NCBI RefSeq assembly: GCF_964355755.1
Contig: NC_092672.1
Location: forward strand, 18,906,501-18,970,500
Length of the DNA stretch: 64,000 nucleotides
Reading direction: 5' to 3'
Source of the DNA: Antedon mediterranea
Taxonomy: Eukaryota; Echinodermata; Crinoidea; Comatulida; Antedonidae
Part shown: positions 1-64,000 of the stretch, in pieces
How positions within the stretch are numbered: the first letter of the stretch is position 1
How the letters are laid out: every line of letters begins with the position of its first letter
Position numbers and translations under genes: made by a program
The notes under the pieces: generated by a model
The model's input: the letters and a program-made list of their open reading frames with translations, nothing else
Database searches by the model: none
Told to the model about the DNA's origin: nothing

Positions 1-692
1 TAAAAAATACCGAATTCCACATATTTTCACTAACTAACTAAAACAGTCGGACTTTGTTCGATATTTTGGTAAGCTGCTGATAAAGATAAAAAAACGAACT
101 GTTGGTGGATAATTGTTGATAGCGCAGAAATAAAAATCTTGAATAAAAAACTGATTCAAATCAACCATTTCTCTCTATACACTCTCTATTAACAACGTTT
201 GTGTTTAAAACAATATGGGATTTACCTAGGTAATTTTAACTACATCTCACTGATACAACGTGCTTATTTACTCCAAATGATTAGAAAGTGCAACAAAATC
301 TCAACTAGATTTGAAGTTTTCATTTTGTAGGAGGTTATCCAGGCAAACTTCTTTAAATAATAGCATTTCATAACATCGCGCGTAAATTACGCTTTGAAAA
401 TTTGACTTCATAAAAAAGTAGCGAGAATTAGAAAAAAGATAAAGAAAGAAAACCCGAAAATAACGTTTACAATTAATTAGGCTTATAAGTTATTAATAAA
501 CTAATAAAGCATAATTTTTGTAGGTTTTGAACAACATGTTGTTGATACTTACTACGAAGTAGTTTATGAAGTTCATTATTAATAAGAGATCCTGATTTAG
601 AATGAGATACAATAAAATAATAATTATTAAATTAGTTTCCGATTCAATTATAATAATGTACGACAATTTGCATTTACTTGAAGGTACTGTTT

Positions 693-895
693 AGCCTGTT
701 TTCCTGTCGACGTTATTCGACACTATCGTCGTTGATCGTTAACAGTTCAACGACGATCGTTTGAAAACGATCAAGTTGAAATGATAACGATAGCGAGTAC
801 CTTTTCCTGTAAATCGTTTCATTTCAATGTTTACGTAGAAGATCGCCGATTATTGTTATCTATAGCGTCGACTAACGTCGACAGGAAAACAGGCT
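693..895. mobile_element. MITE-like element with perfect terminal inverted repeats
   Basis: The ends at 693-715 and 873-895 are exact reverse complements over 23 bases (agcctgttttcctgtcgacg and onward). The tetramer TTTA lies at both outer edges (690-693 and 895-898) and could be a target-site duplication overlapping the repeat tip. Inside lies a second perfect inverted pair, tcgtcgttga / tcaacgacga, separated by about 11 bases. Length (~200 bp), lack of coding capacity and nested palindromes fit a non-autonomous DNA transposon. The superfamily is not determined. Confidence 0.75.
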
Positions 896-2039
896 TTACA
901 TGATTCGTTTTTCTCTTTATACTTTTTAACGAAATGTTTCTGTCTTTTTAAATAAAATTGATACTGTCATAGGTTCCATTAAATGGATCTTCTCCTCCAG
1001 GTGCCAACAGTATAATGATATAAAACAATGACACATCATTATCTTGACACAATTGCACTCACAATGGATCTTCATTCTATCATTTTTCATCAATTTTTTT
1101 TAATTCATCAAATATCTATTACAAATAGTGGCTTAAGGGCCAAATTGCTTAGAACATTACATTTAAAAAGTAGTCAGCACAATATAAACATACAAAAAAT
1201 CAAATAAAACATTACAAAAATACAAAAAGGACCAATAAGAATCACATAGCTGTTTGTTTGTGACTACAATTTGACAACAATCTTTTGCATAATTTTAAAT
1301 GCCAATACATAGTTTCATTCTATTGTACAATATGTCCAGCTTTCCTGAAAACACCCTTGTGTACTGTAGTACAGTGTTGTAGTCTGATACTTGTTATTGT
1401 CAATGCATTCAGTACCTAAAACATGTCAAAGTTTCTAGTGGTATTGATAATAAATCTCGAGAAATATATATTGTTTTATTATCTACACTGGCAACAGACG
1501 TGTATATGTATAAGTTTTGTCAGTGACATTAAAAATGATATTCAACAGTGTTACGGAATAATGACAATGAATTGGTCTATTATAGTTGTCTCTGATACCT
1601 TTTATTACATGATTGTACTTGCACCCGGATAGAATGAGGTTTAATCTAGTTATTATTATATTAATTGTGTTGTATTTTTTTTTTATATCTAGGGTGTATT
1701 TATTTGATTATACATGTGACCATTATTACACCCAAACAAAATAAACGCCATCCCTGAATAAATAAATGCCCGGGCCTTTTATTCGGGTAACTACGGTAAG
1801 TTACTTCTAGCATTCTTAACTGTTGAGCTCGACGTTTCTATCAAAATGTTTGATCGGAGGTCAACAATACTTTCTAGCATTATTATAAGCAAAGGTACAA
1901 TTACAAACAGTAAAGGATTGTTTTAATTCCAATAATGAAACCATTAAAGCATTAATTATTGCATAACATTACTGTCTAAGGATAAGTTGTGTAGAGATAT
2001 GTTTTTCGTTTAAAACATTAGTAATTAATAGTATTTCTG

Positions 2040-2570
2040 ATCATCTTTTATCCAAATTTTCTGTTAGAATGAATGTAAATATGTGTATTTCTAACAATTT
2101 CATACCAAATTTAAGTTTCTATGACCAGTACTTACAGAGATATGAAGATGCCCTGATATGTGGGTCAAAGGTCAGAAATGGCATTTCTGATCATTTTTGA
2201 CTAAAATGTCCCATTAGATTGAATATGAATGCATGTTTTCTGAACATTTTGAGACTAAAATTGAGTGGTTGCCGAGATACAAGTATCTATTTGTGTTTGT
2301 TCATATAACCCTTGACCCTGACCCTTTGACCTTTTGTAACATTTTAAAAATGTGCAACAAATAACAAAAAGTATATTTCAAACAATTTAAGACCAAATTC
2401 AAGTGTCTACGACCAGTAGTTACGGAGATACATACATGCCCTGGGGTGTGGGTCAAAGGTCAGAAATGGCATTTCCGGTCATTTTTAACTAACATTTCCC
2501 CTTAGACTGAATATAAATATAATTATACCTTCTGATCAATTTGAGACCAAAATTACCTTCCGGTTAGTTC
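2040..2570. repeat. Diverged direct duplication, ~288-bp offset
   Basis: Two imperfect copies share an ordered series of motifs: gaccagtacttacagagat near 2123 versus gaccagtagttacggagat near 2411, followed in each by gtgggtcaaaggtcagaaat and then a catttctgatcattttt-like block. Substitutions are scattered through the copies, so the duplication is old. It is probably part of a dispersed repeat family. No coding potential was seen. Confidence 0.6.
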
Positions 2571-3224
2571 CTCGGTACGATTCCGAAAATCAAAATGTTT
2601 GTCTTCCCACTTTTATTATAATTCTCAGATTTATATGTATATATATTATATATAAAAATAAAGGTATATTGTAGCAATTAATTATTTGTATGAATATTTC
2701 TCTTTCTATTGTATATTACTAAGATTGTTACAAGTTAAAATTAGTTAAAATGTAGACATTTACATTAAAAGATGATTGATTTCAATATAATAACCATGCT
2801 TTCATTTACAATTTTAAAAAGATGGTAATAAAAGTCTATGAACTGTCATTAAAAACGTACTTATAAAATCTTGTTCATGTTCGGGTAGAGAGGCTGTAAA
2901 TTCAAAGGAGGAATATAAAATATCCTCCCTTTTCACCAAGACAAAAAGGATGAGATGAAAAAAGAGGAATGCAAAAGTTTGAAAACTAGATAAGGATGAT
3001 AGAGTGGAATGATATATTTAAATGAAAACCGTAAGGTTAGAGTCCATACACTGTGCAAGTCCAAGATGCCAATTTGGCTCTGTGTGTGTATGTGAGACGC
3101 TTCATACCCGATGTCACCTTATTATAATACCAATTCTACTTCTGTATACAATTTGTGATTGGGAAATAAACAAACAATTTTGCATTTTAGAAAATATGAA
3201 AAAAACACTTCATACAAATTATAT

Positions 3225-4154
3225 TTATGCTATCAACTGTAGCAGAGTTTCCTTTTTTGCACCCCATTTATGTTGTGCCTTAATTAAGTTACACATATGT
3301 TCATTTTCTAGTAGATTTTTAACTTCAGCAGTGAAAAGAATCCAGATCTTTTTTTTATCATCTTTATCGTTTCTTCCAGCATTGGATATTATGTGTACCT
3401 TGTATATACAGAATAAAAACATAGAAATCAATTTATTTACAATATTGTTTTTTGTTCCTGTAACAATTTTAAACCAAGTTATATTATCTTCAGCTGGAAA
3501 GCAATTAGCCAGCACACCTTTAAATTTGTGCCATGTTCATTGAATGGCATTGCATTCCAACAGCATGTGCTGTTCATTTTCTATCTGATTTATACAATTG
3601 TCACATAAATTATTTTCTGCCAAATTCCATAATTTTAATCTTTTTTTACACGGTAATATTCGATGTAGGAGTTTAAAGTTGAATTGAGCAACTTTAAATA
3701 TATCTTTCATCTTGTATACCTTATAATACCATACTTTATTCCAATCTATTTCTACGTTATTTAGCTCACATTCCCATTTTCTTTGTGAACCTGGTTAATT
3801 GGAACGTTTGTTTATAAAATATTTATAGTAGATAGATCCTTTATTGTTCTTATGCAACCATGAATCATTATTACCTACATCTTGATTATTTGTATTGTCT
3901 TTTCTAATAATTTCTTTCCACCCATTTGGCATTCATAAGCTGTAAATATTCAATTAAACCATTATGTTTTTTATACAAATTTGAGATTCACCTGCAGTAC
4001 ATACTCTATCATTTATAAATATGTCACAAATTATTTTATAATCAGAATATAACCATGATTTGAAGTACAATGATTTATTGTTAGATAGTATAAACTTATT
4101 TTCCCATAATTGTTGATTTTTTATTTCTATTAAAGTTGTTGGTTCTGAATACAC
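3225..4154 (-). pseudogene. LINE reverse transcriptase C-terminal fragment (L1/Tx1-like)
   Basis: The minus strand encodes, in pieces, the region downstream of the RT domain of a non-LTR retrotransposon. A 66-codon segment (3954-4154) has the pattern LWENKFILSNNKSLYFKSW, typical of Tx1/L1-type ORF2 just after the palm. A following segment (about 3540-3790) reads KVWYYKVYKMKDIFKVAQFN and then a zinc-knuckle-like motif, CDNC followed by EQHMLLEC. An in-frame stop ends it near 3541, and a 96-codon frame (3225-3515) continues the homology. Stops and a frame change show a dead 5'-truncated copy. Clade assignment is from motif resemblance only. Confidence 0.7.
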
Positions 4155-6592
4155 AATATTATTAAATTTTACAACAGCATTAATTTTGTTTAATATTTAG
4201 TGTTATATTATTGATAGGCCTATAAAACATTTAAAACAATATTTCGTTACTGAGTGGATAAAGAATATATTTAAAAATTGTTTTTCCCATCCTCTTCCCA
4301 ATCCCTCAACTCTAATGTTATATACAAAACACAAATTGGGTTTGTTTAAATTAGTTCAAATAAAAAATTTGGACTCATTTTTAAGACAAGTTTCTCCTTC
4401 GGAAGTAGGCCTAATTCCCAGGGTGCTAATTTTAGTTGACTACATTAATCATCGTGTCTATTTATTCGTTTCTGTAAACGACAATGTACTATAGTCCTGC
4501 GGTACGTACATTTGAAATCGCCAGTTTTTTTACGCTGAAATTACTGTGTATTCGAGAACTGAATTGCATCAACATTTACAATTTAATTAAAAAAATTACA
4601 AAACTAAAATAAAAATAAAAAACAGACATACATAATAATTACAAGTAACAACTGTTCACCAAAATATTAAAAACATTAAACAGTTATTATAAAAAAAAAC
4701 CTTGATCTGAAAAACGACATGGATGCAAAAGGCCTTATATATTTTCTTTTTTTATAGTTATAGGTTGTTTAGGGGTCAAATGTCAACAATAATAGAATAT
4801 GTCGATAAAGCTCAGGTACAGGCTTGAATTTTAAATATAATATTTGGTTAATTGTACATAAATCAAATATTTGCAACATAAATCAAGACGAAAAAACATG
4901 AATTTCTCTTAATATGGTCAAATACAAAATTTGGCAAAAGTCTTCCATAAAAACCAGAAAGATTTTTTTTTCAGTAGTTAGGTAATTAACCTAATGTAAT
5001 AACATGTCTTGTGACTCCCTAGAAGGTGAAAAAAGATGGTGGATATACGGTGGATAATTTTTGCTATAGCATGAAAATAAAAATCTGAAGTTGGATAAAA
5101 ATATCAGAAATGTAATATTCAAGTTATATTACCTATATTTAGTCATCTGATAACATTTTTTACCACACCATTTATTTTTCATATCTTTTTAAAATGCCTC
5201 TTTATTTACAAAATTTGTGTACAAAAGAATAGAGATTTTACTGTGTAATTTGAACTATCCCCCGACTGATAAGAAAGTGCTTATTTTCAACAAGCTCGTG
5301 TAACACAAATAAAATCCCAAAAAACTATGAAACATATGGGAAACTATAGATCGATAATTCTTGGAATGTATGATCAATAGAAATTTTTTGCCCACACCTG
5401 GCCTTTAAAACCAAATAAAAACTGACATTTTACATAAAATTCGATGGTTTATTATGTTAAGACATCTAATCAATCATACGCAATGCAAAAGAGCACATTC
5501 ATCATTTCATCAGTTGACATAAGATCAAAGGTCAACATTTAATATACATCGCACCCAGGTAGTTAGGTCTACTAAATATTATATGCAAAGGTATCCCAAC
5601 TATGTGAGATCGATGAATATAAAAGTAATTATAATAGTAATAGTAATTATTATTTGATCAGTAATATTATGACATTTCGTATGATTTTTATTAATTATAA
5701 TACTGTATAAATTAATCAAATTAATAATCAGACTTTTAAAATGTTAGGCTTACTTTAAATAAAATAAATGGTTCTGCAAAACTCATAAAGCTTTTAAAAA
5801 TTTGCAAAGATTGGTCAGAACATAGTTACAGAGCTGCAATATTCGTTTTTGAAGCAATGAACTTGATTGATTTTATCTAATTTGTTATGTTGGCAATATT
5901 ACTTTTTTTTTTATTTTCCAGGTACTCACCTAACTAAGAACGGAATGCAGTTATGTGGTTGTTGTTTAGATTTGGTACTGTAGTGGTTTTTTAGGTTTCG
6001 AATTAGTTTTCATTGGATTTTCATAGGAGCCTGGTGAATTTGCGCTTAACAAGTCACTTTTTTCATCTACAACGCAATTGGAGCATAGTAGCATATCCAC
6101 GGGATATGTACATGGTTTATCAACCCAGTGAATATATAAATCCATCCATGATTTCCTGGACTATTCAAACACTACAGTAGTTTGTGTGGCAAAAGGGCAT
6201 ATTCTTGCATATCCATCATTAAACACAAAGGGCATATTCTTGCATATCCATCATTAAACTTATTTTAAAATATTTAATTTCATTAATACCTTAATAATAC
6301 TTTCTAAAACTTTAATTGTTATTACTTTTTAAAACTTCACAACTTCTTAAAACATTTATAATGTCCATAATTCTTTTGAAGGACCTCCTTAGATCAATTA
6401 GGATAAATTTATTATTTTAATGATAAAAGAGAAAACAAAAAATGAATCACTGTATACAAAAGAAATTGCATATATTTTGGAGAAACGAGAAACATAACTT
6501 TAAAAAGTATTGGTACAACGTCATAACCGGTGAGTTATTTAAATATCTTCGTCAATTTCTGTCTGTTTGTAAGAAGATAATCAAGATTAAAA

Positions 6593-7936
6593 ATGTTGCT
6601 ACCTTTTAGATTTTGGTTGTTACTGACAACGTGTATTGTAATTTGTGATTCTGTTATCCAGTTTATAGATGAACCCGTAAACAGAAATGTGGATCTCGGG
6701 AAGGATCAGTCTTTGAATTGCGTGGTTAGTGGGTTAATAAATGAAGAGCTTACGTGGTATAAAGATGACGCAGAAATATTCTTCGATGAAAAAAACTCGC
6801 GAATCACTAAAGTTCACGACGAATTGTCATTCGGAAACATAACGACGTTAGTTATTTCAGATGTATTGCAAAGTGATGCCGGTTTTTATCAATGTGTTGT
6901 TATGTCATTGGACTCTAGAATTGTATTGAAACGTTCACAAAAAGCGAAGTTAATTGTACATTCTCTGCCTTCTCTGGAATATCCTATTTGTAACCAACCT
7001 ACAGCTGATATTTTCTTAGGTTCTACTATATCAATGTCGTGTGTTTCAGAGAAGGTTACTCCACCTGTAACTTTAAAACTTACTCGAAATTCACAAAACC
7101 GAAATTATGGAATATCAAAACCAAACACAGAAAACTTGGTGACAGTTCAACATACAATGAACGCTACAAAAGATGATAATGGAGCAGTTTACGAATGTCA
7201 CCAGTATTCATCATTTGATTCAAGTTATCACAAATCATGTTCAATGAAACCTCTGAATATACAATATAAACCTGAGGTAAAGATACAACACACTAATCCA
7301 GTGTTACCTGGACGAGAGACGATTCTATTCTGCCAAACGTTTGCTAATCCACCTGTCTCACGATATCGTTGGAAATTAGTGCCTCCAATAGAAGATGAAG
7401 ATATTTTTGTAGACAAAACTGGACAAACATTTAAACTTTTACGACCTTCAATAGACCAAAGTGGAACAACTATAACATGTACTGCTGCTAATGAAATTGG
7501 ACAAGTATCGTCGTCTGTAGTATTAACAGTTTCAAATACTATCATTAACTCAGATAATTCGTATGAACCATCGAGTAAAACAAATATAAACAATTATCAA
7601 AAAGGAATTAGTTTATCTTTAGATGTTGTTATTATCATCGTTGCTGGTGTTGTTATCATTATTGTACTTGTTGTTCTGGTTCCCGTATATCATTTTTGTT
7701 TGTGTCGTAATGATAACACTACAATAGTTGATTCTTTAGGAAAAGAAGTAACTCAACCTGAAGTTTATTATGAGACAAGAGAGGGAGTTATTTTAAGACA
7801 TACAGTACAAGATCGTTCATTACCTCGTGTACCTACTACAGAAGTATATGGTCATTGGAGACACTCAACAGCTTCACAGGTTCCTAATGATCTTGAATCG
7901 CATAGTTATACTTACATTGACACAGAAAATGATTGA
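6593..7936 (+). CDS. Single-exon type I membrane protein with three Ig domains
   Basis: The 447-codon uninterrupted frame is a cell-surface immunoglobulin-superfamily protein. Residues 1-20 are a hydrophobic signal peptide. Ig domain 1 (about 22-122) has C43 and C101 with the DAGFYQC signature; domain 2 (about 126-225) pairs C150 with C202 (DNGAVYEC) and has extra cysteines at 133 and 216; domain 3 (about 228-314) pairs C247 with C296. A linker leads to a transmembrane helix at about 344-367 and an ~80-residue cytoplasmic tail with tyrosines in EVYYETRE, TEVYGHW and SYTYIDTEND, but no canonical ITIM or ITAM. The overall plan resembles nectin-, JAM- or kirrel-like adhesion receptors, but I cannot assign an orthologue. 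Start choice: the ATG opens directly onto the signal peptide, with A at -3. The lack of introns is notable beside the intron-rich neighbours and suggests a retrocopy origin or a lineage-specific intronless family; the intact frame argues that it is functional. Confidence 0.88.
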   Translation: MLLPFRFWLLLTTCIVICDSVIQFIDEPVNRNVDLGKDQSLNCVVSGLINEELTWYKDDAEIFFDEKNSRITKVHDELSFGNITTLVISDVLQSDAGFYQCVVMSLDSRIVLKRSQKAKLIVHSLPSLEYPICNQPTADIFLGSTISMSCVSEKVTPPVTLKLTRNSQNRNYGISKPNTENLVTVQHTMNATKDDNGAVYECHQYSSFDSSYHKSCSMKPLNIQYKPEVKIQHTNPVLPGRETILFCQTFANPPVSRYRWKLVPPIEDEDIFVDKTGQTFKLLRPSIDQSGTTITCTAANEIGQVSSSVVLTVSNTIINSDNSYEPSSKTNINNYQKGISLSLDVVIIIVAGVVIIIVLVVLVPVYHFCLCRNDNTTIVDSLGKEVTQPEVYYETREGVILRHTVQDRSLPRVPTTEVYGHWRHSTASQVPNDLESHSYTYIDTEND

Positions 7937-8166
7937 TATCATGGTACATTTCAATTTTAGATACAATGGTTATGTGTATGCATTATAATAGATAAATCAC
8001 GACGATAAAAAAACATAAACTTACTTACTCAGGTATGCTACTGATGAAGAAAATATTAAATTAAATAACAACATTAAAAACATAATTCAAGTTATATAAC
8101 TGTTTTCAAGTATCTCATTCTGTTCAATACTATAGGGGATTTGCTAGGTAATTTAAACTATACCTC

Positions 8167-8172
8167 AATAAA
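8167..8172 (+). other. Candidate polyadenylation signal of the Ig-domain gene
   Basis: AATAAA lies 231 bases after the stop codon and is followed by a T-rich stretch. It is the first canonical hexamer downstream of the gene. Confidence 0.45.
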
Positions 8173-8211
8173 AGTTTTTTTTTACAAGTCTTATTTTATT
8201 ATTATTATTTA

Positions 8212-9184
8212 TTAAAAAAACAAACAAACCAATTTGCAACCTGCGATCTGAGGTTGAGGGGGGTTATGCGGTTCCTTCATAAACCAAACCTGCATAACCT
8301 TGCACTTACTGTGGTTGAGCCAGAGACGGTTGTCCGTTGCCCAAGCATCCATATCCTGAAAATCCAATCCAATCTGGCTGGGTTGATTTGCGGGACGGAC
8401 TTCTACAAGGCTGAGGTCATCAACATACATAAAGCTTTTAGCCAGAGACTCCTCAGAGGCAGTATTAATAACTACCATGAACATTATGGGGTCTAGCTTG
8501 GTGCCTTGAGGGACGCCACAGGAAAGCGTTTCCCACCGTGACAAGGCAGAGTGGTATTGCACTCGTTGGCGACGAGATGTAAGGAAATTTGTTATCCATG
8601 GCAATAACTCGCTTCTGACACCAAGCTCGAAGAGTCTCTGGATAGCTAAAGTATGATCGATACAGTCAAACACTTTGGAAAAGTCCGTCACAACAAGGGT
8701 ACCAACATTCTTACCCTTAATTGTCTGTACCTTTAAAAAACAAATGAAGTATTTCTATTAGACAATGGGCTGTGGATGATCCTTTTATGCCACCAAATTG
8801 GTTACGATCAATTTCTTTACCTATATCTTCCATAACCCAGTATCCATCGCATACCTTCGCAAGACTCGATGTCAAAGATATTTGTCCTAATTTAGAGATT
8901 GAGACAGGGGTAGTCTTTGGGATTGAGGAATTGTGGCATCCTTCCACATTTTAGGAACAATTCCCTCTTTTAGAGATGAGTTAAATAACTCACAAACGGG
9001 TACGCTAAACTCGCACGCAAACTATTTAAGAAGTCTCCCAGGGAGACCGTCGGATTCAGCCGCTTTCTTACTCTTCAACTTTTTCAAGTTATTGTACATT
9101 TCCAACACTTCCATCTTAGGTGGAGCATTTGCAGGTAGAAAGTTAGGTAATCTTTCTAAGTTGATTGGGGGTCTCCTTGAGTGA
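8212..9184 (-). pseudogene. LINE (Jockey/CR1-group-like) reverse transcriptase, broken
   Basis: The minus strand carries the central RT domain of a non-LTR retrotransposon. The 159-codon part (8212-8691) holds palm motif A (TDFSKVFDCIDH), motif B (CGVPQGTKLDPIMF), motif C (FMYVDDLSL) and the downstream WLNHSKCKVMQVWF segment. Further 5' (8717-9184) there are pieces ending in KEGIVPKMWKDATIP and a KKAAESDGLPGRLLK-like stretch, the typical region before motif A, interrupted by stops and at least one frameshift. It is a fossil copy next to the Ig gene. The 3' end lies near 8190-8212, where an AT-rich run precedes host sequence. Clade is by resemblance only. Confidence 0.85.
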
Positions 9185-9530
9185 GTGAGTTAGTTACATA
9201 ATTCATTTTTATAATTCAGTTTTATTATAATCGTTTAAATGTACAGAGGCCTTACAGTACAGAGTTTGTACAAGAAATATCACCACCACAAAGGGGTTCG
9301 AGGCTCACTCACTCCATGGTTCTGGTGGTAGAACGAGTCTTCTCGGATAAGGACTATAAACCGTAGGTCCAGTGTACACATCTGGCTCGTGTGCACTTTA
9401 AAGAACCTAGTACATCTTTCGAGACGAGTAGGGGGTTACCCCGGTGTATTAGTACATCACAGCCACTGATCACCAACTGGGCCCTCTGGGAGACCAGTCA
9501 TTGACTGAAGAGGTTACCCAGTATAAATAT
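9185..9530. repeat. Dispersed repeat, possible SINE or LINE terminal region
   Basis: This block abuts the 5' side of the LINE fragment. It contains gagtgagtgag at the left and gaggctcactcactcc further in, and the segment ggataaggactataaaccgt ... actttaaagaacctagtac ... gagtagggggttaccccggtg. I recognise this general arrangement as a conserved retroposon segment seen in many invertebrate genomes, though I cannot name the family securely. No open frame is present. Confidence 0.4.
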
Positions 9531-12500
9531 ATATTTCAATCAATCAAAGAAACCTAATTTTCTAAAAAAATGTTGCATAATTTAGACTTTTCTTCGGTAG
9601 TTAGGTGATTCAATCTTCATTATTATGACTATAATGACGTAAGATTGAGAATTGTGGGCTACATATATGAGCTAATGTTGAAATGTTTTTGTTGTGGTTT
9701 ATGTAAATATTGAAACAGTTTGTTGAAGAAATCTCGAAAGAGATACCTGGGTATCGAGTTTTTGATTTCAAAAACTCTAACTATTGGACGTTATCAAGGT
9801 TGGAAAGAGTGGTAATTGGGTTCTACTTTTTGAGGTCTTCACATCTATGTTATCTTGGCGGACGGTGATAACAGCTCCTTAAATAATCAGAACCAAATAT
9901 TTTAAACACTGAGTGGATGATCGATAGATCCAAAAAAGAAACGATTACTGGTAGGTTCTGCATGACATGGTCAGACTGATCACAAATCACACAGAATACA
10001 CAATATTGTTTTGACATGACAGATGATGAGGAAGTGCAACAACTTATTGAAAGAAAGAAAACAGTAGAACTGACCCACTGAGAAAGCATCGCTCTAAACC
10101 TTTGAAAATTTCTATAAGGCAACTGTTTTGATAAAGTACATCAAAACAAAATTTACAACAAAAAAACAAAATCAGACAGAAATCTGCTGAGTATTATGTA
10201 TGTATAATCATAGCCCAGTGTTATTAAGCCAAATCTGCGTTGAAATACTCAGAGATGGTCAAACACTAAGTATTAAATGACACCTCTAGATGGGCGGAAA
10301 TGGTAATCTTGCACATAACACTAGGCCTAGTTACATTATTTATTTTTAGAATAAATTTTAATTCGGTTTTATTTGTTTTTAATTGTTTAAATGCCCTACA
10401 GAGTTTGCATAAGAAAAATCACTACAAAGAAACCTAATTTTTGTAAATTTGCATCATCATCATCTTCATCATCATCAACATCATTATCAACATTACCAGG
10501 TGTAAATCGGACACTTAGTATTTGAGTCACTGCCTGAGGCGAAGCGAATGACACCCCTATATGGGCGGAAATGGTAGGGCCTACTCTCGCACATAACATT
10601 TAGAATAAAAGGCACCTCTAATTCGCCGGAAAAGACACTCTCATGCAGCATGCTACCAATGACCAAAACGATCGAACTTTTTTCCTCCTCCTCACTCACG
10701 TATTCTGAGCGGAACCGCCGATTGTTTGATCATTCACTCAGTATTTTGTTTTGCGTTCAAGTTACAATGCGAACGTACGCCTAGGGGAAGCCCCGAAAAA
10801 AGCACCCTTTGGGTGAGAAGGCAAATTCAATGCTTAGTTCTATCTTTATTTATTTACAGCAATTTGTTGAGGAAATTAAATATATCAATGTAAATAGGTG
10901 GTATTGATACAATTGAGTATACACATCGGCTTTGGAAATTGAAAATGCTACCTCTAACTAGACTCAGTGGCCGTATTCAACAATCACACAAGTGATATAT
11001 TTCCCTTAAATATTAAGTATTTCACTTTACTCAATAAATATTTAAGTACTGTATTTCCCTTGTATTCACTAAGGGAAACACGATTAAAATGGGCCCATTA
11101 CTCCCAACCCACGACCCCTCTGTGACGGTTTTTAAATATGTAATTTAAAACATTCCAATTCCGGTTATTTAGATCTCTAGGACTCATTCTCACACTTCCA
11201 GGAGTGATTCCAATACTTTCAAGTTTAAAATATTTCCCAGTACAATTCTGATCTTTTTGACACCACACTATACCAGGTTATCCTCATGAAAATTATATTT
11301 ATTTAAATTATTAATACCGATTATTTAACAGGTTTGTGCTTGAAAATGACCTTTAAACTTGTAAGTTGAAAAACTGATGAACTTGACCATCTTCCGCAAT
11401 GTCAATAATGATCAAATTTTGGTTGCATTTGTTTAATTAGCTTATAATTTATTGAAAAGAGTAAAGCCATATTTTACCATATTTGACCTAATAACCTTGA
11501 AAATTACCTTTTGACCAGAAATTTGAAAGTGGCATCCGCTATATTTTTTGTCATCCCATAAGGGATATATTCCACAATGGTTGCCAGCTATTAACAAAAA
11601 ATGGACCCCCACTTTAATGCCTAGCCTACCAATACATACATATATAATTTGGTTTGTGATTATTTAAACGTCACTGTATTTCCCGTTTCTCTGCAGTTTC
11701 CTATAGAGCAATTAACCTCCAAAGTAATCAGGATTCGCTGATGCATGTACGATGCTATTACGATCAGAATCGTCGTATGCATAATAGATGAATTTATTGC
11801 AATCAATCGCTTCCAACATACTAACATACGTTTAAGCAATCGTGTGTATTATGTATTATTATTATTACTCTAATAAAAATAACAATAGTATCAACAGTAA
11901 TATTCCTACAAATAATAAGAATATTAATAGGCCTAAATTATGATGATGCTGATGCAGTTATCAATATAAATTAAAAAATATAAATAAGAAATAATAAAAA
12001 CAAAAATATAACAATAGAATTAGGCCTATATATAAAAGATAATTTTCAAATAACTATAATAATAATATAAATCAATAAATTGCGTTTTATTAGTTGCTGG
12101 TTACCAATAACGTAAACAACAAGAGTGAAATGTCAAGCTTCCCTTCGCCGGAGCTAATGTACATTATGTATATATTTATATAGTAGGCATACCATACACG
12201 TTGTCATGGTTTTTGGCAGAGAATAATATTTAAATAAGATGTCTGTATAATTCCTACACAGAATTTAATAAAAAATAAGTGCTGGTAAGAAGATGATAAT
12301 ATCTAATGTAGGGGAAAATACTAACAAGGATATTCTGTAGATTAACATTAGTTCTGAAAATATGAAAATAAAAATATGATGTTATGATTCAATATTTTAC
12401 ATATTTTCATCATCATCGTCATCACCATCATCATCATAATAGAAATATATATTAATGTCAAATATAATGTTAAGTTTTTAATTCGCTATATTAACATCAA

Positions 12501-15500
12501 TAAGATAAATCAGAAAATTGTATATACTTGTATGTATTTAGGCTACATACTTAAACAGCATTATTATTATTACGATTATCCATCGCCTGGCAATTGTCTC
12601 GGAGCTGACAAAGGGCACGCGAACGAAGTTAATCTAGCATGGAGTATTTCACGAGTTTTATCGATCGTAGAACGCTATCGTTGTATTTAATGAATTCACA
12701 TCGAACTCCCTGCATAATGATCATGACACACAAAGAGTCGTACTGCAGTTTATTTTCATTGCAAATTCTATTGAACGCTAAGCCGCCATAGAAATAAATA
12801 AAGGCGATGTTCAATTATTCATTCTAGTCCCCTAAATTATAATCAGGGAGTGTTAATTATCTCAATAATATGTTTAAGATTATGCCTACACCAAAGATTA
12901 CAATTATATAATACAGTTGTAGGTAAACTGAAAATGTAGGCCTACTGTAAAACACCTCCTTTTACCTTGGGATACAATTCAAGGTAAACCCTAAGGGCAC
13001 GCAAGGAATAACACTAGTCTTATCTTAACACCAATTCCGGGGACACCCTATATTAAGAGGGCAGGGTGGGGGTGGGGGGAGGTGTGTACAATTTGTGGGA
13101 TCTAATTGTTTTTTTGTTGTTACGATATCAGGATGGGTCAGTTTGTCCAATAAACCTCTTCCACCCCCACTCCCTACACACCACACCTTATTTTATTATT
13201 TATATAGGCCTATTGTTTTTATCAATAATATGCATAATGCTTTTATGTATTAATTTACTATTTGTTGGTAAAAGAATAACTTTAGATTTAAAAATATTTT
13301 GAAATAGAAATAGAAATATATAGTTTATTCTTTTATATTTCATATTTTGCAGAATTCACAATCACAAGTTTCATTATTGTTTATACTTATTAGAAATGAA
13401 TACATTTAGGAAATAAACATCCATGATCGTTGTATTATGTTTTGACTTATCTAATAATATTAGTTTAAAATATTATGCATATTTGATACATGGTAACACA
13501 GTGACCTATAAAAGGTCAGGTAATTTCATATGTAATAGGTGATTTGCTAGTAAATAAATCATGTGAACTACAAATCATTATTATCGTGTTTGTTGGGTTT
13601 ATTTTATTTTCTATCTAATAAGGCCTGTTTTTGCCCTTTTAACTCACTATATATATCAATATTTCTGTTATGATATCTAGCGACCATTTTATTGACAAAA
13701 TTATTTCTTTGTCATCATGATGTTAATATTGTATGAATATTCATTAACAAATTGGTGAACTGTATCGCTATGTCATGATGACGTCACAATATAAAGAGGG
13801 CGACATAGCTATTAAGATATTGGTATCAATAAAGGCAATAATACAGGAAAAGAATGTATAAAAATGAAGGAAAATTATCAATTACAAGTAAATATGAATC
13901 ACCAAAAACGTACAGATACGAAAATCTAGGTATTTCTGAAGTATAACATTTTAAAACATTGGAAATAAGAACGCTAAAGTGTGTGTTACATTTTTTATCA
14001 AAGTGGCCAAATGTATGTATTAATTAAGGCGTTTAGACCAATCAGAATGCGTTATTAGCGTTTACGGATTTGCTACGAGATCTAAGGAGCCAATCAGCTG
14101 AGGCTTTGAATCTCACACGCCCTGTGACGCTTTGTTCCTATTGTATTGACAAGTAGCCTATTCTGTGTGTATTGGATAGTCTTTGTCTCCGATATTGTAA
14201 GGTATTCAATCAGAAGTGATAATACCACAACCTATTTAAGATTTACTTTTGAAGAACTTAATTTTATAATGCACTTAACGGGTAGGCCTATTTACAGATA
14301 AAAGAATAATATAAAAATAAAGTCGATCGTCTTTTTCTGTTTTTTTCTTCTTTTATTTTAAATACAAACACAAAACGTATTTCTCAATAAGAGATTCTAA
14401 AATATTCTATTGCTGTAATGTGATTCGATAAAGACAATAAGGAAGTATCTTGAGGCCTAACAAAATAAAAATGGTTTTCGTGGATTTACATATACAGTAT
14501 TCCATATATAATAAGCCTAGATAAGGGCACCTACAAGTGGAGAAAACATATGACCATAAATAATATCCTGAAAAAAAATGTCTTGATTTCTACCAATTTG
14601 ATTGTGTTTTTTATATCAGAGAAAGGAAATAAAGTTTAGATAATCAGCACAGATTCTTTGAACTTATAATTAAACGTTAGTTCTACCTACAAAGATCTGC
14701 ACTTACCCACAGTTTGGCCTACGTCCTTGTAAAGAAAAAACACTTTATTTATCTTCTCACTCCAAAGTGATTTCCGTGGTCCTGACACATGGCTCTAGTA
14801 GTAGAGGTTCAATTATTGTGAAGGAACAATGCGGAAGGTACAAACTAAAAAAATCATACTCATCAAAAATGTTGATAGAATTAATGATATAAAGTGTGTA
14901 TAAAATGCACAACATCTACACCTATCATGTTCTCACCATGTCAGTATAGTAACGAAGATATTTATTTGAGGCTTACCAGGTTTCGTTTCCCAGGAAAGAG
15001 TGTTCACTCTTCTCTGGTTTCCCACATTATTTAATACAGTGGTGCCGGGCCATTTTATTTTTGGGTTTTCAATGAGTACTTCTGAACTATTGTAACGGTG
15101 GTATTTTAGTGTATCCGTTACTATATCATATAGTCTCAGCGGCAGGATTTCACACAGTCACAGAAATGTACAAACAGTAATTATAAAATCTTATTTGGAA
15201 AACTACTGATAATTATAGAAATGATTAATTGAAATTGTAGTTGCCTGCACCCATATAGAGATATTATAGTGAACTAAAATATCTCTGCTGCACCTGATAT
15301 TTAGAGATATTACAGTGAACTATATCTCTGCTGCACCTGATCTTTAAGCTATCACATGACACATTTGCTGTAGCTGTATTTTTTTTTTTGTGGTTTTTTT
15401 TATGGTTTTTGTCCCACTTTTTCCCCATTCATAGCATGCACTGTATTTTTTCACGCTGCTGCTTTAGCCCGCTACGTCCCAGGAGGAAGACTCATTAAGA

Positions 15501-17199
15501 AACCGAAAGTAAAGCAGCAGTTATATATCTAAGGTTGACAGTTTTGCTAAAATGCATATTCGACTGTAATTTATAGGTACCACAAAAAAACGTCTGGGAA
15601 AGAGTCTAACGGTTGAATGACAAATCCCAAAGCATTTGTGGTATTTGTGAGTCCCATGATATTATATAATTTGCTGTCAGATGATACTTCACACTTGAAT
15701 GAAGTATCTAGGCATGATGAAGTGACCCCCAGACTTGACCTTAGCAATAAAATAAACTAAAGTAACTGATATGAAACACAGACTCTGTAACAAAAAAAAT
15801 AATATAAAAAAGAAAAGAAACGTTTAATTATAACTCAAAAACCATTGTCTGACAGACAATTTAAGTATTTTTTGCTTTACATTTTTTTCAGGTAAAATAA
15901 CTATTATGTGACAATAAAATGACATATTCAAACACAAATTTGAAATAAAAAATATTTCTCAGAGGGACAATATATCTTTAAAACTGTTACGTCAATAAGC
16001 GAGCAGCGTTTTTTGTAAGAAATATTTCTTGTTTATTATTGATTTTGATCAGATAATAGACAATGTTAACGGCACCCCAATCTACTGGACTATGTTCGAT
16101 TTATAATTACAAGATGCTGCGAAATTTAGACCTTTCGATCATCCGCGATCACAAGAAATGCCTTAACAAAATATGAGATAAAGATACAATGTTTATTCTT
16201 AACATTTGAAGAACGCCCGCCTTCAATGTACAAGCAATGTGTTCTCGATCTTAGCCGGTTAATCTATTAAACACTGTAGAAATTCAGTAAAGAATGTATT
16301 TTTTTTATTAGTTTTTAATACACACATGTTGACAGTTTACTGTAGGCCTTCCATGACATCTTTACCTTATTACAACTCAGTTCATTGTCTGGTCAGTCAT
16401 AGAGATAAGCTTAATTACAATATCATACATTAATTGTTTTATATATGGAGTATTATGTATTGAATATCTGTATATTCATGATATGAGTAGTAAAACTTTT
16501 CTGGAAATCTTGTGACCATCTTCTACACCAAATACAAATAGTTATATATTTTGGCTCAAACATCTACTATCTAGTGATTGTTTGATAAAGCATCACATAA
16601 TTAAATGTAGATTCTACTAGTCAACTTTCCCAATACCAAATACCCTTTGGCTGGCCTAATATTTATGGTATCTGGTATTAGAAATGCTTTCTAATGGTAA
16701 AAATGAATTTAGGACCTTTTGAACCTCAATAAGTTTGGAATTAGGAGAGTACATCAGCACTTTCAATAATAATAAATACTAGATACTAGGTACTGTATTC
16801 ACTAATTCTCGAAAAATTACTCACAACTTTGAGTGTACCGTTTATAACACCTGTACTCAAACTTTGCATTTTTACATGGCCACATTTTTCTTCCACATAT
16901 GATTTAAGTGGAAGAGTATTTAAATGTTTTCTCCATAATATTAAGCAAATGTACTGGTTTTTGATAAAAACTATGGGCCTTGGTGCCTCTGAAATAGTAG
17001 GCCTTCTATTTCTGGCACCTTTATTCTTAGTTTTAACCAGAAACGTTCATGGCAAAGTCTATTTATATACTGTAGTCTGATAGCACATTTGACTGGACAG
17101 TTTAGAAGTGGTTCACTTATTCAATCAGTAGTGTTCACATTCTTTTTTCATAGGTAATTGAGGCAACATCCACCACCAGTATTATACATTGTATATTTA
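9531..17199. other. Gene-free stretch between LINE fragment and RFC2 3' end
   Basis: No exon could be supported. Visible features: a catcatcatcttcatcat microsatellite (10453-10495) and another near 12408-12440; a copy of the degenerate 'tttcc(c/a)agtacaattctg' repeat near 11220-11270 (also at 42480 and 57700-58310); a G-rich tract at 13056-13082; CCAAT-containing sequence at 14035-14100; a ~50-bp direct duplication of agagatatta(t/c)agtgaacta at 15255-15340. Open frames here are short and have no recognisable homology. Confidence 0.5.
17020..17025 (-). other. Candidate polyadenylation signal of RFC2
   Basis: AATAAA on the minus strand, about 175 bases beyond the RFC2 stop codon. It is a good canonical hexamer at a plausible distance. 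Confidence 0.5.
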
Positions 17200-20100
17200 T
17201 CATAACTGTTCTGTTGACATTGATATCTTGCATAACCTTGCTAACATCCCAGCAAGTTGAAGTAATGAGTTCATTCCTTCTGTTATCTTCATATTAGTGA
17301 ATCCAATTTCCTATGAAGCAAAAATGTAAAGGTTCTCATAATTATATGAATTTAAGTTGTATACTTTAGATAATTTCGACACATTGTGCCCATTGCTTAG
17401 TAATGAGACTACCCATATTGACGGCCTGTTTAAAGTACAAAAACATGCTTTACATATTTGTGCAGGGCAATCTTATAGATCACATTTCAAACTAGAATGG
17501 CACTCCGAGAGTGCATACTGTACCTCCGCCTACTGTAAAATTCTCCTACATGAATTTTCACCGGAAAAATGTTTTTTTTTATTTTCGTGTCTTAATAATG
17601 CTGTTTTTAAAAATCAAAAAACCTGTACATTAAATAAAATTAGGTTTTAAAATTACAAATCACAAAGTATAACTCTTGCCTCTTGTACAAAAATAAAGTG
17701 TTTTGGAGAAGTAGTTCCTCGTGAAAATGTAATTTCAGTTTACTTTAAGACTGCTTACCAGCTTTTAAAAATTGTCTCCTATTTTTTAACAAAACAGGTC
17801 TGAAAATAATACTAGAAAGTGGTCCAGAATTGGGACCTTGGTCCAGATTGCCTCTAAAGTTTAATGGAGTGGTATCTATCTGTATTTTTATTTTGGTAAA
17901 GATCTTGCAATAACTTTTTGAGTAATCTTGCTAACAAACAAACAGACAGACAAACACATGCGATCGACTGCATACACTTTGTTTAACGTTCGAAACATTT
18001 ATGATTTGAATAAGCTACAGATAGCTTTGCTTATGTTTCGCTTATCTAAAAATAGTTTGCCTTCTCATGAATGTTCTCCATTTTAAATAAACTGCTGAAG
18101 GTCATAAACATAACAGTAGTATTTGGATAAATAATTTGATTTCTGATAAAGTGTGGTTCCCACTAGCGACGCAACACAAGGACGTAACGCAACACAAGTG
18201 AATTGACCAATCACAAGCGATGGCTTATTCGCTTGTGATTGCTAACTGTCTATAACTTCGCTTGTCATTGGTTAAAACGTTTGCCTTGCGTTACGTTCTA
18301 GTGGGAACCAAGCTTCAGTTGTTATTTAAGCCCCGTTGTAAATTTTTATGTTCGACCTAAGAGCTGGAGTGTTATTTCACACAAGTTAAAAAGTAAATTT
18401 ACAGTCTCCAATTTTAAACACAATTACAGAAAGCATTTAGTCTCTGAATGGGGGCGTGGATAAGTTGAGGTTGGAACTGTTAGGTATTTCAAGTAAACAA
18501 TTTACTTCTGCTTACAATACTAGTTTACTTGAATTGAAGTTGAATCAAATTCCTTCATACTGATAACATACAAAAATATATAAATAAAGAATGGTTTAGA
18601 TTATTTTACAATATTTTAAATAAAGAAAATACAAACCTTGATAAATTCTAGTTTTAAAAACTCAGCCATATTGTGAGTTTTGCAGACACGAAAAATATTG
18701 CCTATGATGTCCTCTGATGCATAGCCTAAATGGTAGAAGTGAGCCATTATGGTGTAGGCCTCATCAATGTTGCCTGCTATGCAATGATCTAACATGTCTC
18801 GTATGGCAGACGGATGAGGCTCATCACAAACCTGTTATAATAATGAACACACATGATTGAATTAAAAGTGTTCTGAGGTAGACATAATTACATGTCAAGT
18901 AAGTAATTCTTGGGTGGGACTCGAACCCACCAGCTCTAGATCACTAGCCTGGGACTCGAATCCACCAGCTCTAGATCACTAGCCTGGGACTCAAACCCAC
19001 TAGCTCTATATCACTAGCCTGGCGTTTGTAAATCTAGACCACCGAGTTTGCACTGATGTCTAGGGGTTAGATTCGAGCCCAAGTAAAGCTTGCCTTGCGT
19101 TTTTTTGCGTGAAATTAAACTGATTTGATTTCCCGTAGCGTTGTTTGCAGCACTGTTACGTCGTCGGTTCCCACTTGTGATTACGCAATACAACACTTTG
19201 CATCAATACGTCGCTGCATTATGTTGCAGTCTAGTGGGAATCACGCTTTAGCAGCAGGTACTGCACTAACAGAATTGCAATTGTGGTCAACTACTGTGGA
19301 GTTTGGAGCTTGCAGCACGGAGTCAGATGTTTTTTCCTACTCTCATGTAATAAGTACATTGAGAACACTCGCCAACAATTTTTGGTGAAAGTAAATAACT
19401 ATTATGTGAAATTAAAATGGCATATTCAACGAAAACATTAAAAAAATAGGGGGACAATATATCTTTAATGGTAATAAAATTGGTAATTATTGTAATGATA
19501 TTTTATTGCAAATTAAATGATTAAATGTTATTATTGTTGAAAGTTATACTTTACATGTATATCTATTTTATCATGAAACTTAAAAACACAAAAGAGTAAC
19601 AACATACATACCTTAAATACATTTTCTGGACTTACATGCCCAAATCCTGAGTGGGTTGACTGGAGGTTGTTAAGTGCCTACAACAAATAAATATACATAA
19701 AATACTGCAAGATTTCATTGTTAACAGATGTAATGGGTTATTTAGGTTCTATTTCAAATAGAGAAGACACACAAAACTAAACAACTATTAATTCCAGCAT
19801 ACAATACAATACCAAATTCTTTTCAAAGAAAATGCAATTTCTCTTTCTTTCTGACAAAGAAAAATTATAAACTGTCAGATATTTAAAATTACAGTCTCTC
19901 ATCTCAGCTAAGCAGAACAATGCCTAAAAACTGTGTTGAGTTACTCCATCTTGGTAAGGTCCATGTAATACACCAATGTGTGATAGGGTATATATATATT
20001 CCACCTTTAATGCTCATTTTAGAGTGATAGGCCAAGGTCGGTTTATCCAGGTAATCTAGGCATAAAGTAAAGGTTAATTTTTACAATATTCTCTTTCACT

Positions 20101-23100
20101 TGATATTAAATTATGGAAATATGATTGCTCTACACTATACCTGTCTCATATCACCTTGTGATGTAAAGATGATAGCTTCCAATCCCTCATCTGTATACGA
20201 TATATTCTCTGCCTCACATACCTCTAATAATCGACTGAGGAGCTGAGCATCTGTAAGCTTTGAGTAACGCAGAACAGCACACCTGGATTGAATTGGCTCA
20301 ATAATTTTATCAGAAGTATTACAGGCTAGCGCAAAGCGTGTTGTTTTGGAGTAGATCTCCATGGTACGTCTAAGTGCTTGTTGAGCGCCATCTGTCATAC
20401 TGCAAATAATATTAATGTTTATTTTATTCCAATGATGGTGTTACATTGAATTTCTTGGTTTTTGAATTTGCAGTTTAAGTTGACATTTGTTTTTAATATA
20501 CTGTAAGTAATGTGTGAAGTGTATGATATGGATGCAATTTAAAGATGAAATCAAGGATTTATGGATTCTGAATGGAACCAGAAACCAAACACAGTGAAAT
20601 AACAATGGTAACAGGTATAAACAATTACTAAATATTAAACTTGTTCAACTTTTCCTGTGCAATTTACAATTGTGCAAGAAAAGCTGTTGCACAATTTAAA
20701 GTAATATTCCCAGTAGTCTAGTTGACAATTTACTCTAGAGAGAGACACAAGAGAACATCCACAGTATAAATGACTTAAGGCTGTAGGCCTATAGGCTTTT
20801 TGGTTATTTCTTTGACTAATTTACCTATCAGCTTCATCGAGAATAACAATCTTTTGTCTTCCTATTGGTAAAGTCACTTTCTTCTGTGCAAACATTTTGA
20901 TTTTGTTTCTTACAACATCAATACCTCTGAAAACAAAACAAAATGGTAGTAGTGTCATTAATGTTTCTGGAGGAAAAAAAAACCAATATTCTTTGACCAA
21001 CACCTTATTACCAGCCTAAATTAACCTAGCCCATCATTTGTGAAAAAATATAATTCTTGCAAGATACATCAAATGATATAAAGTATGAAGATAATTGGAA
21101 TGGATTTTGGTAACCTTGTTTAAAAATTTTTTTTTAATGCATTATTCAACTCACACTTTTCTGTGACTATTATTGAGTGGTTTTTTTTGTTTTTTGTTTT
21201 TTCGGTGGTGCTGCTCAAGTCAGCCTTTGCATTAGCAAATGTTAGTAACATGTGTTTTAACCTTTTACCAATTTTAGTTTGTGTCATCGTTTTGTGTATT
21301 GGATTAAAAAATAGCCCAAGGGGTGTACCACGCCATCGCATTACTTTCACTACAATAACAATTTATGGATGAAATCATAATAACATCCGCTCCATGTAGA
21401 GTAACCCTGGCCCGATCTAATCTCCATCCACTGATAGTACCTAACCTAAGTCCATTCATCTAAGCTTCATGACAGATATATGTTGTTATTATTATTATTA
21501 AATATTATTATTGTGTATGGATGGTTAAATAATGTGACTTTTTTAGTGATAATGTTATTTATTGTATTTACAGTACTCTATTATGAAAATGTATATGCAC
21601 AAGAAAAACAAACATGCTACCTATCATTGGATGCATTCAGTTCCAGAACACCTTCCTTGTAGGCTACTCCTAACAATTTTCGGGCCAAACACAGAATGCT
21701 TGTGGTTTTACCAGTTCCAGGAGGACCCTAGAAAAGATCAACAATCAAATTAACACAGAATGCTTGTGGTTTTACCAGTTCCAGGAGGACCCTAGAAAAG
21801 ATCAACAATTAAATTAACACAGAATGCTTGTGGTTTTACCAGTTCCAGGAGGACCCTAGAAAAGATCAACAATCAAATTAACACAGAATGCTTGTGGTTT
21901 TACCAGTTCTAGGAGGACCCTAGAAAAGATCAACAATCAAATTAACATTGGTGCTTTGTCAATTCAATAACAAGGTATATACTATTTTGCAAGGTTTTTT
22001 ATAGAATAATATAAAAACAAGATCGATTCAAACTACAGTATAACTTCTTTATTACTGATTTTTTTTTTTGACAAAGAAAAATGAATGATAAAACCAAGAT
22101 CCATAATAACATAAAATGCGGTAATGCATGCTATTTATTGGAATATATTGCCAATGTATTAGCATGCATATAATTACAAAAGCATGTATCGTTACAAATG
22201 CTGGATCATACAGTATCTCCATGACAAGCACATAAGTTGCGAAAAAGATTGTGTACAAATTGATTAGGAAAATGTCCTGCACACATGGTTTTGCACTGTT
22301 CTGTAACCCGTCACCTACCAAACACTCTCTACAAATTTCAAACAGTTAATAACCTTGTTCTATTCTTGTTTGTGTATTGTCCTCCACATATGGCATTATA
22401 TAGTATGTCCAGTATCATAGGCAAATTCTGTAATACAGCGTCACATATGTATCACATGTGGCAGCTGTACAAATTTACAGCATGTGTCTGGTAGAGTATT
22501 TAGTGCTAACTTTTAACGGTGTGTGACCGAAACGGCCGCCAATATTTTCTATGGGACACCGCCGCAGCTACAACAAGCCAATTGGTGTATTATGAACGTA
22601 CATTAAAGCCTATGAAACCAACCAATATATGTTTAAGAATAAAATCTAAGAATAAACATATTTTTTTAGTTACGTTTCTATTAAAATAATGTTTATAGTC
22701 ATTTACCATTCAAAGTGCAATATAAATTTTATTAATGTATTAATAAAACAAATAATGTACGTCAATTATTGTAAAGTTAAATTTAGGCAAAACAAATATG
22801 AATGTACTGTAATAATATTTATATATATATGTTATGTAGTAAAGCTATTGTTATTTATTAGGTCCATAGTGAATTCAATAACATATGAAATTGTGTAATA
22901 ATATTCAAACATGCTATATATGTATTAATATTATGCCAATAAAGCATTTTAAATAAAGTTGCGTCCTATTGTTTTACTATTATGTGTATCAACAACACCC
23001 TTCGCGGGGCTAATTGTTTTTAATTTATGTTACTAGATGTTAGCGCATTAACCGTGCCTAGTCATATTATCTGTGGAGCTCCGCGTATCGGCGTCATTTA

Positions 23101-26100
23101 ACATTTACATAAAGACAATAATTTATTATTTGCACATAAAAATTCCATACACTTTTTGGTGCTTAAAATGTTTTTTTTTCCAAGTGAACATTACATTGTA
23201 TACAATTATCAACATGAACGCTTGTATTGAATGCTAACAACCTGTTATCGAGAATGAAGGACTACTGTGAGTGTGATAGATGGCAACATCGCAAGTGTGA
23301 TAGTGGAGCATGGAGGTATTTTATACCTCCACGAGTGGAGTGAAGCGAGCAGAGTATTTAAGAGGAGTGGAAAATGTTATATTGAATGGAGTTGCCGACA
23401 ATGTTCTGAAAATGATTTATTATACCATAAACATATACATAAATAATTAAAAACATATATCTGTTAATATTTATTAATTTACATGTCATAAGTCATTTCA
23501 ATTTTTTTTTAAATGTAAAACAATTTTGTGTTGAACCACACGTCGTTTGATTGCAGCAGCGTTTCATACACTTTAATTCAGTGTTTCAATTGGCAGCCGT
23601 TTCAGTTGGCGGCCATTTCACCGGGTTTCGATTGTAAACCCTTTTAACTATACTTACTGCAATGATGATATTTGGAACGTTGCCTTCTCGAGAGAACACT
23701 TCTAATCGGCTTACTGTTTCCTGGTTACCCATTACATCTGACAGCTTGATTGGTCTATATTTCTCCACCCTAAATAAGAAAGATTATTTTTCAATACACA
23801 GGAGGGAGGATTAGGCCGGAACAGCATAAACAAATCTTTACCCACACTAGGATTAGCATTTTTTTTCCACAAAAATGAAAGCATTTTTTTAAAAAACTTA
23901 GGCTTTACATTTTTATCATTTATTTTTTGCACTACAATACAATAGTGCTGTTTTCTCAATATATAAATATGTAATTAAATTAGAATGTTATAGCTAGGCC
24001 TATTTATTAGTTGATGATTATACAGTATGTGAACTTTATTCAATCAATCGTACATTTTTTTGGTATTATAATAACGTGTATTTACAGTGATTTTTACAAA
24101 CAAATATTAATTATCTATAATATTATAGCACTAAGCCAAAATTTGTTCCTCTATCTCCTCTTAAACATCAAGTTCGATATTAGTGCCGAGCTGGGCCACC
24201 TTTTAATTCCACTTTATCCATTAGTCTATATTACAATGGAAAATTTGTACGAAAAATGTGTTTTTTAGACCAATTTCTTTGCAACTGCCGAACGCTTGCG
24301 ATCGGTAATCCTCGGCCATTTTCCTATGTCACAATTTGGTCACGCGGGCATTAGCAATATCGAGACAGCATGCAGCACACTTGTGTCATTAGCGCAGTGC
24401 AGCCGGCGTACCATTTCAAATGAACCTCAACGGCGGTAAGTACAATACGGTATGCTTGCTCATGTCTCTACCTCATGATTGTAGTACATTATTATGCTAA
24501 CATTATGTTTGTTATTTTGGGGGGATTTTTTGTTCGTTTTATGTACTTTATTTTGTAGGGGTGCCATACACCATTTCAAATGAATCTCACGGGTGGTAAG
24601 TACAATACTGATATACTGTATTCTTGCTCATGTTTCTACCTATCTCATGCACGCTGCTAAACATAAGATTTAGCACCCTTTTCCAAACACCAAATGCAGT
24701 GATACTGTAACACTAGGCTAGGTTATGTTTCTTACTAATTAACATTTCTAAGCTTCTATAATAGGCAGTAATTGATGAATGCGGGATGATTCGGCCCAGG
24801 TGCGACGGGACGATTCGGCCCAGGTGCGACGGGACAATTCGGCACACGTTCAGGTCGATGTAATGTCTGAGAAGATTATTATGCTATCATTATGTTTTGT
24901 TATTTTTTGTGGATTATTAATTGTCTGTTTTATGTAATTTATTTTCAAGGGGTGTAGGCCTACAAGGAAGGAGAATATCAATCAGATTCAACTAAGTCAC
25001 TGTTCTCCAGTGGAAAATAACATGACTATCTACGATTATGAAATGCAGTATTATGCCCTATACAAAAATGTAAAATAACTGACATAACAATATTCATCAA
25101 AAAAATAATAACAAAAAAAAAAAGAAATACGATTTGTCCAAAAAGATAGTTTTAACAAGAAAGATTTTAATCATGTATTTTACCGCCATTTTACATTTGT
25201 ACATTTTAATTAACATCATATCTAAAATTCAAATGAAAACAAATATGGTTAATACTGAATTCAAGTATCTTATTATGTAAATATAACTGTATTTTAACTA
25301 CTTTAAACACTTACTTTAATTGTCACAAATGTACTTATATGTATACAATATATTCATCACTGAGAATTTAAATAAACGTGAGATGAACTCGCACAAGACA
25401 AAAAAAAATAAAATAATAAACGTCTATTAATGTACCTCTCAGCACTATACATACATTTATAGATTTGTGTATGGGTAGTAACAAAGTGCGAGGCAGCGAG
25501 GCACGCGAAGCAGGGAAGGCATGCGAGGCAAGTCAGAAATTTATGCATCGTTTTACCATCATCAAAAAATGCGAGGCATCATTTTATCATTTCTCAAAAT
25601 TGCAAGGCAGGAAATCACCGAAATTGAAGTAGCCTAGGCCTAGGCCCGCTAGGCTAGTTTCCTTTTGCACCTGCCTTGTATTTTAACCAACTTTATCCTG
25701 AATTACCACAGCTTAGAATTAGTAGGCCTACTTTAATGAAGAAAAATCACATAAAAGTAACAATAAATCCATTAAATTGGTGATTTTACAGACGTTGTTT
25801 TTCTTGATTTCGCACACTCAATGTTCAATATTTTGGTTTCTATGGAACGCCAAAAGAGCAAAATTAATTAGAGGGCTAAAAAATCTGTGGAATCCATTTA
25901 TATTTAACGCATTATTTGGTGAAAATCAAGTACAATTTCAATAGATTTTGTCACTGTCAGTAAGGAAAAATGTTACTGTTGATAATGTACACGGTTTCGT
26001 TAACCTTTTAAAGAATAAAATAGAAAAATTCATCATAATATCCTTAGTAGGATGTCCTAGGTCTAGACTAGGTAGTGATGTTGATTTAGGATCGATTATT

Positions 26101-28211
26101 ATTCTTTGAAAACAGAACAGTATCAGCAGTAACATATTACAGCATTTTTATTGACAAATTAACAAATATATTGAAATAAAACGTGTTTTTCACCAATAAA
26201 TGCATGAGAAATTGATGCATTCCACTGAGTTTTAGTCCTCTATTATCGTTGCTCTTTTGGCGCTCCATAGAAACAAAAATATTGAACATTGAATAAGTGA
26301 AATTCGCGAACAGTGTGCGAGAAACACGCTTGTAATTTGTAAAATCATTAATTTAAGGATTTATTTGTTACTTTTTATGTGATTCTTTCATTAAAGTACT
26401 CATGAGGTATACTTCTAAGGTGTGGTATTCACACGATAAAGTTAGTTATCAAATTTGGAGTAAAAATACAAGCGAAGGAAACTAGCGCCAGGTTTATTAG
26501 TACGTACATGGACAACAATAAATAAAAATCGTTCGTAATATACCTAGCTTACTAAAACAGGAATAGTGTATCATTATTAAATATTACACCAATTATTATT
26601 ATATCAAAATTGATTAAATTATTTTCTACATAGGCCTCTTATCTAGGTTAGGGCTAAGCATATTAGCTAAAGTTTAATTTTAGGCCTAGTATTACAATTG
26701 TCGGACGTAAGTCTTTTTTCACACGCGCTCCAGAATTCTGTCGCAATTTTTTCTTTGCGGCATGTTATTGGATCGCCATATCAGTTACCTTTTATTCACC
26801 GCCAGTTATTGAACTTGTCCTGGCAATCGGTGTTCACCTTATTTGCGAGAGAGGTACACGTGTTGTTCCTAGAGAATGGAATGTCAAAAATGTCTTTGGC
26901 ACGCCGCTCAGAGAGAAGTCTGTGCGTTGCTGCTGAAACCACATGCTATAGGAGGGGAATGCACCACAATCCTCTGAGCTGAGGGCTGAATCATTCCGCT
27001 ACCTGCTAAATAGTAAAGAGGGATTTTCCATCTCTCGGGTCTACCGGATCTAGGCGCAGGGGTGTGACAAAATATTATTTTCACTCTGCTATGTTCGAGA
27101 GACATGTGAGTGAACACGCTCGAAATGCCAACAAACATTGCAGTCATTTGATGAGTGTGTCGCTATAACAATTATTGTTTATCGAAAGTTGAAGACTGTC
27201 GTTCAGATTTTTGAACCATAGTTTGGGCACTTTTGTAAAAGAAAAATTTGACACGATATGACTTGAATGAAAAAACAATCGTACATAAAAATAAACAACA
27301 TGATGAGTGTATACACGAATCTATTTAGATACGCTTTTATCGATTGATTATTAGGCCTATAATATAGCATAATAGCACGTTAAGATATGCCTCGCACCTT
27401 TTTGAAATTGTAAACTATATGCCTCGCATTTTTGGAAATGATAAAATGATGCCTCGCACAAATATTTGGCATGCCTCGCTTGCCTCGCTGCCTCGCACTT
27501 TGTCAACACTCGTAATGTATTGTACCAGGGAAGAGTGAACTTGGGTAACTGTTAGTAAAATATATACTGAACAGTGATTATTTACAGTAATGATAACAAT
27601 AAAAATTAATTGAATTATAATATTGACTAATAAAATATTGAAAAAAAAAGTTGGTATTGATTGTTTTAGATTACGCTGATCAGATGTTACAGTTATTTTT
27701 ATGTACAGCGCTTAGAGTTTGTTTCTGTCATTATGAAGGTGCTTTATAAATTTAATTTATTATTATTATTATTATAAAATACTGAATAAATACAAAGTTT
27801 CATTAGAGGTTTACAATCAATGGAAAAGATTACTGATATAGAGAGAGGGCCACGACCGGCCCACAAGCCTCTTGCACCACTCATTTAGAGTGGTGTACGG
27901 TAAGTACCTTGAATTTACCTTGAATTCAAGGATCCTCCCTATCTAGTCAACATTAACGTAACTAAACTAGTCCTATTATAGTAGTTAGTAGTAGGCTAGG
28001 GCCTAGGCTAGACCTAGTAGGCCTACTACTACACTATCTACACACACATGTGACATAGCCTTTTAGGCTAGCTAGGCCTACTACTAGGCCTAGAGGAGGC
28101 CTAGTCACAGACAGCGGTGTCACTGTGTTTGTGACTTTCTTACCATGGAATGTGTAAACCTGACTTTCCTGACATTTTAGAAGTACCTTCTTCAGTATTC
28201 TTAGTAGCCAT
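17200..28211 (-). CDS. RFC2: Replication factor C subunit 2 (clamp loader AAA+ ATPase), 8 exons
   Basis: RFC2 is a small subunit of the nuclear clamp loader that opens PCNA rings and loads them at primer-template junctions. Coding exons in transcript order: 28144-28211, 23658-23769, 21621-21727, 20825-20926, 20141-20399, 19612-19677, 18637-18831, 17200-17310; 1020 nt, 339 aa (human ~354). All junctions are GT-AG and keep phase. Visible motifs: Walker [10 protein letters not shown] at residues 61-69, Walker B IVILDEAD at 122-129, sensor-1 region FALACN, the SRC arginine-finger motif of small RFC subunits at 168-170, and the C-terminal collar helices ([13 protein letters not shown]). The start is an ATG encoding MATKNTEEG, 68 nt before a TG|G tryptophan codon split by the first intron, as expected from the conserved (I/L)PWVEKYRP. 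Intron 1 (4.4 kb) holds a foldback transposon; intron 2 holds partial copies of the exon 3 acceptor. It is divergent from the SEC14-like gene and has an E2F-type site 57 bp upstream of the ATG. Confidence 0.97.
17354..17647 (+). pseudogene. Possible LINE ORF2 C-terminal remnant in RFC2 intron 7
   Basis: A plus-strand frame reads [19 protein letters not shown] then YRSHFKLEW, resembling the 'lQkraiRiI...y..hs.plF' region near the C-terminus of many LINE ORF2 proteins. It is short and ends at a stop. The similarity is weak and other explanations are possible. Confidence 0.3.
18155..18309. mobile_element. MITE, GGTTCCCACTAG family, copy 1 (RFC2 intron 7)
   Basis: Ends are inverted: ggttcccactag at 18155-18166 and ctagtgggaacc at 18298-18309, with further matching through the next ~12 bases (gcaacacaagg versus cgcaagg). 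The interior has its own inverted pair built around cacaagcga / tcgcttgtg and the CCAAT-type sequences gaccaatcac and cattggtt. About 155 bp, no coding capacity. Related copies lie at 19165-19250 and 32831-32980. Confidence 0.72.
18915..19085. repeat. 35-bp tandem repeat with tRNA B-box-like sequence
   Basis: Three copies of a 35-bp unit beginning gggactcgaacccaccagct start at 18915, 18950 and 18985. On the minus strand each carries ggtgggttcgagtccc, which matches the tRNA T-arm/B-box pattern. The flanking 19060-19080 also contains ggttagattcgagccc. This looks like a reiterated fragment of a tRNA-derived retroposon in RFC2 intron 6. Confidence 0.5.
19165..19250. mobile_element. MITE, GGTTCCCACTAG family, copy 2 (internally deleted)
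   Basis: cggttcccact at the left and ctagtgggaatcacgctt at the right (to about 19248) match the ends of the copy at 18155 in inverted orientation, with a shortened interior of about 50 bp. It lies in RFC2 intron 6. Identity is lower than in copy 1. Confidence 0.55.
21688..21943. repeat. 64-bp tandem repeat of the RFC2 exon 3 acceptor and Walker A codons
   Basis: Four copies of a 64-bp unit start at 21688, 21752, 21816 and 21880. On the minus (coding) strand each unit is the end of intron 2 (gattgttgatcttttctag) plus the first 39 nt of exon 3, which encode [13 protein letters not shown], the P-loop. Only the copy at 21688-21727 continues into the full exon (to 21621); the other three lie upstream in intron 2. 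The copies are nearly identical (one c/t difference in copy 4), so the event is recent. If an upstream copy is used as acceptor, the 13 P-loop codons run straight into TAA. Confidence 0.92.
25480..27506. mobile_element. Foldback transposon-like long inverted repeat in RFC2 intron 1
   Basis: The left arm begins acaaagtgcgaggcagcgag (25481) and the right arm ends with its complement, ctgcctcgcactttgt (about 27488-27503). Inner segments also pair: tgcgaggcatcattttatca with tgataaaatgatgcctcgca, and the 25660-25920 block (ctagtttcctt ... tttctatggaacgccaaaag) with 26210-26490 (cttttggcgctccatagaaa ... aaggaaactag). Arms are hundreds of bases long and diverged (roughly 75-85% by eye). The right arm is split by about 0.9 kb of unpaired sequence (26500-27360), which suggests a nested insertion. 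No transposase was recognised. Confidence 0.7.
27675..27776 (+). repeat. SINE/LINE 3' tail fragment
   Basis: tatgtacagcgcttagagt followed by aaggtgctttataaattta and an (att)n run is the kind of 3' tail shared by CR1/L2-type LINEs and their SINEs. The same tgtacagcgctta segment occurs in the SINE at 32025-32290. Confidence 0.5.
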
Positions 28212-28922
28212 AACTTTTGGGAATTTACAAGGGATTTGTATTTTTGTTACAGTACTAATAAACTAAGTTTCGCGCGATTTCCGCCGGACCGTACATGTTT
28301 TGTGATGGCGCCCTCAACAAACAGGGAATGCCTAGTGACATAAAAGAAAAAGAGGGTTCTTGTACTTATTTCGTGATAGTAGAGGTACGTATGTTAACCT
28401 TGACCCTGTCTTATATTGTTTCTTAATATAAAAAGTTATAACAAATTATAATTTTAAATTTAATAAAGTAAATTGTTTGCTTATTTCTTGTAATATTTGC
28501 AAACAATTTTATTTAAACCTCCTCCAACATAGTGGTGTGTTCCAAAAAAACCCAGGCACTTTTTTTTTGTGGCCAACCTGCAGGGTTTGTTTTGATTTTG
28601 GAAATGTAGAGTCTTTTGTGTTTGTTTTCTGGTGTGGAGAGTTATTTATGAAAGTTAGATCGTAGACAACTTTTCTTCAAAATTGTTTTTCTACCAACCA
28701 CATTAAGTGCTTTTGTTAGCACTGCAGACGGGCAGCATCCATTAATCAGCTAGCTACTTAACTTAGGCCTAGGCTAGGCCTATCTAAATTGGCCTAGCTA
28801 GCCTAGACTAGATCTAGCAGCTGGTTGTTTGAGGTTATTCAAAACACATATTAAGAAAATAACAAATATTTTACAATATTTTCTATCTTTGACAATTCTT
28901 GAAGAAGGAACAGATATTGACA
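28212..28922. promoter_or_regulatory. Bidirectional promoter between RFC2 and the SEC14-like gene
   Basis: The two start codons face away from each other, 711 bp apart, with no other gene between. The RFC2-proximal part is the most CG-rich spot in the region (cgcgcgatttccgccggaccg). A possible 5' UTR splice donor for the plus-strand gene lies near 28384 (gtagag|gtacgt), so that transcript may start near 28310 with a non-coding first exon. No TATA box was seen at either side. Confidence 0.6.
28268..28275. promoter_or_regulatory. E2F-type binding site
   Basis: TTTCGCGC matches the E2F consensus TTTSSCGC exactly and sits 57 bp upstream of the RFC2 ATG. RFC subunit genes are S-phase genes and E2F control is usual for the family in animals. 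Adjacent atttccgcc gives an ETS-like CGGAA on the other strand. Binding itself is inferred. Confidence 0.55.
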
Positions 28923-31900
28923 ATGAGTGGAAGACTAGGAGATTTGAATGAAAAACAAAGTCAGCGTTTGCAACAGGTACGTCATGAAATGAATTAAATA
29001 ACAGCTGGCAAAAATGACAACAAAGTGGTTTTAATTTAGGACCTCAAGTTGTATTTATGGCTTGACTTCAACTTCTATTTACTATATCTGAACCACTTTG
29101 CACATTTTACAATTACAATTTCCTCTTGTAATTTCCAAATAGTCCCTCATAATTTGAAATAAATTCCGCAATAACATTAATTAACAGAACTTACAATGTT
29201 TGTGTACTTTAAACACCTAACTGCTGCATGCATAATATTTTTAAAATATTTGTTTATGTACTTTTATTTTCAGTTTAAAGAAAATGTTAAAGATGTGATG
29301 AAAGCGAAACATGATGATCATACATTGCTTCGATTTTTGAGAGGTAAGATAATTTTAAAACCATCTAAGATTATTAAATTATATTAAAAATGTAGAGGTT
29401 TGCTCATGAAGTGGCTGAAAACCTAAAATAAGGATCAAATATCAAAAGGCTTTTATTAATTATTAAACCAACAGGCACAGAACAAATTCTAAACTGCCTC
29501 ATATTATTAATTTGTAACGATAAAGATACGGAAGTCTGTGACAATGAGAAAAGCCGCCCCAAACGAGATTCAAACCTGAAAAATTCTGCTTGAAATGCAA
29601 ATGTCCTAAACATTAGACCACTGGGACTTTCATGGTATTGTTCAAATTTGATTTTAGTAAGATATAAAATATTAATTTTATTGATTAAAATGTTTTTTTT
29701 ATTTTAGCAAGAAGTTTTGATTTAAAAGGTTCAGAGAAAATGTTTAGGAAAGTAAGTTCTGCATTTTGTAATTGACAATAATTGTATTTTTCATTATATT
29801 CATTTTTTGAGTTATATTATATACTGTTTAATTTAATAAATGTATAACTCGTCAGCATTCAATAAGTATTGCCAAACTTTATCAGATTTAAACCCTGTCT
29901 CCGCCCTATAATGTTGAGCAAAGTGCAGCGATTAACTATGGAGTATACAATGTAAATTGTATCTGTATTGACATAAAAGCTATCTATTGATTAAGTGTAT
30001 CCACAATTTGCAACCAGCAATGATAAAGAGAGTTATTATCATTTAAATTTTTTATTTAGAAATACATTGTCATTTTAATTTACCATAATCTGTTGTTAAA
30101 TAAAATGATATGATTTCTTTTCACTAGTAGATTTTGTTTATTTAAGTCTGGAACAGAATCCAATGTTTACTTACTTACTTACTTACTAGTTGAGTGTTTC
30201 CTAAAATTCTACAGAGTACTAGCCTAAAATGCCTCCGCAGTAATCCAACTTTACATTTGGTAATCTTTTACTCACTCTAAGATACAGACAGCACAACTAC
30301 TGTAGCACACCCATACTCACGCTAAGATACAGACAGCACAACTACTGTAGCACACCCTTACTCACTCTAAGATACAGACAGCACAACTACTGTAGCACAC
30401 CCATACTCACTCTAAGATACAGACAGCACAACTACTGTAGCACACCCATACTCACTCTAAGATACAGACAGCACAACTACTGTAGCACACCCATACTCAC
30501 TCTAAGATACAGACAGTACAACTACTGTAGCACACCCATACTCACTCTAAGATACAGACAGTACAACTACTGTAGCACACCCATACTCACTCTAAGATAC
30601 AGACAGCACAACTACTGTAGCACACCCATACTCACTCTAAGATACAGACAGCACAACTACTGTAGCACACCCATACTCACTCTAAGATACAGACAGCACA
30701 ACTACTGTAGCACACCCATACTCACTCTAAGATACAGACAGTACAACTACTGTAGCACACCCATACTCACTCTAAGATACAGACAGTACAACTGCTGTAG
30801 CACACCCATACTCACTCTAAGATACAGACAGCACAACTACTGTAGCACACCCATACTCACTCTAAGATACAGACAGCACAACTACTGTAGCACACCCTTA
30901 CTCACTCTAAGATACAGACAGCACAACTACTGTAGCACACCCATACTCACTCTAAGATACAGACAGCACAACTACTGTAGCACACCCATACTCACTCTAA
31001 GATACAGACAGCACAACTACTGTAGCACACCCATACTCACTCTAAGATACAGACAGCACAACTACTGTAGCACACCCATACTCACTCTAAGATACAGACA
31101 GTACAACTACTGTAGCACACCCATACTCACTCTAAGATACAGACAGCACAACTACTATAGCACACCCATACTCACTCTAAGATACAGACAGCACAACTAC
31201 TGTAGCACACCCATACTCACTCTAAGATACAGACAGTACAACTGCTGTAGCACACCCATACTCACTCTAAGATACAGACAGCACAACTACTGTAGCACAC
31301 CCATACTCACTCTAAGATACAGACAGCACAACTACTATAGCACACCCATACTCACTCTAAGATACAGACAGTACAACTACTGTAGCACACCCATACTCAC
31401 TCTAAGATACAGACAGTACAACTACTGTAGCACACCCATACTCACTCTAAGATACAGACAGCACAACTACTGTAGCACACCCATACTCACTCTAAGATAC
31501 AGACAGCACAACTACTGTAGCACACCCATACTCACTCTAAGATACAGACAGCACAACTACTATAGCACACCCATACTCACTCTAAGATACAGACAGTACA
31601 ACTACTGTAGCACACCCATACTCACTCTAAGATACAGACAGTACAACTACTGTAGCACACCCATACTCACTCTAAGATACAGACAGTACAACTACTGTAG
31701 CACACCCATACTCACTCTAAGATACAGACAGTACAACTACTGTAGCACACCCATACTCACTCTAAGATACAGACAGTACAACTACTGTAGCACACCCATA
31801 CTCACTCTAAGATACAGACAGTACAACTACTGTAGCACACCCATACTCACTCTAAGATACAGACAGCACAACTACTGTAGCACACCCATGAATGTGTTGA

Positions 31901-32980
31901 GTGCAATTTGTAGCACATCTGCAATTTTTAAAAGACAAGGCATGGTATTTTTAAGCTTATAAGCAAACTATAAGAATTATTTAAGTACACAACCCTCTAG
32001 AAAAAATATCAAACCATCAAATAAGGGCATGTGGCACAGTGTGTTAGACTACTGATGGAATTCAATGCTCGTCATATTTCTTTATCTTTAGGCAAGACAC
32101 TTTACTTACGTTTGCCCCTCTCCACCCAGGTGTGCAAATGAGTACCTTGTAAGGTTAAGGCATAACTGCACTGATTACTAGCTGTATTATGGGAGTATGT
32201 TTCCATACGCGTAAATCCAAAAATGACCGGGTAATAATATGTACAGCGCTTAATAAATCCAGAATGTTATTATTGTTACAATAATAAGTTGGAAATTCAA
32301 GCATGCTCTTCAATAATGTTTCTCATCAAAATTGAAATTGGTACAAGGATAAGAACTATTTTATACCGTGCAGCTATGGCAAAAAAGTATAATCTTTCAA
32401 ACAGAAGAAAAAATAAACAAACAATTTTTAAGTGTGAATATGAATTTGTTCTTTAAAAAAAAAGAATATTTTATTTCTTTACAGAATTTGGAATGGAGAG
32501 CTAGAATGAATGCAGACACAATAGTGGACACCTATACCACTCCAGAGGTTGGTGTTTAAATTTATTTCTGGACATGGTTAAAAATACTGTATACATCGAC
32601 TGTTAACCGAAAGGCTTTAATGGTACAATAACATGTGTTATATAAAATATTCCTGTCTTTTTTACATGGTGTAGGTTATTGCAAAATACTATATTGGAGG
32701 TAGTCCAGGTTACGATAAGCATGGATGTCCAGTCTGGATTTTTCCCGTTGGAAACATTGATGCCAAAGGTCGATAATTTATAATATTTTTTTACTATTGA
32801 GAGGTCAAATAAACATACATGCCAAGTTAAGCTTGTTTCTCACTAGAGACACAATGCAATGATGTAGACATAACGTGAGCTAGCTAACCAATGACAAGTG
32901 ACAGTGACATGGCTTTTGATTGGTCAAATCGCTTACCTGGGGATTACGTCATTGCGTTGCGTCTCTAGTGGAAACCAAAC

Positions 32981-33037
<57 letters not shown>

Positions 33038-36000
33038 CAAGTATATAACTCCTTATATTGTTATTGTTTAATTTACCTTATATCATGTTTGTGTTTTCAA
33101 GCAATATGTTACATTTTAGGCTTTAAGTGTGAGAAAGGCAAGCCTTTGATTTGATAGGACTTTTACGTGTTTTTTTTTTCACAAAGTGAGAACAAATTTA
33201 AGCTACGATTGTTGGAACTATTAATCACTGCTGGTCTCCAGTTTAAAAAGGGCATTTCAGGAAAAAGTAGGGTCCATTTGAGTTCCTTAAATATGTGAGT
33301 CTCACAACAAATGGGTGGGTAGGCATGTAAATTAGAATCATTATCATGAATTTGTCTCTAGCCTTGCAATGGTGAGTAAAAAGGGAGAATCCAAACCAAT
33401 TTGAAAGTTCAGTTTATCAACATTTGTTTTTCATATTTTAACCAGGTCTTGTTTATTCATGCAAAGGGAGTGATCTCATTAAGTTTAATGTTTACATGCT
33501 AGAGAAGCTGTACAGAGATATGGAAGAACAGTCAACAAGGGTAAAGTTAAAATGACTCATGGGATTACATGAGCATTTATTTTTATAGTATCTATTCACT
33601 GTTTGATAAACTTCCTAGCTGTCTGAATCACTTTGTGTCTTAACCAGACTCCCTGCAACTTGCCCTGAATCACTTTGTGTCTTAACCAGACTCCCTGCAA
33701 CTTGCCCTGAATCACTTTGTGTCTTAACCAGACTCCCTGCAACTTGCCCTGAATCACTTTGTGTCTTAACCATACTCCCTGCAACTTGCCTTGAATCACT
33801 CTGTGTCTTAACCAGACTCCCTGCAACTTGCCCTGAATCACTTTGTGTCTTAACCAGACTCCCTGCAACTTGCCCTGAATCACTTTGTGTCTTAACCAGA
33901 CTCCCTGCAACTTGCCCTGAATCACTTTTTATTTATTTATTTATTTATTTGGAATTACACCTTTAGATCGGTGGCACACTTAGCACAAAGGTGCATCCTT
34001 CACAATATAAAATATAACAATTAACAGAAAAGTAAAAAAAGGCAAAAGCAACTATCAACCCCTATCCTACAATGAATACAAAACAAGATATAGTAAAAGT
34101 GGCTTGTTTTAGGTATCTTTTACAAAAACTATCCAAAATATTTTCACACTCTTCATCAATTAAATTAAATTATCTGAGTATCCCAAAATATATTTAAGTT
34201 TGTCATTTTCATGAGAAGTATAAAAAGTATCAAACATATCTTTGCTGCCATTTCTATACATATCCACATATAAATTAAATAATTCCTGATTACGTATATT
34301 ATTTAAAGCTGGACAATTAAGGATGAAATGATGGATGTCTTCGTCCGAATTTGTACCGCACAATTTACATTTTTTATTATTATCAATATTCCAATTTGCA
34401 GTTCTATCATTCAAAGGTAGCTTTGTGTCTTAACCAGACTCCCTGCAACTTGCCGTGTTCCATAGTAGCAGTAAAACAGATACAAAGTTGATTTCAATTT
34501 GAGACTACATTTTTTGTCATATTTTTGATAAATAATATGTATTATCTACCGTTGTGATTAATAGAATATAGTTTAATTAATTACATAAAGTTACTTGTTC
34601 ATTTTTTAGCTTGGTAGACATATTGAAGGTATGACATACATTATGGATCTTGGTAGACTTGGCCTTCATCACCTTTGGAAACCAGGCATTGATTTGTTTA
34701 ACCAGGTATGGTACCAACATCAACAGCTAACAAAATATGATTGTTCTATTAATAGTCAGTAGAGTCTTAGACTTATTTCAGAAGTTTGTAACTAGACTAA
34801 CATTTTAAATATTATTTCTATCATTTTTCTATCGCATTTTCCAGACCTTTGACATTTCAACGTGAACTCTGTCATATTGATTAGTAATACCACTCAAAAC
34901 TCACATCCATCTAACTTTTCCAACAATACAACATGTTAAATAATGATGAATCAATTAATTGTTCTAGATTGATCTAATGTTTTAAAGATTGGATTTAGTA
35001 AATTACAATTTAATTTTACAGAGTCGCTATTAACCATATTTATTTCACATTGTTTTTGTCTGTTTTGTAATGTCTTCTGTATGTTTAAATAACAAGCACC
35101 CACTATTTTTTATACCATTTGTATATTGTATTGTATCATTAAATGTAAGTTTTCAAAGTTGACTCTCTTTATTTACTTACTACTGTGTTGTCTTTTAAAT
35201 ATTAAATTCTTATCTTTTTTTATAATACCATTATTTTGCAGGTAATCACAATGTTTGAGCAGCATTATCCTGAAACACTTCGAAGTGTTTACATTATTAA
35301 AGCTCCCAAGTTCTTTCCTCTGGCTTATTCACTTGTAAAACCATTCCTACAGGAATACACAAGAAAGAAAATACATGTTCTTGGAAGTAAGTGTCTTTAA
35401 CCTTCCTTAGATGCGACGAAAGAGTGTTTGTGATTGGTCAATACTCATGGTAGTAACCTGGTATGCGCGGTGCGCTGAACATCCGGGGATTCGGCTCGAA
35501 GAAGACAAATTATTATGTCGAGGAAAGCCTCGATTTTAATTCATTTCTTTTTATATTTTGTGTCGATTTTTTGGCTATGTTGCAGTGCCCCTACCCTATC
35601 TGCCTGGCAACCCGACTTGATTGAATATGTAATATGCAGCATCAAAACTTCATTCAACGTCAGTAGCGTGTTAAATCATGGATTAAGGAATAGAAGGATA
35701 TGCATCAGTTTGAGATCAAAGCTTCCATGACTCTAACCTACAGAGCACGGACCGCCACAATATATTGTTTACTGCACATGCTCAACAACTTTTAACCTTG
35801 TTGGCTATGCTTTCGCGCACTCTTATCTTGGTGGCATGATTAATATTTTATATTTTTAGCGCTAGCTGCTATGGCGACGAACAAAACTTTATGCGACGAA
35901 TTTAATTAACTTTTCTGAATTCAAATTAAACGATCTCCCAGAAATATTACAAGATTAATAATAAATGTAATTACAAGAATAAATACAAATTGTTTGTAAA

Positions 36001-39000
36001 TTGTAGTACCCTTTGGGTTTAAAAAACATTAATTTTGCCATGTTTCGAAATCTGCCGCGATTGATCTACGCTAATGTTTTTAAGACCTTAAAGTAGCATT
36101 TTATGACCTGTAGTAGCCCTACCTAGTTGTTGTCTCAGCCTACATGTAAAATTACAAAATCAGCAAGGATACTAGGCCAAGGCCCTTTAGGCTTACTAGT
36201 ATAGTAAACCCTATGATTTGCCGACATTGATATAGGCCTAGGTAGGCCTATTGGTAGGCTAATCTTAAGTGTAGTAGCTACGTGTAATCATAATAATAAT
36301 AATAATACAGTAATAGAAAAGGTACTTTTATGCTTTGTTTGTTCATGGTTAAGTAATAAGTTTGCCTTGCGTCTACTTTTCAAAACGAAACGAGCCCTAG
36401 AGTAGTAGAGTCAGTGGTGACATATCGCAACTATACATAGCCAGCCATAATCCCGGATCAGGGATCACAGTTTTCATTCAATTAGGTCTGTTGATTAGAT
36501 GTGATGTGGATGACATAACCACTAGCCAATCACAAGGCACTACAATTTAAATATAATCACATCGATAATTATGAGATTTATGAAGAAACCACTGCTTAGC
36601 CATATATTAAAAACATGTTTGTTGTACTTGAAGACACGGTAACAACATGGTCAAATGCATAATTTAATATTCTATAGATTAACGCAATTTGTAATGGCAG
36701 AAGTGGAAGGCCAATATGATAATTCAAATATAAAAATTGTATATTTTATTAATATTACCAACTACTTAAAATTACCGGTCGTAAGAAAGTGAACATTCCA
36801 TAGTCCGATTGTGATGAAATTAAAACAGAATTGTTCAGCATAGGCAAGCGCATTGGAAAATCGTTTGATGTCACCGTCGATGCATATCCTTCTATTTCTT
36901 AATCCATGGTTAAATGTAACGATTATTCAGGTTTTTGTGTATGTAATTGACATATTTATGATTATGTTGTGTAGGTAATTGGAAGGAAGTGTTACTAACC
37001 CAAGTTGATGAAGCTGTTTTGCCAGCATTCTGGGGTGGAAAGGCTACAGATCCTGATGGCAATATGACATGTGCTAGCAAGGTACAGTTCAGTTGCAACT
37101 CATTGTAATTATGTGCGTTATTTCAGCTTACAACTACAGTACATACTTCTCCACTATTTTTTCATTTGTGTAAGTGGAGCCAATGAAGGAGCTCTCTCCT
37201 CTGTCCATGATAATGGTTTTGTGCAAGTATACCTGGGTAAACCCCTACTCATCTTGAAAAATGTACTAGGTTCTTTATAATGCACATAATAGATCTACAG
37301 TTTATAGTCCATATTTTAGAACAATAAAATCAGTTGCCTCTATTATGGCTATAGATTGCGTTTCACTGTTGGCGACTCACTCATTTACTTTTATGCACAA
37401 AAAAAGCTGCAAGTAGTATTAGGAAGTATTTTTGCGACAACCAATGACTGATGACCAACGTACGTTGCAGGGGTATTAGGATGTGTTTCCTCACTCCTCA
37501 CCTTGAGACAGTTTTGATGGTTTCTAGGTCCAGGTGATGACTGAAGATGCATCAATTGACCTGACCCAGTTATGTTTTCAGTTGTAAATTGAAAGCTCCT
37601 GCACTGCATCATAGTTGTATTTGAATTGTTTGCGATTCATACACTTCTATCATCACCACACTCTTTTTTTTTAGATTCAGATGGGTGGAGATGTTCCTAA
37701 GTCATATTACTTAAAGGATCGTGAACTTTCAAGCAAAAATTTAATTACCAAAGAAATATCTAGAGGATCTATGATTGAGCTGAAGTATAATGTGGCCAAA
37801 CCTGGAAGTGTTATCAGGTAGGTATCAATTGATGATCTAAACACAGTACATGTTCACATATGAAGAATGCCCCACTTCATACAACATTTAGTAAAGGTGG
37901 TGTTCTCATAATTTCGAGAACACCACCATCGGAATCAAACACATATTAAAACGTTTACGAATCCACAGTACTAAATATGTCATTGATAACTTTAAAACCT
38001 TAGGAAAACAGTCAAACTATGCTATACATGATAATATTCTCCTCTTTGCATCTACTGAAAAACCAATGATCTCACTTTGCAAAGAAAAAGAAAATATCGA
38101 GTAACTTATAGTAGTACTGTATTTCATTAATATAGTGGCACTATTTTATTCCTTTTTAACCCACACATCCTGCCAAAATTGAACTTCCATTGAAAATGAA
38201 ACATAGTCAAGCCTTGATCACCCCAAATTTGATCAAATCAAGGGTCAACTTTTTTTGTAAAGTAATTTTCCTGTCGCTACCTCTAATTAAAGTATAATAC
38301 ATTTGTGGTCAATTTAAACAAAATCAGCTAAAAAAAAAAACAACCATGTTTTTCTATTGATACTGGATTTTGGCAACATTACATTTAGGCATTATTATTT
38401 TGATCCTAAGAAAAACAAATGTTTGTTTCATCTGTTTACCAACCTTAGATATGAATTCAAAACACATGATCATGACATCGCATTTGGCATCAAACGTGTA
38501 GGTGCAGAAAATGAAAAAGTTGTTATACAGAAAACTCAACGTTACAATAGTCACATGGTGCCTGAAGATGGAGAGGTCATTCTGGATGAACCAGGACAAT
38601 GTAAGTTATTCAAAAATTACAGAATTAAATTCTGTTGTTGTCTATATTGTCTATTTTTGTGAAGGTCACTAATGATCAGCTTCGGCTGGATGGACCACCC
38701 TCGTAAAATATTGTTGAAATAAATAAAGTAAATTATTTAAAAGTAGAATCCTTATGTCGCTGTACTGCTAGTAATTTTCATCTTTCACCGAATCAAATTA
38801 TTTGTACCATTTCACGAATATAAAAATTCATTACATGTTTTATAACACACCTACTTTTAATGAAAGGCTATCAAGGCCTAAACCATTTGAGGAGGCAGCG
38901 CTCCAATTTTAGACATGGGGTACAATAACTATAGACGGCACACACTGATCAGTTAATAACAGCCTAGTGTGTGTGGTTGATTTACTGTGCAACAAAAATG

Positions 39001-39444
39001 AACGTGCGAAACAAAATTGCAGTACTTGATTTACATAACAAGGCACGATCCAGTGTGCTGCATCAAGTTTAGTTTTACTGTATATCATGTGACCCACAAT
39101 CGTCTAATCAATTGACAAGAATTCATGTAGGTGTGTTATAATAAAGCTTAACCCTTGTACTTAATAAATAAACTATGGTCAGTAAATTATAAATTTATTA
39201 ATTTGGGCATTCATAACCTGCCACCGAAATGACTACAATGACCTTCAAAAACAGGCTTAGAATATCTCTATAAACTTTTATGTTTATATTTTCAGATGTA
39301 GTCAAGTTTGATAACACATACAGTTGGACCAAAACCAAAACTGTCAGCTTCTTCATTGAATTGCTTGAGCCACATGATATTGACGAAGATCCTCAATATC
39401 AAGTTGATCCTGATAAAATTGAAAATCTATGTTTGTATGATTAA
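28923..39444 (+). CDS. SEC14L2: SEC14-like lipid-binding protein (CRAL-TRIO + GOLD), 12 exons
   Basis: Cytosolic SEC14-like protein of the TAP/supernatant protein factor type, which binds hydrophobic ligands (tocopherols, phospholipids, squalene in vertebrate members). Coding exons: 28923-28976, 29274-29343, 29708-29751, 32485-32547, 32675-32768, 33446-33540, 34610-34705, 35242-35386, 36975-37081, 37675-37817, 38449-38600, 39296-39444; 1212 nt, 403 aa, the same length as human SEC14L2. The N-terminus [12 protein letters not shown] matches the family's start. CRAL-TRIO N-region about 10-60 (LLRFLRARSFDL), CRAL-TRIO domain from about 78 ([52 protein letters not shown]), and a GOLD domain about 265-385 ([37 protein letters not shown]). 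Vertebrates have several paralogues, so the symbol means family membership, not strict orthology. Introns 3 and 6 carry minisatellites and intron 8 a transposon-like inverted repeat. The exon 5 donor (gtcgat) is weak. Confidence 0.95.
29445..29630 (-). repeat. tRNA-Glu-derived repeat, copy C (SEC14L intron 2)
   Basis: On the minus strand 29627-29555 is a tRNA-like sequence (gtcccagtggtctaatgttt ... ggtttgaatctcgtttgggg) with anticodon loop ATTTCAA, that is TTC (Glu). It is followed by the same body as the copies at 41380 and 44616 (cttttctcattgtcacagac, tatctttatcgttacaaatt) and preceded by the shared leader tttgaacaataccatgaaa. D-arm and T-arm bases are mutated, so this copy is not a working tRNA. 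Confidence 0.75.
30271..31889. repeat. 45-bp minisatellite, 36 units (SEC14L intron 3)
   Basis: Unit ctcactctaagatacagaca-g(c/t)acaactactgtagcacacccata, 45 bp, 36 contiguous copies by length. Variation is almost confined to one C/T site (cagcaca versus cagtaca) plus rare changes (actactatagc, aactgctg, cccttac), so units can be ordered like a bar code. It starts ~80 bp after a short (ttac)n run at 30166. Confidence 0.97.
32025..32290 (+). mobile_element. tRNA-headed SINE with LINE-type tail (SEC14L intron 3)
   Basis: The head gcatgtggcacagtgtgtta resembles a tRNA A-box. The body contains ggcaagacactttacttacg, ctccacccaggtgtgcaaat and gagtaccttgtaagg, a segment I recognise as common in deuterostome SINEs. 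The end is tatgtacagcgcttaataaa followed by att-type repeats. It is degenerate and non-coding. Family name uncertain. Confidence 0.6.
32831..32980. mobile_element. MITE, GGTTCCCACTAG family, copy 3 (SEC14L intron 5)
   Basis: gcttgtttctcactagagac at the left and gtctctagtggaaaccaaac at the right are near-perfect inverted repeats, extended by acaatgcaatgatgta versus tacgtcattgcgttgc. The interior carries accaatgaca and gattggtca, as in the copy at 18155. About 150 bp. A (ta)n run of about 45 bases follows directly. Confidence 0.72.
32985..33031. repeat. (TA)n microsatellite
   Basis: An uninterrupted tatata run of about 46 bases immediately downstream of the MITE copy at 32831-32980. Confidence 0.9.
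33624..34454. repeat. 42-bp minisatellite split by a LINE insertion (SEC14L intron 6)
   Basis: Unit tgaatcactttgtgtcttaa-ccagactccctgcaacttgccc, 42 bp: seven complete copies at 33624-33917 and an eighth broken at 33928 and resumed at 34421-34454. Because 42 is a multiple of three, the minus strand shows an artefactual open frame repeating [14 protein letters not shown]; it is not a gene. The interrupting insert is listed separately. Confidence 0.92.
33929..34424 (-). mobile_element. LINE 3' end inserted into the 42-bp minisatellite
   Basis: Minus-oriented: a frame at 34160-34414 encodes the zinc-knuckle end of a LINE ORF2 ([20 protein letters not shown]), followed by a ~230-bp 3' UTR and a tail of aaat repeats (complement of 33929-33950). 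The satellite tetramer CTTT is present on both sides (33925-33928 and 34421-34424), a short target-site duplication. The element is strongly 5'-truncated, as usual for target-primed insertion. Confidence 0.85.
35674..36911. mobile_element. Transposon-like unit with 33-bp inverted repeats (SEC14L intron 8)
   Basis: The arm at 35674-35706 (aatcatggattaaggaatag...) and that at 36879-36911 are reverse complements with two mismatches in 33, and weaker similarity extends about 25 bases inward. Between lie ~1.2 kb of AT-rich sequence with several taggccta motifs. A 71-codon frame at 35515-35730 overlaps the left arm and is unrecognised. The true ends may be further out; I did not find a target-site duplication. 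Confidence 0.5.
38389..38448 (+). other. Optional in-frame 5' extension of SEC14L exon 11
   Basis: Two acceptors precede exon 11: catttag|GC at 38389 and aaccttag|AT at 38449, exactly 60 bases apart and in the same frame with no stop between. The family alignment (IRYEF following GSV) supports the downstream site. The upstream one would add 20 residues, [10 protein letters not shown] onward, inside the GOLD domain. Confidence 0.5.
38841..39140. mobile_element. MITE-like element with 14-bp perfect TIRs (SEC14L intron 11)
   Basis: tataacacacctac at 38841-38854 is the exact reverse complement of gtaggtgtgttata at 39127-39140. The 300-bp interval has no coding capacity. The ends begin with TATA, so a TA target site (Tc1/mariner-like) is possible. 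Confidence 0.5.
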
Positions 39445-41129
39445 CTTATAGATTTATAAAGGTACTGTACATCATCATGTCAAGTATCTAATCTAGACCC
39501 TTTTACATTAACATATAGGGCAAGTCACGCTTTGTGAAATATATAAACTGAAGAGAAGGAATATATTGTATTGTCCTCCTGAAAAAAATTATTTTTTTGT
39601 TTATTTGGTTTGTTGATTATGCCATTTCACTTAATAGTTGGATTTAATTAAAATCGATCAAAACAAAAATTATTTTCCTGGAAAAACTGTAATTCAATTA
39701 AAAAAAAAAATCAAATGAATCATTGATATTTTTTTTAAAAGTGAAATCATTAATTTATATCGTTTTTTTCTCCTATGGAAGTGAATAACTTCATTAAAAC
39801 TGCTCAAAGGCCTATACAAAGTCTGATTCTATTAAACTTTCTTTTTCATGTTTTTGGAGGACAATACATCTTTAAATCAGTATTGAAAAAAGGGCCGAAT
39901 TATGCATACGAATGGCTGATAAGAACTAAGAATTCTATCTACTATGGCCTTGGAATTTGTAAATGTTGGTGTTTCTGACATGTTCCATGTAAAGTGTACA
40001 CCTTGTTTGGAAATTAATAATTGAAAATAATTGTTGTGCTTCTATTTGACCAGTATTAAATCAACAACACTTTTATGATTCCGAATATATAAATACATTT
40101 TATTGATAGGTTACTGTAAATCTTTTTAATAATTTTATTAGTAATGAATACTTGCCAAGAAATTGCAATATAATAATATCAATGTAATTATACAGTATGT
40201 TAAATTGTTATGAATAATTAGTTATTTAAGATACTTTTGAAGAGTAAATTTTGGAAATGATTTTTCTGTTTTGCAATCCAATGCAACATTTTGTGCCATC
40301 TCAGCTTAGTGCAACATTATGTAGTACTATATGTACAGTTACTATTATAACTATTATATACAGAATCAATTAATTCCACTTTATATTGCAGTTTTGTCCA
40401 AAACATATTCCATCCTAACTAAAGTTGGATAACACAGAACTGAAACCAACTCAAATAAAAATATCTCAACTTTGTTAATAGTAAGCATTCCAAGCAACTC
40501 ACCATTACTGACTGCACAGTTGTCAACTTTGTTAATAGTAAGCATTCCAAGCAACTCACCACTACTGACTGCACAGTTCTGAAAAATATGTCGACATAAG
40601 CGCAGTTTATTTGAGTTGAACATGCTCTAAATTTCTGAAACTGGAAAGAGCTAAATGCAACTGAAAGATTGTGTTATGTATGGGTAAAATTGCAACTAGT
40701 TTTGGTTAGTTGCACGTTGACATATAAATGAAATTATATCAAATGGAAAAAATGTAATTGATATTATTGCTTATTTCACAGTGACAGGTGCAGACATTTA
40801 AATTTCTTTTTTATTTGTTTTTGTGTGTTTTTTTTTTAATTTTGCTAACAACAATGAGTTGTGTCATGATTACCCACCCAGCATTTTTTTTTTTAGAAAC
40901 TTGAGTTTGAATATGGTGCAATTTATCAATCTATTTTAGAATAATACATTCATTTTTTATATGAATTAGAGCATTAGTAAATATTTTATGGTTGAAATTT
41001 TATATTGTATAATATATGAATTGCAAAGCATGATGGGTGCTGAATATAAAGTATAATTAATAGGTATGGTGAAAATTGTGCAATGAATAATATGATTATT
41101 AGAAATATATATATATATATATATATCTT

Positions 41130-41560
41130 TATCGTTTCAAATTAATTAATTAAATTTCAGTATATCACCAGGCGGTTTAGAATTAATGTTCTTTGCCTGA
41201 TTTGTTTATATATATAAAAGTATCTCTTCGGAGATCCCGCCTCGTGAATAAAAATACTGAAAGTATCAATTTGATCTCTGTTGCGCGTGCGTACAACTGA
41301 GGACTAGTGCTGTTCCGCCGTACCACGCCGAGAGTGTTAAAGAGTCGTTATCCGATCGAGTTCGAAAAATACCATGAAAGCCCCAGTGGTCTAATGGTTA
41401 GGACATCTGCATATCAAGCAGGCGGTCCGAGTTCGAGTCTCGGTTGGGGCGACTTTTTCTCATTCTCACAGATTTCCTCATCTTTATCGTTTCAAATTAA
41501 TTAATTAAATTTCAGTATATCACCGGGCGGTTTAGAATTAATGTTCTTTGCCTGATTTTA
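41130..41560 (+). repeat. tRNA-Glu-derived repeat, copy A
   Basis: Order: body (ctttatcgtttcaaattaat ... ggcggtttagaattaatgtt), spacer (cgtgcgtacaactgaggact ... gtgctgttccgccgtaccac), leader (ataccatgaaa), tRNA-like sequence, then the body again. The body and leader are shared with the copies at 44540-44990 and 29445-29630, so this is a repeat family rather than an isolated tRNA gene. Confidence 0.75.
41380..41451 (+). tRNA. tRNA-Glu-like gene with altered anticodon ATC
   Basis: 72 nt folding as a full cloverleaf: acceptor GCCCCAG/TTGGGGC, D-stem GTCT/GGAC, anticodon stem TCTGC/GCAGG with loop ATATCAA, T-stem CCGAG/CTCGG with loop TTCGAGT, discriminator G. A Pol III terminator TTTTT follows at 41454-41458. 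The D-arm (gtctaatggttaggac) resembles tRNA-Glu, and a related copy (29555-29627) has TTC. Anticodon AUC would read GAU (Asp); A34 is often converted to inosine, which would make it miscode. It is more likely the head of a retroposon, or a tRNA pseudogene, than a decoding tRNA, but it is structurally intact. Confidence 0.6.
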
Positions 41561-42598
41561 TATATCAATATATTAGTAGTAATAATTAGTAGTATTAGTT
41601 AGTATAGAGTAATTATTTGTAATGTTGATTTTGTTAGGGGTTGAAGGGTGCTAAACTTAAATTATTTTATATTTAATAGGTTTGTGATTAAATAATTATT
41701 AATTAGTGGAAATTTGCAATGATTATTGATATTTTTAAAACAATTGATGAATGTTATAACAAGTTAATAAGTAATTATAGCTTATGCATGATGGGTGCTG
41801 AGCATATGAATTAATTTATAATAAAGTGCGGCTTTTATTAATAACCTTGAATGTTAAGAAAACATAGACCGAATATGATAATGTTATGTTTAAAGTTAAT
41901 CCATGTCTTACAGATAACAATTGTCTTTTACTGTGTCAGGGATGTACGTTTAAAACATTATGTAACCTATCTGAAATAGAATTTTTACATACAGTTTCTT
42001 CAAAGTACTTCCCATAATAGGTTTTCCCCAAAATGTTGTTAATTGTTACAATGACTTTTGACAGTTTTATCGTATAAACCATGTTCTGAAATTTTAGTTT
42101 AATTTTGATTGAATAATTATTATGAAGTAATATATTTTGTGCCAAAATCTAGCAATATTAAATAAAAATTGTTTGAACAGTGATTAAATGAAATACATAT
42201 ACATTGATTTCTTTACAATTGTTAGTATGCTGTAGAATGGTTTCATTTAGTAGTGGCAGAATTGTGATGCTACGGTTGTGGGTGTAACGGATCAGGATTT
42301 CTAAAATACAGGTGCACCAAAAAATAGATAGATAGATACCTACTATAGAGCGCGCATGTTGTCATAACGCGAATAAATTAATTAGTTAAAAAAACCTTCC
42401 CAGTACAATTGCGCATTTTTATTTAGACGCTATTTTAGGCGCAGTGCTGTTCCTATTGGATTCGAGAGGGTGGGAAATGTCATACTGATAAACCTTTCCA
42501 ATACAATTCTGGTCATTGAGTACATGTGAAGCAGTAATAATATTCGTAATAATGTTTGTAATCAACAACCACATTCCTACAAACTCTCTTAGATAGAA

Positions 42599-43328
42599 GA
42601 CGCGTAGGCCTACATTATACGGCACAGATGCACATACTGTTGACGCGTAGGCCTACATTATACGGAACAGATGCACATACTGTTGACGCGTAGGCCTACA
42701 TTATACGGCACAGATGCACATACTGTTGACGCGTAGGCCTACATTATACGGAACAGATGCACATACTGTTGACGCGTAGGCCTACATTATACGGAACAGA
42801 TGCACATACTGTTGACGCGTAGGCCTACATTATACGGAACAGATGCACATACTGTTGACGCGTAGGCCTACATTATACGGCACAGATGCACATACTGTTG
42901 ACGCGTAGGCCTACATTATACGGCACAGATGCACATACTGTTGACGCGTAGGCCTACATTATACGGCACAGATGCACATACTGTTGACGCGTAGGCCTAC
43001 ATTATACGGCACAGATGCACATACTGTTGACGCGTAGGCCTACATTATACGGAACAGATGCACATACTGTTGACGCGTAGGCCTACATTATACGGCACAG
43101 ATGCACATACTGTTGACGCGTAGGCCTACATTATACGGCACAGATGCACATACTGTTGACGCGTAGGCCTACATTATACGGCACAGATGCACATACTGTT
43201 GACGCGTAGGCCTACATTATACGGCACAGATGCACATACTGTTGACGCGTAGGCCTACATTATACGGCACAGATGCACATACTGTTGACGCGTAGCCTAC
43301 ATTATACGGCACAGATGCACATACTGTT
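42599..43328. repeat. 43-bp minisatellite, 17 units
   Basis: Unit gacgcgtaggcctacattat-acggcacagatgcacatactgtt, 43 bp, 17 copies (one with a single-base deletion, total 730 bp). Variation is nearly limited to ggcacag/ggaacag. Every unit has an MluI-type acgcgt and the palindrome taggccta. It lies 520 bp upstream of the GGT start codon. Confidence 0.97.
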
Positions 43329-43847
43329 TACTTTAATATATTAGTACTTTTATTTTATTTGATTTGGTTCAACTTTCTATTGTTTTAAGGGGTTTTATAA
43401 TTAATGTAATAATTATAATAATAACCTGTATTTATAAAACGGCTAATTTTATTCAAACACGTAAGTAGTTTCTTGTCAACCATTTAAATATAATTTAAAA
43501 TTTCGCAGATTTTAATATTATACTATCTATATATAGATTTTTCTTCACTTCACAGTTTAATTTAGTCTGTCTCACCATAATCTTCAGTATAGAACAAGTA
43601 ATTCATATACATTCAACAAGAACAACTACCTTTATATTTTATTATTAACGTAACGCCGTAAATGATAAATATTAAAACAGAAGGGCGCCTTCATGTTCCA
43701 AATTATGTACAGTATTCTACGTTTACTCTTGGTTATATAGCCTATGTACTTATTAACAGAACACCTTCAAAAACTAACAATCAGTTCCTAGTGTTTAAGG
43801 ATATACTTTGAATGGGACAATAGATCAAAAGAAATAGTTCCTCGAGC

Positions 43848-46800
43848 ATGGGGAAAGACATAGCCAACGAGACTGGCGACGGAGATAATAAGTAAGTTTG
43901 TTTATTTCCATTTGTACAAATTTGTATTGGTATATTATTAGGCCTTAAATAGAGAATGATGTCGATACTTGAAGCTTATTCGTGACATGGCCCGCCTCAA
44001 TAGAAAGTCCGAGTGGAAGTTATTATGGTTTATTCAAATAAAGGCTAAATATATGGTTAAAATCATATATAAAGTTGAAAAGCATAAAAAAAAATACATT
44101 ACATGGTATATGATGTAAATATACATTTTAAACGGATAGGCCTAAAACAAATATTATTTTGCGACTACTTTTGTACAATATTGGGAGGTGAAGATTTAAC
44201 CAAAAATAAACACATAAATCCAAACAGCTATTCTTTAATCAAATTCCACTTCTTGTATCACATGTTGTCAGTGATTTAAATTCAAATAATCTTTATTATT
44301 GCAATCAGTAAACAACACACTGTACATAAAAAGATATTAACGTAGAAAAATAGGTAGCCATGGCCCGCACAATAATCATTTGTATACAATCAAAAATAAT
44401 TATTAACATTATCACTTGTGTCAATGGCAGCCATAATCTGACTTGTGTGATTCATTACCCGCCAGCAAATAAAATCTAAAAAATATTATTATGATATAAT
44501 TATATTCAAAGTCATATACACAGACCTTTATATAATAATATAGTGCTGTTCCGCCGTACCCCGCCGAGAATGTGAAAGAGTCGCTATCCAATCGAGTTTG
44601 AACAATACCATGAAAGCCCCAGTGGTCTAATGGTTAGGACAGCTGCATATCAAGTAGATATGTTCGAATCTCGGGTTTTCTCATTCTCACAGATTTCCTC
44701 ATCTTTATCGTTTCAAATGAATTAATTAATTAAATTTCAGTACATCACCGGGCGGTTTAGAATTAATGTTCTATGCCTGATGTGTTTATATATATAAAAG
44801 TATCTCTTTGGAGTTCCCGCTTCGTGAATAAAATACTGAAAGATGAGGGCATATCAATTTGATCTCTGGTGCGCGTGCGTACAATTGAGCGACTAGTTCT
44901 GTATCAAGCAGAAGGTCCGGGTTCGAGTCTCGGTTGGGTCGACTTTTTCTCATTCTTACAGATTTCCGTATCTTATCGTTTCAAATATATATTTGGTTCT
45001 GCCACTGTTGCTATGGACATCACATTTTATGAAAAGGAGTCCTTACTTAGACCATATGTGACTGATCTCCATTCATACACAGGACTCCACGGACTTCATC
45101 CGGAAATTAACCAAATTCAAAATTTACCTAATGATTCTGTTAGTTCTGGCTACATTAGATGATTTATCGTTGTTTACTATCCGAAGAAGGAGCCGACGTA
45201 TGTATTTTAAATTAGAAACAAATTCCAGTCAAAACGCCTACTAAAGCTCATGTACGAGAACTGGTCATGTTAATTTTAACCAACAACAATTTTGTTTTTG
45301 GAAATGACCATTACCTTCAAATCTTTTGCAAATTTATTTATGGGACAATTTGTGGCCAATTTTCTGTCCCTCTAACCCAATAAACCACTTGTTTGGTTTA
45401 GATACATTGACGACATCTTCATGATCTGGACCCATGGTGAAGATAATTTGGAATCTTTTCTTCTTAATATTAATTCAGCCCACTCAACTATCAAATTTAC
45501 AGCTACTAAATCCACTAGTAGGCAGTAGCGTTAATTTTTTGGACACTATAGTGACCATAGCAAATGGTACACTCAAACTGACCTATTCCGTAAACCCACG
45601 GATAAAAATATGTACCTGCTCCCTAGCAGTTGTCATCCCCGACACTGTATTAAAAACATATCGTACAGTCAAGAATTACGTATCAGACGTATCTGTTCTT
45701 CAGATTTAGATCTTCAGAATCGTACCGAAGAACTAACCGGACATCTCCGGAATAGAAATTACAAGAAGAAATACATCAAAACTACTATAAAGAAAGCAAG
45801 ATATTCCTCGACGTACAAACCACGTCAGCCAAATTCGACCAGAGTGCCATTGGTCACAACCTATCACCCTAGGTTGCCTCCATTACGGGCTATTATTGAG
45901 AAACATATGCCCATTCTACAGTCCACAGAACGTCTCAGGACTGTTTTTCCGGAACCACCCATTATTGCATTTCGTAGACCTCCAAACCTTCGTGATATAT
46001 TAGTCAGATCCAAATTTAAGAGTGAAATTAACTCTCATGACAGCCACAATTTGAGCAGTCGCCTTTGCGGCAAATCTTGCAAAACATGTTAATTGGTTGA
46101 TTCTACTGAAAAATTTAACAGTAACCAAACTGGCCGCATTTTTCGGACAGGACAATCTACAAAAAAATGTCATTTATCTCATATAATGTAATATTTGTGG
46201 TAAACAGTACGTCGAGGAAACAAAAAACACTCTCCGTATAATAATGACACAACACAGATCAGCTAGCAAAACATTAAAGTTTGATCAACCTGTAGCCGAA
46301 CATTTTAATTCAGCTGGTCACTCGATTGTAAATTTCAGAGTTATTGTAATAGACCACGATGTAAAATGGAGCGACAAAACTCGCAAAGACAAAGAAAACC
46401 ACTGCGTATTACTACTTAAAACCACAAAACCTTTTGGACTTAACATTAGGAACATACTCCCAGATCGGTAAAATTATTCCATTGACTACCAACATTTAAG
46501 TTTCAATATTAACCACCATTTTAGCTGTTTTTAGTTCCATTCCAAAATTGTTTATATCTCTACCAAGCTACCTACTTTGTTTTCTATTTTTATTCAGATT
46601 CCACCCTGTCACCCTTTGTTGTATTTCTTTTATTCCTGTCCACCCAGACAGCACTTGCCAGTTCTTATACTATGACTTTATCCAAATTCCTTCACTTGCA
46701 CTGATGAAGGGCTAGTGTTGCCCGAAAGCTCTGCCTAACTTTTCTGGCTGTTTTACTTTAACTTAGTTTCTTGCTTTTGTGTATCTCCATTGAGATCCAG

Positions 46801-49800
46801 CCACTGATACCACAGCATTGTCATTTTTTTCAGTGATTTGCCTTTGATTTATATATATATATATACATCAAAGGCACAGATATATATATATATATATCCA
46901 AAGGCAATATATAAATTAATGAGTTTACGATATACAAAACTTACAAATGAAAAACAAAATCACGAGGTTGAATATTGATACGAACAGATACAACACGTCT
47001 AACTTCTATTAGTGTTGGTTTAAGTGGAGTGAGTCAGCGTGGAGTGAGTCAGCTAAAATCCGATTAAATATCCCGGATAGACTAATGATTTAACAAAAAA
47101 ATGTTCAATACAAAATTCAATGACAAGAAAGAGATTGAGGTATCAGAACCATCATGGAACTATATTCAAAATCAAATAAATTATAAAAAAATGATATTAC
47201 ATGAGGACCCAAAGTTAGTTTTATTATATAGCGCACATTTCTATGATATGTCATAGAATAGGCCCTAATCAGCAGCGCTTTACAATCATACATTGGTTGA
47301 AACATGGTGGAAATAAATAAGTCTTACTTATTTTCCTCTATGATTAAAAAAAAAGTCTTTAATTCAGCAAATTATTTCAGATTTTGTTCCAGCAACGGAA
47401 AACGAGAGGTCAGTCAATTGATTTTGCTTAATTGAGGAATTGTCAGTTTGTCAGCTAGTAGGCCTAATATTTGTTATAATGGAGGAGTACTGGCAGTTAT
47501 GTACAGTAATTCTGAAAAGAACTTTTGAGCTTCTCGACGTTGCGATCAATTGCTCTCGTCGATCGTTGAGGCATTTTGATCACACAACAAACTCACAGAT
47601 GGAAATTATTTTCTTATCTGGGATCTATGATGTTTTACAAAATGTGATTAATGAATGTTGTTTGCTATTGTCTTAGGAAAAAAGAAATAAATAAATGGCA
47701 AGTTGCAGTTCTTATCTTATTGTGTCTTGGAGTGATTGCTGGTGTCATTATTGGAACGTTATTTGCACGTGAATGGGAATCATACGAATACAAACATGCT
47801 GCGGTTGCTTCAGACAATCCACAGTGCTCAACGATAGGCAAGTAAGTCGTGATCATAACGATCAAATCGTAGTGGCACCACTAACATACATGTTCTTATA
47901 CACTGCGTGTGTGACATAGTTCAATGTACGGTGTTACATGTAAAAACCATTTAAACAATATATAATACTCGAGAATCTGTCATCGAATTTTGAGACGGCT
48001 CACTGATTTATCCGGAAAAATGGCATGTGCCTAAAAGACAAACTCATAACATTTCTCTTCAAAATTTAAAATTTGTTATTATTATTCTTTATTTATATTT
48101 ATTTTTTTATTAGTATTTAAATTTTTCTTCATAGTATTAAAAACGGTGAACGTAATATCGTTTCTTTAAAGTTTCCCAGAAAATGAACAGACTTAACGTC
48201 AACAGTTAATAGTATTTGCAGAGGACACATATCATACTAACGTAAAGTCTATTTTTTTTACATAGGGATATATTAAAACAAGGGGGGAATGCAGTTGACG
48301 CAGCAATCTCAACACTGTTATGTGTAGGACTCCACAATGCGCATAGTGCTGGCATTGGGGGTGGTAGTTTCATGATCATTGCAGACAAGAAGAAAGAAGA
48401 CCAGTCTTACAGAATGTACGCATTTGACTTCCGTGAAGAAGCGCCAGGACAAGCAAACCAAAACATGTTTGTCAACGATACAACAGATGCTTCAGTTTAT
48501 GGTAAGGATCAGTTTAACAATGACAACATAATGTTTTTATTTTAAACGATAATCTTCGTAAATTACCTTTTTATTATACATATAAGCTTCTTATCTTTAA
48601 ACAATCCATGTTTATTATAACTTTAATTTCCATTTCAAATTTCCATTAAGTCTATTATATGCATTTTTAAATTGAACTAGATCTTTATGATTTAAATAAC
48701 TTGAGATTCAACTTTTCGTTAAGTTATGTGAACCAAAGTCTGCAGATTCATTCATTCATTACTCATATCATATTTTCGTATTTAAATCGATCCATTTTAA
48801 TCGAACAATCTACACAATTATAAATAATAATCAAATATCGTAATTGTAATCAAATATTTTAGGTGGCCTAGCTATTGGTGTTCCTGGTGAAGTAAATGGC
48901 TATTGGACTGTACACAAGAAGCATGGTCGTCTGCCGTGGAAGAATTTATTTGTTCCTAATATTGAATTAGCTCGAAATGGTTTCACCGTCAATAAGGCCC
49001 TTGCAAATGCTATCAGAGGCAAAAAAGATATCATAGAGGAAGATCCTAGCCTAAGGTAGGTATACAGTAGGAGTAAGAAGGCAACTACTGATAATTGTAT
49101 TAATAGAATAGTAAATGTTACAGAGTAGTTGTTGGTAAGTTAGCATATCATTAAACTATTAAGATCCTAGTCTGAGGTAGGTGGAGGATTCATGTTAATG
49201 TTCCTTAATAAAATAATAAATGTTATAGACCTATAGTATTGTTGGCAAATTGGCATGCCGTAAGATGGAATTATTATTGTGACATCAACAAGAAAAAATC
49301 ATTGTTTTTTTTTTATTGTAATGGAAAAAGTTCACGGTGAAAACCAATACCACAGGTCGGTTTATTCTACGACCTCATCTGTAATTATCACATTTACAAA
49401 GTGTAGACCTCGTATCTTTTACAATAATTAACCATTACCGAAGCTTGTCTACAAACAATCAGGACTTATCTCTATTAGTCTTGTAAACTGATAACCTTAG
49501 ACCCCAAATTATCTCGGTAAGTACTTGTACTAGTCTATCATAGACCAACTTAATCCAAGTGGTAGATTGAGGCTCCTCAGTGTGAAAACAAATCGATTTG
49601 CTAAATCCTTTATTCCCTCCGATATCATCCAGTACAACCATGGAGTAATTACTCCATGGTACAACAGAAAGTCAAGAAGATAATTTTATCTTGTAATTTT
49701 TTAGATGTTTTTATATGAATAGTTTTATGCTATATTTGTTTTTATTGTGTTTTCTTTGTTATTATGATGAGCAATGAATTTCCTTTTTGAGGATCAATAA

Positions 49801-52800
49801 AAGTTATCTTATCTTATCTTATCTTAGCCAGACACGTAACAGGCAATGAACATATTGTACAAATAAAAAAACAACTAGCAGTAACCAGTGCATGGTCTTT
49901 TCTGCCTTAATATGTGGCCTATACTTTGCATGTATAATAAAAGCGCACTCTGATAAAAGTACTTTGACAAATTATCAAAATAAAAAAAACTTGTAGGCCT
50001 ATCAAGAATCAATTTCGGAACTGTTTTATGGCCATTAATTTTTGTATGCACTGTCCCTTCACTTTAAAAATGAGATTAATACTGGATATGGAACTTTAGA
50101 CTTTACTTTTTACTGTTCAGACTTTACGAAAATAAAAGACGCTGAACAAAAATTGTGCTGTGTGAATTAGTTAGATGATGCGCTCAAACACTAACGAAAG
50201 TATAAAATATCAAACTATATTTCGTTTCGTGTTTTTCGTGGTGTATTCATTATTTGATTTTCATGTTCAACAATGTATCTAACAATTTGGAATTGTTTTG
50301 TTTGTTTGTGTGTGTGTTTTTTTCCATTTCCATTTTTTGTTATTTCAATGGTTTTAATATTTTGCAATTTTTGTTGGTTTGGGTGATTTTGTATTCTAGA
50401 AATAGCCTGTGCTCCACACGGTCTTGTCTACCTTAATAATCATTCGAATGGGATGGTTAAGTATTAGGCCTATAAAAGCGCAATACTGGATGTTGCACTT
50501 TGTGCTGTGTGAATATTAATTAGGGTACGCATCATCATCAGTTGGCAGATTAAAACATGTTAAAGATAAAATATAAATATGAATTAAGTTATAGAATTAA
50601 GAATATTGGAATAATAAAACGGACTTCAAAATCAACACAAAATGTGCACTCACTACTCGAAATTAGATGATGCGCTCGTCAGACAAAAACTTTTATATCT
50701 GATATTTTGTGAAAACACGACTTCGGAATCATCATTATATTTGTATGTGTGTGTGCTTTTTGTTAACATTAGTAGCATTAATATATAGATGACCTTAATA
50801 TTCACAAACAAAACATAAATTTTCATAGTGAAATCTAAAATTTAGCAAATTTACATTTCATGTTCATTTGTGTGACCGATTCCTTTCCATGTTCATTTTG
50901 TTTGACCGATTCCTTTCCATGTTCATTTGTGCGATCGATTGATTTCCATTTCCATGCTCATTTGTGTGACAGATTCCTTTCCATGTTCATTTTGTTTGAC
51001 CGATTCCTTTCCATGTTCATTTGTGCGATCGATTCATTTCTGTGCTTTATTTTGATGTTTTCATTGGTATAATGTGATTGTTTTCAGCGTTCATTTGTAT
51101 GAATGTGGTTCTTTTCAGTGTTTATTTGTGTTTTGTGTTTTTTGTTTTTACTATCCTGTGTTATATTAAATTAGTTCTATCTCAATGTTCACTGTAAGAT
51201 TGTATTACATCATCACTGTTAATTTATTAAAAAGGTTAGTTTATGTGCATTTGCTATAAATTCCTATTTTGACATTCTTTTTACAGTGAAGTGTTTGTGC
51301 ACCCCGATGGACGATTGTTTGAGGAAGGAGATACTATGTACCGATTGAAATTAGCAAGGACGTACGAGAGGATTGCAAACGAAGGAGGGGATGAATTTTA
51401 CCAAGGAGAATTAGCTGAAGACATTGTAAAAGATATTAATGATAGAGGTATTGCTCGTATTTGTAGGTTTTAATGGCTCTGAAAAAACTTTCACTCATTT
51501 TGCTTTTATTTATTGTAGGCGCCATTTCCATAGCTCTTTGACAAAACAAGATAAAAAAATCCATCAAAAACAAACGGAACAGAAAACAGCAAAAACAATC
51601 CAGGTCCCCTGTATATGCTACGACCAGGCATTTGAACACGGACACTTGTTTCTTTAAAGAATTGAGTGTTCATCACCAGTTCATCTTTTGATGAAATGTA
51701 ATATATGGAAGATGGTGTGATACTTTTGAAACATTCAACTAGATCCCACATAAAATGTTACGCGTGCTCAACCTGTTATTCATTTACCGCGTAGGTGGCA
51801 AAACACCAAATTTTACCAAAGTTATAAATAATTCGTATTTATTTGTTTCAGATGGAATTATCACCTTAGAGGATTTGAATAACTACTCATGTAAAGAACG
51901 AAAACCTATATCAATCACCATCACTACGACAAATGAAGAGAAGTCACTTCGAATGTTTTCTCTGCCACCACCGTCAAGTGGAGCAGTCATGGCTTTGATA
52001 CTAAATATTCTGGATGGTTAGTGCAATCAATTGACCTAAATTAATTAAGGAACCTTAGTGTTTTATGATATGATTTTGAAACACATTTCCCTGTTTGGAT
52101 GATTGTTTGCTACAGTTAGCTACACAAGTCTTTAGTTAATCAACTTTAATCATATTTAAATCAAAATACACGAAAACAAATTATCAAAGCACAAATTAAT
52201 ATAAATATTTTACTTCTAACTTTAGCATTTTCAAACTCCTTTTAACTTTACCTTATTATATGTCTTACTTTGTCTCTTGTGTGTGCCTCCTGTAGCCCAA
52301 CCCTTAGTTTGTCTCTTGTGTGTGCCTCCTGTAGCCCAACCCTTGTTTGTCTCTTGTGTGTGCCTCCTGTATCCCAACCCTTGTTTGTCTCGTGTGTGTG
52401 CCTCCTGTAGCCCAACCCTTGTTTGTCTCGTGTGTGTGCCTCCTGTAGCCCAACCCTTGTTTGTCTCGTGTGTGTGCCTCCTGTAGCCCAACCCTTAGTT
52501 TGTCTCTTGTGTGTGCCTCCTGTAGCCCAACCCTTGTTTGTCTCTTGTGTGTGCCTCCTGTATCCCAACCCTTGTTTGTCTCGTGTGTGTGCCTCCTGTA
52601 GCCCAACCCTTGTTTGTCTCGTGTGTGTGCCTCCTGTAGCCCAACCCTTGTTTGTCTCTTGTGTGTGCCTCCTGTAGCCCAACCCTTGTTTGTCTCTTGT
52701 GTGTGCCTCCTGTAGCCCAACCCTTGTTTGTCTCGTGTGTGTGCCTCCTGTAGCCCAACCCTTGTTTGTCTCGTGTGTGTGCCTCCTGTAGCCCAACCCT

Positions 52801-55800
52801 TGTTTGTCTCGTGTGTGTGCCCCTGTAGCCCAACCCTTGTTTGTCTCGTGTGTGTGCCTCCTGTAGCCCAACCCTTGTTTGTCTCGTGTGTGTGCCTCCT
52901 GTAGCCCAACCCTTGTTTGTCTCGTGTGTGTGCCTCCTGTAGCCCAACCCTTGTTTGTCTCTTGTGTGTGCCTCCTGTAGCCCAACCCTTGTTTGTCTCT
53001 TGTGTGTGCCTCCTGTAGCCCAACCCTTGTTTGTCTCGTGTGTGTGCCTCCTGTAGCCCAACCCTTGTTTGTCTCGTGTGTGTGCCTCCTGTAGCCCAAC
53101 CCTTGTTTGTCTCGTGTGTGTGCCCCTGTAGCCCAACCCTTGTTTGTCTCGTGTGTGTGCCTCCTGTAGCCCAACCCTTGTTTGTCTCGTGTGTGTGCCT
53201 CCTGTAGCCCAACCCTTGTTTGTCTCGTGTGTGTGCCTCCTGTAGCCCAACCCTTGTTTGTCTCGTGTGTGAGTGTGCCTCCTGTAGCCCAACCCTTGTT
53301 TGTCTCTTGTGTGTGCCTCCTGTAGCCCAACCCTTGTTTGTCTCGTGTGTGTGCCTCCTGTAGCCCAACCCTTGTTTGTCTCGTGTATGTGCCTCCTGTA
53401 GCCCAACCCTTGTTTGTCTCGTGTATGTGCCTCCTGTAGCCCAACCCTTGTTTGTCTCTTGTGTGTGCCTCCTGTAGCCCAACCCTTGTTTGTCTCTTGT
53501 GTGTGCTTCCTGTAGCCCAACCCTTGTTTGTCTCGTGTGTGTGCCTCCTGTAGCCCAACCCGTGTTTGTCTCGTGTGTGTGCCTCCTGTAGCCCAACCCT
53601 TGTTTGTCTCTTGTGTGTGCCTCCTGTAGCCCAACCCTTGTTTGTCTCTTGTGTGTGCTTCCTGTAGCCCAACCCTTGTTTGTCTCGTGTGTGTGCCTCC
53701 TGTAGGCCAACCCTTGTTTGTCTCGTGTGTGTGCCTCCTGTAGCCCAACCCTTGTTTGTCTCTTGTGTGTGCCTCCTGTAGCCCAACCCTTGTTTGTCTC
53801 TGTCCATAAGTTTGATTCTAATTTTTTTTTCTGATGGAACCAGTGCTAAAGTTTCAGACACAACGGAAACCCGCTGTATAATCTTTATTTTATGTATTAT
53901 ATTTATTATTTAAGAATACTCTGTGTGTATAAACTGAATAACTTTAATACATAGCCTGAGTATTCCTGAATGATATCGACTGCATTAATTGGCAGCTGAT
54001 ATCTTCTTCTCTTTTTTACTTGAGTGATTATGCTGAGCAACATACTTTTATTTAGTGAGTAAACAGTAGGCCAATGCTTATTGGTACGTTCTCGAGGAGC
54101 CAAATCGACAACTTAGTCAGATTAGCCCAATTATTATACAAACATATCATAATAAACATTTTAATCAAATATCAAATATTTAACTTGGCACTAAATATAT
54201 TTGAAGGACGTTTTCCCAATAAATTTGTATTAGGTCAAGTGAAACGACGTTACGTTCACTCCACCCGTAGGTCTATATCTGTCTGAACTTTATCCTTCCG
54301 ACATTATTGTTTATTAGAGGGCTATCGCTTTACAAACCAAATCTAATTTGGCAGAAAGGCCATTCATTTTATTAAACTTATTTCTAGGATCATTCTCATC
54401 TGGTTGTTTTGGAACTAAGTCCACAGATACAAACTATATATTTTTTTAAATACGTCTAGTCTGATTATTAAACAAAACCAAATTGAACTTTGTCAAATTA
54501 GATTTATTAATAACAACACTAAGCTAACAATCTACAGATCATATTGCTTTTAAGATAACAAAAAATGGTTGATAAAGTACTTACATACTTACTTTATAGT
54601 GCAATTAAGAAAAATAGTTTTTTAAAAGCTAAATATATTATTCCCTTTACCTCCTATATTAACTTTTACATGTTATTATTTTCATTACTAAATATGATAC
54701 AAAACCAAAGAGTTTATCAAGATTATCATAAGAAATTTGCGAATCTTACTAACCTTATCTCCGATAATGATGTGAAAGATAAATAAAAATATTAAAAATA
54801 AAGATTGCAGACAACCATTATTACAGACAACCAACTTCACCGGGACCATATGAATTAGGCCAACGTATTAAATAAATAAATAAATAAATAAACAATGTAT
54901 TTTCTCCACCGTTTTATTCAGAGTCACTCATGTAGGCTTATAATGTTCTTTTCATCGGTTATTCTATCTTTATCACGTTACTTGTTTCCACATCTTGATT
55001 CAAATGACAAATATAAATTAAATAAGATAGTAAAGGGTTTGATTTCTGTCAAATATATTGATAATTTCAACATTTATTACAAAATCCCACACACATCTGC
55101 TCCATAGAGATATCCTAGTAACAGATCAGGTAGAGTAGGCCTAAGGCTTGCACAAAAAAAACAAAAGACTTTAAGAATTTATTTTTAGTCGCGTGCAACG
55201 CGACTCTACAGCTCACTATGTCGGTCGGTTGGTTGGTTGGTTGGTCGGTCGGTAAACACTAACTTGTATATGACCTTGTCTTGATATCAGTTTAATCTCA
55301 TAAATTTCTAAGGGCATAAATCATCATATGGCAATACAATTACGTGCGTAGCGCATGTAACGCATGCGTACGCGCTCTTAAAATTTTCAAAATTGTCAAA
55401 ATTTATTTTCGATGAAATAAGAGTACGTTTCAGGCAGTTTTAAGCGTTAAAAAAATTGCCATGCGTGCGCAGATGTTTGCATGCGCACTGCGCGTTAAAT
55501 GTTAATACGCACTCTTTTTGCCCGATTTCTGTTTTCTTAACTCACTTTTCAACTCGACATTACGTTATACGAGCACGTCAAAAGTCACAGACTACGCACG
55601 TGTAAATTAAAAAAAATATAAATGTTTTTAAACATTTTCAACATTTTTAAACATGTTCAGCAATTTCGGTCGATTGGTCGGTCGGTAAACACTAACTTGA
55701 GAACGCGACTGCAGCCATCTATATGGCCTTGTTATATAATAGTGTAAACATCTTCAACTCAAATTTCACTAGATTTTTTTTTCATGTTGTTGTCCTCTTG

Positions 55801-58800
55801 GTTTTTAGCAATACAGCATGTTTCTCAGACAATTGATGTAAGTTACGGTAGCTTGAGAATGTGTAGTAAGTGTATGCCGTATCGTATCGTATACTTACCT
55901 TACCTTCAGCATCCCCTATCGTATACTTACCTTACCTTTAGCATCCCCTATCGTATATTTACCTTACCTTTAGCATCCCCTATCGTTTACTTACCTTACC
56001 TTTAGCATCCCCTATCGTATACTTACTTTACCTTCAGCATCCCCTATCGTATACTTACCTTACCTTTAGCATCCCCTATCGTATATTTACCTTACCTTCA
56101 GCATCCCCTATCGTATACTTACCTTACCTTTAGCATCCCCTATCGTATACTTACCTTACCTTCAGCATCCCCTATCGTATACTTACCTTACCTTTAGCAT
56201 CCCCTATCGTATACTTACCTTACCTTTAGCATCCCCTATCGTATACTTACCTTACCTTTAGCATCCCCTATCATATACTTACCTTACCTTCAGCATCCCC
56301 TATCGTATACTTACCTTACCTTCAGCATCCCCTATCGTATACTTACCTTACCTTTAGCATCCCCTATCGTATACTTACCTTACCTTTAGCATCCCCTATC
56401 GTATACTTACCTTACCTTTAGCATCCCCTATCGTATATTTACCTTACCTTTAGCATCCCCTATCGTATACTTACCTTACCTTTAGCATCCCCTATCGTAT
56501 ACTTACCTTACCTTTAGCATCCCCTATCGTATATTTACCTTACCTTTAGCATCCCCTATCGTATACTTACCTTACCTTTAGCATCCCCTATCGTATACTT
56601 ACCTTACCTTTAGCATCCCCTATCGTATATTTACCTTACCTTTAGCATCCCCTACCGTATACTTACCTTACCTTTAGCATCCCCTATCGTATACTTACCT
56701 TACCTTCAGCATCCCCTATCGTATACTTACCTTACCTTCAGCATCCCCTATCGTATACTTACCTTACCTTTAGCATCCCCTATCGTATACTTACCTTACC
56801 TTTAGCATCCCCTATCGTATACTTACCTTACCTTCAGCATCCCCTATCGTATACTTACCTTACCTTTAGCATCCCCTATCGTATACTTACCTTACCTTTA
56901 GCATCCCCTGTCTAGTCGGATGTGGCCCTCAAACCTTTGCCATTTCTTTCTGTTCAGTGCTGTCCTGACCAAAGTTGTACCTGTATAAGATATGATGTCG
57001 TCCCTCCATCTTCGTGTTTGCCTTCCTCTTCTTATTTTTCTTATTCTCGGCTGCCATTCTATCAATCTTTTTTGGTCACATCTGTTGTCTTCTATTCTTG
57101 CTATATGACCTGCTGTATCGTATAGTATATTAGTTATTATTTAAGGCCATTATGCAAGTTCAGGATAATTTAAAATGGAAATGACCATGTATTATAAAAG
57201 ATAATCTTTGTAGGTGTAATTTGTTGGATTAATTCACTGAACCTGATGTGATTGTGTAAAATATAAACGAGAACCAAATTGTGAAAAGTATTTATTAGGT
57301 CAGACTAATGTCTTGGGTATCAACCTCAAATTTAAAGCCCGTACAAACTCTCTTGAACTCGATATACGAAAATTGTCGTGGTCAGCTGAATTTACTGGCA
57401 TTTGTAAATTTTTCGATGATAATAAAACAAGGCCATATACCTTCTCAGTACATAACACCCGACGCCAATACCTCTCTATACTCACCAACCTCCACCCTTT
57501 TCAATAACACCCCACACACACTTTATAAACAAATTCTTCCCAGGTCAAATTTCAATTCAAGAGGGGCCTGGTTTAAGTACGTTGTAAACAGTGTAAATGA
57601 ATAGGTGTCATATAGGCTGATAATTAAAATATCTAATTTTGATAATGCGGCCCCCAGCCTTCTTTCTCTTATCACCATCCCAGTCACAATTAACAAACCT
57701 TAACTCCTCCCCTGGACAGATAAAATGTAGTAATTTTTCCTAATACAATTCCAATCATGTTATACTTCATTACGCCAGTATTTACACCCCTCCTCCTCCC
57801 TCCCAACACACCCCAGATACAGGGTGATTTGTTTAAGACGTTTCCAGTACAAATTATGTTAGCCATCACGCCCAACCAATATTCCCTCAGTGGCAGTTTT
57901 CAAATATAGTACAGTTTCGGTCATGGTGATAGGCCTACATTCCCACCCAAACTCCCAGCCCCTTCCCAGGGATAATTAAAATACTTCATACCACAATTCT
58001 GGTCAATTTGATAGCCTACTACTAGCCTAAGCAAAATCCCCACTATCCTCTCAACCCTAACTCCCACACCCTATTTCCCCACCCCCTCTCCCACCAAATC
58101 CTCTGACCTTTTGAAATGTAGTTTAAAACCTTTCCGGTACAATTTCGGTCTTTTTGATACCCCATATGTATGGTTACGTACAGAAACAGGAATTTGTATA
58201 CCGAACAAACATCGAAAGTGGGGAAAAGTGTGCCATTTTGGCCCCTAACTTGGATCCTATATGACAGATGATGTTTAAATATAGTTTAGAACTTTCGCGG
58301 TACAAATATGACTGTGTTAAGCTCTGTGTACACAATCAAACTTTTTGCGACAAAAAAATATGATATACCTATTGGACATGATGACGTTATGACACTATCA
58401 TATTTGGGCACATTTTTCTGTCAAACTAGTTTGATAATACGAATTCCAGCAGTACTGTGTACTATGGAGTGCGGAAATGATTTTGTCGCAGCCAAAGATA
58501 AACCCTTGATAGAATACATTGGTCCAATTCACACACATGTTATTTCTTTTTAAATAAATTGAATTAGAGATTCCAGATTTCAATATTATGCAAAATGTTG
58601 ATTTTATTTGTATTGATTTTGGAGGAATATTATGAATGAAAGAATATTCTTTAGTCCATCGTTTTATACAACTAATTAACGTTTTCATATTCTAGAATAC
58701 AAATTTAATGAAGACAGTTTGGAAGATAAGGTGGAAATATATCATCACATTGTAGAAGCATTTAAATTTGCATACGCTAAGCGATCAGCACTTGGAGATG

Positions 58801-61800
58801 AGGATTATGTTGACGTTGTCGAGGTATATATTTACATTTAGTTTCTGTTGCATAAATATATCCTCAGAATACGGTATTCATACCGTATTTTTAATCCCCC
58901 GTTTCTGCTAGAAGTACTATCTTGAGTGGTCTTGTATCGTTGGCGATGTTGTAGCATAGTCTGCTTTTATTTTTTATTGACTGACTTATTGTATATAAAA
59001 AACGCCTCAAATTAAACTGGCTTATAGAAGTTGTCAAAATAATGAAATATAGATGATTTCTACATTTCACTAACTTTAACTTCCTTTTTTAGATAAGTCT
59101 TATAGTAAAAAAACAATAAATTTATAATTTTTCTAATTTTAGCTCGTTAAGAATATGACTTCAGACATATATGCAAAAGAGTTGAAAAGTAAGATAACAT
59201 ACTACACGCACAACACGTCATACTATGGACCTTTATTTGCAAATAATGAAGATTTCGGGACGGCGCATCTATCTGTTGTGGATGAAGATGGCATGGCGGT
59301 GTCAGTGACGAGTACAATTAACACACAGTAAGACGATTTTGATACTAATAGTAATACTAAAACAAAGTAACGCTCACTCTAACGGCCAGTATTGGTTCAT
59401 CAAATACATTTTACAAAATCAAAACGTAGCCATGGTAAAGAAATAAGTTTAATTGCACAAATAAAGTTACACTAAACATGAAAGAAGGTCACCTTAGAAA
59501 ACAAGGCAATCTAACAACATGACGCTGAGCTCACCCAGATCAAAGGGTTTACCTCTAGTTTCGAATCACATTCCGCCCCCTAAACGCTTGACTGAATTTT
59601 GATTGGCCATTTGGCTTCCTCAAATGTTTAGTAATTCACCAAGGGTACCAAAAACGGTACCCTTAATCCACAATCTTCGCTTTAATCCAACACAGAGAAA
59701 TCAGTTTAAGCAAATAGAACCACCAAAAGTGGCCAACGGAAAATTATTTTAAATTAAAAAAAAGTCAATAAAGCTGGAATAAACAAAATAATATACAAAA
59801 TTGTTCCCATCTCTTCACATCGATAGACAATATTGACTATTCTCGTTACGTTCATGTTTCCACTAATATTTACAAATGTATCTTCCTTTTGAATTTGGTG
59901 GTTTATTTACATATTAACAAAATAAATTATAATGAAATTATGCAAATAAAAGCGATACTTTTAATACCACCATAAAGTTGTCCCGAACTTGCAAGTTGCA
60001 AGTTACTTATATAGCTTCTATATGTTTGTTATAAGTTTTGGCTCTAAAGTTCGTGGGACACGAACAGGAATCATATTCAACAACGAGATGGATGATTTTT
60101 CAACACCTGGTACACGGAACACGTTTGGTGTACCTGCCTCACCATCAAATTTTATCAAGCCTGGAAAACGGCCTATGTCATCTATGTGCCCATCCATATT
60201 TATTGATGAGGAGGAAAAAGTGCGTTTGATAATAGGAGCGTCGGGAGGTACAAGGATAACTACTGGAACTTCATTGGTAAGTCTGTCAGGATGCCACATG
60301 TGTTGTGGTGGTGGTCCGTTACTTATGGGTAAGTCTGTCAGGATGCCACATGTGTTGTGGTGGTGGTCCGTTACTTATGGGTACGTCTGTCAGGATGCCA
60401 CTTGTGTTGTGGTGGTGGTCCGTTACTTATTGGTAAGTCTGTCAGGATGCCACTTGTGTTGTGGTGGTGGTCCGTTACTTATGGGTACATCAGTTAGAAT
60501 GCCACTTGTGTTGTGGTGGTGATCCGTTACTTATTGGTAAGTCTGTCAGGATCCCACTTGTGTTGTGGTAGTGGTCCGTTACTTATTGGTAAGTCTGTCA
60601 GGATACCACATGTGTTGTGGTGGTGATCCATTACTTATTGGTAAATCTGTCAGGATGCCACTTGTGTTGTGGTGGTGATCTGTTACTTATTTGGTAAGTC
60701 TGTCAGGATCCCACTTGTGTTGTAGTGGTGATCCTTTACTTATTGGTAAGTCTGTCAGGATGCCACATGTGTTGTGGTGGTGGTCCGTTACTTATGGGTA
60801 AGTCTGTCGGGATGCCACTTGTGTTGTGGTGGTGATCTGTTACTTATTGGTAAGTCTGTCAGGATCCCACTTGTGTTGTGGTGGTGGTCCGTTACTTATT
60901 GGTAAGTCTGTCAGGATACCACATGTGTTGTGGTGGTGATCCATTACTTATTGGTAAATCTGTCAGGATGCCACTTGTGTTGTGGTGGTGATCCTTTACT
61001 TATTGGTAAGTCTGTCAGGATGCCACATGTGTTGTGGTGGTGGTCCGTTACTTATGGGTAAGTCTGTCGGGATGCCACTTGTGTTGTGGTGGTGATCCGT
61101 TACTTATCTGTAAGTCTGTCGGGATGTCACTTGTGTTGAGGTTGTGGTCCGTTAAGTCGGCATAACAAGTTACTGACTTATTTCCACTGGGGTGCCACAT
61201 AAAAATCAGAAAATGTGAGTAGTTACATTTTTAAAAGGTAAATGATTAAAAACCGAGACTTTAAACATATAAATATACACAAGAAACATTATATGTTTGC
61301 GGTTCTGCTGACATAAATGATTGTCACCGAGTTTATTGGTAGTGTGTTTTTTTGCCTTTAGTTTTAGAACTCTTCTGATATTTGATTTCGATCTTAGGCG
61401 ACAATGAATACTTTGTGGTTTGGCAAAAACATTGAAAATGCAATAAAAGAACCAAGAATCCACCACCAACTGGTGCCGATCTACATTGCATACGAGAAGG
61501 AATTCAGCAAGGTAAATGCGGTAATTCTTAAACTAGATATCAGTGCATTGTAATATTATTAATGTTAGTTTTATATAAACTATATTTATTCACGAGACTG
61601 AAGTATACAGCACAAATCGGTTAATCAACATCGATTGTTTTTACCCAATTCGTGATATTACAAAAAAATTATAATTAGGCCTAATAAAACATTATATAAA
61701 TACAAAAATAAGAGAATAAAAACTTGAACCCATTCTTTCGGACAACCCTTATTTATTTATAACAACATCTCTGAGTTGTGACAGTTCCTCGTGGTTTAAA

Positions 61801-62198
61801 AGTGACTCTTCCTGTATGAACTAGGCCGCCAATTCAGCGAGACAGTAAATTAACCCTCAACTCCTTGCAACTTCAAAACACAAGAAATGGAGGTTACTTT
61901 AACAAACGCATAAATGATTCATCACTATGTTTTAAACGGTAGCAAATAATTACGGTGTTAGGAAAAGGTAATTGAGGACGTTTGACTCGTTATTAGGGAT
62001 TACAGATCTATCTATCCTAAATATAAATGTCGATTACAACTTTTTCCACAGGAAATACTCCATGGTCTGGAATCAAGACTACACGAAGTGAAGCAATCCT
62101 CTAGTTCAAGTGTTGTACAAGGAATTAAGAGGAAATCCAACAACTATCTAACTGCTTATTGTGATGATAGGAAGGGAGGAAAACCAGCAGGCTATTAA
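43848..62198 (+). CDS. GGT1: Gamma-glutamyltransferase (glutathione hydrolase), 11 exons
   Basis: Cell-surface Ntn hydrolase that removes the gamma-glutamyl group of extracellular glutathione. Coding exons: 43848-43891, 47677-47841, 48266-48501, 48863-49055, 51287-51447, 51852-52016, 58696-58823, 59143-59327, 60036-60276, 61398-61511, 62052-62198; 1779 nt, 592 aa. A short cytoplasmic start ([10 protein letters not shown]), a type II signal anchor at about 24-45, then the large-subunit signatures [28 protein letters not shown] and GVPGEVNGY. Self-cleavage is expected before T404 in [12 protein letters not shown], which becomes the catalytic threonine of the small subunit. Substrate-site motifs follow: [20 protein letters not shown], and the C-terminal GGKPAGY typical of GGTs. 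All junctions keep phase. Vertebrate paralogues (GGT1, GGT5) cannot be separated by eye. Intron 1 (3.8 kb) holds retroelements; introns 4, 6 and 9 carry tandem repeats, two of them built on the gene's own splice donors. Confidence 0.96.
44540..44990 (+). repeat. tRNA-Glu-derived repeat, tandem copy B (GGT intron 1)
   Basis: Starts with the shared spacer (gtgctgttccgccgtacccc), a leader (gaacaataccatgaaa), then a damaged tRNA-like sequence at 44616-44677 that has lost part of the anticodon and T arms, then the body, the spacer again, and a second tRNA 3' half (caagcagaaggtccgggttc, 44900-44941) with its TTTTT and body. The tRNA parts recur at about 285 bp, so this is a tandem dimer of the unit seen at 41130-41560. 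Confidence 0.75.
45030..46800 (+). mobile_element. Penelope-like element, degenerate (GGT intron 1)
   Basis: Sense-oriented retroelement remnant. RT pieces in order: [10 protein letters not shown]-like and [11 protein letters not shown] (45080-45170, frame-shifted), [19 protein letters not shown] (45270-45330), catalytic [20 protein letters not shown] (from 45400), then [20 protein letters not shown] followed by thumb and linker sequence to 46092. After a stop comes the GIY-YIG endonuclease region: [13 protein letters not shown], then [20 protein letters not shown] and a C-terminal [10 protein letters not shown]. The order RT then GIY-YIG is diagnostic of Penelope-like elements. Several stops and frameshifts make it non-functional. 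A hammerhead-like motif lies in the 3' part and AT repeats follow (46850-46910). Confidence 0.85.
46701..46727 (+). ncRNA. Hammerhead ribozyme-like core in the Penelope-like element
   Basis: CTGATGA (46701-46707), a single A, stem GGGC/GCCC (46709-46712 with 46720-46723) closing a 7-nt loop, then GAAA (46724-46727): the two conserved boxes of a hammerhead around stem II. Penelope-like elements are known to carry hammerhead motifs near their ends. Stem III (gctctgcc) is weak and I could not confirm stem I or the cleavage site, so this may be a decayed copy. Confidence 0.4.
49041..49186. repeat. 121-bp duplication of the GGT exon 4 end and donor
   Basis: The exon 4 end and donor, agatcctagcctaag|gtaggt (donor at 49056), recur as agatcctagtctgag|gtaggt (donor at 49177), offset 121 bp. 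Downstream sequence is also repeated: aatagtaaatgttacagag / aataataaatgttatagac, and ttgttggtaagttagcat / ttgttggcaaattggcat. Two substitutions in the exon-derived part make it older than the RFC2 and exon 9 arrays. Reading past the true donor meets TAG at once (CTA AGG TAG). Confidence 0.85.
49400..49830 (+). mobile_element. LINE 3' terminal fragment with (TTATC)n tail
   Basis: The end ttgaggatcaataaaagtta followed by ttatc repeats (49803-49826) is the usual 3' tail of CR1/Jockey-type LINEs. Upstream lies non-coding 3' UTR-like sequence, including a perfect 24-base palindrome (49637-49660). It lies in GGT intron 4. Confidence 0.5.
50858..51045. repeat. Imperfect higher-order tandem repeat (GGT intron 4)
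   Basis: A ~90-bp block made of three related sub-units (ccatgttcatttgtgtgacc, ccatgttcattttgtttgac, ccatgttcatttgtgcgatc) occurs twice, from about 50859 and 50953. The overlapping open frame is only an effect of the repetition. Confidence 0.75.
52272..53806. repeat. 38-bp minisatellite, ~40 units (GGT intron 6)
   Basis: Unit tgtttgtctcgtgtgtgtgc-ctcctgtagcccaaccct, 38 bp, about 40 copies, with variants tctctt/tctcgt, gtatgt/gtgtgt and two units shortened to gcccctg. Because 38 is not a multiple of three and no minus-strand stop occurs in the unit, all three minus frames stay open for hundreds of codons (the longest 537, repeating [12 protein letters not shown]). These are artefacts, not genes. 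On the sense strand every unit ends its pyrimidine-rich part with cctcctgtag, acceptor-like. Confidence 0.96.
54074..54786 (+). pseudogene. Possible LINE C-terminal remnant (GGT intron 6)
   Basis: A plus-strand frame at 54074-54286 reads [20 protein letters not shown] then [10 protein letters not shown], reminiscent of the region near the end of CR1/Jockey ORF2 proteins (kYRi..kil...fkal.g..P.yl ... LRSS). The continuation to 54786 is AT-rich and in another frame. Low confidence. Confidence 0.25.
55187..55735. repeat. Unclassified repeat bounded by cgcgact motifs (GGT intron 6)
   Basis: Begins with a perfect hairpin agtcgcgt-gca-acgcgact (55187-55205) and ends near gagaacgcgactgcagcc (about 55698-55715). 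The phrase ggtcggtcggtaaacactaa occurs near both ends (55243 and 55676), flanking ~400 bp. The base composition (many cg dinucleotides such as gtacgcgctc and tgcgcg) differs from its surroundings. Confidence 0.5.
55886..56909. repeat. 32-bp minisatellite, 32 units (GGT intron 6)
   Basis: Unit atcgtatacttaccttacct-t(t/c)agcatcccct, 32 bp, 32 copies (1024 bp). Variation is mostly t/c at one site and tatac/tattt. On the minus strand each unit contains aaggtaaggtaagtatac, a double donor-like sequence; on the transcribed strand these are antisense. Confidence 0.96.
57304..57504 (+). other. Unrecognised open segment in GGT intron 6
   Basis: A 67-codon stretch reads [20 protein letters not shown] then [20 protein letters not shown] and ends at TAA. 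Its composition looks more protein-like than most intronic frames, but I recognise no family. It may be a retroelement fragment or chance. Confidence 0.2.
57700..58313. repeat. Degenerate tandem-like repeat (tttccggtacaattctggtc family)
   Basis: Related phrases recur about every 100-160 bp: tttttcctaatacaattcca (57734), acgtttccagtacaaattat (57838), tagtacagtttcggtcatgg (57907), ttcataccacaattctggtc (57984), acctttccggtacaatttcg (58128), aactttcgcggtacaaatat (58289). C-rich spacers with ctccc lie between. Single copies occur near 11225 and 42485, so it is also dispersed. Confidence 0.5.
60273..61155. repeat. 52-bp minisatellite grown from the GGT exon 9 donor, ~17 units
   Basis: Unit ttggtaagtctgtcaggatg-ccac(a/t)tgtgttgtggtggtggtccgttacttat, 52 bp. 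The first unit begins at the true exon 9 donor (TTG|gtaagt, 60277). Later units start ACTTATTG|gtaagtctg, closely matching the exon end ACTTCATTG|gtaagtctg, so the repeated block spans the exon-intron border. Donor-like sites recur at 60329, 60381 (gtacgt), 60433, 60485 (gtacat), 60537 and so on. The array decays near 61155. Confidence 0.93.
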
Positions 62199-62390
62199 TT
62201 TACGTACCAGTACATTTTTAGAAAACCAATACATTGCCTCATGTGTAGACTTTCGTTAGTAGATAATGTCTTGAAGTGTCAAAGATGCTCTCCAGATGAA
62301 ATAGTGTATCCTGAGATGAGAGCGGGTCATATAAATTGTGTTTTGTAATTATGTTATTTTTCTGTTTCGAAACAAAAGATTGAAAGAATG

Positions 62391-62396
62391 AATAAA
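62391..62396 (+). other. Polyadenylation signal of GGT
   Basis: AATAAA 193 bases after the GGT stop codon (gaatgaataaacgag), the first canonical hexamer downstream. Confidence 0.55.
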
Positions 62397-63604
62397 CGAG
62401 GGAAACCCTGGAAATGGTATTACGTACTACAACCACTTTTTTTACTGGATAGGAACCACCGCTCCTTAACGCCAATTGATTGTAAATGAAACCCATTTAA
62501 TTTCAAGACATTGCGCTCCATTTGTACACACTACAATTGGAAGTGTTACCCGAAGTTTTCCACACACAAACGGCGTGAATGAGGTATGCCTAATGAAGCC
62601 CGACTGGTTATCAATATCAACTCACATAAATTTGTATGCGGGTCAGCACCAGTGCTAACAGAACCTGTAATCAAAATTCATTCATAAAATAATACGTTAT
62701 AATTTTTAAAAGATCTTTAATATCAATATTATTTTCAGTTAATCAATTATGCTATAATGATACAGTATAAGCAAAAATCAATACCACACTACAAACGAAT
62801 ACTTGGAGAAAAGTGATACTATATTCAAATTTAGTTTAATTTCAACAAAAATATGAATATTAACAATAGCGATGATACTATTATAATTTCCACTTTACAA
62901 TGGTTCACTAATAATCTTAGTAAAAATGTAATAACACGAACCATATTTTACCATCACCGCCCTGCTCTCTCCATTGCAGTATAATGTATACATTTTAAGA
63001 GTTACAATTTTGTTGGCAATACAATCTGCTACAAGAAAATATTATGATTAAACTAATATTGTTACTTACTACTAATTAAAATAGATAAAATTCCAATAAC
63101 AGAATGAAAATTTACCTTGAATACACTATAATTTCTAAACAACTTTTTCCTTTTACCTTTCCTTAGCTATTGTTAAAAACGGTTTATTTTATCAAATTAA
63201 TTATGTTTTGGTTCACATAGATGTCTAATTCTGTATAGCTGGTTTCACATAATTATTTTTAAATGTGTATGATCAACAAACTCCAAAGACAGAGAGCAAA
63301 TACATCAAATATTTCCATAAAATAGTCAAATACTGTATTTTAACAAAAAATAATAAAATTAAATCTGAATATCCATTACTCAGAGTATTAAATTACCTAC
63401 ATTTATTGGAATATCAATGCATAATACTTTATATATTATATATTTTGGTCAAAATACAACACATTTAACGTAATCTACTCTCGCTTTAATTTTTAAAAAG
63501 TAACACATTTTAGGTGTACATAACTTCCACTTCAATGTTAATATACCGTAAAACATTGAACAAATTCCAAGTGAGCTAGTTTACGAGGCTTTACACAACT
63601 AAAC
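62397..63604. other. Intergenic region downstream of GGT
   Basis: AT-rich sequence. I see no exon, RNA gene or transposon signature. Short frames at 62476-62658 and 63265-63468 have no recognisable features. Confidence 0.5.
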
Positions 63605-64000
63605 AGATCTTTAGTAGTCACAGTTACTGAAGACCACCAAAAAAGATCTTTAGTAGTCACAGTTACTGAAGACTACCAAAGAAGATCTTTAGTATTCACA
63701 GTTACTGAAGACCATCAAAACAGATCTTTAGTAGTCACAGTTACTGAAGACCACCAAAAAAGATCTTTAGTAGTCACAGTTACTGAAGACCACCAAAAGA
63801 GATCTTTAGTAGTCACAGTTACTGAAGACAACCAAAAAATATCTTTAGTAGTCACAGTTACTGAAGACCATCAAAAAAGATCTTTAGTAGTCACAGTTAC
63901 TGAAGACCACCAAAAAAGATCTTTAGTATTCACAGTTACTGAAGACCACCAAGAAAGATCTTTAGTAGTCACAGTTACTGAAGACCATCAAAAAAGATCT
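63605..64000. repeat. 39-bp minisatellite running off the window end
   Basis: Unit agatctttagtagtcacagt-tactgaagaccaccaaaaa, 39 bp, about 10 units and continuing past the end. Differences are single bases (agtagtc/agtattc, gaccacc/gaccatc, caaaaa/caaaga). Each unit contains a BglII-type agatct. Confidence 0.95.

Follow-up and report, generated by a model that had tools for sequence, protein, structure and literature searches.

A 52-bp minisatellite across a GGT splice donor and similar arrays at splice sites of unrelated genes

The GGT gene and the array at its donor

The stretch of DNA analysed here (64,000 nucleotides, referred to as the window; G+C 34%) belongs to a genome of 354 Mb, nearly all of which is contained in 11 large contigs. 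A profile search of the window located the PF01019 exons of a gamma-glutamyltransferase (GGT) gene at 48264–61514 on the + strand, and the gene also contained both the 21-residue motif and the GASGGT motif of the family. Nine coding GGT exons were found within the window. The exon upstream of the array-bearing intron (60036–60276, + strand, PF01019 match) is the seventh of these; the label “exon 9” of the initial annotation is not confirmed. It is followed by an exon at 61398–61511 (+ strand), recognized by its PF01019 match and its join to human GGT1, and by the last exon at 62052–62199 (+ strand), which ends in the stop codon according to the human GGT1 alignment and the frame table. When these three segments (60036–60276, 61398–61511 and 62052–62199) were joined, the C-terminal part of the protein matched PF01019 with E=1e-50 and human GGT1 with E=9e-53, the human alignment being ungapped where the 60276/61398 intron lies. 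In this alignment, residues 483 and 484 of human GGT1 flank the junction, which lies ten residues past Gly473/Gly474, the pair of glycines forming the oxyanion hole. The intron itself (60277–61397, + strand) is a phase-0 GT..AG intron, and its authentic 5′ splice site (TTG/GTAAGT) lies at 60277–60282 (+ strand), as indicated by the gap-free join to human GGT1 and by paralogues with the same intron position.

Further GGT paralogues were found on contigs C11 and C1 in a PF01019 search of the genome. Two of them, L007 and L008, share this phase-0 junction (ANAW/ITLGAVATD.. or ANAW/VTLVTLATD..) with ordinary introns, and inspection of their donors detected no array. The exon end of a third paralogue, L009, is identical to those of L007 and L008, and the copy on C1 is intronless at the junction and reads straight through. 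The splice coordinates 60276 and 61398 that had been proposed from the letters alone are thus borne out by the ungapped human alignment and by the paralogous introns. Because L007 and L008 carry the equivalent intron without an array, the GGT intron predates the array, and a role for the array in creating a new intron was ruled out.

Tandem Repeats Finder (TRF) reported the array at 60268–61154 (+ strand) as 17.0 copies of a 52-bp unit with 90% matches and a score of 1420, far beyond chance. According to the unit table and the pairwise distances, each unit combines approximately 9 nt of the exon end with 43 nt of the intron start (TACTTATTG followed by GTAAGTCTGTCAGGATGCCAC...), and the array constitutes the first 878 bp of the intron. 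The exonic overlap is short: the GGT exon end shares ATTG (4 nt) with the array copies when aligned ungapped, and ACTT(C)ATTG (9 nt) when a one-base gap is allowed. The initial description of about 17 copies of a 52-bp minisatellite whose unit includes this exon end and the donor of a real GGT gene was therefore correct. Seventeen donor-like sites occur from 60277 to 61110 at a spacing of 52 bp, with a single step of 53. The hexamer GTAAGT is kept in 13 of the 17 copies (the remaining four read GTACGT, GTACAT, GTAAAT and GTAAAT), and the + strand of the whole window has 33 GTAAGT, these 13 included.

The pairwise unit distances also revealed a higher-order duplication within the array (60537–61109, + strand), in which the copies at 60537, 60589, 60641, 60746 and 60798 pair with those at 60850, 60902, 60954, 61006 and 61058, respectively, with 0–2 differences per pair; the copy at 60694 has no partner. 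This block duplication shows turnover of the kind expected of a minisatellite. When the 52-bp unit was searched across the 354-Mb genome, no occurrence was detected beyond the GGT locus. Since the unit occurs nowhere else, a dispersed element was rejected as its source.

Arrays at other splice sites and their placement

Six arrays straddling splice sites were found in unrelated genes of this genome, two of which (GGT and RFC2) share the one 64-kb window. The RFC2 array (21688–21947, − strand; TRF and frame table) comprises 4.1 copies of a 64-bp unit over the acceptor TTTTCTAG/GGTCCTCCTGGAACTGG of the P-loop exon; the gene was identified by a match with E=2e-13 and by an RFC C-terminal domain at 18619–18834 (− strand). 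Use of its upstream acceptor copies would yield 13 residues and then a stop. The other four arrays come from loci that had been sampled for unrelated reasons. An ATAD2 acceptor is covered by nine 54-bp copies (L044, 1708–2203) with nine identical acceptors, where the TAG of the acceptor itself becomes an in-frame stop whenever an upstream copy is used. The donor of PSMC5/Rpt6 lies in eight 67-bp copies (L053, 2474–3031, minus orientation) in which 34 nt of the exon end and the donor were duplicated without change. The acceptor of CHD1L lies in five copies of 90 bp (L074, 577–1034), and that of a DEAD-box helicase in three copies of 39 bp (L076, 757–858). The two extra acceptors of the DEAD-box array are both open and would add 13 or 26 residues in HRVGRVARAGR (HRxGR motif). 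In RFC2, ATAD2, CHD1L and PSMC5 the other copies mostly lead to early stops or frame shifts, and in all five genes the coding copy lies nearest to the exon. These arrays speak against the notion that the array is a device special to GGT.

Within the window, ten arrays (period at least 25, approximately three copies upward) account for 11% of the sequence. Placement was assessed on 99 sampled loci that do not overlap one another; they contain 14 arrays, a number small enough for a two-fold excess to remain compatible, and three contacts between an array and an exon end were observed against 2.96 expected under random placement. A contact was scored within 15 bp of the approximate ends of exon hits, the same tolerance was applied to the expectation, and the PSMC5 and DEAD-box arrays, which lie on neighbouring exons, were excluded from both figures. 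One of the three contacts (L071) adjoins an acceptor without spanning it, and none of the sampled P450 loci had an array touching an exon end. Genome-wide, arrays were not enriched in donor hexamers: triple GTAAGT was counted 8066 times against 9861 for the reversed hexamer, a comparison that is crude because it is dominated by long arrays. From the agreement of three contacts with 2.96 and the lack of a triple-GTAAGT excess, the simplest view is that minisatellites arise often and at random places, splice sites among them. The initial suggestion that the donor seeded the array is not supported, considering that genes unrelated to GGT carry such arrays at their donors or acceptors at approximately the rate of random placement.

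Several other features were noted. At L089 (1337–1585), a 67-bp array starts over the final codons, stop codon included, of a DDX6-like gene. Within the window, 36 copies of a 45-bp unit (30269–31889, − strand) each carry a donor-like GTGAGTA, with no neighbouring exon proven; 40 copies of a 38-bp unit (52248–53909, − strand) leave the minus strand open for 440–553 aa in all three frames; and 32 copies of a 32-bp unit containing AAGGTAAGGTAAGTA (55885–57140, − strand) directly follow an open frame resembling the end of a non-LTR retrotransposon, for which a Pfam search returned no match. A 451-aa open frame at 6581–7933 (+ strand) contains several immunoglobulin domains. Elsewhere, an AAA P-loop exon is present in two tandem copies approximately 218 bp apart (L056, C7:26148261–26148643), and the sialyltransferase family GT29 (PF00777) has 150 exon matches in the genome, a large expansion that suggests a deuterostome. 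A search for COX1 gave no hit, and searches for cuticle proteins and GH6 were likewise empty, although both also stayed silent in the controls.

Reading frames and rival explanations

A frame table over the 17 donors showed that donor 60277 leads to the native GGT C-terminus. Conservation of the protein suggests that it would be the donor used in mature GGT mRNA, because it alone yields the conserved protein. The second and third donors shift the frame and lead to early stops. The fourth (60433–60438, + strand) adds 156 nt, or 52 residues, and keeps the frame open; it is the only one of the 16 extra donors that reaches the native C-terminus, all later ones running into a stop. This agrees with the frame arithmetic of the initial annotation, which had gone on to place the insertion close to the GASGGTR active-site motif. 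A functional alternative-splicing module, in which donor 60433 would give GGT a Cys/Gly/Val/Trp-rich insert near the active site, could draw on the unique open frame of 60433 and on a 9-nt donor sequence identical to that of 60277, but, with 5 of the 16 extra donors in frame, one open option among them is no surprise, and the DEAD-box array has two such options. Furthermore, the insert is unlikely to represent real biology, because it would break a stretch behind the active site that is ungapped with respect to human GGT1 (483/484), ten residues past the oxyanion-hole glycines, and no counterpart was found at that position among the GGT paralogues examined. We regard such a module as extremely improbable.

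The occurrence of six splice-site-straddling arrays in unrelated genes, with two in one 64-kb window, might instead point to tandem duplication targeted to splice sites, for example through transcription- or splicing-linked breaks, so that arrays would be born more often at donors and acceptors than in other sequence. However, contacts in the sampled loci match the random expectation, tandem arrays genome-wide lack donor-hexamer enrichment, and arrays also arise away from splice sites, as at the DDX6-like stop codon, which together make targeting improbable. Assemblies are also known to err at tandem arrays, and the copy number at GGT may be inexact. Yet the copies differ from one another by up to 12 positions and follow the ordered pattern of the block duplication, and the array is placed in a chromosome-scale contig; an assembly artefact, or a collapsed or expanded repeat, is very improbable.

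A mirage-type minisatellite and the choice among equal splice sites

In amphioxus, tandem repeats across exon/intron borders, at the donor or the acceptor, have been described as “mirages” in Adh3, troponin C and globins, with comparable structures in PGBD5 and further loci; they leave splicing undisturbed, and the Adh3 units range from 10 to 72 bp (PMC3087553; PMC3902484). The GGT array resembles them in its boundary-spanning unit, in the copied AG/GT splice signals and in its internal homogenisation, seen here as block turnover, and its minisatellite-length unit of 52 bp falls within the Adh3 range. The amphioxus cases differ in that length polymorphism and normal splicing were shown for them, whereas the GGT array is known from one assembled haplotype; moreover, the cases in the literature are cephalochordate, whereas the present genome is probably not that of an amphioxus. 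Its 11 chromosome-scale contigs do not match the karyotypes known for amphioxus, and the 34% G+C of the window and the expansion of GT29 point the same way; a feather star or another echinoderm would be a guess. The Rogers model, in which introns are gained when AG/GT proto-splice sites are duplicated in tandem, likewise involves tandem copies carrying splice signals, but it describes intron gain, and the GGT array does not represent intron gain, since the paralogues share the intron. Ordinary intronic minisatellites are comparable in unit length, copy number and turnover, but the GGT array stands apart in that it overlaps the end of a coding exon together with a splice site. The GGT array is therefore probably a mirage-type minisatellite, a kind already known, and what is new is probably the frequent occurrence of such arrays outside amphioxus.

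Taken as a whole, the array is very probably a neutral minisatellite of the mirage type that was born across an old GGT splice site and whose exon-proximal donor is the one used. The starting point may have been a local tandem duplication, by replication slippage or unequal exchange, of 52 bp that by chance covered the exon end together with the donor, and the array would then have grown into the GGT intron. Donor 60277 would continue to be used, and the near-identical downstream copies would be ignored or rarely chosen. Most likely, exon definition lets splicing pass over the downstream donors, and most mis-spliced mRNAs would be removed by RNA decay owing to their early stops. RNA decay cannot by itself protect against misuse of the copies in general, because the extra acceptors of the DEAD-box array would keep the frame open and add 13 or 26 residues. 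Of the equal sites available, each authentic one (the GGT and PSMC5 donors and the RFC2, ATAD2, CHD1L and DEAD-box acceptors) gives its intron the greatest length. Selection of the nearest partner across the intron would predict the opposite, whereas exon definition predicts what protein conservation appears to imply. Given the amphioxus mirages and the several arrays in unrelated genes, we infer that the repeat grew by chance and is tolerated by splicing, instead of serving as a new device for making proteins, and the GGT array would accordingly be neutral.

By itself, the GGT array is ordinary; its value lies in the class to which it belongs. We would put at about even the chance that splice-site-copying arrays are common in this non-amphioxus lineage (four in 99 exon-centred loci, in addition to two in the window) and that the exon-proximal site wins among competing near-identical donors or acceptors. 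The class supplies genes in which between 3 and 17 splice sites, identical or nearly so, follow one another (donors in some genes, acceptors in others), so that splice-site strength is near constant and only position varies. Such genes would allow exon definition, transcription order and mRNA decay to be told apart as deciders among equal splice sites.
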